Below, one piece after another: positions 1 through 42,770 of a stretch of DNA of 42,770 bases (the first letter of the stretch is position 1; the number at the start of each line of letters is the position of its first letter). The position numbers and the translations under genes are program-made. Source of the DNA: a virus. The notes beneath the pieces are model-generated. The model did not search any database. It worked only from the letters and a program-made list of their open reading frames with translations, and was not told the origin of the DNA. Location: positions 1 through 42,770 of IMG/VR virus record IMGVR_UViG_3300042691_034392, one strand, 5' to 3'.

Positions 1-1100
1 CTCATTTTCTCAACGTTTACTTCCGTTTCAAATGCCTGAAGAAGATAGTTGAATACCTTTTGTGGATTGGATTGCTCTACCCAACTTAGCGGAATCAATC
101 GGTTTGGGGTACGGATACAATCACACTCTACACTCTCATCCCAAAAACGGTCTATGAAATCGGCCACCTTATCAAAGTATGGGATTTGTCGGAACTCATC
201 ATCAATACCACCATATAATAATCGGAACGTTACCCCCTTAGCCTCATCAACCCCACATCCATATTGGTCAGCCAACCATTGGTGAACGTTACCATCGGGC
301 ATATCGTATCCCACCAACTTACCGATTAGTCTTGGGTGGTAAGCGTTATAGTCCATTTGTAGGAATATCCCATCGGCTATGAAACAATCTCTACTACCAT
401 CCGATTTATTGAGGGCGGCATAGTTCACACCAGCATGTCTATTTGAAGGTCTACCAGTTACAGTGAACGGATTATATTCGGTGAATACCGTATTACCTTT
501 TAAGTGTTTGTGGGCTTGTGGCCATCTATCAATAAATTTTTCCCCAACGACACGGATTCCAAATCCTTCAATCTGAGAAAGGGTAGGAATGAATATATCG
601 TTGTACCAATTATAAGTTTTACTCTTTTGGTTTGTATGTTTTAGTAATTCGGGTTCTACTGCTTCCGCAAGTTTAAGAATGGGAATGGATTGAATGATGT
701 CTTCTCTATAACCTTTGTGTAATAAAGGAGCTACTAAGTGTTGTAATGGTTGAGAGTAGTCTATTGTTTCACCGGTCTTTAAGAAATAAGCGGTGTCAAC
801 ATCATTCAGTCCTTCCCTAAGTGTAACAAAAGATTGGAGTAGCTTTTTCTTTTGAAATACCCACTTTTCACCGGCGGTATTCAACGCACCTTCTATTTGC
901 TCATTAGAGAGTGATAGAGCGTCTGTGTGTTGTTGTGGTAGTATATACCTGTCCGATTGGGTTCTTACGAATATAAACGAAATAGTGGTGTTTAATGGGT
1001 GTTTATCATTATCTACCCATAGTGGATACCAAATGGAAGCTTCAGTTTCCAGCTTTACCTTTAATTCGTTTAATTCATCAATAGACTCAACAATTCTCAT
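1..1100 (-). CDS. Family A DNA polymerase, N-terminal 366 codons (3' end beyond the window)
   Basis: I translated the minus strand from ATG at 1100; it stays open to the left edge. The product is a DNA polymerase I-type (family A) replicative enzyme. Visible landmarks are T-x-TGR (G216, R217) followed by a VNYAAL segment matching the family's 'NLQNIP' region, motif A around D250-Y251, and motif B (K288, F292, Y296-G297). Near the edge, NYLLQAFETE corresponds to the 'QGTAAD' helix; the catalytic motif C (HDE) would lie outside the window. Only about 210 residues precede the TGR motif and I see no exonuclease motifs, so a proofreading domain is probably absent or on another protein. Two usual dNTP-site residues differ: the motif A Glu position is His255 and the motif B Arg position is Val284. 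The gene follows the tmRNA terminator and has its own host-type promoter, with the ATG only 5 nt after the -7 box. T4 itself uses a family B enzyme, so this lineage differs. Confidence 0.85.
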   Translation of the reverse strand, partial: MRIVESIDELNELKVKLETEASIWYPLWVDNDKHPLNTTISFIFVRTQSDRYILPQQHTDALSLSNEQIEGALNTAGEKWVFQKKKLLQSFVTLREGLNDVDTAYFLKTGETIDYSQPLQHLVAPLLHKGYREDIIQSIPILKLAEAVEPELLKHTNQKSKTYNWYNDIFIPTLSQIEGFGIRVVGEKFIDRWPQAHKHLKGNTVFTEYNPFTVTGRPSNRHAGVNYAALNKSDGSRDCFIADGIFLQMDYNAYHPRLIGKLVGYDMPDGNVHQWLADQYGCGVDEAKGVTFRLLYGGIDDEFRQIPYFDKVADFIDRFWDESVECDCIRTPNRLIPLSWVEQSNPQKVFNYLLQAFETEVNVEKM

Positions 1101-1105
1101 AACCA

Positions 1106-1137
1106 CAAATATACAAAAAAAATCCCAAACTACCAAA
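1106..1137 (-). promoter_or_regulatory. Bacteroidota-type promoter for the polymerase gene
   Basis: On the minus strand TTTG (1137-1134) is followed after exactly 20 nt by TATATTTG (1113-1106). This fits the known Bacteroidota consensus TTTG / TAnnTTTG. The upstream box lies in the loop of the tmRNA terminator hairpin. The start codon at 1100 is so close that the transcript would be leaderless or nearly so. Confidence 0.55.
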
Positions 1138-1153
1138 TAATAGTTCGGGATTT
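1115..1153 (-). terminator. Rho-independent terminator of the tmRNA gene
   Basis: A 13-bp inverted repeat (1153-1141 pairing with 1132-1120) is perfect in RNA if one G-U pair is allowed. It has an 8-nt loop and is followed on the minus strand by a run of eight T (1122-1115). It starts 2 nt after the encoded CCA end of the tmRNA. Confidence 0.85.
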
Positions 1154-1155
1154 AA

Positions 1156-1534
1156 TGGTGGAGATGGTGGGATTCGAACCCACGTCTTACGAAGTAACCA
1201 TAATACCAGCGTTTCACACGTTTAGGATAAGGTTTAATCTTATTCACCTTCCAAAATAATTGGGGCCGTTTGGTTAGAACAGCGTTTCCACCAACTGATT
1301 TAAAGTTTCAGTAAACTTAGGTTTCACTTCTTGTTAAATTCCACGAGTGATGCGGAAGGTGATTAGGCTGCTACAGCGTAATCAGCACCTACGAATGCCA
1401 TAACGTCATCGAAGGTCCAAGTTGATAATTCAACTTCGTCATTTATTGTTTGATTCCGAGATTAAAGTGGTTGGAGAACCATCCCACTACGTGTGATACT
1501 ACAATTCGCATCGCAATCAAGTCCAGTCATCCCC
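1156..1534 (-). ncRNA. ssrA: tmRNA (transfer-messenger RNA), phage-encoded
   Basis: This RNA rescues stalled ribosomes and tags the unfinished protein for proteolysis. The 5' end GGGGAUG (1534 downwards) pairs over 7 bp with CAUCUCC before an encoded ACCA at the 3' end (1156). The third pair is G-U, the alanine identity element. A T-arm of GUGGG, UUCGAAU, CCCAC is intact. The internal reading frame runs from about 1443 (AAT GAC GAA) to TAA at 1365-1363. It gives a tag of at least 26 residues ending FDDVMAFVGADYAVAA; the exact resume codon is uncertain by one to three codons, since ACA and ATA lie in frame just before. Bacteroidota tags as I recall them are about 9-10 residues and end YALAA, so this tag is long and ends AVAA. 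The gene has its own promoter and terminator. Confidence 0.93.
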
Positions 1535-1540
1535 GTAATA

Positions 1541-1547
1541 ATAAATA
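1541..1547 (-). promoter_or_regulatory. TATTTAT element, partial match to the candidate late-promoter motif
   Basis: The minus strand reads TATTTAT directly after the TATATTTG box of the tmRNA promoter. It matches the motif in front of the virion genes, but here it may be coincidence because a full host-type promoter is present. Confidence 0.25.
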
Positions 1548-1579
1548 CAAATATACGAAAAATTATTTACTCTCCCAAA
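1548..1579 (-). promoter_or_regulatory. ssrA: Bacteroidota-type promoter for the tmRNA
   Basis: TTTG (1579-1576) is followed after 20 nt by TATATTTG (1555-1548), the same arrangement and spacing as at the polymerase promoter. The mature tmRNA 5' end is 13 nt beyond the -7 box, leaving room for a short leader removed by RNase P. The TTTG box overlaps the last codons of the upstream 124-aa gene. Confidence 0.7.
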
Positions 1580-1941
1580 TTATTTTTTGAGAATTGTAAA
1601 AGGTTTGGAAGATACAATCTAAGTGCGGGTAAATTATTACTAGCGTACCTAACTACTTTATCATTAATTTTTTTAATTTCTTCATCTGTTCCTGATATTT
1701 TCCAGTTTACAGTTGTAGTGATATATAATGTGTTTGCTGTAAATGTACTAAAAGAATTTTCACTTATTTCATAAATTATTCCATTTTTATCATTTGCTCT
1801 CTGAACAAAATATCTTCTTATATAACCAACTTTATAATCATCTTCTGTAGGAGTTGGTACAAATGGTTTAATTTTAATTAATTTAAAATCGCTAGGTATT
1901 CTAATTATACTTCGGTATCTTTTAACTAATCCGTTCATCAT
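1567..1941 (-). CDS. Conserved-type virion/baseplate-associated protein, 124 aa
   Basis: No function can be read with confidence. The protein is soluble, with no signal peptide or membrane segment. A basic N-terminus (VKRYRSI) leads into a segment rich in aromatic residues (YIRRYFVQRANDKNG, about 40-54), followed by predicted beta strands and a closing amphipathic stretch ending in LYLPNLLQFSKNN. This pattern reminds me of small uncharacterised proteins beside baseplate genes in marine T4-like phages, but I cannot verify that. It is the last gene of the tail operon, starting 4 nt after the hub gene stop, so a virion or tail-assembly role is inferred from position. Its end overlaps the -33 box of the tmRNA promoter. 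Confidence 0.7.
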   Translation of the reverse strand: MMNGLVKRYRSIIRIPSDFKLIKIKPFVPTPTEDDYKVGYIRRYFVQRANDKNGIIYEISENSFSTFTANTLYITTTVNWKISGTDEEIKKINDKVVRYASNNLPALRLYLPNLLQFSKNNLGE

Positions 1942-1945
1942 AATT

Positions 1946-4255
1946 TTATCTTATTTGCCTAAACCCTCCCGTAACTTCTGTTTTCCATAACATACCACTT
2001 AAAGTATGTTTTATACCCGTCACTTGGAAAAATCCAGCTTCACTATATTGTTGTGGTAATCCTTTTACAACAAATTTATCACCTCTCTTTATACCACTTA
2101 CACCATGAGCAGTAAATGTAAATTTGATTGGTAATAATATTGATGGTTCATCCAATGCGGTTGCTTCCGAACCTATTTTGAATGCTTCAAACCAAGCCTG
2201 GTCATTATATGCACACATATAATTTTTTTCATATGGTTTATCGCTCCAAGCACCATCATTTGGTTTAATATCAACGTGTGGTGCTAAGCAAACTTTTTCA
2301 AAAAATGCTGCGAATTTTTTTGCTATTACTTCTTTATCTTCTTCACTTGCTCCTTCTGTTCCACTAGATGCAGTCTGATTTCCTTCTTTATCTTCACCCC
2401 ATTTAGATTTACCACTATCTTGAGATTCTATAATACTTATTTGAATTTTATCTTGCTTCGTTGTAAAAAGTCTTCCACTTGCAGGAGGACTGGATGAATT
2501 TAAAGCTCTTTGATTTTTTTGACCTATTATTTGATTCATCATTGCTCCACCAATATCCATATCAAAAGAAGCTTCTAAAAACACAGAATCTGGTCCAGAA
2601 AGTATAAAAGTTGCCGGCTCTGCCGCTGCTGAATTTTGGTTTACACAATTCATTTCTACAACTTGTAACTCCATAATTCCTTTCGCTGTATCTGGTGATT
2701 CTATAATTTGAAAATCCCATATACCACCTGCTGCACCAGATATGCCATTTAATAATTGATAAAGTGCATCTTTTCTTAAAAAATTTTTTGTTTCCAAAAT
2801 ACCTTTAGCAAAATCAAAATTAACATAAAGGTCATTTAAAAATCCCCACGTTCTTGATTTTCTTGAAAAAGGAGCTGCGCCTGCAACTTTATAAAATAAT
2901 TCTACACTATCTCCCCAAGAATTTGTTCCTTTACCACCACTCACAGCACCATCTTGTGGAAACGCTATTTTATTACCTTCCCATTTAACAGTGTTATCAA
3001 CATTACTAACTGTAGTTGCTGTTCCAGATTTTGCAACTTCACCAAAATCAGGACCTGGAGTATTTTTATTTGGTATAAAAAGTTTCGTCCTGTCTGTACT
3101 AAAAATTCTGTCAAATGCTGTACATACTGTTCTATTTGTATTTATTTGAAAGTTTAAATACATTCCACCAATTTTTATTCCTCTTGCTTCAATTCTATTC
3201 ATTATTGCAATTAAAGCCTCAAGTCTTATAAATCTTTCATCACCAATTAATTTTGTACCATCTGCAACTTCAACTGAAATAGCTTCTCCTGTTTCAGGAT
3301 CAGCAACATCTACAGTATCATCTCCAAAAATACTTCCCCAAAAACTTCCTTCTTTATTAGTATTAATATCTTCAGCTATTTTTTTATCAAAATTTATAAA
3401 ATTAATTGGGTCTGCAATTCTTTTACTACCTTCTAATTGTTTTACTAATTTTGTTTTTTTATTGGATGGTAACGCATTAAATACTTGTCTCCATCTTCTT
3501 TTTTGTATTGGTATAGATGCATGTGTGGCTGATGATGTTGGGTAATCAGAAACTTCTTGTTCATCTGATTTTTCTTTTTCTGCCTTCCTAGCATTGTCAG
3601 CAACCATTAGATATGCAGGTAATTCGGTATATCCACAACATTTTACATTTACATCCCAATATGTTTCACTTACTGAAATACTTCCACCTGTTATAAATCC
3701 CAAATAAACATCAGAATATCCTCCAGCTTTTTGTCTATAACTTTCCAAATTAACAACAGATTGAAAACTTGCTATATTATCAGCACTAACGGAATTCATA
3801 ACACCTTTTGATGTATTCCATCCCCATTCCATAAAAATTGAAAAACCGGGTTCCATATAGTAACCCATTATCATATTTAATTGTTGGACTGAAAAACATC
3901 TTATTGTAAATTTAGCTTTTCTAGACAATTCTCCTTCACCCTCATCAACTTCTAAGCTAGTAACGATTGGATTTGGTCTACCAGGTGCACCGGCAGTATC
4001 ACATTGTATAGGGTTATTACCCCAATCAACGCCTATAATACCACTCACATTTTTATTTCCATAAATTGTTGCTGGATTACTATCACCTGCTGCCGAAAAT
4101 AATTGTATATTTGGATTTGAATACAAAACACATCCAGCACCAGATATTAATTTTACAAAGCAGTTTAATTTTGAAGCAGCAAAGGAATCACCTTTCCTAT
4201 CATTCATCGCTTTTACTGCATAACTGGATACCGAAGAAAAACTTGGAAAACTCAT
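1946..4255 (-). CDS. Probable baseplate hub protein, 769 aa
   Basis: A large soluble virion protein. The C-terminal 70 residues (ILLPIKFTFTAHGVSGIKRGD, then FQVTGIKHTLSGMLWKTEV) resemble the end of hub proteins of the gpD/gp27 type, in which a beta-barrel closes with a 'W-x-T-x-(V/I)-x-G' strand. The N-terminal 200 residues are beta-rich and carry an aromatic MEWGWN segment at about 140. The middle (about 610-640) is Glu/Lys/Ser-rich and probably flexible. It lies 5 nt after the LysM baseplate gene and 4 nt before the 124-aa gene. The order tape measure, tube-initiator-like, LysM, hub is that of a contractile-tail baseplate module. The hub call rests on C-terminal pattern and position, not on a complete family match. 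Confidence 0.6.
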   Translation of the reverse strand: MSFPSFSSVSSYAVKAMNDRKGDSFAASKLNCFVKLISGAGCVLYSNPNIQLFSAAGDSNPATIYGNKNVSGIIGVDWGNNPIQCDTAGAPGRPNPIVTSLEVDEGEGELSRKAKFTIRCFSVQQLNMIMGYYMEPGFSIFMEWGWNTSKGVMNSVSADNIASFQSVVNLESYRQKAGGYSDVYLGFITGGSISVSETYWDVNVKCCGYTELPAYLMVADNARKAEKEKSDEQEVSDYPTSSATHASIPIQKRRWRQVFNALPSNKKTKLVKQLEGSKRIADPINFINFDKKIAEDINTNKEGSFWGSIFGDDTVDVADPETGEAISVEVADGTKLIGDERFIRLEALIAIMNRIEARGIKIGGMYLNFQINTNRTVCTAFDRIFSTDRTKLFIPNKNTPGPDFGEVAKSGTATTVSNVDNTVKWEGNKIAFPQDGAVSGGKGTNSWGDSVELFYKVAGAAPFSRKSRTWGFLNDLYVNFDFAKGILETKNFLRKDALYQLLNGISGAAGGIWDFQIIESPDTAKGIMELQVVEMNCVNQNSAAAEPATFILSGPDSVFLEASFDMDIGGAMMNQIIGQKNQRALNSSSPPASGRLFTTKQDKIQISIIESQDSGKSKWGEDKEGNQTASSGTEGASEEDKEVIAKKFAAFFEKVCLAPHVDIKPNDGAWSDKPYEKNYMCAYNDQAWFEAFKIGSEATALDEPSILLPIKFTFTAHGVSGIKRGDKFVVKGLPQQYSEAGFFQVTGIKHTLSGMLWKTEVTGGFRQIR

Positions 4256-4260
4256 AAACT

Positions 4261-4569
4261 TTATCTATTTTCTATTTCAATTCTATTTGCTATTTCTATA
4301 TAATTAGCTGGGATTCTTAAAATTGTTCCTTCTTTTAATCCAAATACTGCATTGTGTATATTATTTGCAGATGCTATCACCCACCACAAAGTTGAATCCT
4401 TATAGAATTGATTTGCTAAAGTATCTAATCTATCACCCATTTCAGTCATTATATAAAGGTCATCATCTCGTAATGGTATATTTGGATAAATTCTACTTAC
4501 ATAAACTTCTTTACCATCTAAAGTTTTTTTCTTTCTACTTAATGAATCGTATCTTGGTAATTCAGACAT
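4261..4569 (-). CDS. LysM-domain baseplate protein (gp53/gpX-like), 102 aa
   Basis: Residues about 38-90 form one LysM-like fold: GDRLDTLANQFYKDSTLWWV, then ANNI and GTILRIP. This is the hallmark of small LysM proteins that clip contractile-tail baseplate parts together (T4 gp53, P2 gpX, CIS LysM proteins). There is no signal peptide, so it acts in virion assembly rather than on host peptidoglycan. It sits 1 nt after the 853-aa gene and 5 nt before the hub gene, consistent with translational coupling. The short N-terminal segment (about 1-30) is basic. Confidence 0.8.
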   Translation of the reverse strand: MSELPRYDSLSRKKKTLDGKEVYVSRIYPNIPLRDDDLYIMTEMGDRLDTLANQFYKDSTLWWVIASANNIHNAVFGLKEGTILRIPANYIEIANRIEIENR

Positions 4570-4570
4570 A

Positions 4571-7132
4571 TTATTTTCCTTTTACTTTTGGTGTTGATGC
4601 TTTTGCTGTTTTCCCGCCTTTATCATCTCTTTGTTTTAAAGTACCACTTGCTTTTTTGTTTTGTGAAGCTTTTTTCTTTGCATCAGCTTTATTTTTCTTT
4701 TCATCTCTTGCTGTTGTATATGGATTTATACCCTCTTCAAAACTATATAAACTATATGTGTTATTAACACCTTGTATAAATTTAACACCAATAGAAACAT
4801 CAATAATCATAGGTGCTTGGTAGCCAGGTGAAAATCCTCCAATTTCCCAAGGTGTAGAATCATCTGCTGTATATGAAAGCGAATCTATAAAGCAATGTTT
4901 ATTTTGGAATACGCTTCCTCCAGACTTACCATCACCCATACTAAAAAATAGTAGTGGCGGAGTTATTGCACTTCCTGCTCCACTTGCTATTGGATAAACC
5001 ATTTTTGCCAATGCTTCTAATTTATCCCACATACGGTCATGCTCAGTAGGATTTGTTGAATAAACTCTCAAATTAAAAGATAAACTTCTTTCAATTCCAG
5101 TGTATGTATAAAGATTGTATGGAGAACCTATAAATTTATTTGTATCCCAACTTGGTGTAAATGTTTCTTGATAACCAGTAATAGTTCCTCTAAAACTTAC
5201 TGTTGGTCCAGCAAAGTGAGAAAATCTAACCAACATAAAATCATAGTTAGCTATATCTTTACCTTTAGCATCACTTTCTTCACCAACTGCTTTTTCATTT
5301 ACAAAATCACCTTTTTTTGTATCAATACCCAATTTAGATGCTATACTAGCACTTCCACTCGCAAATGGATTTCCAAATACTTTTTCTTTTTTTGTTGGAA
5401 CACCACTATTACCAACACCAACTTTATTTAATTGTTGAGATGCTTTTGCTCCTGCTAATTGACTTGTTTGTGTACCATTTAATAATTTTTGCAATTCCCC
5501 ATCTTGTCCAACTAACTGAGTATATTTTTTTATTTCCTGATTAATTGGTACTCCTTTATTTCTTATACCTATTGCATTTTTAGGGTCAGGTTTATTTACT
5601 CTTGCTCCTTCTTGAGTTGCATTTAAAACAGAAGATAAATCATTTCTAGTTTTAACATCCGTTGAAGTTTCATCCACAGTATTTGAATATGCAGTAGATG
5701 GTACTGATGGGTCATTTTTTAATAATGGGTCAACATCTGCTTTTGGTGCATTTGCTTGTTCCTTTTGTCCTAATTTTACCTGTCCTAATTTTCTAGCATT
5801 TACTAAATCAGCTGGATTTGGTTTTTTTAATGTAGGTACACTATTTGGAAGTCCGCTTGTTGGTACGTTTGCCGATGTTGCTAATTTTCCAAATAAATCT
5901 TTTGGGCTTTTAGGTAAAGCTTCTTTTAATCCAGAAACTGAATTTTTAAATTGTGATGTTTTATTTAAACTTGTATTTGTGGTTGCTGGATTTTTATTTT
6001 CATTTTCAGCGGTTGTGCCTGTTAATTTTAATAATTTACTTGATAAATCATTTCTTAACATCGGGTCATCTGCTAACTCATCTACAGTATTTGAATATGC
6101 AGTTGTTGGTACATTAGGGTCATATTTTAATGCTTTGTTATCTTTCGCATCTTTTATTTTTACACCAACATCAATTTGACCTTGCTTTCTTGATTTTGCT
6201 AAATCTATTGGGTCAGGCGTTGGTACATTAACACCACCATCTGGTCTTCTACCAGGTGTTGCTTTTAATTGTTGAGTTTCTTTTCCTAATTGATTTTTAC
6301 CTGTATAAATGTTTGCTACATCATTAAACAAATCAGGATAATAAGCTTTATAAGCTGAATATTGACTTGATAAATCGTTTCTTAAATTTATATTTTCATT
6401 TATAAAATCAATAGTTGATGAATATGGTGCTGAACTATCATATTGAATTTCCGATTCTGATTTTTTTGCAAAGTTTTGTTGTCCTTGCTTTCTAGCTCCA
6501 AATAATTTTTTACGAACTTCCTGCTTTGCCAAACTGATAACACCCCCTAATACCTGATTACCTATTTGTTTTGGCGTACCCTTTGCATTTTTTGCTAATA
6601 ATCTACCTACCAATGTTCCTCTAGCATCTTCTTTAATTTCAGCAAGAGTTGTCATCGTATCGGGCTCTTTACCTACTTTAAATTTATCATTTAATGATAT
6701 TCTAGTTGGTATCAAAATTTGAGGTGGAACAACTCCAAGTTTAGCGCCTAATTTAGATACTTTACCCTTTGCTTTTTCTATTAAATTACCTAACAATCCA
6801 GAATCACCAGCCGTACCAGTTGCGTTTTTCATTTCGTTTACTGCATCGGTGGATTGTCTTGTTAATCTTATTAAATCAGTTCCGTAAATAATTGGTGAAG
6901 ATAAAGTTCTAATAACTCTTAAACCCGTTGTTTCTTGCTCAAAAAAACTTTCAGATTTTCTTACTGATAAACCTTGTCTTATTTTTGTTGCTGCTCTGAA
7001 CGGAAGATTAAGTGCCCCAATATAAGGTCTTATCGGTGCATCTTTACTATTGCGCACATCATATTCTACCGCTGCGGTTTGTCCACTTGAAAGTGTTTTA
7101 TTTCTAAATAATTCTAATAATGTCCTTCCCAT
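4571..7132 (-). CDS. Tail/baseplate structural protein with repeated linker modules, 853 aa
   Basis: Three regions are visible. The N-terminal 220 residues are mixed alpha/beta (starts MGRTLLELFRNKTL). Residues about 225-620 are low-complexity and Lys/Asn/Pro-rich, with three copies of a module that pairs an RKxGQ motif with (Y/N)D(P/S)..P....YS.T.D.......RNDLSS, at about 231-252, 338-365 and 473-500. Residues about 630-800 form a compact conserved-looking domain (FRGTITGYQETFTPSWDT, then YTYTGIERSLSFNLRVY). The last 50 residues are Lys-rich. The start codon overlaps the tape-measure stop (TAATG). A position between the tape measure and the LysM protein is where tube-initiator or distal tube proteins (T4 gp48/gp54) are found, so such a role is possible. 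The repeated central linker is not something I recognise. Confidence 0.65.
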   Translation of the reverse strand: MGRTLLELFRNKTLSSGQTAAVEYDVRNSKDAPIRPYIGALNLPFRAATKIRQGLSVRKSESFFEQETTGLRVIRTLSSPIIYGTDLIRLTRQSTDAVNEMKNATGTAGDSGLLGNLIEKAKGKVSKLGAKLGVVPPQILIPTRISLNDKFKVGKEPDTMTTLAEIKEDARGTLVGRLLAKNAKGTPKQIGNQVLGGVISLAKQEVRKKLFGARKQGQQNFAKKSESEIQYDSSAPYSSTIDFINENINLRNDLSSQYSAYKAYYPDLFNDVANIYTGKNQLGKETQQLKATPGRRPDGGVNVPTPDPIDLAKSRKQGQIDVGVKIKDAKDNKALKYDPNVPTTAYSNTVDELADDPMLRNDLSSKLLKLTGTTAENENKNPATTNTSLNKTSQFKNSVSGLKEALPKSPKDLFGKLATSANVPTSGLPNSVPTLKKPNPADLVNARKLGQVKLGQKEQANAPKADVDPLLKNDPSVPSTAYSNTVDETSTDVKTRNDLSSVLNATQEGARVNKPDPKNAIGIRNKGVPINQEIKKYTQLVGQDGELQKLLNGTQTSQLAGAKASQQLNKVGVGNSGVPTKKEKVFGNPFASGSASIASKLGIDTKKGDFVNEKAVGEESDAKGKDIANYDFMLVRFSHFAGPTVSFRGTITGYQETFTPSWDTNKFIGSPYNLYTYTGIERSLSFNLRVYSTNPTEHDRMWDKLEALAKMVYPIASGAGSAITPPLLFFSMGDGKSGGSVFQNKHCFIDSLSYTADDSTPWEIGGFSPGYQAPMIIDVSIGVKFIQGVNNTYSLYSFEEGINPYTTARDEKKNKADAKKKASQNKKASGTLKQRDDKGGKTAKASTPKVKGK

Positions 7133-10100
7133 TAGCTATGTCTAAAAGAGTTACCTGTTTGTTTATCAACTACCCTAGAAACCTTAGAAGTTACTTTTGT
7201 GCCATCCATAATAACTGCTATTTTGCCTGCTTGCATATCTGCTCTCAGTCCTTTTATCTCTGCAATCAATTCATCCATTCTTGCCGTTTGTGCATCTTCC
7301 TTACCTTCCCCACCAGCACCACCTGCATCAAGTCCTAACATATCAGCAAGACCTATTGTAATTGCTTGGATTGCTGCTAGTGCTGCTATACCCGGCAATG
7401 CAATCAATCCAGCGCTTCCTAAAAATATTAAAGCTGATGCTAATCCAAATAAAGCTAAAGATAATAAAGCTATTGGAGCAATTAATCCAACTATACCACC
7501 TAATGAACTCATTATTGTAGATATACTTGTAGCAACAGGTTCTAATGAAGAACCTAAAGCATTTAATCCATTTGCTAATATCGTAATTCCGGTTCCCAAT
7601 ATAGTTAAAGCAATACCCAATCCAATTAATGCAATTATACCGGCGCCAAATACCATAGCACCAACACCAGTAAACATAATAGCACCTAAAGCAAAAACAG
7701 CTCCAGCAAATATTACTAATCCAGCTGCTGCTGCTATTACCGAATCCATACTTAATCCTGCTAATAAACTCATAGCAAATGCAAAAGGAATTAATGCAAT
7801 TCCCAAAGCTGCTATTGCTACCGCACCAACTATAATATCTGCTGCGAATTTACCAATAACAAATGCACCTAATGCAAATGCTGCTAATGCTAATCCACCA
7901 AATATAACACCATTCCAATCAATACCAGCAAATTGTTGAAATGCCAAAGCACTTAATGCTATTACACCTGCTAACAATCCTAATACTAATACACCTTGCA
8001 ATGCGTTACTACCAAATGATTTTAATCCTTTTCCTAATGCTGTTAATGCTATACCCGTTGGTACTCCTAAAAATGCTATGGCTGCCATACCTATCGCACC
8101 TACAGTCATTACTGCAAATGCACCAGCTGCCACAACCAATGCTAGTGAACCTAAGAATACCTTACCATCACCCATTTTCTTTAATCCTTTAGCCATATCT
8201 TCTAAACCTTTACCAACACCACTTACATTCATTTTAGATAAAAAGAATAATGATGGAAGGCCAGGTAACATAGCCAAAAATCCTAAACCAGTTGGTATTA
8301 AATTTAATGCACCAAAAAGAACTTTACCATCACCCATTGCTTTTAACCCTTTAGCAAGGTCTTTTAATTTATCACCAACTCCTTTTTGAGAAACTTTATT
8401 AGCAGCATCTTCGGTTTTATTATCTAAGCCGGGAGCTTCAGGTTTTTTACTTCCAAAATCTAATTTTTTACCAAACAATCCAGCTACTTTTACAGCGGCT
8501 GCTTTCAACATATTTTTAACAAAACCAAATGAAGATTGAACAATACCTTTCATATCTATTCCTAATGCACTAAGTCCTGTACCCAATTGCCCTGCTGCTA
8601 TTACCATAGCTCCCATACCTTTTAGTGCACTACCCAATCCAGTTGTTGCAAATGCTGTAAATGATTCATTTATTTTTTCAAAAGTGGTAAGCTGCATTGT
8701 ACCATCATCATTCAACTTATCTTGATTTTTTACCATCTTATCCATTTCTTCAACGGATAATCCTAAAGTTTTAGCTGCCTGACGTTTTTGGAAAATGTTC
8801 ATTTTTTCCCATTCAGCTTGCCCACCTAATGCGTTTAATGTTTCTTTTACAGCTGCTCCTATTTCTCCTTCAAATGCTAATGCCCTTGCTCTATTTAAAT
8901 TTATACTTTTACCAAGCATTGCACCCAATTCCAATTCGTTATTAATAGATTCTTCAAAATCCAAAAGTGAATCAGTTACTTTTGTCATTGAATCCATATT
9001 AACGCCTAATCTTGCTGCTGCTACTGCTGCTTCTGCAATATTTTTTCCACCATCTTTTCCATATTCGGCAAATGCTTTTGCAGATTTAGCAACATCTTTC
9101 ATTACGGCAGATGGCATTACACCTTTTTGTTTTGCTAATGCTTTTGTACTAGCTGCCATATCGGCTGCTATCGAAGTAGAGTTACCATTTAATCGAGCAA
9201 AGTTTGCAGTTAGGGTTGCTGCTTCATCACCTGATATACCCATATTCATAGCCATCAGGTTCGTATTCAACTGAGTACCAAATGTTACATCTTGCATTCC
9301 ACCCAATTCTCTATTGAGTGCCTCTGCTGTTTGATTAGCATCTTTAAATACGAATGATAATGCTGTTGCTGATAATGTTGCTCCACCTAAATATCCTCCC
9401 ATTGATTTTACGGATTCACCTAATTTATCCATTACGTGTCCGGCACCAATCAGAGTCATACCAACAAAACCTCTCCAACCACTAAATAATATTTTAGCAG
9501 TACCTATAATTCCTCGCAGTGTTTTTTCTATACCTTTATATGCATCAATCTGCTTTTGTATAATTTCTTTTGTTTCTTTTGATATAGTTGCATATTGCCC
9601 AGCTATATTTAAATTCCTATCATTTCTTTGTAAAATATTTTCAAAAATATCAGCTTGCTGGCCGGTGAGTTGCCCCATTGCTTTTGCTTGACCTACCTGT
9701 TGATTAATTTTTTCAACTTGTTCTGCATATTGTGCTCTAATTGATTTTTGTGCTTCAACATCATCCGGTCCTAATTCTGCTAATTTTTGTTGTAGGCCTG
9801 TTAATTTGTTTGTTTCTGCTAAAATGTTTTGTACTAATTCATATTTTTCAGAATCAGCACCTTCTTGTCTTAAAGAATTTAAAATGCTTGCTTGACTTAT
9901 TTTTAATCCTCTTGCTTGACTATCGGTAAGATTTTTATATATTGCACTTATAGATTCTAATGAACCAATTTCTTGCTTTTGTTGAGAAACTATACCCATT
10001 TGCTTTTGAGCATGTCCTTTTAAAGCTTCTAATCTTCTTTTTTGTACTTTTTCTAGCTTAGCTTCTAAAGCCTCAATTTGTCTTATTTTTGATAATTGTT

Positions 10101-10215
10101 CGGCAGTAAGATTGTCTTGTTGCTCCGCAAGTTTTACGGCCTGTTTCATAGCCGCTAATCTTTCGGAATAACTTTTACTTAAATCATCCTGAAAATTTAA
10201 AATATTATCTGCCAC
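7132..10215 (-). CDS. Tail tape measure protein, 1027 aa, GTG start
   Basis: The longest gene of the tail operon. The first 240 residues are coiled-coil (repeated Lys/Glu/Gln heptads with AEQ and KLE patterns). A mixed helical region to about 620 follows. From about 655 to 985 there is a series of long Gly/Ala/Leu/Ile hydrophobic segments, for example GLALAAFALGAFVIGKFAAD. The last 60 residues are soluble. This architecture and the position downstream of sheath and tube are typical of tape measure proteins, which set tail length and line the tube. At about 1.5 Angstrom per residue it predicts a tail near 150 nm. The reading starts at GTG (10215), 11 nt after the previous stop and without an obvious Shine-Dalgarno; the next in-frame ATG is codon 24. 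Confidence 0.85.
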   Translation of the reverse strand: MADNILNFQDDLSKSYSERLAAMKQAVKLAEQQDNLTAEQLSKIRQIEALEAKLEKVQKRRLEALKGHAQKQMGIVSQQKQEIGSLESISAIYKNLTDSQARGLKISQASILNSLRQEGADSEKYELVQNILAETNKLTGLQQKLAELGPDDVEAQKSIRAQYAEQVEKINQQVGQAKAMGQLTGQQADIFENILQRNDRNLNIAGQYATISKETKEIIQKQIDAYKGIEKTLRGIIGTAKILFSGWRGFVGMTLIGAGHVMDKLGESVKSMGGYLGGATLSATALSFVFKDANQTAEALNRELGGMQDVTFGTQLNTNLMAMNMGISGDEAATLTANFARLNGNSTSIAADMAASTKALAKQKGVMPSAVMKDVAKSAKAFAEYGKDGGKNIAEAAVAAARLGVNMDSMTKVTDSLLDFEESINNELELGAMLGKSINLNRARALAFEGEIGAAVKETLNALGGQAEWEKMNIFQKRQAAKTLGLSVEEMDKMVKNQDKLNDDGTMQLTTFEKINESFTAFATTGLGSALKGMGAMVIAAGQLGTGLSALGIDMKGIVQSSFGFVKNMLKAAAVKVAGLFGKKLDFGSKKPEAPGLDNKTEDAANKVSQKGVGDKLKDLAKGLKAMGDGKVLFGALNLIPTGLGFLAMLPGLPSLFFLSKMNVSGVGKGLEDMAKGLKKMGDGKVFLGSLALVVAAGAFAVMTVGAIGMAAIAFLGVPTGIALTALGKGLKSFGSNALQGVLVLGLLAGVIALSALAFQQFAGIDWNGVIFGGLALAAFALGAFVIGKFAADIIVGAVAIAALGIALIPFAFAMSLLAGLSMDSVIAAAAGLVIFAGAVFALGAIMFTGVGAMVFGAGIIALIGLGIALTILGTGITILANGLNALGSSLEPVATSISTIMSSLGGIVGLIAPIALLSLALFGLASALIFLGSAGLIALPGIAALAAIQAITIGLADMLGLDAGGAGGEGKEDAQTARMDELIAEIKGLRADMQAGKIAVIMDGTKVTSKVSRVVDKQTGNSFRHS

Positions 10216-10226
10216 TTGCTATTGCT

Positions 10227-10436
10227 TTATAGTTCTTTTAGTGCTTTATAGAATTTATCTCTATCCGCTTTAATTTTTTTCATATATTCAATATGTTCGG
10301 GCGGAAGTTTAGCTTTTTCAGCTTTTTTAATAATTTGGTCAGCTGCATTTTTAGCTAACCCTTGAAAAAAATTAGCTACAAATTTATCAGCTGCATCAAA
10401 TACACCTTCTTTAATTTGTTTTTTATTGTTTGACAT
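10227..10436 (-). CDS. Small helical protein of unknown function, 69 aa
   Basis: A short, Lys-rich, all-helical protein (KKQIKEGVFDAADKFVANFF at the start, a KLPPEH turn at about 43-47, then a second helix). It opens the tape-measure operon, 20 nt after a TATTTATA element and 11 nt before the tape measure start. No family was recognised. Its place between the gp26-like baseplate gene and the tape measure gene suggests a tail-assembly helper, for example one binding the tape measure, but that is inference from position only. Confidence 0.65.
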   Translation of the reverse strand: MSNNKKQIKEGVFDAADKFVANFFQGLAKNAADQIIKKAEKAKLPPEHIEYMKKIKADRDKFYKALKEL

Positions 10437-10456
10437 AGTATTTCAGGTTTATATTC

Positions 10457-10464
10457 TATAAATA
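10457..10464 (-). promoter_or_regulatory. Candidate late promoter TATTTATA for the tape-measure operon
   Basis: The minus strand reads TATTTATA ending 20 nt before the ATG of the 69-aa gene and just downstream of a terminator. There is no TTTG box about 20 nt upstream. Confidence 0.55.
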
Positions 10465-10470
10465 TTGGTA

Positions 10471-10501
10471 AATAAAAAAGTGAGGATTATCTCCTCACTT
10501 T
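10471..10501 (-). terminator. Rho-independent terminator after the gp26-like/frameshift unit
   Basis: A 10-bp inverted repeat (10501-10492 pairs with 10486-10477; core AGTGAGGA / TCCTCACT) has a 5-nt GATAA loop. On the minus strand it is followed by a T-rich tract (TTTTTTATTT). The loop contains the stop codon of the downstream overlapping frame. Confidence 0.85.
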
Positions 10502-10705
10502 CGGCATTTTTGGCATCTTCATTTTAGATTGCATCTTTTTATTTTCTTCGGCTTCTTTTTTCTTTATATCAACCAATTTATTGAAATAGAATCTTCTAAG
10601 GTAGGTTGGCATGTGATATACTTCCCACCATGTAAATCCGTTTCCAAAATGAAGCATTTCCCATATTTGAGAATGTAAAGTAACCTTATAATCAGTTGGA
10701 AGGGT
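10487..10705 (-). CDS. Short baseplate/tail chaperone-like frame, probably expressed by frameshift from the gp26-like gene
   Basis: This frame is open from 10753 to the TAA at 10489-10487 and overlaps the end of the gp26-like gene. After a TTTTTTT run (10712-10706) it encodes 72 residues: TLPTDYKVTLHSQIWEMLHF, then GFTWWEVYHMPTYLRRFYF, then a Lys/Glu-rich tail. The pattern GFT....VY.MP..LR.FY..KL looks like a conserved small phage protein of the gp51/tail-chaperone kind. The only ATG (10657) would remove the LPTDYKVTLHSQIWE part, which looks like protein, and has no ribosome-binding site. A +1 (or -2) slip at the T run would give a 341-aa fusion with the upstream protein. Expression by frameshift is inference; a 54-aa product from the ATG is the alternative. 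Confidence 0.6.
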   Translation of the reverse strand, partial: TLPTDYKVTLHSQIWEMLHFGNGFTWWEVYHMPTYLRRFYFNKLVDIKKKEAEENKKMQSKMKMPKMPKVRR

Positions 10706-11513
10706 AAAAAAAGTTAATCCCGAAGGGAATATCCAGCGCCTCCGATTCGCCCGTTACTTCAGATGTAAATACAAATCTCATATCCATATCAGGTGATAAA
10801 TCTTTTACATAAGCTCTGAATGCTTTTGTATCTCTTGCTAAGAATTGATTTTGAACCCATCTATTGATAAACCCTCTATCTGAATTTCCATCAACCATTG
10901 TAATCATATATCTCAAACGAGTTGTTACATCAGATGCTAATGATGAATTTTTATTTAATCTTTCCAAAGCTTGAATTTCTTTAGTAATTTCAACCTCATC
11001 TTTATGAGTTAATAATCTGAATTCAACCTCTTTACCATTTGAAGGTAATGTAAATGTATATCTATTTTTAGGATTTAATTTTTCAAAATCAATATCTTTA
11101 GTTTGAATTTTAGAAAGGTCAATTACAGTTCTTTGCTTCTCACCAGTAAAAGGGTCAGTAATTTCTACTTCATAATCAGCTCCATAACCTAAAATACGAG
11201 TTGCTAAAAGAATAGCATTTTTATCACCAATATAAACATCATCTATATTCAAACCAGGTTCTACAACTACAGATTCAAATAATTTATCCAATACAACACC
11301 TTTCTTAATAAGATTTTGAGATGCAAGTATATCTTCCTCTTTTGCGGTCATATACTTTAATTCAATTGTTCCTTTTCTTAAAGGGTGTCCTTCTGGATAC
11401 ACTAAACCTTGCGATGGTAATTCTACTACTTCTGTAGGGAAGTCGAATGTTTTGTGTGTAACTTTTGGTTGTTCTATAATATCTTCAACCACTTTATTTG
11501 TCATTTCTGCCAT
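10692..11513 (-). CDS. gp26: gp26-like baseplate protein, 273 aa
   Basis: The sequence fits the T4 baseplate (gp26-like) family seen in many T4-related phages. After about 30 residues it has LPSQGLVYPEGHPL, then GTIELKYMTAKEEDILAS, a KGVVLDKL helix and GDKNAILLATRILGYG. The C-terminal half has charged helices (THKDEVEITKEIQALERL) and ends DIPFGINFFYPSN, a typical family ending. In T4 the equivalent takes part in baseplate hub assembly. Its transcript begins at a TATTTATA element 24 nt upstream and follows the terminator of the tail tube gene. The TTT TTT TAC run just before the stop looks like a slippery site leading into the downstream frame. Confidence 0.8.
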   Translation of the reverse strand: MAEMTNKVVEDIIEQPKVTHKTFDFPTEVVELPSQGLVYPEGHPLRKGTIELKYMTAKEEDILASQNLIKKGVVLDKLFESVVVEPGLNIDDVYIGDKNAILLATRILGYGADYEVEITDPFTGEKQRTVIDLSKIQTKDIDFEKLNPKNRYTFTLPSNGKEVEFRLLTHKDEVEITKEIQALERLNKNSSLASDVTTRLRYMITMVDGNSDRGFINRWVQNQFLARDTKAFRAYVKDLSPDMDMRFVFTSEVTGESEALDIPFGINFFYPSN

Positions 11514-11537
11514 AACTATTGTGTTTTAATTTGTATA

Positions 11538-11545
11538 TATAAATA
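11538..11545 (-). promoter_or_regulatory. Candidate late promoter TATTTATA for the gp26-like gene
   Basis: The minus strand reads TATTTATA, ending 24 nt before the ATG at 11513 and lying between the tail tube terminator and the gene. It is an exact match to the motif found in the other gaps. Confidence 0.55.
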
Positions 11546-11564
11546 CATAAAAATTAAAAAATTG

Positions 11565-11597
11565 AAAATAAAAAAGGGGATACTTTTGGTATCCCCT
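11565..11597 (-). terminator. Rho-independent terminator after the tail tube gene
   Basis: A 9-bp stem (11597-11589 with 11583-11575; AGGGGATAC / GTATCCCCT) with a 5-nt loop is followed on the minus strand by TTTTTTATTTT. It lies 22 nt after the tail tube stop codon. Confidence 0.88.
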
Positions 11598-11618
11598 GTT
11601 TTTATAATTGTGAAAATA

Positions 11619-12107
11619 TTAGAATTCAAGAATTGCGTAATCGTAGGAAAGTGTCAATTCAATTGATGCTGGCTCATTAGAGTCGAATGCTACATCACCA
11701 AAGTTTGCTTGGTTAATGAAAGCACCTTTTAGTTTCCACTGCTCAATCTTATCACCAACAGGACCTAACATATAGAAATCTATATCTTTTTTATAGAAGT
11801 CTGCGTAGCCATCTCTACCAGTGATAGATTCATGTGATAAACGAACCCACTCCATTACCGCTTGTGCTCCAGAAGGAACAATTGGGTCAAAAAGTGTGAT
11901 TGTTATATCTTGCCACTCACCTTTACCTTTCAATTTTCTTTTTACGTTGATGTGGTCTAAGGTTACAACTTCAAATTGTATAGAAGGTCTTGCTGCTGCC
12001 TTAACTAAGTATGATTGGATACCGTCTATTTCCATTACATAGCGGTTCTTCATTTTAGGTTCGAAGTTCGTATAGAACATCTTGTCAAACTCTAATATTT
12101 CTGCCAT
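11619..12107 (-). CDS. gp19: Tail tube protein (gp19-like), 162 aa
   Basis: This is the structural subunit of the inner tail tube, stacked in hexameric rings within the sheath. Length and sequence fit the T4 gp19 family: KNRYVMEIDGI near 20-30, ARPSIQFEVVTLDHINVKRK, WQDITITLFDPI, an AVMEWVRLSHES helix and a closing SIELTLSYDYAILEF strand. It follows the sheath gene by 53 nt, the usual T4-like order, and is preceded by an AAGGG ribosome-binding site 7 nt before the ATG. A TATTTAT element 24 nt upstream and a strong terminator just downstream would give it its own abundant short mRNA, in addition to read-through from the sheath. Confidence 0.92.
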   Translation of the reverse strand: MAEILEFDKMFYTNFEPKMKNRYVMEIDGIQSYLVKAAARPSIQFEVVTLDHINVKRKLKGKGEWQDITITLFDPIVPSGAQAVMEWVRLSHESITGRDGYADFYKKDIDFYMLGPVGDKIEQWKLKGAFINQANFGDVAFDSNEPASIELTLSYDYAILEF

Positions 12108-12131
12108 TTTATTTCCCTTTTATTTTATATT

Positions 12132-12139
12132 AATAAATA
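12132..12139 (-). promoter_or_regulatory. Candidate late promoter TATTTATT for the tail tube gene
   Basis: The minus strand reads TATTTATT (TAATATTTATTAAT in context), ending 24 nt before the tail tube ATG, in the 53-nt gap after the sheath gene. Confidence 0.5.
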
Positions 12140-12160
12140 TTACTTTACTTTGTTTTCATA

Positions 12161-14500
12161 TTATGCGGAGAAAGATGCCCCAGTTGGTAAGATGTTGAAA
12201 TCAATTACAATGAATTCAGCTGTCTTAGCCGGTTGTAGGAATATTTGTCCTGCTAATATGTTTCTATCAATTACATCCGGAGTGTTGTTGGTTTCATCCA
12301 TTACAACTCTGAATGCGTAAAGACCTTGTCTTTGTTGTACAGCCTCTAAGTAAGGATTCACAGTGTTTAAGAATCTTGCTCTAGTAGTTGCTGTATTTTG
12401 TTCGAACACTAAGAAACGAGAAGTAGATGCTACAAACTTTTTAAGTGTGATTAACAATCTTCTTACATTGATTCTATCAAGTGCTGAAGCCTTATCTTGC
12501 AAAGTCTTCTGTCCGAATGCTACAATACCTTGCCCAGGGAATGCTGCGATTGGGTTTACTTTGTTCTCATATAGAGTATCTCTTTCAGCGTGCGTTAATC
12601 TATTTAACACACTAACTGCTCCAACGATACCACCTCTATTCAAACCAGCAGGTGCGAACCATTCTGCTGCCAATCTATCATTTGCTGCGTAAACAGCCGG
12701 CATCAATACTGATGGTGGTACTGCTAACAATTTGTTAGTATTTGTATCTACTGTCTTAACCCAAGGATAGTAAGTTGCTACATAGTTTGAATCTACAGCG
12801 TTTGATTGTGCAGTTGCTTCAGCTATTGTTGCATCTACTTTATTGAAATCAGCGATGTAGAAACAATCTTGTCTATTTTCAACCATATCAATTACTTTTG
12901 TAGTAACTGCTGGGTGATATTCTCTGATAATACCTGGTGTTACAACCATATTAATATCAAACTCATCAGCGTTAGAAATTGCGTTAATTGCTTTTTCATA
13001 TGCTAAAGTACCAGTTGATACTGAAGTTGCTAAGTTCAAACCTTGCGAATTAGATACACTAATATCAGAACCTAAGTTAATTTTAGTTGTTGGTGCAATA
13101 CCATCAAAACCTCTTTGGAATCCTAAAGCGAATTGTCTCTTAGCCATATCAGTAGAATTCGAACCAGTCATCACATAAGTTAATTGTGAATCAAATGCGA
13201 AATCAACGTTTGCTCCAGCAACTGCTCCGTTTGGAATTGGTTTCATATACATCTTATTATCCATAGAGATACCAGATGTTTCAAAATCAAATCCAGAGAA
13301 ATACAATGGAGATGATGCTGAGTTGTTTGCCGAACCTGTTGTGAATATCACTGCAGGTACTTTTGCTGCCTCATTAGAGTTATTAGCTTTGATTGGGTTG
13401 ATGTAAGCTGCGTGTCCAAATGGTGCAGCTGAAATTGGGTAGGTACCAGGACCACCAATTGATGTATCATCCATAACAACAACTCTTACATATTTAGATT
13501 GATTAGCCCAATCACCATATTCAGTAATCTTACCATCATCACCTACAGTATAATATCTATCACCAATTCTTCTAGCGATATAGTTTACTGAAGATGGGTC
13601 TAAGTTTACATTAGCGAATGTTTCTAATACAACTTTTCTCTTATCAGTGTCATCGTATCTTCTAATAGTTACAGTGAATGTAGAATAGTCAGTTGCACCA
13701 TCTTCACCAGCTGCCTTTACATTAGAGATACCAATTTTGAATTTTGTATTATAGTTTGTACCATGTCCGATACTCTTAAATTGGAATAAGTTATATCTTT
13801 GGCCACTTATTAATTGAGAAACAACAATTGGAGTTTCAGCTTGAGATGCTTCACCATAAATTTGGTCAGGAAGTGTAGTACCACTAATTACTGTGCTACT
13901 CAATACTGAACCAGTATAGTATGCTGCTTTATCTTCAAAGAAAAGATATGAATATCCAATCTTAGAACCAAATGCTGATTCACCAAATACATCTGCTAAA
14001 TCGTTAGTTGCGGTTGCAAGTACAGATGCGGATACATTTCCGTTTGTACCAGAACCACTAATACCACTAACAGTAAATGAACCAGATGTGGTTAAGCTTG
14101 ATACGATTGTAGGATTGTTTGCAAAACCTACTGATTCATCACCTACTTCAGTTGAGTAAAGTACACCAACTATTTTTTCTCCTAATCCAGCTGAACCAGA
14201 AGCGATAATACCCAAAGCGTTCTTTTGGGTATATCCACCAGTTCCAGCAACTCTTACGATTGTTGCTTGTCCAGCTTCTCTTAAATAGTTTTGTACTGCA
14301 TACTCAGTATAGTAAGTTCCATCAACTTTTCCGAACATTTCTTCGAATTCAGCTTGAGTTCTTACAATAGTAGGTACGAATGCAGGTCCTTCTTTTAAAG
14401 GTCCTATGAATGCGGCGCCGATTTCACCTATACCCTGTGGTAAGAATGATAAATCGTTTTCTCTTGTGAATACGCCAGGTGATACAATTCTTTCTGCCAT
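12161..14500 (-). CDS. gp18: Contractile tail sheath protein (gp18-like), 779 aa
   Basis: This is the major contractile sheath subunit. The N-terminus VSPGVFTRENDLSFLPQGIG, then IGAAFIGPLKEGPAFVPTIV and an EFEEMFGKVDGTYYTEYAVQ segment are classic for T4-like sheaths. The C-terminal domain is equally typical: NRLTHAERDTLYENKVNPIA, QKTLQDKASALDRINVRRLL, FVASTSRFLVFEQN and IVIDFNILPTGASF. T4 gp18 is about 659 aa; the extra length is in the surface-exposed middle (about 130-430), as in other relatives. It has the clearest Shine-Dalgarno in the window (GGAG at 14511-14508, 7 nt before the ATG) and an unusually long leader with hairpins. Confidence 0.95.
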   Translation of the reverse strand: MAERIVSPGVFTRENDLSFLPQGIGEIGAAFIGPLKEGPAFVPTIVRTQAEFEEMFGKVDGTYYTEYAVQNYLREAGQATIVRVAGTGGYTQKNALGIIASGSAGLGEKIVGVLYSTEVGDESVGFANNPTIVSSLTTSGSFTVSGISGSGTNGNVSASVLATATNDLADVFGESAFGSKIGYSYLFFEDKAAYYTGSVLSSTVISGTTLPDQIYGEASQAETPIVVSQLISGQRYNLFQFKSIGHGTNYNTKFKIGISNVKAAGEDGATDYSTFTVTIRRYDDTDKRKVVLETFANVNLDPSSVNYIARRIGDRYYTVGDDGKITEYGDWANQSKYVRVVVMDDTSIGGPGTYPISAAPFGHAAYINPIKANNSNEAAKVPAVIFTTGSANNSASSPLYFSGFDFETSGISMDNKMYMKPIPNGAVAGANVDFAFDSQLTYVMTGSNSTDMAKRQFALGFQRGFDGIAPTTKINLGSDISVSNSQGLNLATSVSTGTLAYEKAINAISNADEFDINMVVTPGIIREYHPAVTTKVIDMVENRQDCFYIADFNKVDATIAEATAQSNAVDSNYVATYYPWVKTVDTNTNKLLAVPPSVLMPAVYAANDRLAAEWFAPAGLNRGGIVGAVSVLNRLTHAERDTLYENKVNPIAAFPGQGIVAFGQKTLQDKASALDRINVRRLLITLKKFVASTSRFLVFEQNTATTRARFLNTVNPYLEAVQQRQGLYAFRVVMDETNNTPDVIDRNILAGQIFLQPAKTAEFIVIDFNILPTGASFSA

Positions 14501-14530
14501 TTTATTTCTCCAATTAAGTTTTTATGATAG

Positions 14531-14548
14531 TTTTGGACATTTCCAAAA
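14531..14548 (-). promoter_or_regulatory. Hairpin in the sheath mRNA leader
   Basis: A perfect 7-bp inverted repeat (TTTTGGA / TCCAAAA, 4-nt loop) lies between the candidate promoter and the sheath start codon. It could stabilise the 5' end of this abundant mRNA. Confidence 0.35.
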
Positions 14549-14554
14549 TTCAAG

Positions 14555-14562
14555 TATAAATA
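14555..14562 (-). promoter_or_regulatory. Candidate late promoter TATTTATA for the tail sheath
   Basis: The minus strand reads TTATATTTATACTTG here. The motif ends 54 nt before the ATG, farther than at other genes, leaving a leader that contains a 7-bp hairpin. Confidence 0.5.
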
Positions 14563-14568
14563 TAATAA

Positions 14569-14613
14569 AAATGTTCAAAACACATTTTTAACCCAAACAT
14601 GCTTTGAACATTT
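14569..14613 (-). terminator. Inverted repeat, possible terminator after the 134-aa gene
   Basis: Perfect 11-bp arms (AAATGTTCAAA / TTTGAACATTT) flank a 23-nt spacer, and the minus strand continues TTATTATATTTAT. The stem is AT-rich and the loop long, so it may be a weak terminator or a protein-binding site instead. Confidence 0.4.
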
Positions 14614-14640
14614 AAATTATAGTTTTTTTACTATTACCTA

Positions 14641-15045
14641 TTATAAAGGTGTACTTCCTGAGATTGCTGGAGCAGCTGTTGAACCGCTTGTAGGACTCCA
14701 AGGTAAGTCATTTGTACTTACATCCAATCTATTGTACTTCTTACTATTGATTTGCTCCATAATTCTTTCATAAATGTGAGCCCAATAATTAGTAGCAACA
14801 TTATTACCAGCTACAGTATTTTTAACCCAATCTAATACTAATTCTTCAGTTAAATCTTTATAATCAATAAAGCCATCAGCATTTAAATCTTGTGGTTTAA
14901 AAGGAGTAGCTCCTGTAAAAGTACCGGTATTTCCCTGCTCATCGGTTGCAGTTACTGTCCAATGTGTACCTACTACTACATCTGTGAATGTATCAGTATT
15001 TTGTTTTCTTAGACCTGTTAATTTCCATTCGTATGTTAATGCCAT
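14641..15045 (-). CDS. DUF7936-like phage accessory protein, 134 aa
   Basis: The protein starts MALTYEWKLTGLRKQNTDTF and continues WTVTATDEQGNTGTFTGATPF, then an ELTEELVLDWVKNTV helix and a conserved-looking LPW near the end. This matches my memory of a small phage family (DUF7936) found near fibre and structural genes in T4-like and other aquatic phages; the function is not known. Residues about 54-65 (DLNADGFIDYKD) read like a calcium-binding EF-hand/dockerin loop, but family members that I recall have FIPFEELTEE there, so metal binding is unproven. It has its own TATTTAT element 20 nt upstream and lies between the giant fibre gene and the sheath gene. Confidence 0.65.
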   Translation of the reverse strand: MALTYEWKLTGLRKQNTDTFTDVVVGTHWTVTATDEQGNTGTFTGATPFKPQDLNADGFIDYKDLTEELVLDWVKNTVAGNNVATNYWAHIYERIMEQINSKKYNRLDVSTNDLPWSPTSGSTAAPAISGSTPL

Positions 15046-15065
15046 AATAAAGTTTTTTTCTTTTT

Positions 15066-15073
15066 AATAAATA
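15066..15073 (-). promoter_or_regulatory. Candidate late promoter TATTTATT for the 134-aa gene
   Basis: The minus strand reads TTATATTTATTAAA in the 37-nt gap after the 4146-aa fibre gene; the motif ends 20 nt before the ATG. Confidence 0.5.
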
Positions 15074-15082
15074 TAACTTATT

Positions 15083-15430
15083 TTACTTTTTCAATAACTG
15101 TTCTTTTAATTCTTTAATTTCAGCTCTTGCATCATCTAATTCTTTCTTCAATTCTTTAACAGCTTCAACTAATAATGCCGGAATACCTCTATCTCTTACA
15201 GCTAAGAATCCATCACCACCTTCTCTTACTAATAAAGGTTCTACCTCTTGAACTTCTTGTGCTATGAAACCTATATCTGCTTTTAGTTTAGTATAGTTCC
15301 ATTCATCAGTATCTTCTTTCCAATCAAATTGTACACCTCTAAGTTTTGTTACCTTATCTAATGCACCTTCAATTGGTTGAATGTTTTCTTTCTTACGAAT
15401 ATCCGATGGTGAACCATAAGCGATAATGTT
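15083..15430 (-). other. Peptidase S74 intramolecular chaperone domain (C-terminus of the 4146-aa fibre)
   Basis: Ser4040 (codon 15406-15404) lies in S-D-I-R-K-K-E-N-I, the family's nucleophile motif. It is followed by FDWKED, IGFIAQEVQEVEPLLV, IPALLVEAVKELKKEL and a charged coiled coil. Length and order are complete, so self-cleavage just before Ser4040 is expected. Confidence 0.9.
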
Positions 15431-18400
15431 ATCTGATGCTATAATTGCACCATATTGTCTCAATGCTATCACTGCACCACCACCTCTGTTACCAGAGTGG
15501 ATACGAACACCAAATGAGAAACGCATTGCACAATAACCATCATTCAAGTCAACAATATCACCATCATCTGCTAATATGATACCATTTCCAGTTACGTTTG
15601 CTCTAGATACCCAAATACCACCAGCAAATCTAGCACATTGGTCGGATGCTGAGTTAGGGTCCATATAGTATGATGAATCATTTGAATCATAGAATATTGC
15701 ACCATAGATTCTACTATCTATATAGAATATTGAGTTACCACCTTCTCTACCTAAGTAAGCAAATTGGTTATTACCAGAGGTATTATCCATCCATCTACAA
15801 TATGAGTTACCATTATTATCATTGGCATCTAAACGTAGAGTAATATCATTAAATGAATTTATAGAAACTGAATCAGAACCATTACCATTTAAATCGGTAG
15901 ATGCCAATCCATGTACAGTCCAAGAATCGTAAGTAGCATTCCAGTCAAATGATAAGTAGAAAATTCTAGATATATAAGATGAATAAGAACCATAGTTACC
16001 CCAAATAGAATATTCTGAACCAACTCTGAATGAACCTTGTGCTCTTATGTATGCATCACAATAAATGTTTCTACCATTATATGTACGAAGCCATGTACCA
16101 TCTGTCATATGCCATCCACCACCATATGATTCCCAATAGATACCACAAGAACCTTGTGCTCTAAACCAATCATTTACATATGTACGAACAAATTGAGAAC
16201 TTCCATCAGGATTTACATAATATCCGGTGTTATTACCATCATACCAATAACCTGCGTATATATCACCACCACCTACGTTTCTATTATATAATACTATTTC
16301 ATACCAAGGATATGTTGTACCACCCCATTTACCTCTTAACCACCAACGGCTTTGTGCATCATGTGCACCCACCATTTGGAAACCATATCCAGCACCACCA
16401 TCGGATGATGCGTAGTGTAATCCAGATTGAATACCCTGTGCATGGATATATCCACCACCCTGTGGGTGTCCAGTACCACCACCCCAAATATCTAATCCTG
16501 TAAATCCATACTTCCATGCACCATCCCAGTTTCCATAACTAGTTCCCCAACCTTGCGTTCCAGTCCAATAGTTTGAATCACCTGTAATATTAGGTCTAAC
16601 ATCACCATTATCCATTGCTCTCCAAGGTGCGTTCCATCTTTCTCTAGCAGAAGATGATGGCCTCCACATATTACTTGTACTATTAGGGTCAACGTAATAT
16701 CCTGTATCCTGTTGGTCATAAATGAATGGGAAGTAAGATGAATCATATGCATACATCCAACCATCTACTCTCAAGTTAGCATTACCACCAGTTGAAGAAA
16801 TACGGAATTCAGAAGTACCACCACTAAGGTCAATACCTGGTTGAGAATCCCAGTGAGTTGCACCTCTTAATTGCCACCAACCAGCGCCACTATAAAATCT
16901 ATATCCATTACCTGCTGAGTTAGGGTCTATATAACCAGCTGTATCATTTGCATCATAGTAAATAGTTGCGTAGAAATCGTTAGAGTATTCATTAACTCCG
17001 TACATTGCTATCTTCTTCCAAGAAGAATAAGATGCCCATGTGTTTCTAAACCAAAGTCCTTGAATAGGTCCACCAACCATCTGCCATCCGTATCTATAAT
17101 CAGAACCACCAGTAAAGTGATATGCCTGAACACCTACCCAATGCGATGTACCAGCAGGTTGGTTAGCTGGGTTACTCCATGTATCAAAGAATCCACTTCC
17201 CCAATTACCCAAATCATTCATATTAGTTGTACCCCAACCTCTAGCGCCAGTCCAATATCTAGTATCACCTGTATAATCCCATCTAGGAGTATTACCCTCA
17301 TGTCCTGCTAAACCAAAAGATGCTAAAGTTCTATTGGTAACTCTGTTCATATTGGTTGTACCATTTCCATCGAAATAGTATCCTGTATCACCATTATCAT
17401 AGAATATTGGTGCTCTAAATGATTCAGCTGCCTCTATATAAGTTGTTCCCCAACCTATACTTCTACCCATTAATATTCTTCCACCACTGTATATGAATAC
17501 AGATTCTACAGAGTTTCCACTATCATGTATTGTAAACTCCCATTCATCTGCACAGTTTGCTAAGATACCAGCAGTAATACTACCTGCCCAACTACCATTA
17601 TAAAAGTTATAGTTGTAAGATGTACTACCAATTTGTAAAACACCAGGATAACCGTGATTGTAGTTATTTGTACCTACACATAAGTTTGTAATGTATGATT
17701 GACCATTAGGGTCCATATACCTTCCGGTATCATTATAATCATACATTATTGGTGAACGCATTTGGTTATATGCGTAGAAAATTCCAGAAGAAAATTCACC
17801 CCAGTTATTATATGCACCACCACCAAAATAGATTTGTGAACCATCATAGTAGTTTAGATATAATCCATATCCACTTGCAGCGTCAACGTGTAAGTTACCA
17901 TTTGTAGTTGATACCGATGCAACATCACCATTATCAACGTATCCGTTTCTACCATCACCACCAACCAATAGGTACTTACCCCAAGTTGGATTAGGCCCAT
18001 GCAATGCCCCACCTCTAATTCTTAATGCTGATTGTGATGTTGAGTTAGGGTCTAAATAATATCCACTATCATTTCTATCGTAATAAACATCTGCATATAA
18101 TCCACCAACAACTGATAAACTATTTGGAACTGTTAATTGTCTTAAGTCACCAGAAATCCAGCTATAAGAATCCGATTCAATACCTGCTGTGTATCCTTCT
18201 GCAACATCCATTACACCACTATAATATGCACCATTTTGTATTTTTCTTAATACAACTTGTCCATATGACCAAGAAGAACCACCATTACCAATTACTATAC
18301 AATATCTACCATCTTTAACACCAACTCTGACAGGTTTATCTGTATAACCAACAACGTTTGCTCCAATGTTATACCAAGCACCATTCCAATTGTGTCCACC

Positions 18401-21400
18401 AACAAATACGGTACAACAATGGTTTCCACTATATTCATAAATGTCAACTTCAGCATGAATCATACCATAGTTACCAATTCCACCAGGGAATTTAATAACC
18501 ACTGCTCCGGTCGCACCACCACCTTGTCCCCAAACTGCGTAAGGTCTACCAACTAAGTTTTGTTGTTTTATACCCCCTGCAATTCTTAAAGATGTTGCTG
18601 TTGTGTTTGGATTTAAGAAATAACCGGTATCGTTATAATCATAATAAATTGGTGATTGTATTTGGCTAAAGTTGTAAAGTACATTATCTATTCTTACGTT
18701 ACCGTCAGTTTCACCAAATGATGCAATTCTACTACCTAAGTCTTCAGTATTAAAGATACGGATACCACCATAACCTGGTTGTGCACCCATACGAATACCA
18801 GTGTGCCACCTTAAATCTAATTTGGTGTAGTTGCCACCATAATTATCTAAGTTAGTACCAATATAGTAGTTATCTGCGGCGTCATTATCACCACCACCAA
18901 ACATCAATCTTACACCAGGTTCAGAACTATATGCGTTTGCAGAAGTATATCCACCAATCGTTACTCTTTTTTGGTTTGATGGGTGTATATTTACTGCCCA
19001 ACTACCAGGCCCACTTAATAATCCAAATCCGTTTGAATCAAAATATAGGTAACCTCTTGAACCAGCACTTCTATCAAAAATTTGCCATCCATTATCTGAA
19101 CGTGATTTGATGTATGTTGAGTTGTCAGAGAAAATACGAGTATCATATGATTGCCAATAAATACCAGTTGCTCCTTGCGGTCTAAACCAATCATCTGCTA
19201 ATACATAACGAAGTTGGGATGTACCATTAGGGTTTAAATAATATCCGGTATTATCTTGGTCATAGTAAATTGTTGCGTACATTGCCCCCAATGATTGAAC
19301 ATAATCATATCCTATAATCCAACCATCTACTCTTAAATTTAAGTTACCACTATCAGAACTCATACGGAATTCACCTGCTGCTCCAATAATATCAATACCA
19401 GAAGTACCCCATTCAGTTATAGTTCTCCATCTCATTCTACCACCATAAGAAGAACCATTGTAGTAAGGAACGGTAAATTGATTACTCATATCCTCTCTAA
19501 CATTTTCTCTTACTCTTAGGTTATGATAGTAAGTTTTACTTCCAGCAACTGAACCATAACAAGTACCAAATCTTACGTGTACTTTTCTAGTGTTTGAGTG
19601 CATTACACCATCACTAACATATGTTGCTACATCAGCGGTGTTATTTGCAAATCTATCTCCATATGCATCACCAGCGTTAGCAGGAGTTCTCCAATTTCTT
19701 AATGTTGCTCTTAATTGAATCCACGTTCCACCAGTATTTCTATATGAACCATGGAAATATGGATTTGCTGTTAAATAGTTTCCCGATGAGTTTAATTCAT
19801 GCCATCCAAAATAAATTGCATCGTTACCTGTACTCCTAATCCAAACACTAAATTCATAATCTTTTTCTGGGTCAACATCAATCCATTCTGAAGTGTACCA
19901 ATTATAACAAGCTCCACCATTACCATTACCAGTTGAAACGTGCGCTTGTACAATAGAACCATCAATAAATGTAATTGCCTCTCTACTGCTTGAGTTAGTA
20001 CCAATGTTAGTACCAACAACTTGCATATTTGCACCACCTAAGTTACGAGCCTGAACAGAGAATAGTACAGAGTAACTATTAGGGTCTAAATACCAAGATG
20101 TATCATTTTGGTCATAGAATATAGGTGCTCTCATCGAACCATATGCAAAAAGGTTGGATGAACTATCCATATATCCTTTTTGTGAGTTACCAATTCTAAA
20201 CTCAATATAGTTTTCAGACATTAATGATAGGTAACTATTTGAATAAACACCAGGCTGACCCCATGCTGCTCCCAATCTTAAATCAGATACACCATTACCT
20301 TCTGCGTTTTGTACTCTAAATCCAGAATCATTTGTATAGAATGTAACTCTGTTTGAAGAACCACCTCTTAATACAAATCCACCATCAGCAGGGTTTACAT
20401 AAAATCCTGTATTATTTGAATCATAGAATATTGGTGCGCGCATATCGTCTGCGGCTTGCAAATATCCTTCAGAATAAGTGTAAGTGCTATAAAAATACAT
20501 TCTATATGCATTATTTCTAGCAATTCTTAAATCGTGGTTTGTAAATGAACCTACAACAGACAATCCACCAACATGTGAGAATATACCTGTTTGAATACCT
20601 TCATTTCTTGCATAAACTCTAAAAATAGAATGCGGTCCGTTTGATAAATGTAATTGAGTTCCCCAACCACCTGTATCAACCCAATCACTACCACTATCAC
20701 CAATATATAAGTTTCTAATACGTGATGATTGGTGCATATTTAGATAGAAACTGGTATCATCGCTATCATAGAATATAGGTGCTCTAAATGATTGGTTAGA
20801 TGTTGCTATACCAGGGAATGTCACACTTTGTACACCCCAACCAACGTTCTCACCAATAATCCAGTTTAGGTTTTCATAAGAAATTTGACCTAAGTTTTGG
20901 TTTTCATCTAATGCTGTAATTGATGATTTAGCTGATGACCTTAACATAATGTTAGAACCACCCGTAGCACCATAACCTCTACGGTCAGCTGCCCCACTAC
21001 CAACAATCAAATCAGCATCAACGTATCCACCATATGCACCATTTCTAGAAACTTCAATTTTATTTAATAAGCTTCTATCAGCTGGATTTGTGAAATATGT
21101 TGTATCATTTTGGTCATAGAATATTGGTGCTCTTGCATCACCAAACACAAATAGTGTATTATCTATTCTTACGTTTGCATCGGTTTCACCAAACGATGCA
21201 ATTCTTGCTCCTAAGTCTTCATTGTTGAATATACGAATACCACCATATGAAGGTTGTGCCCCCATACGAATACCAGTGTGCCATCTTAAATCAAGTTTTG
21301 AATAGTTACCACCATAGTTTTCAAAGTTAGTACCAATATAGTAATTATCTCTAGCATCATCGTTACCACCATTAAACATCAACCTTGCACCAGCATTACT

Positions 21401-24400
21401 AGGTGCGCTCATTCCACTTTCACCACCTATTGTTACTCTGTTATTGCTTGTTGGGTGAATATTTATTGCCCAACTTCCACCTCCACTTAATAGTCCAAAT
21501 CCAGCTGAACTAAAATAAACATATCCTTTAGGTGTTGCACTTCTATCCTGAATCATCCAACCATTATCTGAACGAGATGTTATTACAGAAGAGTTTTCAG
21601 AGAATATTCTTGTATCGTAAGATTGCCAATAAATACCTGTTGCTCCTTGCGGTCTGAAGAAATCATTGGCAAATACTGCGCTCATAAAAGATGAACCATT
21701 AGCATTTATATAATATGCTGTGTTATCTCTATCGTAGTATATTGGTGAGTAAACTGCTGCAGATGCCTCATAAGTTCTAACTTGCTCAGTAGCAACATCA
21801 GTAATATCATATACCGTTGCCGATGCTAAGTAAGTGTAGAATGTAGATGTGTTACCACCAACAATATAAAAGAAGAATGTTGATGAGAATGATGCTGTTC
21901 CAGAGTTTACAACTATTGCATAATCTTGATACTGACCAGTACCTGCCTGACTTGTTTGCCAAGTAGCTGTTCCGTTTGCACCAATTGAGTTAGATGCCCA
22001 CTCAACACTTCTACCAGAAGGTATTTTCATTTTGAAAACACACAATAATCTTCTAGAAGCAGGGGATGTATTTGTTGCAAAGTACCAACCACCATAACCA
22101 GGTGATGTACCCGCAGATGTTGCTGGTGAGTGATTTATTTCAATTACATATCCACTAAGATTTGGCGGTCCACTATGTCCATCTAAGAATGAACTATTTT
22201 TTCTAGTATGAGTTACAGCTGAACCGCCTGCGTTGTTGTAAACACTAATACTATTATTACCATCTCTAAAATCCTCATCAGGATATAATTTTCTTCCTGC
22301 CGGTTTTAATAGTCCCCAAACTGCATTTATATTTCCGGTAACAGTATTACCACCAGCACCTACTAAAACCTGTTGTCCCTGAATTGATAATTGATTAAGA
22401 TTAGTAACTCCATTTGGATTTACATAGAATGATGTATTATTAGAATCGTAGAATATCGGTGCTCTAAAATCACCATATGCCTCTACATAGTTAGCGTAAC
22501 TTCTTAATTGCCATTGGTCACCTTGTCTAATTTCAAATCTATCAGAATAACCTAAAATAGAGTTTGATGGTGAACCACCTGTACTATTTGCTGTTGCTCT
22601 AAATGCAATTACAGATACACCATTTGCTGCCGGATATAATCTAATGTTTTCATTGTAGTTGTTGTTGTTAGCTGTATTATAGCTTAACCACATATTATTA
22701 CCAATGAAAATACCATCAGCAGGTCCGTTTAATTGAATTGGAACTAATCCAGTTACAGGATCATAGAAACCAGTTGAAAGAGAGTTGTTATTCGGCATCC
22801 AAATATATGAATCCGAACCTTGCATTTTAATATCACCCTGTATTTGTACATCATTTAAGTTTGATGTAGAAGCAGGGTCTAAATAATATCCTGTATTTGC
22901 AGAGTCTCTAAATTGTGGTGCATCAAAACTACTAGCTGCTCCAGCAATACCACTATCGTTTGCATAGAATTCAACAGTTGTCCAGCCACTATCTACTACT
23001 TCAAAATATCTACCTGCTCCACTACCCAATTGTACAGTTAATACACCAGCTGGTCTATCAGATGCTCTACCAATCCATGCCTCACCACTATTTGTTTGTG
23101 AGTTATTAAATGTACCAACTTGAATTCTACCCTGAAGATTTGCAGATATACCATTTGCACCATCCGAAGGATTTATAAAGTATGCGTTGTTTTGTCTATC
23201 AATTAATGAATCTGCGTAAATTGGTCCCTGAACCGTTACTCTATCGAATTGTGCAATAAGAACATCATTTGTATTAAATGCACTATAAGTTCTTTTAAAT
23301 CTTAAACGTATAGATTCATTACCATCAAAATCATCTTCCGATTGTAGAATAAGAGCTCCAGTATTTGAACCACCAGGAGATTCACCATAAATTTTCCAAC
23401 CATCATCATTACCATTAGCTTGTCCAATGTAATAAGTTGGTTGAGTTGCTACACCAGAATAAGCCGTGCCCACAGGATTTTGTGGCATTGTAAATATGTT
23501 ACCCGTAATTGTAGCGTGAGTTACGTTATCAGTTGTTCTAAGGTTTTGGTTCATTAAGTGAACTTCTGTCAAACCTTGTCCAGTGTTAACTTGTGCTGCT
23601 ACTAAGTTACCAGGTATTGTAAAGTTACCACTAGCATCTAACTGACCTATTTGAGTCCAAGTTAATGTTCTACCACCTGCACCTGCCCCAGCATATCTAA
23701 ATGTAAATCCACTATTGAATACTAAATACGTTGCTGTATCACCACCAGGTGCTATAAATGAATCTGATGTTCCTGTATGTCTTACGTTATATCCAATACC
23801 ACCATATTGCCCACCACTATAACCTGCAACTAAACCTCTACCTTCAGAACCGCCACTACCTAAGTTTACATTATATGTACCAGTTGCATCGTAAAAATTA
23901 GTACCTCTTACACTTCCGTTTGCAATAAAGTTAGTATCTGCATACCAAACATCACTTCCCTCATCCCATATAAATTGACGAGTTGCCTGATTACCTCTTT
24001 TAATTTCAATACCTGCATTTTCAGTTGGTGCAGTTGCTGCTCCAATGTCCGCATTTAATGTGATGATATTATCACCAACATTTAAAGTTGTTGTATTAAT
24101 ATATGTTGTTGTACCACTTACAGTAAGGTCACCACTAATTGTAGCGTTACCAGTAACTGTTAATGTAGTACCATCAAATCTTAAATTTGCTTCAACGGTT
24201 GCGTTTGGTGCAGCTCCGTTTAATGTGATTACACCATCGTTGGTATTTCCAGTCAATGATAATAATCCAGAAGAACCCGATGAACCAGCAGAGCCGGATG
24301 ACCCGCTTGAACCACTGCTTCCGCTTGAGCCGCTGCTTCCACTACTTCCGCTTGAACCGCTGCTTCCGCTTGAGCCGCTGCTTCCGCTTGAACCAGATGA

Positions 24401-27400
24401 CCCGCGTGTTCCAGATGAACCACTACTGCCGCTTGAACCACTACTTCCGCTTGAGCCACTGCTACCGCTTGAGCCGGATGTTCCACCACTACCACTTGAG
24501 CCACTGCTACCGCTTGAGCCACTGCTTCCACTACTACCGCTTGAGCCGCTGCTACCGCTTGAACCTGATGTGCCTCCGCTTCCGCTTGAGCCACTTGAAC
24601 CACTACTTCCACTACTTCCGCTTAAGCCGCTGCTTCCACTACTACCGCTTGAACCACTACTGCCGCTTGAGCCACTGCTTCCACTACTTCCGCTTGAGCC
24701 AGATGACCCACGTGTTCCAGATGAACCGCTACTTCCTGATGACCCGCTTGAACCACTACTTCCGCTTGAACCAGAAGAACCTGCAGTTCCAGAATCACCC
24801 GTTCTACTAAATTGTACAATTAATTGTGCGTTATTAACCGGCAATGTACCACTAATATAAGCTACAGGTATTTTATAATATCCCGAACCAACAACCACCG
24901 CACCATTTACTCTGAATATGTTTACTACCGTACCACTATCTCTACTAACTAATGTAAGTGTACCTCTATTTGTTGATGTAGTTGAATCATCCCAACCATC
25001 AAACCAAGAAGTTAATGTATTACCACCAACATCAACGTTATCAATAAAGATTTGGTTTACTGATGCTATTGCTGTATTATTGTATGATACTAATCCATTA
25101 CCAGGATCTATATCGGTTGTTGTTGTACTAAAATTATATCTTATACCCCCACCTTGTCCGCTTGAACCGGATGAACCACTACTACCACTACTACCACTTG
25201 AGCCACTGCTTCCTGATGAACCACTTGAGCCACTGCTTCCACTACTTCCGCTTGAACCAGCACTTCCACTTGCTCCAGATGAACCGCTACTTCCGCTTGA
25301 CCCAGATGAGCCACTACTTCCACTAGTACCAGCAGAACCTCTTGTTCCCGATGACCCGCTACTTCCGCTTGAGCCACTTGAACCTGAACTTCCGCTACTA
25401 CCGCTTGAGCCACTGCTACCGCTTGAGCCACTGCTACCCGATGAGCCCGATGAACCGCCTGCTCCTGTTATACCACTACTGCCACTACTTCCGCTGCTAC
25501 CACTTGAACCACTACTTCCGCTGCTGCCACTTGAACCACTACTTCCGCTTGAGCCACTGCTACCGCTTGAGCCGCTTGTACCAGATGTACCACCTGCACC
25601 CGTTACACCACTTGAACCGCTTGAGCCACTGCTTCCGCTTGAGCCACTTGAACCGCTGCTTCCGCTTGAGCCGCTTGAACCAGATGTGCCGCTGCTTCCA
25701 GATGAACCTGATGTACCAGCATTACCTGTTCTTGAAAAAGAAACAATTAATTGTGCACTATTGGATGGTAGAGTACCTGCAACATAAGATACAGGAATTT
25801 TATAATATCCAGTTGCTGCTGTTACAGCTCCTGTTATAGTAAATGTGTTTACAACTGTACCACCATCTCTGCTCGTTAAAGTTATAGTACCTCTATTATT
25901 ACCAGTTGTACTATCATCCCAAGTATCATACCAAGTTGTTTGTGTATTACCTTGTCCATCTAAGTTATCAATATAAATAAATGATACCGAACCTATTACT
26001 CCATTGTTATATTGAACAATACCATTACCAGGATCTGCATCAGTTATTGTTGTACTAAAATTATATCTTGCTCCGGCTGCCTGTCCGCTTGAACCACTAC
26101 TGCCACTTGAACCACTGCTTCCCGATGAACCGCTACTTCCACTACTTCCGCTCGAGCCGCTGCTTCCTGATGAACCGCTACTGCCGCTTGAACCACTGCT
26201 TCCGCTTGACCCAGATGAGCCAGATGTTCCACCACTTCCGCTTGAGCCACTGCTTCCACTACTTCCGCTTGAGCCACTACTTCCAGATGAGCCGGATGTG
26301 CCGCGAGTTCCCGATGAACCAGAACTTCCGCTTGAGCCGCTACTGCCGCTTGAGCCGGATGTTCCACCACTACCGCTTGACCCAGATGAACCGCTTGAAC
26401 CGCTACTGCCGCTTGAGCCACTGCTTCCACTACTACCGCTTGAGCCGCTGCTTCCACTTGAGCCGCTGCTTCCGCTTGTGCCAGATGAGCCTGTTGTACC
26501 GCTTGAACCACTACTTCCGCTTGAGCCGCTTGTGCCAGACGTACCTGAAGTACCTGAAGTTGCTGCCGCAAATCTTCTACTAATTCTTCCTGTTGTTGTA
26601 TTAAGAACTAATACTTCATTTGTTGTATTATCCGTTGGTAGAGTATTTGGTGATACAAATATTGAACCACTTATACCTACACTACCAGTAAATTCATGCA
26701 AATCAGTTGTTGCATCGCCAAACTTATTTGAACCAGATGCGTATATAATTGAAGAAGTTACATATGTAGCTTGTAATTCAGTTGTTGTAATTTTTCCACC
26801 AACATTTAAATTACCAGTTATAGTTTCATTACCACTTACAGTTAAATCCCCACCAATTCTACCAGAACCAGTAACAACCAACTCACCACGAATAGATTGT
26901 GAGCCAGTTACATATACACTTCCTAAAATATTTTGTGAGCCAGTTACAGCTAAGTTACCAGCAATAGTTTGAGAACCGCTAACTTGTAATGATTCTTTTA
27001 TAGATACTCCTGTGTTTATTTCTAAACCTCTATTTGGAGAAATTTGTGCTACAGCTGAACCTGATTTTAATCGGTTAATGTCACCAATTGAATCGGCTTG
27101 AATATTAAATAATCCACTACCATCACCTCTAAATAACGAAGCGGTAATTGAAGATGAAATAAATACTGAACCAGTTACTCTTAATGAGCCCGTAGTAAAT
27201 ACTCCATCGGTAGTTACACTTACTACCGTAGAACCGCTTGCTATTTGAGTAATATTTGTTAATTTACTACCATCACCAATAAATGAACCACTAAAAGAGC
27301 CTGTAAATTGTGAACCGCTAAATGTATTAGCTACAATCGTTGAACCGCTGATTAATGAAGCGGAAATGTTTTGTGCTCTAACGTTTTGTGAAGCAGTTAT

Positions 27401-27523
27401 ATTTCCCGTTACACTCAAATATTCATTTGAAAAAGCAACTCTACTCTGACCATCTACGTCAAGCTCAATTAAGCTTTTGCTTACTAAATTTAATCCATTA
27501 GGGTTGTTACCTATAAACTTCAT
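15083..27523 (-). CDS. Giant tail fibre protein with C-terminal S74 self-cleaving chaperone, 4146 aa
   Basis: A host-recognition fibre built of modules. Residues 1-320 are beta-rich GSF.GSF/VTGS repeats, shared with the 4040-aa fibre. Three Gly-Ser-Ser collagen-like tracts (about 320-482, 600-789, 908-1087) are split by two copies of a 115-aa domain (about 483-597 and 790-907; both contain DPGNG, WDDSTT and YYKIPV). From about 1400 on, about 17 copies of an (A/S)PI(F/Y)YD.NDTGYY..PN.TS motif alternate with variable beta domains, including a carbohydrate-binding-like jelly roll (about 2494-2677) and a duplicated block of about 175 residues. The last 107 residues are a peptidase S74 intramolecular chaperone: catalytic Ser4040 in SPSDIRKKENI, then IGFIAQEVQEVEPLLV and a terminal coiled coil. 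In known cases this domain drives trimer assembly, then cuts itself off. The gene is intact over 12.4 kb. Confidence 0.9.
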   Translation of the reverse strand: MKFIGNNPNGLNLVSKSLIELDVDGQSRVAFSNEYLSVTGNITASQNVRAQNISASLISGSTIVANTFSGSQFTGSFSGSFIGDGSKLTNITQIASGSTVVSVTTDGVFTTGSLRVTGSVFISSSITASLFRGDGSGLFNIQADSIGDINRLKSGSAVAQISPNRGLEINTGVSIKESLQVSGSQTIAGNLAVTGSQNILGSVYVTGSQSIRGELVVTGSGRIGGDLTVSGNETITGNLNVGGKITTTELQATYVTSSIIYASGSNKFGDATTDLHEFTGSVGISGSIFVSPNTLPTDNTTNEVLVLNTTTGRISRRFAAATSGTSGTSGTSGSSGSSGSSGTTGSSGTSGSSGSSGSSGSSGSSGSSGSSGSSGSSGSSGSSGSGGTSGSSGSSGSSGSSGSSGTRGTSGSSGSSGSSGSSGSSGSSGSGGTSGSSGSSGSSGSSGSSGSSGSSGSSGSSGSSGSSGSSGSSGSSGSSGQAAGARYNFSTTITDADPGNGIVQYNNGVIGSVSFIYIDNLDGQGNTQTTWYDTWDDSTTGNNRGTITLTSRDGGTVVNTFTITGAVTAATGYYKIPVSYVAGTLPSNSAQLIVSFSRTGNAGTSGSSGSSGTSGSSGSSGSSGSSGSSGSSGSSGSSGVTGAGGTSGTSGSSGSSGSSGSSGSSGSSGSSGSSGSSGSSGSSGITGAGGSSGSSGSSGSSGSSGSSGSSGSSGSSGSSGSSGSSGTRGSAGTSGSSGSSGSSGSSGSSGASGSAGSSGSSGSSGSSGSSGSSGSSGSSGSSGSSGSSGQGGGIRYNFSTTTTDIDPGNGLVSYNNTAIASVNQIFIDNVDVGGNTLTSWFDGWDDSTTSTNRGTLTLVSRDSGTVVNIFRVNGAVVVGSGYYKIPVAYISGTLPVNNAQLIVQFSRTGDSGTAGSSGSSGSSGSSGSSGSSGSSGTRGSSGSSGSSGSSGSSGSSGSSGSSGSSGLSGSSGSSGSSGSSGSGGTSGSSGSSGSSGSSGSSGSSGSSGSSGSGGTSGSSGSSGSSGSSGSSGSSGSSGTRGSSGSSGSSGSSGSSGSSGSSGSSGSSGSSGSSGSSGSAGSSGSSGLLSLTGNTNDGVITLNGAAPNATVEANLRFDGTTLTVTGNATISGDLTVSGTTTYINTTTLNVGDNIITLNADIGAATAPTENAGIEIKRGNQATRQFIWDEGSDVWYADTNFIANGSVRGTNFYDATGTYNVNLGSGGSEGRGLVAGYSGGQYGGIGYNVRHTGTSDSFIAPGGDTATYLVFNSGFTFRYAGAGAGGRTLTWTQIGQLDASGNFTIPGNLVAAQVNTGQGLTEVHLMNQNLRTTDNVTHATITGNIFTMPQNPVGTAYSGVATQPTYYIGQANGNDDGWKIYGESPGGSNTGALILQSEDDFDGNESIRLRFKRTYSAFNTNDVLIAQFDRVTVQGPIYADSLIDRQNNAYFINPSDGANGISANLQGRIQVGTFNNSQTNSGEAWIGRASDRPAGVLTVQLGSGAGRYFEVVDSGWTTVEFYANDSGIAGAASSFDAPQFRDSANTGYYLDPASTSNLNDVQIQGDIKMQGSDSYIWMPNNNSLSTGFYDPVTGLVPIQLNGPADGIFIGNNMWLSYNTANNNNYNENIRLYPAANGVSVIAFRATANSTGGSPSNSILGYSDRFEIRQGDQWQLRSYANYVEAYGDFRAPIFYDSNNTSFYVNPNGVTNLNQLSIQGQQVLVGAGGNTVTGNINAVWGLLKPAGRKLYPDEDFRDGNNSISVYNNAGGSAVTHTRKNSSFLDGHSGPPNLSGYVIEINHSPATSAGTSPGYGGWYFATNTSPASRRLLCVFKMKIPSGRSVEWASNSIGANGTATWQTSQAGTGQYQDYAIVVNSGTASFSSTFFFYIVGGNTSTFYTYLASATVYDITDVATEQVRTYEASAAVYSPIYYDRDNTAYYINANGSSFMSAVFANDFFRPQGATGIYWQSYDTRIFSENSSVITSRSDNGWMIQDRSATPKGYVYFSSAGFGLLSGGGSWAINIHPTSNNRVTIGGESGMSAPSNAGARLMFNGGNDDARDNYYIGTNFENYGGNYSKLDLRWHTGIRMGAQPSYGGIRIFNNEDLGARIASFGETDANVRIDNTLFVFGDARAPIFYDQNDTTYFTNPADRSLLNKIEVSRNGAYGGYVDADLIVGSGAADRRGYGATGGSNIMLRSSAKSSITALDENQNLGQISYENLNWIIGENVGWGVQSVTFPGIATSNQSFRAPIFYDSDDTSFYLNMHQSSRIRNLYIGDSGSDWVDTGGWGTQLHLSNGPHSIFRVYARNEGIQTGIFSHVGGLSVVGSFTNHDLRIARNNAYRMYFYSTYTYSEGYLQAADDMRAPIFYDSNNTGFYVNPADGGFVLRGGSSNRVTFYTNDSGFRVQNAEGNGVSDLRLGAAWGQPGVYSNSYLSLMSENYIEFRIGNSQKGYMDSSSNLFAYGSMRAPIFYDQNDTSWYLDPNSYSVLFSVQARNLGGANMQVVGTNIGTNSSSREAITFIDGSIVQAHVSTGNGNGGACYNWYTSEWIDVDPEKDYEFSVWIRSTGNDAIYFGWHELNSSGNYLTANPYFHGSYRNTGGTWIQLRATLRNWRTPANAGDAYGDRFANNTADVATYVSDGVMHSNTRKVHVRFGTCYGSVAGSKTYYHNLRVRENVREDMSNQFTVPYYNGSSYGGRMRWRTITEWGTSGIDIIGAAGEFRMSSDSGNLNLRVDGWIIGYDYVQSLGAMYATIYYDQDNTGYYLNPNGTSQLRYVLADDWFRPQGATGIYWQSYDTRIFSDNSTYIKSRSDNGWQIFDRSAGSRGYLYFDSNGFGLLSGPGSWAVNIHPSNQKRVTIGGYTSANAYSSEPGVRLMFGGGDNDAADNYYIGTNLDNYGGNYTKLDLRWHTGIRMGAQPGYGGIRIFNTEDLGSRIASFGETDGNVRIDNVLYNFSQIQSPIYYDYNDTGYFLNPNTTATSLRIAGGIKQQNLVGRPYAVWGQGGGATGAVVIKFPGGIGNYGMIHAEVDIYEYSGNHCCTVFVGGHNWNGAWYNIGANVVGYTDKPVRVGVKDGRYCIVIGNGGSSWSYGQVVLRKIQNGAYYSGVMDVAEGYTAGIESDSYSWISGDLRQLTVPNSLSVVGGLYADVYYDRNDSGYYLDPNSTSQSALRIRGGALHGPNPTWGKYLLVGGDGRNGYVDNGDVASVSTTNGNLHVDAASGYGLYLNYYDGSQIYFGGGAYNNWGEFSSGIFYAYNQMRSPIMYDYNDTGRYMDPNGQSYITNLCVGTNNYNHGYPGVLQIGSTSYNYNFYNGSWAGSITAGILANCADEWEFTIHDSGNSVESVFIYSGGRILMGRSIGWGTTYIEAAESFRAPIFYDNGDTGYYFDGNGTTNMNRVTNRTLASFGLAGHEGNTPRWDYTGDTRYWTGARGWGTTNMNDLGNWGSGFFDTWSNPANQPAGTSHWVGVQAYHFTGGSDYRYGWQMVGGPIQGLWFRNTWASYSSWKKIAMYGVNEYSNDFYATIYYDANDTAGYIDPNSAGNGYRFYSGAGWWQLRGATHWDSQPGIDLSGGTSEFRISSTGGNANLRVDGWMYAYDSSYFPFIYDQQDTGYYVDPNSTSNMWRPSSSARERWNAPWRAMDNGDVRPNITGDSNYWTGTQGWGTSYGNWDGAWKYGFTGLDIWGGGTGHPQGGGYIHAQGIQSGLHYASSDGGAGYGFQMVGAHDAQSRWWLRGKWGGTTYPWYEIVLYNRNVGGGDIYAGYWYDGNNTGYYVNPDGSSQFVRTYVNDWFRAQGSCGIYWESYGGGWHMTDGTWLRTYNGRNIYCDAYIRAQGSFRVGSEYSIWGNYGSYSSYISRIFYLSFDWNATYDSWTVHGLASTDLNGNGSDSVSINSFNDITLRLDANDNNGNSYCRWMDNTSGNNQFAYLGREGGNSIFYIDSRIYGAIFYDSNDSSYYMDPNSASDQCARFAGGIWVSRANVTGNGIILADDGDIVDLNDGYCAMRFSFGVRIHSGNRGGGAVIALRQYGAIIASDNIIAYGSPSDIRKKENIQPIEGALDKVTKLRGVQFDWKEDTDEWNYTKLKADIGFIAQEVQEVEPLLVREGGDGFLAVRDRGIPALLVEAVKELKKELDDARAEIKELKEQLLKK
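15600..23220 (-). repeat. Array of about 17 YYD-NDTGYY-PN motifs in the 4146-aa fibre
   Basis: About 17 irregularly spaced copies of (A/S)PI(F/Y)YD.N(D/N)T.(F/Y)Y(L/V)(N/D)PN.(T/S)S are separated by 40-190-residue variable segments. At DNA level the plus strand shows recurrent words such as 'catagaatattggtgctct'. Each motif probably marks a shaft turn between globular inserts. Confidence 0.75.
24255..26570 (-). repeat. Three Gly-Ser-rich collagen-like tracts of the 4146-aa fibre
   Basis: Gly occurs every third residue, the other positions being almost only Ser, with some Thr and Ala and no Pro. The tracts occupy about 26570-26075, 25720-25155 and 24800-24260. Ser is written with AGT, AGC and TCA mixed and Gly with GGA, GGC and GGT mixed, so the DNA is repetitive but not a perfect tandem array, and it is more GC-rich than the surrounding DNA. 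Confidence 0.85.
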
Positions 27524-27536
27524 TAATCAATATCTT

Positions 27537-27869
27537 TTATGATAATTCCAATGCTGAAACAATTACATCTGCTGATGATGCTAAAGATGATGTTACTGAA
27601 AGAAAATCATTTGCTTCCAAAACTATCTTTTGCTCACCACCAACTAAGACTGTGCAACTACCCGGAGTTATTACAGCATCTTTTACTAAATATACCGTTT
27701 TATTTGCTGAACTATCTCTAGCCATTACACTTACATTAATATTATTAGAATTAACATTTGCAACACTAACTCCAATAACTGTGGTTGTTGTTGCTGATGG
27801 TACTGTATATACCACTTGTCCAGTTACTCCGATGTAGTTAGTAAGACTATTTTTGAATACGTTTGCCAT
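27537..27869 (-). CDS. Small fibre-associated virion protein, 110 aa
   Basis: A beta-rich protein starting MANVFKNSLTNYIGVTGQVV, with strands rich in Val and Thr, ending VIVSALELS. The start and strand pattern match the first 60 residues of the 291-aa protein at the right edge (MANVF..., 'VYT.P' against 'IYTTPQG', then VIGVSVANV against IVLSAQITN), so the two look like paralogues. It lies between two fibre genes, 14 nt after one and 13 nt before the next, and is probably co-transcribed with them. A role as fibre attachment or adaptor subunit is plausible from context only. Confidence 0.65.
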   Translation of the reverse strand: MANVFKNSLTNYIGVTGQVVYTVPSATTTTVIGVSVANVNSNNINVSVMARDSSANKTVYLVKDAVITPGSCTVLVGGEQKIVLEANDFLSVTSSLASSADVIVSALELS

Positions 27870-27883
27870 CTATTTTATATTTT

Positions 27884-28252
27884 TTAACCCAATGCTATAG
27901 CATAAGCCAAAGCTGTATCTAAAACATTAACACCTTCTACCAAAAACCCACCATTTCTTAAATTAATAGAACCGGTCATCTGCATTGAACCAGAAACTTT
28001 TAAAGAATCCGATATATTTGCCGAGCCAGTTACATTTAATCTACCATAAATATCTTCAGAACCACTAACCAATACAGAACCACTTAAAAAAGAAGTTCTT
28101 GTTACAGTTAATATATCAAAGGTTGCTTGTTGAACATCAATTGCTCCTTTGAAAGAACCAGTAAATGAACCAGTAAATGAACCACTAAGGGTTGCATAAG
28201 CTGATGTGGCCTGTGAAATTGAGCCGGAAAAACTGGGACTATGTATCTTCAT
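27884..28252 (-). CDS. Small fibre-repeat protein, 122 aa
   Basis: The product consists of the same beta-structured repeat units that form the N-terminal parts of both giant fibres: LSGSFTGSFTGSFKGAI, then SGSVLVSGSEDIYGRLNVTG and SGSMQMTGSINLRNGG. The last 20 residues (VNVLDTALAYAIALG) form a separate small end. No signal peptide or enzyme motif is present. It may be a short fibre segment, a cap, or a remnant of a larger fibre gene. It is preceded by two overlapping TATTTATA elements, so it probably opens the transcript of the 110-aa and 4146-aa genes. Confidence 0.65.
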   Translation of the reverse strand: MKIHSPSFSGSISQATSAYATLSGSFTGSFTGSFKGAIDVQQATFDILTVTRTSFLSGSVLVSGSEDIYGRLNVTGSANISDSLKVSGSMQMTGSINLRNGGFLVEGVNVLDTALAYAIALG

Positions 28253-28276
28253 CTATATTCTTACTTTTGGTATAAG

Positions 28277-28290
28277 TATAAATATAAATA
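28277..28290 (-). promoter_or_regulatory. Two overlapping candidate late promoters (TATTTATA twice)
   Basis: The minus strand reads TATTTATATTTATA, two exact copies of the motif sharing two bases, ending 24 nt before the ATG of the 122-aa gene. It would drive the 122-aa, 110-aa and 4146-aa genes. Confidence 0.6.
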
Positions 28291-28299
28291 AGTTCCTTT

Positions 28300-28743
28300 T
28301 TAGGGTTTTACAGGCCAAACGATAGAATAAGGATTGGATTGAGATGTAATATCTCTTAATTGTTGTCTGTAAGTTGTCCAAACATCTTTTGTTGATTGTG
28401 GAATATCTGAAAGTTGTGTCCAATCACACTCTTGTAATAATTCATTTCTTTGCGTTCTTACTTCTTCCCACTTATCTGAAATTCTTAAATCTATTTCTGA
28501 TTGCGTTGCATTTGTTTGAACCCAATTTTGATAATAAACTCCCTCTACTAATATAGGCGTTTCTTCTGAAATGTTTTTTGTATAATCATTTGGTTTTGGT
28601 GTCTGTCTAACTTCGTAAATATTCCACTCACTCATTAAACTCTCTGTCATTTCAGATGGGAAGCTAATATTTGGATTATCTTCTCTTAATTTTTTTAAAG
28701 AGTAAGGATAATTTACAACATTATCTATAATTCTTAAATACAT
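28300..28743 (-). CDS. Tail fibre assembly chaperone-like protein, 147 aa
   Basis: The C-terminal half carries the signature of the phage tail assembly chaperone family (Phage_tail_APC type): RNELLQECDWTQLSDIP, then WTTYRQQLRDI and a closing VWPVKP. The N-terminal 90 residues (YPYSLKKLREDNPNISFPSE, then VEGVYYQNW) match the usual variable region of these proteins. Members help long fibres fold or assemble and are encoded next to them, as here between the LRR protein and fibre genes. The gene begins 1 nt after the 288-aa gene stop, implying coupled translation. Confidence 0.8.
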   Translation of the reverse strand: MYLRIIDNVVNYPYSLKKLREDNPNISFPSEMTESLMSEWNIYEVRQTPKPNDYTKNISEETPILVEGVYYQNWVQTNATQSEIDLRISDKWEEVRTQRNELLQECDWTQLSDIPQSTKDVWTTYRQQLRDITSQSNPYSIVWPVKP

Positions 28744-28744
28744 A

Positions 28745-29611
28745 TTATTTCCAATTTGAAGGTATAGAAGCGTAATTTGATAAATTTATACAATTTCTAA
28801 AAGCAGCAAATCCATATGGTTCAGGAATTCTACTCCATAAAGTTGGAGCCGTTCCTGTCATTGCGTTTACAGTAGTACCCATATTATACAAATTAGCAAA
28901 TGTAGTAACTGCTGTATTAAATGTAAATTGTAAAGGTGCTGTAACTGAACGACAGTTTCTAAAACAAGAAGAAAAGTTTACAACATTAACATTTTGGTCA
29001 AATAACGTTGATGGTACAGTAACTAAATTTACACACGCGTTAAAAGTAGATGAAAATATTGTTACATTTGTACAATTATCAAATAAACCCGTTGGTATAG
29101 AAGTTATACCAGAATTAAATGAAAAGGCATCGGTAAATGTTGTTGCGTTTACTGATAAATCAAATAATCCGCTTGGTATTGTTGTTATACCTGTTGAACG
29201 CATAAAGTTTGTAAAGTTTTCCATATCTGCTAAACCTGTACCAGGTGATGGAATTGATGTTACTAAACTACATCCATAAAAATCAACTTTTCTTAAACCA
29301 ACATTTCCAAAACTTACCAATGAAGTTATTTTAGTTCTTATTGCTGAATTATTATTAACCGCAAAAGCAGGCATAAATCCTAATATAGAAATTGTGTAAA
29401 TTCCACCGGATGCATATGTATGTGTTCTTTCCGCTTGAAGTGATGATGTAATTGTATCATTGTTTCCATCTCCCCAACTTACTACAAAATTAGGTGCTAA
29501 CCCAGCATAATCTGCTAATGGTAATGTAAAGGTTTGCCCTGCCGTTACAGATATTGTAATCTGAAAAGGAGTAATTTCTTCTGTTGATGATAATCGTCTA
29601 AATATTCCCAT
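28745..29611 (-). CDS. PKD-like plus BspA-type leucine-rich-repeat virion protein, 288 aa
   Basis: Residues about 15-95 look like a PKD-type beta sandwich (VVSWGDGNNDTI, then RTHTYASGGIYTISI). Residues about 95-288 are BspA-like repeats with a period near 24: F.N.F....GITTIPSGLFD, then FNSGITSIPTGLFDNC, FNACVNLVTVPSTLFD and FRNCRSVTAPL. BspA repeats commonly act in binding to surfaces or host proteins. There is no signal peptide. Placed 4 nt after a giant fibre and 1 nt before a fibre chaperone, the protein is a good candidate receptor-binding tip or adhesin. The function is inferred from the fold and context. Confidence 0.75.
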   Translation of the reverse strand: MGIFRRLSSTEEITPFQITISVTAGQTFTLPLADYAGLAPNFVVSWGDGNNDTITSSLQAERTHTYASGGIYTISILGFMPAFAVNNNSAIRTKITSLVSFGNVGLRKVDFYGCSLVTSIPSPGTGLADMENFTNFMRSTGITTIPSGLFDLSVNATTFTDAFSFNSGITSIPTGLFDNCTNVTIFSSTFNACVNLVTVPSTLFDQNVNVVNFSSCFRNCRSVTAPLQFTFNTAVTTFANLYNMGTTVNAMTGTAPTLWSRIPEPYGFAAFRNCINLSNYASIPSNWK

Positions 29612-29615
29612 AACT

Positions 29616-32600
29616 TTAACTCATATTTTTACCTACAACAAATCCATTGTAAGATGAACCACCATTATAAGTATAGATTACAATAATATCAGTTCCAGCA
29701 GCTGTTAATGTTGGTGCTGTTCCTAAGGGCCAATTTAATCCACCAGGCCATGTAATTGTATATGCTCCACCATTTGTCAATGCTAATGTAAATCCAAATG
29801 CTTTACCAGCAGGAGTGTTACTTATCGTTACGGTAGCGTTTCCGTTTACAGTTCTAGTAAAGTTATTTGCTGTTGAAAGGTCTAATGTAAATGAACCACC
29901 TGTACCTAAGTTACTAAAGTTTTCTCTAAATGTTGTACCTTCAACGTAGTTTGATGCATCTAAATAACCCGTAATATCTAAACCACTTCCATTAAATACT
30001 AAATTGGATTCTATATTACCTACTAAATTTCCTGCATCATATGTGATTACACCATTATCGGTTGAACCAGTTAAAGTTAGAGAGCCACTTGTTCCGCTCG
30101 AGCCAGTTGTACCCGATGTACCATTAGTTCCTAATCCAGACGTACCATTTGAGCCAGTTATACCAGAAGTACCAGCCGTTCCTGATGAACCAAAGAAAGT
30201 TCCGTTTAATCCGCTTGTGCCACTTGTACCATTTGTACCTATACCATCAGTACCAGACGTACCTGTAATTCCCGATGTGCCGCTTGTGCCCGTTGTGCCA
30301 GAAGTTCCAAAGAATGTTCCATCCAAACCACTTGTGCCAGATGTACCTGTTGTACCGCTTGTGCCAGACCCATCCAATCCACTTGAACCGCTAGTTCCCA
30401 TAGTGCCATCAAGTCCAGAAGTACCGCTACTTCCAAAGAATGTACCATCTAAACCGCTTGTACCTGATGAACCATTTGAACCTATACCACTTGTTCCGCT
30501 TGTACCTGCTCCATCAGTACCACTGCTACCACTCGTACCACTAACCCCACTACTACCAAAGAATGTGCCATCAAAGCCACTTGTACCACTTGTACCATTT
30601 GTACCTATACCATCAGTACCAGAAGTACCGGATGTTCCAGAGCCATCAGTTCCGCTTGAACCATCAACACCACTTGTACCACTACTACCAAAGAATGTAC
30701 CATCTAAACCGCTTGTACCTGCTGTGCCCGATGAACCCAATCCAGAAGTGCCTGAAGTTCCTGCTCCAGAAGTACCGCTTGAACCATTGGTGCCGCTTGA
30801 ACCACTACTACCAAAGAATGTACCATCTAAGCCACTTGTTCCACTTGTACCTGTCGAGCCGCTTGAGCCGCTTGTACCACTCGTACCAGCTCCATCAGTA
30901 CCACTTGTGCCAGTAGAACCAGAAGTACCACTACTTCCGAAGAATGTACCATCTAAACCGCTTGTGCCGCTTGTTCCAGTTGAGCCGCTTGTACCACTTA
31001 CACCAGAAGAGCCGCTGAATCCGCTCGAACCGCTAGAACCGCTAGAACCAAAGAATGTACCATCTAAACCACTTGTGCCAGAAGTGCCAGTTGAACCGCT
31101 TGAACCTGCTGTGCCATTTGTTCCATCAACTCCTGATGAACCACTACTGCCACTTGTACCACTAACCCCACTACTACCAAAGAATGTTCCATCTAATCCA
31201 GAAGTTCCGCTTGTGCCTGCGGAACCCGCAGAACCCGTAGAACCTGCTGTGCCGGCAGTACCACTTGAGCCAGTTGCTCCCGATGAGCCTGATGTACCAC
31301 TACTTCCGAAGAATGTACCATCTAAACCACTTGTTCCGCTTGAACCTGCTGTGCCGCTCGAGCCGCTAGAACCATTTATTCCCGATGTGCCATCTATTCC
31401 AGATGTACCACTTGAACCACCACTGCCACTTGTACCACTACTACCAAAGAATGTACCATCTAGTCCGCTTGTGCCAGCTGTTCCACTTGTGCCAGATGTA
31501 CCATCAAATCCACTACTTCCTGTTGAACCACTTGAGCCGCTTGAACCCGATGTGCCTGAACTACCAAAGAATGTTCCATCTAAACCACTTGTGCCGCTTG
31601 TACCTGCCGAGCCCGTAGAACCATCAGTACCAGACGTACCATTGGTGCCGTTTAAACCGCTTGAACCGCTAGTGCCATCTACTCCACTTGTGCCGGATGA
31701 CCCGCTTGTGCCAGATGTACCAAACGATCCTGAAGACCCGCTACTACCCGTAGTACCGCTTGAGCCAGCACTTCCGCTTGAACCAGCACTTCCGCTTGTG
31801 CCATTTGTACCGCTTGTGCCAGAAGTACCATCAATTGCCGATGTACCGGAAGAACCTGTTGTTCCTGATGAGCCAGTTGAACCGCTGCTTCCGCTTGAGC
31901 CGCTTGTGCCACCACTACCACTACTTCCATCAGTACCGCTTGTGCCATTAGTACCGCTTGTGCCAGAAGAACCACTACTTCCACTTGAGCCATCAGAGCC
32001 TGTTGTACCAGACGAACCCGTACTACCCGAAGTGCCGCTAGTTCCTGCGCTTCCGCTTGAACCATCAGACCCGCTTGTACCAGATGACCCGCTTGTACCA
32101 GAAGTACCTCCACTACCGCTTGTGCCAGCAGAACCAGTTGTGCCAGATGAACCAGCAGACCCGCTTGTTCCAGATGAACCGCTACTGCCACTTGAACCAT
32201 CAATACCACTACTACCACTACTGCCGCTTGTACCAAAAGACCCAGTAGTACCAGAAGAACCAGCAGAGCCGCTTGAACCGCTTGAACCTGCGCTTCCACT
32301 TGTACCACTACTTCCACTACTGCCGCTTGTGCCGCTTGAACCTGTTGTACCAGCAGTACCTGTTGTGCCACTACTGCCGCTTGAACCAGAACTTCCAGCT
32401 GAACCGCTAGTGCCACTACTGCCGCTTGTGCCACTAGAACCACTACTGCCGCTTGTACCTGCTGAACCTGTTGTTCCAGATGACCCGCTTGAGCCACTAC
32501 TTCCGCTTGAGCCACTGCTTCCACTACTTCCGCTTGAACCGGATGTGCCGCTTGAACCTGTTGTGCCACTTGTGCCACTACTTCCGCTTGAACCGCTTGA

Positions 32601-35600
32601 GCCACTAGTACCTGCGCTACCACTTGTACCGCTAGTGCCACTAGTGCCGCTTGTACCACCAGAACCAGCACTACCGCTAGTGCCACTTGTACCTGTTGTA
32701 CCGCTTGTGCCTCCGGTGCCGGATGTGCCACTTGTGCCAGACGAACCATCACTTCCGCTTGTACCACTGGTGCCAGTTGTGCCGCTTGTGCCAGACGTTC
32801 CTGATGAGCCAGTTGTACCTGAGCTACCACCCGTACCTCCGGTTCCCGATGACCCGCTTGTGCCACTACTTCCGCTAGAACCTGTTGTGCCAGACGTACC
32901 ACCACTACCAGCTGAACCGCTTGAACCGCTACTACCTGATGTACCGCTTGTGCCGCTTGTGCCCCCACTACCGCTACTTCCATCAGTACCGCTTGTGCCA
33001 GATGTACCACCACTACCACTTGTGCCGCTTGTGCCTCCACTACCGCTTGTACCGCTTGAGCCGCTAGTACCACTAGTGCCACTTGTACCGGATGTAGCTG
33101 ATGTGCCGCTTGAACCACCACTACCGCTTGTGCCAGATGTACCGCTTGTAGCGCTTGTACCAGATGAACCTGTTGTGCCACTTGTACCACTACTGCCGCT
33201 TGAACCGCTACTTCCACTACTTCCGCTTGAGCCAGATGTGCCACTTGTACCGCTAGTGCCGCTTGTTCCTGATGTGCCAGATGTACCTTGTTTATTTACA
33301 ATATCAATAGTACCTATCATACCAGAGTGGTTTACGCATTGGTAAACTATTGAATTAGGTGCATTTTCAGGAACTCTATATTGAATTAAAACTTCAGTAG
33401 CATAATTTCCACTTACAGGATCATTGTTAGTTGTGCCAGGTACTACTGCTGTATTTCCATTTGATAATCTTAGTGCGAATGGATGTGATGGAGATACTCC
33501 ACTAACATCAAAATAATATAATTCACCTCTTACTACTGTCAATGTTGGGAAGTTACCAGCATATCCATCAAATTGATAATCAAATCCAATGTTTATTACT
33601 TCAAATAGTCTTCCACCTTCTCTACCAGCAGTTCCCGCTGTACCACTTGAACCGCTAGTGCCGCTAGTACCGCTTGTGCCACTTGAGCCGCTTGTACCTG
33701 CTGAACCTGTTGTTCCAGATGACCCGCTTGAGCCACTACTTCCGCTAGTACCGCTTGTGCCACTAGAACCAGATGTGCCACTAGAGCCTGTTGTTCCAGA
33801 TGACCCGCTTGAGCCACTGCTTCCGCTTGAACCGCTTGTGCCGCTAGTGCCACTTGTACCGCTTGTGCCGCTAGTGCCACTAGTGCCACTTGTGCCGCTT
33901 GAACCACTGCTTCCGCTTGAACCACTACTGCCGCTTGAACCGCTAGAGCCGGATGTGCCAGATGACCCGCTTGAACCGCTAGAGCCGGATGTGCCGCTTG
34001 AACCTGTTGTGCCGCTTGTACCACTACTTCCACTTGAGCCACTACTTCCGCTTGAGCCACTTGAACCACTACTGCCCGATGTGCCGCTTGTACCGCTTGA
34101 GCCACTACTACCACTACTTCCGCTTGAACCGCTTGTGCCGCTAGACCCATCAGTACCCGATGTACCACCTGTACCAGAAGAACCTGCTGCTTGTTGTACG
34201 TTTTTAGCTTCTAATTTTTTAGTTGTATTATTCCAAACAACCACAAAATCAGATGCGGATGATGTGTATAAATTATCTACATAGATACTACCACTTGCTC
34301 CCAAACTTCCAGTTACAGTAAAGTTAGCAAATACAGTACTATCTTTAAATGCACTTACAAATGATGATGTATCAACACTTGCCGCATTTAAAGCGTATGT
34401 TGCTATTGAAGCAAATGATGCTGAATAAACATATGCAGAGCTTGTGTAAATATTTTTAACATACTCACTAGCATCCACTGTTGCATTCAATGCATATGAA
34501 GCAGTTAGTGCAAATGATGCCGTACCAACTGTCATTGATGCCGTTTGTGAATTCTGAACAAACAATGAAGTATCTACATTTGCTGCATTTGCTGCAAATA
34601 GTGCGTAAGATGCGGTTGTTGCATGTGATGAACTAACTGCAAAGAACACACTCATTGATGAGGTTTGGCTATTTTGTACAAAGTTAGAAGTATCTAACAA
34701 TTCTGCTAATGAAGCACTATCAAATCCTAATAAAGAAGATGCTGTTTCAGCTAATTTTGCATTTAATGCATATGAAGCTGAAAGTACTGTACCTAAAACT
34801 CTATCACCCTGAATTGTTCCGCTTATTACACTACCACCACTTCCAATTACAACATGTCCAGAAGTTAATCCACTAAATGTAATTCTAATTGTATCAGAAT
34901 CCAATGATTCAATTCCAGCAGGTATAATTTGTGCCTCAGAACCTGTTTCATAAATTTGTACAACCGGATAAAGTAAGTCTAAATTGTGAACAATTGTTAA
35001 TTGAGATACATTACTAAATCCAACAGTTTCAAATTGAGAATATTCGGGTTGTGGAATATAATAACCTCTATTTGTATCATATCTTAAAATATCATAATCA
35101 GCGCTTGCTGTTGGCCCTACGCCATTAAATGTATATGTACCTTTAAATGAACCACTATGTAATGGCGCAAATACAACACCAGATGCTGTTACATTGTTTG
35201 CTGTTATTGTTTTATCAACATACAAATCACCCCAAATACTTGCCGAAGCGTTTGTTACAAATCCTTTATCAGGTGAAATTGATGCGGTAAATGAACCACT
35301 CTTTAATATGAATGTTTCAAATGATAAGTTTGCAATATTAATATTAGTCAAACCACTACCATCACCAAAGTAAGCACTTCCACTTGCTAATACAACGTTA
35401 CCGCCAGTTACAAACAACCCACCACTTACACTTAAAGAACCAGAGAATCTACCTTTTGTACTTACATCTAATCCTTTATTTGGTGATATTACTGCTTCAA
35501 CAGAACCAGATACTATTCTATCTAATTGTAAATCTTCTAATGCCTCAGCAGGGATATTAAACAATCCACTACCATCACCATCGTAACGTGCCGCTGTAAT

Positions 35601-38600
35601 TGGTACGTTTACATCTAATTTATTTGGGTCAATAATAGCAACACCAGAACCAGAGTTAATCTTAAATAACTCTAAGTTTTCAATCGCATCCGGTGGAATG
35701 TTAAATAATCCACCACCATCACCAAAATAAAGTGATGCTGTAATTGAACCACTAATTGCTACAGAAGATGTAAATTGTGAACGATATGAGCCCGAAGCCG
35801 GTGCAGTGTTTACTACAAATAATTGACCACTTGCTACCGATGCAGTTGCACTACCACTAGCGATAAACGGAGCTGCTGCCGCTTGTACGTTTGTTAATTG
35901 AGAACCATCTCCAACAAAACTAAATGCCCTAACACTTCCACTTACATCAACTGAACCAGTAAATAATGAACCAAATGATGAACCCGTTTCTGAAGTTGTT
36001 ACTACAAATTTTCTACCACTTGCTACGGATGCTGTTGCACTACCACTAGCGATGAATGGAGCTGCTGCTGCTACAACGTTTGTTAATTGAGAACCATCTC
36101 CTATGAAGTTAAATGCATAAACACTTCCACTTACCGAAATGGAACCTGTAAATTCAGAACCAATTTCCGAACCAGTTGCTGCAGTTATTACTCTGAAATC
36201 AAATCCATTTGCTACCGATGCCGTTGCCGAACCACTAGCGATGAATGGAGCTGCTGCAGCTTGTACATTAGTAATTTGAGAACCATCACCAATGAAAGCA
36301 AATGCTCTAACACTACCACTAACATCAACCGAACCAGTAAATTGAGAACCAAAATCAGAACCGGTGAATGGTGTAATAACTCTAAATCCAAAATCAGGAT
36401 CAGTAGATGCTGTTACACTACCAGTTGCTATCAATGGTGAAACTAATGCATCAGGTGTAAGTGCTGCTCTAGGAATATTAAATAACTTTTCACCCGAACC
36501 AGAGAAGAATGAACCGGATGCTAATTGTACAATTCCTTTTTCTAAGAATAAGCTTCCAGATATTGCAACACTACCTGTAAATTCAGAACCACTTTCTTCA
36601 GATACAACTACAAAACCAAAATCAGGTGTTACTGAAGCAGTTACCGAACCAGTTGCTAATTTAGTAGCTTGTGGTAAATTAAATAAATTTGCACCATCTC
36701 CAAAGAAAGAACCAGTAAATGATGCTGATATTGATGAACCAGTTATTTCAGTAATGGTTGCTATTGATGATGAGATTGTTGAACCACTTGCTTCAACAAA
36801 TGTTATTTTATTTTGAACATCTAACGAACCTGTAATTAATACTGAACCAGTTAGTTGTTGTGTATCAGTTGTGGTATTACCAAATATGTTTGAACCGGAA
36901 GAATAAATTATTGATGAAGAAATGAATTGAGTAATTAATTCAGTTGTTACTATTTTACCATCAACATATAAATCTCCTGCTATAAATTCACTACCAGTTA
37001 CATACAATGCACCAGTTATTTCTGTGTTTTGTAATTTTGTAGATTGAGATACATAAAGTTCACCTTCAATTGTAGCGTTACTATTTACTTTAAATCCAAA
37101 ATCAGGTGCTACCGATGCGGTTACACTACCACTAAACAATACATTAGATGTTAATGCATCCGGTGCAAATGCTGCTCTTGGTATATTGAATAATCCTTCA
37201 CCACTACCACTAAAGAAACTTCCGCTTATTAATGTAATACTACCACTAACTGAAATACTACCCGTAAATTGAGAACCACTATCAGGCGATTCTACTTTAA
37301 ATCCAAATGCAGGTGAAACAGACGCTGTTACTGAACCCGATTTGATTTCATTTGAAATAAGAGCATCTTCAGTAAGTGCTGAACGAGGTATATTTCTTAG
37401 ATATGCACCTTCACCATAATAATTTGAACCAGACCCTAAGAATAACCCACCGCTAGTTTCATTTATATAGAGAGAGCCACTTATATCAACCGAACCAGTA
37501 AATTGAGAACCAATTTGAGTTGAGTAAATACCACCATCAATAGATGATGTAAATGGTGTAAGAACTTTGAATCCATCAACAGGACTAACAGAAGCTGTTA
37601 CTGAGCCAGATTTTATTTCTGCCGATATTAAAGCATCCTCAGTAAGTGCTGAACGAGGAATGTTTCTCAAATACGCACCTTCACCATAATAATTTGAACC
37701 AGATGCTAATTGTAAGGAACCGCTATAAGGATTTAAGAATAAACTACCACTAATATTTACCGAACCAGTAAATTGAGAACCGCTATCTTCTGATTTTACC
37801 ACAAATCCAAAATCAGGTGCTACCGATGCTGTTACGCTACCACTTTGTATTTTTGTAATTTCAAAAGCAAGTGCCGATTGTGGTATATCAAATAATCCTG
37901 CACCGCTTCCAGAAAATACTCCAGATCCACTAGGTATGAATATACTGCCACTTACATTAATAGAGCCAGTAAATTGAGAACCACTATCTGGCGATATTAC
38001 TTTAAATCCAAAATTAGGTGATACAGATGCGGTTACACTACCACTTGCTATTTTTGTAGCATCACCCACAACCGCAGTAACAGGAATATCAAATAAATCT
38101 TTACCACTACCACTAAAGAATGAACCGGATACTTGTCTTAATACTGATGAACCCGAAACAACTAAGAAATCTCCGATAGTTGCACCAGTATTTACTAATA
38201 AACCAGTATTAGGTGCTATTGATGCTGTTACACTTCCACTAAATATTTTTGTTGAATCAATTGCTAAATTAGCTATTGTAATATTTGAAAGGTATCTACC
38301 ATCACCAATAAAATAAGAACCACTTTCAACAATTACACTACCACTAACATTTATTGAACCAGTAAATTCAGAACCACTATCAGAAGATTGTACTCTAAAT
38401 CCAAAATTAGGTGATACAGATGCGGTTACACTACCACTTGCTATTCTTGCTATTTCTTGAGAGAATGCGGATAAAGGAATATCAAATAATCCCCTACCAC
38501 TACCACTAAAGAATCCACTACCTGTTGGAATTGTTATATTTCCACTAACAAAAAGAGAACCCGTAAATGATGAACCACTTTCCGGTGAAAATACTAAAAA

Positions 38601-41600
38601 TCCTTTATCAGGTGCAACAGATGCAGTTACGCTACCACTAACAATTTTTGTTGCAGCTGTAACTTCTTCTGCTAAAGCAGATAAAGGTATATTTCTTAAA
38701 CCACTACCATCACCAATTATAATAGAACCACTATCTACAGTTAAACTTCCTGTTACATTTACCGAACCCGTAAATTCTGAGCCACTTGCTTCGGCTTCTA
38801 CTCTAAATCCATAAACTGGTGATACCGATGCTGTTACACTACCACTAGCAATTCTAAAAGCATCTCCAGTAAATGCTGATAATGGAATATCAAACAAATC
38901 TCTACCACTACCACTAAAAGCCGAACCAGAAGCTAATTGAATATTTCCAAATGCAAATATACTTTCACTTACAATTAGAGAACCTGTTATATTTGTATCT
39001 CCAATAAATTTAATTTCAGCTGGTATTTCTATTGCATCAACTATATTAATTGTTCCGGCCATTAATGAATGGAATTGACAATTATAATATAATGTATTTG
39101 GTGCAGTAGGTTGTACTGCAAAAATTATTGTACCATTGTCATCACCATTATTTGTAACACCCGTATTATATGCATTTGATGTACCAATTGAATTTACTGT
39201 TTTAATATAAAATGGATGACCTGTTGCATTTATATTAAAAGTATAGGTTACCCCTCTTACTAAGGTTATTGTAGGATTTGGACCAATATCAGTAAATTGA
39301 TAAGCAGAAGAACCATTATTAGTTACATTAAAAGTAGTTTGTAAATCAGAAGTTAATACATTTCTATTTGATGATGAAACAATAAAACTACCACTAAATT
39401 TTGAAAAAGTATTTACAGTAAATCCAAAGTCAGGAGCTATTGAAGCGGTTACTGAACCACTTGATATTCTATTAGATATTAATGCATCTGGTGCTAATGC
39501 TGAACGAGGTATATCAAATAATCCAACACCACTACCACTAAAGAATCCACTACCAGATGGTATGAATATACTACCACTAACATCAATTGAACCTGTAAAC
39601 TCCGAGCCACTAACAGAAGATACTACTCTAAATCCAAAATCAGGAGATACAGATGCCGTTACACTACCACTTGCTATCAATGGTGACAATAAAGCATCAG
39701 GAGCAAGTGCAGAACGTGGGATATTAAATAATTTATCACCACTACCACTAAATGAACCACTATATATTGCTATTAAAGCACCACTAACGAATAGAGAACC
39801 TGTAAATTGAGAACCACTTGCCAAAGATTCTACTTTAAACCCAAATACAGGGGATACTGATGCTGTTACACTGCCACTTTTAATTTCAGTTGATATTAAC
39901 GCATCTTCGGTAAGTGCCGTTCTTGGAATATCTCTTAGGTATCTACCTTCACCATAATAAGATGAACCAGATGCCAATGTAATCGAACCACTAAATGGTG
40001 AAACAAATAAACTACCACTTATATCTACCGAACCAGTAAATTCAGAACCACTACTTTGTGCCTCTACCCTAAATCCAAAATTTGGAGCTACTGATGCTGT
40101 TACAGAGCCTGAAGCTATTTTATTTAACGTAAATGAAAGTGCAGATTCAGGTATATCAAATAAACCTCTACCACTACCAGAAAATACACCACTACCAGAT
40201 GGTATGAATATGCTTCCACTAACACTCACCGAACCAGTAAATTCAGAACCACTTTCTTCGGATTTAACAACAAACCCCCTATCAGGAGATACTGATGCAG
40301 TTACGCTACCACTTTTAATTTCAGTTGATATTAGTGCATCTTCAGTAAGTGCTGAACGAGGTATGTTTCTTAAAAATTGTCCATCTGCATAAATTGCTGA
40401 TGATGAGTTTATAAACAATGCACCACTATATGCATTTAAAAATATACTTTGACTTGTAGTTAATGTACCACTTACAAATAAACTACCACTTATATCTACC
40501 GAACCAGTAAATTCAGAACCACTAACCGCAGATTCTACTTTAAAACCAAAAGCAGGAGATACCGATGCTGTTACACTACCACTAACAATTTTTGGAGATT
40601 CTACAGATGGTACATTAAATAATTGAGAACCATCACCTATAAAGAAAGATGCTGAAACTGACCCAGATACGTTTACACTACCTGTAAATTCAGAACCACT
40701 ATCTACGGATTGTACTACAAATCCTCTTTGTGCATCAACCGATGCTGTAACTGAGCCCGTTGCTAATCTAGTTGCTTCAGGAAGGTTAAATAAGTTTCTA
40801 CCATCACCAAAGAAAGAACCAGTAAATGATGCTGATATTGAAGAACCAGTTGCTTCTACAAATACTATTTTATTATCAACTATTAACGAACCGGTAATTG
40901 TAACCGAACCCGTCATTTGTTGTCTATCGCTTAATTGGTCACCAAATATATTAGAACCAGAAGAGTAAATTATCGAAGAAGAAATTAAATTAACTACAAT
41001 TTCTTCTGCATATATTGTATTATCTACATAAAGGTCACCATGTATAAATGTATCATTAGTTACATCTAAAATATTTTCTACATTTACCTGTCCTTTTAAA
41101 TTAGATGAACCAGTTACAATTAGAAAATCATTAATACTAACACCTGTGTTAATATCAAGTCCTCTATTTGGTGATATTGATGCCGTTGCTGAACCACTGG
41201 CGATTCGACTTGATACTAATGATTCAATGTTAAGTGCTGATAATGGAATATTAAATAATCCTTCACCGCTACCACTAAAGTATCCACTACCAGATGGAAT
41301 TACAATATTTCCACTAACAAAAAGTGAACCTGTAAATATTGAACCACTATCAGCTGAAAATACTCTAAATCCGAAATCAGGTGCTACAGATGCTGTTACC
41401 GAACCAGAAGATAATTTTGTTGCTTGCGGTAAATTAAATAATCCCGCACCATCTCCGAAGAAAGACCCACTAAATGAACCAGAAAGTTCAGCACTTCCGG
41501 TAAAAGAACCAGTAAATTGTCCAGTTACCCTATCTAAATCAAGTGAACGAACAAATCCTCTATTACCTTGGTCATCGGAAACTACAATAGCAGGAGAGCC

Positions 41601-41738
41601 TGAAAGGGAAGCACTAAAATTCGGCACACCCAAGTTCGGTTCGGCTTGGGATAAATCTAAAAATTGGTACCTGTCTTGGGTTACATTTTGTGGCCCTTTA
41701 ACACGGACCCTTCCACTTAATAGATTACTTATTGCCAT
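29616..41738 (-). CDS. Giant collagen-like tail fibre protein, 4040 aa
   Basis: The N-terminus (MAISNLLSGRVRVKGPQNVT) probably attaches to the tail. Residues about 60-2150 hold 26 copies of a unit of about 70 residues, each with SGSVTASV.P.FGF, GSEFTGS..VSGS and GLF(N/D)IP. A cupredoxin-like domain is inserted at about 785-905. Residues about 2260-2515 are Ala/Ser coiled-coil-like (ASYALNA repeats). Gly-Ser/Thr collagen-like tracts fill about 2515-2703 and 2817-3885, split by a second cupredoxin-like domain (about 2706-2816). The last 150 residues form a compact beta domain (FGFTLALTNGGAYTITWPGG, then YNGFVVGKNMS) typical of some phage fibre tips. No S74 domain is present. It is uninterrupted over 12.1 kb and has two TATTTATA elements upstream. 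Confidence 0.88.
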   Translation of the reverse strand: MAISNLLSGRVRVKGPQNVTQDRYQFLDLSQAEPNLGVPNFSASLSGSPAIVVSDDQGNRGFVRSLDLDRVTGQFTGSFTGSAELSGSFSGSFFGDGAGLFNLPQATKLSSGSVTASVAPDFGFRVFSADSGSIFTGSLFVSGNIVIPSGSGYFSGSGEGLFNIPLSALNIESLVSSRIASGSATASISPNRGLDINTGVSINDFLIVTGSSNLKGQVNVENILDVTNDTFIHGDLYVDNTIYAEEIVVNLISSSIIYSSGSNIFGDQLSDRQQMTGSVTITGSLIVDNKIVFVEATGSSISASFTGSFFGDGRNLFNLPEATRLATGSVTASVDAQRGFVVQSVDSGSEFTGSVNVSGSVSASFFIGDGSQLFNVPSVESPKIVSGSVTASVSPAFGFKVESAVSGSEFTGSVDISGSLFVSGTLTTSQSIFLNAYSGALFINSSSAIYADGQFLRNIPRSALTEDALISTEIKSGSVTASVSPDRGFVVKSEESGSEFTGSVSVSGSIFIPSGSGVFSGSGRGLFDIPESALSFTLNKIASGSVTASVAPNFGFRVEAQSSGSEFTGSVDISGSLFVSPFSGSITLASGSSYYGEGRYLRDIPRTALTEDALISTEIKSGSVTASVSPVFGFKVESLASGSQFTGSLFVSGALIAIYSGSFSGSGDKLFNIPRSALAPDALLSPLIASGSVTASVSPDFGFRVVSSVSGSEFTGSIDVSGSIFIPSGSGFFSGSGVGLFDIPRSALAPDALISNRISSGSVTASIAPDFGFTVNTFSKFSGSFIVSSSNRNVLTSDLQTTFNVTNNGSSAYQFTDIGPNPTITLVRGVTYTFNINATGHPFYIKTVNSIGTSNAYNTGVTNNGDDNGTIIFAVQPTAPNTLYYNCQFHSLMAGTINIVDAIEIPAEIKFIGDTNITGSLIVSESIFAFGNIQLASGSAFSGSGRDLFDIPLSAFTGDAFRIASGSVTASVSPVYGFRVEAEASGSEFTGSVNVTGSLTVDSGSIIIGDGSGLRNIPLSALAEEVTAATKIVSGSVTASVAPDKGFLVFSPESGSSFTGSLFVSGNITIPTGSGFFSGSGRGLFDIPLSAFSQEIARIASGSVTASVSPNFGFRVQSSDSGSEFTGSINVSGSVIVESGSYFIGDGRYLSNITIANLAIDSTKIFSGSVTASIAPNTGLLVNTGATIGDFLVVSGSSVLRQVSGSFFSGSGKDLFDIPVTAVVGDATKIASGSVTASVSPNFGFKVISPDSGSQFTGSINVSGSIFIPSGSGVFSGSGAGLFDIPQSALAFEITKIQSGSVTASVAPDFGFVVKSEDSGSQFTGSVNISGSLFLNPYSGSLQLASGSNYYGEGAYLRNIPRSALTEDALISAEIKSGSVTASVSPVDGFKVLTPFTSSIDGGIYSTQIGSQFTGSVDISGSLYINETSGGLFLGSGSNYYGEGAYLRNIPRSALTEDALISNEIKSGSVTASVSPAFGFKVESPDSGSQFTGSISVSGSITLISGSFFSGSGEGLFNIPRAAFAPDALTSNVLFSGSVTASVAPDFGFKVNSNATIEGELYVSQSTKLQNTEITGALYVTGSEFIAGDLYVDGKIVTTELITQFISSSIIYSSGSNIFGNTTTDTQQLTGSVLITGSLDVQNKITFVEASGSTISSSIATITEITGSSISASFTGSFFGDGANLFNLPQATKLATGSVTASVTPDFGFVVVSEESGSEFTGSVAISGSLFLEKGIVQLASGSFFSGSGEKLFNIPRAALTPDALVSPLIATGSVTASTDPDFGFRVITPFTGSDFGSQFTGSVDVSGSVRAFAFIGDGSQITNVQAAAAPFIASGSATASVANGFDFRVITAATGSEIGSEFTGSISVSGSVYAFNFIGDGSQLTNVVAAAAPFIASGSATASVASGRKFVVTTSETGSSFGSLFTGSVDVSGSVRAFSFVGDGSQLTNVQAAAAPFIASGSATASVASGQLFVVNTAPASGSYRSQFTSSVAISGSITASLYFGDGGGLFNIPPDAIENLELFKINSGSGVAIIDPNKLDVNVPITAARYDGDGSGLFNIPAEALEDLQLDRIVSGSVEAVISPNKGLDVSTKGRFSGSLSVSGGLFVTGGNVVLASGSAYFGDGSGLTNINIANLSFETFILKSGSFTASISPDKGFVTNASASIWGDLYVDKTITANNVTASGVVFAPLHSGSFKGTYTFNGVGPTASADYDILRYDTNRGYYIPQPEYSQFETVGFSNVSQLTIVHNLDLLYPVVQIYETGSEAQIIPAGIESLDSDTIRITFSGLTSGHVVIGSGGSVISGTIQGDRVLGTVLSASYALNAKLAETASSLLGFDSASLAELLDTSNFVQNSQTSSMSVFFAVSSSHATTASYALFAANAANVDTSLFVQNSQTASMTVGTASFALTASYALNATVDASEYVKNIYTSSAYVYSASFASIATYALNAASVDTSSFVSAFKDSTVFANFTVTGSLGASGSIYVDNLYTSSASDFVVVWNNTTKKLEAKNVQQAAGSSGTGGTSGTDGSSGTSGSSGSSGSSGSSGTSGTSGSSGSSGSSGSSGSSGSSGTSGTTGSSGTSGSSGSSGSSGTSGSSGSSGSSGSSGSSGSSGTSGTSGTSGTSGTSGTSGTSGSSGSSGSSGSSGTTGSSGTSGSSGTSGTSGSSGSSGSSGTTGSAGTSGSSGTSGTSGTSGSSGTAGTAGREGGRLFEVINIGFDYQFDGYAGNFPTLTVVRGELYYFDVSGVSPSHPFALRLSNGNTAVVPGTTNNDPVSGNYATEVLIQYRVPENAPNSIVYQCVNHSGMIGTIDIVNKQGTSGTSGTSGTSGTSGTSGSSGSSGSSGSSGSSGTSGTTGSSGTSATSGTSGTSGSGGSSGTSATSGTSGTSGTSGSSGTSGSGGTSGTSGSGGTSGTSGTDGSSGSGGTSGTSGTSGSSGSSGSAGSGGTSGTTGSSGSSGTSGSSGTGGTGGSSGTTGSSGTSGTSGTTGTSGTSGSDGSSGTSGTSGTGGTSGTTGTSGTSGSAGSGGTSGTSGTSGTSGSAGTSGSSGSSGSSGTSGTTGSSGTSGSSGSSGSSGSSGSSGSSGSSGTTGSAGTSGSSGSSGTSGSSGTSGSAGSSGSSGSSGTTGTAGTTGSSGTSGSSGSSGTSGSAGSSGSSGSAGSSGTTGSFGTSGSSGSSGIDGSSGSSGSSGTSGSAGSSGTTGSAGTSGSGGTSGTSGSSGTSGSDGSSGSAGTSGTSGSTGSSGTTGSDGSSGSSGSSGTSGTNGTSGTDGSSGSGGTSGSSGSSGSTGSSGTTGSSGTSAIDGTSGTSGTNGTSGSAGSSGSAGSSGTTGSSGSSGSFGTSGTSGSSGTSGVDGTSGSSGLNGTNGTSGTDGSTGSAGTSGTSGLDGTFFGSSGTSGSSGSSGSTGSSGFDGTSGTSGTAGTSGLDGTFFGSSGTSGSGGSSGTSGIDGTSGINGSSGSSGTAGSSGTSGLDGTFFGSSGTSGSSGATGSSGTAGTAGSTGSAGSAGTSGTSGLDGTFFGSSGVSGTSGSSGSSGVDGTNGTAGSSGSTGTSGTSGLDGTFFGSSGSSGSSGFSGSSGVSGTSGSTGTSGTSGLDGTFFGSSGTSGSTGTSGTDGAGTSGTSGSSGSTGTSGTSGLDGTFFGSSGSSGTNGSSGTSGAGTSGTSGLGSSGTAGTSGLDGTFFGSSGTSGVDGSSGTDGSGTSGTSGTDGIGTNGTSGTSGFDGTFFGSSGVSGTSGSSGTDGAGTSGTSGIGSNGSSGTSGLDGTFFGSSGTSGLDGTMGTSGSSGLDGSGTSGTTGTSGTSGLDGTFFGTSGTTGTSGTSGITGTSGTDGIGTNGTSGTSGLNGTFFGSSGTAGTSGITGSNGTSGLGTNGTSGTTGSSGTSGSLTLTGSTDNGVITYDAGNLVGNIESNLVFNGSGLDITGYLDASNYVEGTTFRENFSNLGTGGSFTLDLSTANNFTRTVNGNATVTISNTPAGKAFGFTLALTNGGAYTITWPGGLNWPLGTAPTLTAAGTDIIVIYTYNGGSSYNGFVVGKNMS
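30080..33290 (-). repeat. Long Gly-Ser/Thr collagen-like tract of the 4040-aa fibre
   Basis: About 1070 residues with Gly every third position and Ser, Thr, Ala or Asp elsewhere, no Pro. The C-terminal half (30180-31650) is punctuated by 12 copies of G(L/F)(D/N)GTFFG(S/T)SG. A shorter tract of the same kind lies at 33630-34190, before the second cupredoxin-like domain. The plus-strand reading of this DNA (Pro/Leu/Val/Glu repeats) is an antisense shadow. Confidence 0.85.
35300..41560 (-). repeat. 26 units of about 70 residues (SGSVTASV...GSEFTGS...GLFNIP) in the 4040-aa fibre
   Basis: Each unit has four fixed parts: SGSVTASV.P.FGF, then GSEFTGS, then SGS..., then a GDG/GSG..LFNIP turn. The units are degenerate at DNA level, and one carries a cupredoxin-like insert. 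Units of the same kind form the start of the 4146-aa fibre and the 122-aa protein. Confidence 0.85.
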
Positions 41739-41760
41739 TCGTAGTTTCCAGCTTTATTCC

Positions 41761-41768
41761 TATAAATA
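41761..41768 (-). promoter_or_regulatory. Candidate late promoter TATTTATA (proximal) for the 4040-aa fibre
   Basis: The minus strand reads CATATTTATAGG; the motif ends 22 nt before the ATG at 41738. A GGAA stretch near the start codon may serve as a weak ribosome-binding site. Confidence 0.55.
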
Positions 41769-41780
41769 TGAGAAATCAAC

Positions 41781-41788
41781 TATAAATA
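41781..41788 (-). promoter_or_regulatory. Candidate late promoter TATTTATA (distal) for the 4040-aa fibre
   Basis: A second exact copy 20 nt farther from the ATG. It overlaps an AT-only hairpin (41785-41803; AATATTAT / ATAATATT) that lies just after the 291-aa gene and has no T tract. Confidence 0.45.
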
Positions 41789-41807
41789 TTATTGTATAAT
41801 ATTATCG

Positions 41808-42683
41808 TTATTCGTTAGCGCTTTCAAGTAGTGAAAGTATCACACTTAATTCGGTTGAGCCGGATACAACAAAGCCATATCCCTGCTCCAATACTAATTT
41901 TCCGGCTACTACCGGTGAAAGCGAATCTGCTGGAGGAATGGTTACATTCGTCACCAATTGTACAGGTGGTTGTGCCACTAAATTTGGAGATTCTATTGTT
42001 TCAAGTATAACATTTATCAATCCTTCTATTAAATAAGAAGAACCACTCAATAATGAACCAGTTGTTGTATAAGTTGCATCAAAAGATTGTGTAAACGTAC
42101 TTTGATATAATCTATCAACATCAACAGAACCTGTTACCGATTCATTTTTTATTACTTGTTGAGCTAAAGTATTTACATATTGTAATGCAAATATAGATGA
42201 ACTATACTCTGTTGTAAAAATATCTAATATGCCATTCTTAGTATAAAAATCTTTTGCTCTTTTATTGGTTCTAATTGTTTTTTGATTTAAAATATCATAT
42301 GCAATCGCATCGGTAGTTTCCAATGCAATTGTTTCAAATCTAGATGCTGTAAAAGAAAATGGTGTTTCCGATAAACTATTTAAGTAATTAATGTATGCTG
42401 CTGTTTCTTTTCTTATAAATTGTCTATTAAGTGTTAATAATGCAGATGCACTATCAAAACTTGATGTTAATTCTAATCCTTCAAAATTTGGAACAGGTAA
42501 TTCAACGTTTGAATCAACAAAAATTGTTACAGGTAAATTTTCAGTTTGATTATTATTTGTTATTTGCGCAGATAGTACAATTGTTGATACACCTTGTGGA
42601 GTTGTATATATTTCATCTACTTCCCCAGTTAATGTTGTTACAACTGATTGAAATCGGTTTAATGGTATAAATACATTTGCCAT
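41808..42683 (-). CDS. Virion protein of unknown function, 291 aa
   Basis: The start MANVFIPLNRFQSVVTTLTG and the next 45 residues (IYTTPQGVSTIVLSAQITNN) form a beta-rich domain matching the 110-aa protein encoded at 27537-27869. The middle (about 75-220) is helical and polar (LTLNRQFIRKETAAYINYLN, then FYTKNGILDIFTTEYSSSIF), and the end is again beta-rich (AGKLVLEQGYGFVVSGS). No enzyme motif, signal peptide or membrane segment is visible. Directly upstream of the giant fibre gene, it is a candidate fibre-attachment or baseplate-periphery protein. No late-promoter motif lies in the 87 nt upstream, so it is probably transcribed from beyond the window. Confidence 0.65.
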   Translation of the reverse strand: MANVFIPLNRFQSVVTTLTGEVDEIYTTPQGVSTIVLSAQITNNNQTENLPVTIFVDSNVELPVPNFEGLELTSSFDSASALLTLNRQFIRKETAAYINYLNSLSETPFSFTASRFETIALETTDAIAYDILNQKTIRTNKRAKDFYTKNGILDIFTTEYSSSIFALQYVNTLAQQVIKNESVTGSVDVDRLYQSTFTQSFDATYTTTGSLLSGSSYLIEGLINVILETIESPNLVAQPPVQLVTNVTIPPADSLSPVVAGKLVLEQGYGFVVSGSTELSVILSLLESANE

Positions 42684-42703
42684 TTTCTTTTATTTTCTTT
42701 TTT

Positions 42704-42770
42704 TTATATTTGTAGAGCCAATGAGAACGGAGTTACTAATGAGAATAGAGATTTACTAAATGTTCTACCC
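42704..42770 (-). CDS. Possible 3' end of an upstream gene (partial)
   Basis: One minus-strand frame is open from the right edge to a TAA at 42706-42704 and would encode about 21 residues ending TPFSLALQI. The other two minus frames are closed. The gap to the 291-aa gene would be 20 nt, which fits the gene packing here. Too little is visible to name a product. Confidence 0.35.
   Translation of the reverse strand, partial: GRTFSKSLFSLVTPFSLALQI

What the first reader, a model, noticed from the sequence alone, without database searches (positions are those of the whole stretch)
1156..1534. Phage-borne tmRNA with a long, atypical degradation tag
A complete ssrA gene, with G3-U70 alanine identity pair, T-arm and encoded CCA, sits between virion and replication genes with its own promoter and terminator. 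The tag is at least 26 residues and ends ADYAVAA, whereas Bacteroidota tags as I recall them are about 9-10 residues ending YALAA. It could let the phage rescue ribosomes on its own mRNAs, or tag products with an altered affinity for ClpXP.
Basis: partly seen in the sequence, partly recalled or inferred. Interest (0 to 1): 0.7.

Follow-up and report, generated by a model that had tools for sequence, protein, structure and literature searches.

The report
Phage tmRNA with long conserved tag
A large phage that probably infects Bacteroidota carries its own complete ribosome-rescue RNA (tmRNA); the degradation tag it encodes is 25 residues long instead of the host's 8-10, and the extra stretch is a helix-like motif kept in well over a hundred related phage contigs and not found in the bacteria searched.

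Summary
Window 1534..1156 (-) is a complete, structured ssrA/tmRNA gene (Rfam RF00023, 84.3 bits; ARAGORN) with its own Bacteroidota-type promoter and a strong terminator, between a myovirus virion block and a DNA-polymerase gene. The tag is DEVELSTWTFDDVMAFVGADYAVAA after the tmRNA-borne Ala.

It is not a one-off. All 109 hits to the tag end ADYAVAA* in IMG/VR carry the same long tag. 119 distinct genes (median 61% identity) keep acceptor and T-stem pairing with abundant compensatory changes, and 118/119 keep G3-U70. The tag is modular: resume codon, then S[TS][MFW]TF[ED]DxMxF[VI]GA, then a variable ClpX-like end (DYAVAA, DEYALAA, DLAVAA and others). The inner core is under peptide-level selection (pN/pS 0.35 with unbiased sampling) and reads as a self-capped amphipathic helix. 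Sampled Bacteroidota tags are 8-10 residues; F[VIM]GADYAxAA* occurs in none of 84,980 species genomes.

Best reading: working trans-translation with a two-part degron, a docking helix plus a host-readable C-terminal degron. The docking step and its partner are inferred. New variant of a known kind.

The parts
1156..1534 (-). tmRNA (ssrA) gene, 379 nt including encoded CCA
   Evidence: ARAGORN; Rfam RF00023 84.3 bits, model 1-374
1528..1534 (-). acceptor stem 5' strand GGGGAUG, with G3 of the G3-U70 alanine pair
   Evidence: sequence; 118 of 119 relatives keep G3-U70
1160..1166 (-). acceptor stem 3' strand CAUCUCC; ACCA follows at 1159-1156
   Evidence: sequence; pairing 119/119 at six of seven positions and 118/119 at the seventh in relatives
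1167..1183 (-). T-arm GUGGG-UUCGAAU-CCCAC
   Evidence: sequence; all five pairs kept in 119/119 relatives with compensatory changes (relatives were required to have at least 4 of 5 pairs to locate the arm)
1363..1440 (-). tag reading frame: resume codon GAC to stop TAA, DEVELSTWTFDDVMAFVGADYAVAA*
   Evidence: ARAGORN coding part 95-172; frame-specific conservation
1384..1425 (-). conserved tag core STWTFDDVMAFVGA, predicted self-capped amphipathic helix
   Evidence: present in all 109 ADYAVAA* hits; AF2 helix begins at F after T (low global confidence)
1361..1383 (-). tag-end RNA hairpin GAUUA-C-GCUG-UAG-CAGC-C-UAAUC (helix-5 equivalent) over codons DYAVAA* and 2 nt
   Evidence: covariation: UA/AU and UA/CG changes, 95.3% of cells paired, 0/500 shuffles as high
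1548..1579 (-). Bacteroidota-type promoter TTTG-N20-TATATTTG of the tmRNA
   Evidence: same motif in 20 of 105 distinct relative upstreams against mean 0.2, maximum 2 in shuffles
1120..1153 (-). intrinsic-terminator-like hairpin, 15 pairs and T run, just after the tmRNA
3..1136 (-). downstream gene, DNA-polymerase-like (cut by the window end), with its own TTTG-N20-TATATTTG promoter at 1137-1106
   Evidence: phrog_17 E 2.3e-6; promoter; same neighbour in 23 loci
1567..1941 (-). upstream 124-aa gene of unknown function, the most frequent neighbour in relatives
   Evidence: phrog_6546; 32 loci

Best explanation
A functional phage tmRNA performs ordinary trans-translation with the host's AlaRS, EF-Tu and SmpB: alanylated tmRNA enters a stalled ribosome, translation resumes at GAC, and the product gets A-DEVELSTWTFDDVMAFVGADYAVAA. 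Shown by sequence and comparison: the gene, the alanine identity pair, the folded termini, the reading frame, selection on the peptide, the tag-end RNA hairpin, and absence of this tag from the bacteria searched. Inferred: the tag is a two-part degron. The last residues (-YAVAA) are read by host ClpXP. The preceding [MFW]-[TSN]-F-[ED]-[DS]-x-M-x-F-[VI]-G is a short amphipathic helix closed at its N-end by a capping box with a hydrophobic staple and at its C-end by Gly, and it docks on a specific protein (a phage-encoded or host adaptor or protease), in the way the SspB-binding part precedes LAA in the E. coli tag. The phage would thus rescue ribosomes during infection and send the products down a preferred degradation route.
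For: tmRNA identity. 119 distinct relatives with near-complete acceptor and complete T-stem pairing, G3-U70 in 118. All 109 IMG/VR hits to ADYAVAA* have the core upstream. pN/pS 0.35 in frame 0 against 1.23 and 2.02 in the other frames, permutation minimum 0.52. Indels in the tag are visible as whole codons. The position before F takes only T, S or N (good helix N-caps), the one before it only M, F or W, and Gly is nearly invariant at the C-end. AF2 starts a helix exactly after T. The end varies while the core persists. Sampled host tags are 8-10 aa with no core. One phage of the group carries its own SmpB near its long-tag tmRNA.
Against: No binding partner was identified: no neighbour gene is shared by all loci, no ClpX-like unfoldase was found, and the phage ClpP matches head-maturation proteases best. 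No RNA, peptide or proteolysis data exist. The AF2 model is a single-sequence 32-residue peptide with pTM 0.28, and its helix runs on past the Gly to residue 30, so it does not support the C-terminal stop. The variation of the end was seen only in loci selected on the core, so 'core more conserved than end' is not a fully unbiased comparison. The host is inferred, not known.
Confidence: 0.5

Rival explanations
1. The core is simply a stronger direct degron: its aromatic and hydrophobic residues are read by host Lon, or by ClpXP itself, with no adaptor, as the atypical Mesoplasma florum tag is read by Lon.
For: The core is rich in F/W/M; M. florum lacks ClpXP and its ssrA tag, atypical in length and sequence, is degraded through Lon (PMC8138137).
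Against: Conservation is position-specific (T/S/N cap, F, M, F, G), stricter than a hydrophobic patch needs. The ClpX-like end is kept too.
Confidence: 0.22
2. The core gives tagged products a fate other than faster degradation: localisation, sequestration, or an effect of the nascent chain in the ribosome exit tunnel that slows or regulates release.
For: About 25 residues is on the scale of the exit tunnel (general knowledge); no degradation partner was found.
Against: Nearly every tag still ends in a ClpX-like small hydrophobic motif. No match to solved structures or Pfam, though these searches are weak for so short a peptide.
Confidence: 0.13
3. The stretch is conserved for RNA structure of the mRNA-like region, and the peptide is incidental.
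For: The tag end does form a conserved, covarying hairpin, and third positions there are fixed.
Against: In the core, third codon positions vary most and pN/pS is well below 1 only in the tag frame.
Confidence: 0.05
4. A host tmRNA captured by chance, with no function for the phage.
For: Bacteroidota all carry tmRNA, 61 of 61 sampled.
Against: Phage genes are diverse (median 61% identity), keep every functional feature tested, and encode a tag not found in hosts. Host-type GENxYALAA tags are found in only 2 viral contigs.
Confidence: 0.03

Closest known systems
Bacterial one-piece tmRNA of Bacteroidota (GENNYALAA, ANDYSYAMAA and the like)
   Same: Rfam RF00023 architecture, G3-U70 acceptor, resume codon after the first pseudoknot region, tag ending in a ClpX-like degron
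   Different: Tag 23-26 residues instead of 8-10, with a conserved 14-residue core; the stop codon lies in the 3' strand of the tag-end hairpin rather than in a helix-5 loop as in E. coli
Previously known phage tmRNAs (Bacillus phage G, mycobacteriophages Bxz1, Cali, Catera and others, PMC4131195; two-piece tmRNA of methylophage Melnitz, PMC9004378)
   Same: Complete ssrA carried by a phage, proposed to keep translation running
   Different: Those papers, in the passages read, do not describe a long conserved tag core; this one is one-piece and in phages of probable Bacteroidota hosts
Mollicutes tmRNA with atypical tag read by Lon (Mesoplasma florum)
   Same: Unusual, longer tag (about 27 residues, from memory)
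   Different: Unrelated sequence; here the ClpX-like end is kept and hosts have ordinary short tags
SspB-delivered SsrA degron of Proteobacteria (AANDENYALAA)
   Same: Two-part logic: adaptor-binding segment followed by a ClpX-binding end
   Different: [quoted passage not shown] the core here is longer and predicted helical

Membership tests
tmRNA (Rfam RF00023) | Covariance-model match over the whole length | tested here: met
   84.3 bits against cutoff 47, model 1-374
tmRNA (Rfam RF00023) | tRNA-like domain with G3-U70 alanine identity and paired T-arm | tested here: met
   near-complete acceptor and complete T-stem pairing in 119 genes, G3-U70 in 118
tmRNA (Rfam RF00023) | Open tag frame from a resume codon, ended by a stop, with a proteolysis-type C-terminus | tested here: met
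tmRNA (Rfam RF00023) | Pseudoknot region | tested here: inconclusive
   Rfam aligns it end to end with low posterior probability in the middle; no separate pseudoknot covariation test was run
tmRNA (Rfam RF00023) | Aminoacylation, SmpB binding, tagging activity | not testable with these tools
   needs experiment
Bacteroidota-type short tag | Tag of about 8-10 residues | tested here: not met
   25 residues here; 8-10 in the sampled Bacteroidota genomes
SspB-type adaptor degron | Segment bound by a dedicated adaptor | not testable with these tools
   no adaptor identified; one co-occurring small protein is a weak lead

The most novel reading that the evidence does not exclude
These phages use an orthogonal degradation address: the helix core of their tmRNA tag is bound by a dedicated phage-encoded adaptor (or a retargeted host protease), so that ribosome-rescue products made during infection enter a phage-controlled proteolysis route different from the host's SsrA route. 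A family of about 65 aa, found in 15 of 23 long-tag contigs and in none of three relatives lacking this tag core, is one weak candidate for the partner.
Probability: 0.3. Interest if true: 0.8.

Novelty: new variant of a known kind. Interest (0 to 1): 0.6.

Why it matters
The most frequent tag length in a database of 97,179 tmRNA sequences is 10 residues (PMC11915505). A widespread virus-borne class of 23-26 residue tags with a strictly kept inner core has not been described in the papers found here. It suggests that phages adapt ribosome rescue and protein turnover to their own ends, and the tag is small enough to test directly as a reporter fusion. A helix that addresses proteins for degradation in Bacteroidota would also be a useful tool in a phylum where no SspB is known to me.

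Tried and rejected
Short-tag reading (resume at a later codon, ADYAVAA only): rejected, because the codons upstream are conserved as peptide and the resume codon sits directly after the conserved AATAAAT stretch. Core shared with other phage proteins: only two pattern-selected hits, read as chance. Core in Pfam or PDB: none. Tag in named phages or plasmids by tblastn: none. Conserved partner gene beside the tmRNA: none. ClpX-like phage unfoldase: the one AAA protein read is MoxR/CobS-like by inspection and sits beside a VWA-like protein. ClpP near the tmRNA in G006 and G008: best PHROG match is head maturation protease, so not used as evidence. Baseplate-region protein 4571-7132 as bait: no relatives found. 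pN/pS on the regex-selected set (0.27) is biased by selection; the unbiased first-scan set is used instead (0.35). A first count of acceptor and T-stem pairs was out of register by one base and was redone. Three region requests and several peptide alignments failed on length or frame.

Full report
What is there. The 379-nt stretch 1534..1156 on the minus strand is a complete one-piece tmRNA gene: ARAGORN calls it with tag DEVELSTWTFDDVMAFVGADYAVAA and Rfam RF00023 matches it end to end at 84.3 bits. It has the alanine G3-U70 pair, a perfect T-arm and an encoded CCA. A Bacteroidota-type promoter, TTTG-N20-TATATTTG, ends 13 nt upstream (in the window alone four matches are not above chance, but both matches with TATATTTG sit just before genes). 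A 15-pair terminator-like hairpin with a T run follows at once. The window is a fragment of a virus record with tail sheath, tail tube and baseplate genes; downstream of the tmRNA is a DNA-polymerase-like gene.

Relatives. A degenerate DNA pattern for the tag end ADYAVAA* hits 109 stretches of IMG/VR. All 109 carry the same long tag upstream, and ARAGORN calls tmRNA genes in most of these loci, the rest being largely tags near a locus end. In total 119 distinct genes were aligned, median pairwise identity 61%, minimum 46%. Acceptor and T-stem are paired essentially without exception with many compensatory changes, and G3-U70 is present in 118.

Selection on the tag. In the first-scan set, where the core was not used for selection, pN/pS over the 14 codons before ADYAVAA is 0.35 in the tag frame, 1.23 and 2.02 in the others, and 100 column permutations reach no lower than 0.52. 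In the larger set it is 0.27, but that set is partly selected on the core. Length differences in the tag are visible as whole codons in the alignment. So the core is conserved as a peptide. The tag end is different: codons DYAVAA* and two further bases form a hairpin, GAUUA-C-GCUG-UAG-CAGC-C-UAAUC, with compensatory changes, including a change of the Asp codon GAU to GAC with the stop UAA to UAG (95.3% of cells paired, 0 of 500 shuffles as high; two pairs vary on both sides). This is the probable equivalent of helix 5, with the stop codon in the 3' strand.

Reading of the core. The consensus S[TS][MFW][TSN]F[ED][DS]x[ML]xF[VI]GA has the marks of a self-capped helix: a helix N-cap residue (T, rarely S or N), acidic residues at the next positions, a large hydrophobic residue before the cap, and a near-invariant Gly at the end. 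AlphaFold2 on the 32-residue window peptide starts a helix exactly at the F after T. This is a single-sequence peptide model with pTM 0.28, and its helix continues past the Gly to residue 30, so the model supports the N-terminal start but not the C-terminal stop. No function follows from structure libraries or Pfam.

Hosts. The TTTG-N17..22-TAnnTTTG promoter occurs in 20 of 105 distinct tmRNA upstream regions against a mean of 0.2 in shuffles, which points to Bacteroidota. The nearest named relatives by tail sheath are a Microcystis phage, an uncultured 484-kb phage and a Flavobacterium phage, so the host assignment rests mainly on the promoter. Host tmRNAs were surveyed: 61 of 61 Bacteroidota genomes have a tmRNA match. 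Tags in 30 of them, called by ARAGORN, are 8-10 residues, with one 14-residue call (ERSQPFSKSSRAGN) that looks like a misread. A pattern scan gave mostly GENNYALAA, by design. The pattern F[VIM]GADYAxAA* has no match in genomes of 84,980 species. The core pattern has two matches in 396 Bacteroidota genomes, neither called as tmRNA by ARAGORN. Host-type GENxYALAA tags appear in only two viral contigs. Named phages and plasmids gave no match to the tag.

Looking for the partner. Neighbour families differ between loci and none looks like an adaptor. Of 13 large contigs, 11 carry a tail sheath, one has SmpB and three have ClpP-like proteases, of which the one tested matches head-maturation proteases best. 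The one AAA protein read is not ClpX-like. Comparing five long-tag genomes with two relatives lacking tmRNA, one family was present in all five and absent from both; a profile of it matches 15 of 23 long-tag contigs and none of three relatives. Many families were compared and the contigs are of unknown completeness, so this is a lead only.

Literature. The tmRNA database paper reports 10 residues as the commonest tag length and 2 residues as the short extreme, and mentions no long viral class in the passages read (PMC11915505). Phage tmRNAs are known (PMC4131195, PMC9004378). The M. florum tag, atypical in length and sequence, is degraded through Lon (PMC8138137). A search for the string ADYAVAA found nothing relevant. 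The held library lacks most subscription papers.

Verdict. Real, functional by the comparative tests run here, and a new variant of tmRNA. The two-part degron mechanism is the best-supported explanation but its docking step is inference.

Noticed in passing
[quoted passage not shown] similar in kind to the mycobacteriophage DS6A form reported to inhibit tmRNA.
   Followed up: partly
L191:1501-1947 and L374:5300-5700: A second type of long phage tag (about 31-32 residues, ADYESAGFTAEDFAQMDGESLYHGSERKPAAV and ANYEAAGFTAEDFATMDGESLYHGERELVRA by my reading), with a different end; ARAGORN misreads or misses it.
   Followed up: partly
L371:5453-5896 (G004, 294-kb contig): A phage-encoded SmpB (PF01668, 147 bits) about 5 kb from a long-tag tmRNA.
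   Followed up: partly
L385:6039-6320 and relatives: A small protein family (60-100 aa) found in 15 of 23 long-tag contigs and in none of three relatives without the tag core.
   Followed up: partly
L393:566-883: A GroES-type co-chaperonin shared by the five long-tag genomes compared and the Flavobacterium phage immuto.
   Followed up: no
window 15083-27523 and 29616-41738: Two giant minus-strand ORFs of 4146 and 4040 codons; the second has a 1113-codon open frame on the opposite strand (30004-33345).
   Followed up: no
window 1106-1137: The terminator after the tmRNA overlaps a second TTTG-N20-TATATTTG promoter that precedes the DNA-polymerase-like gene.
   Followed up: partly
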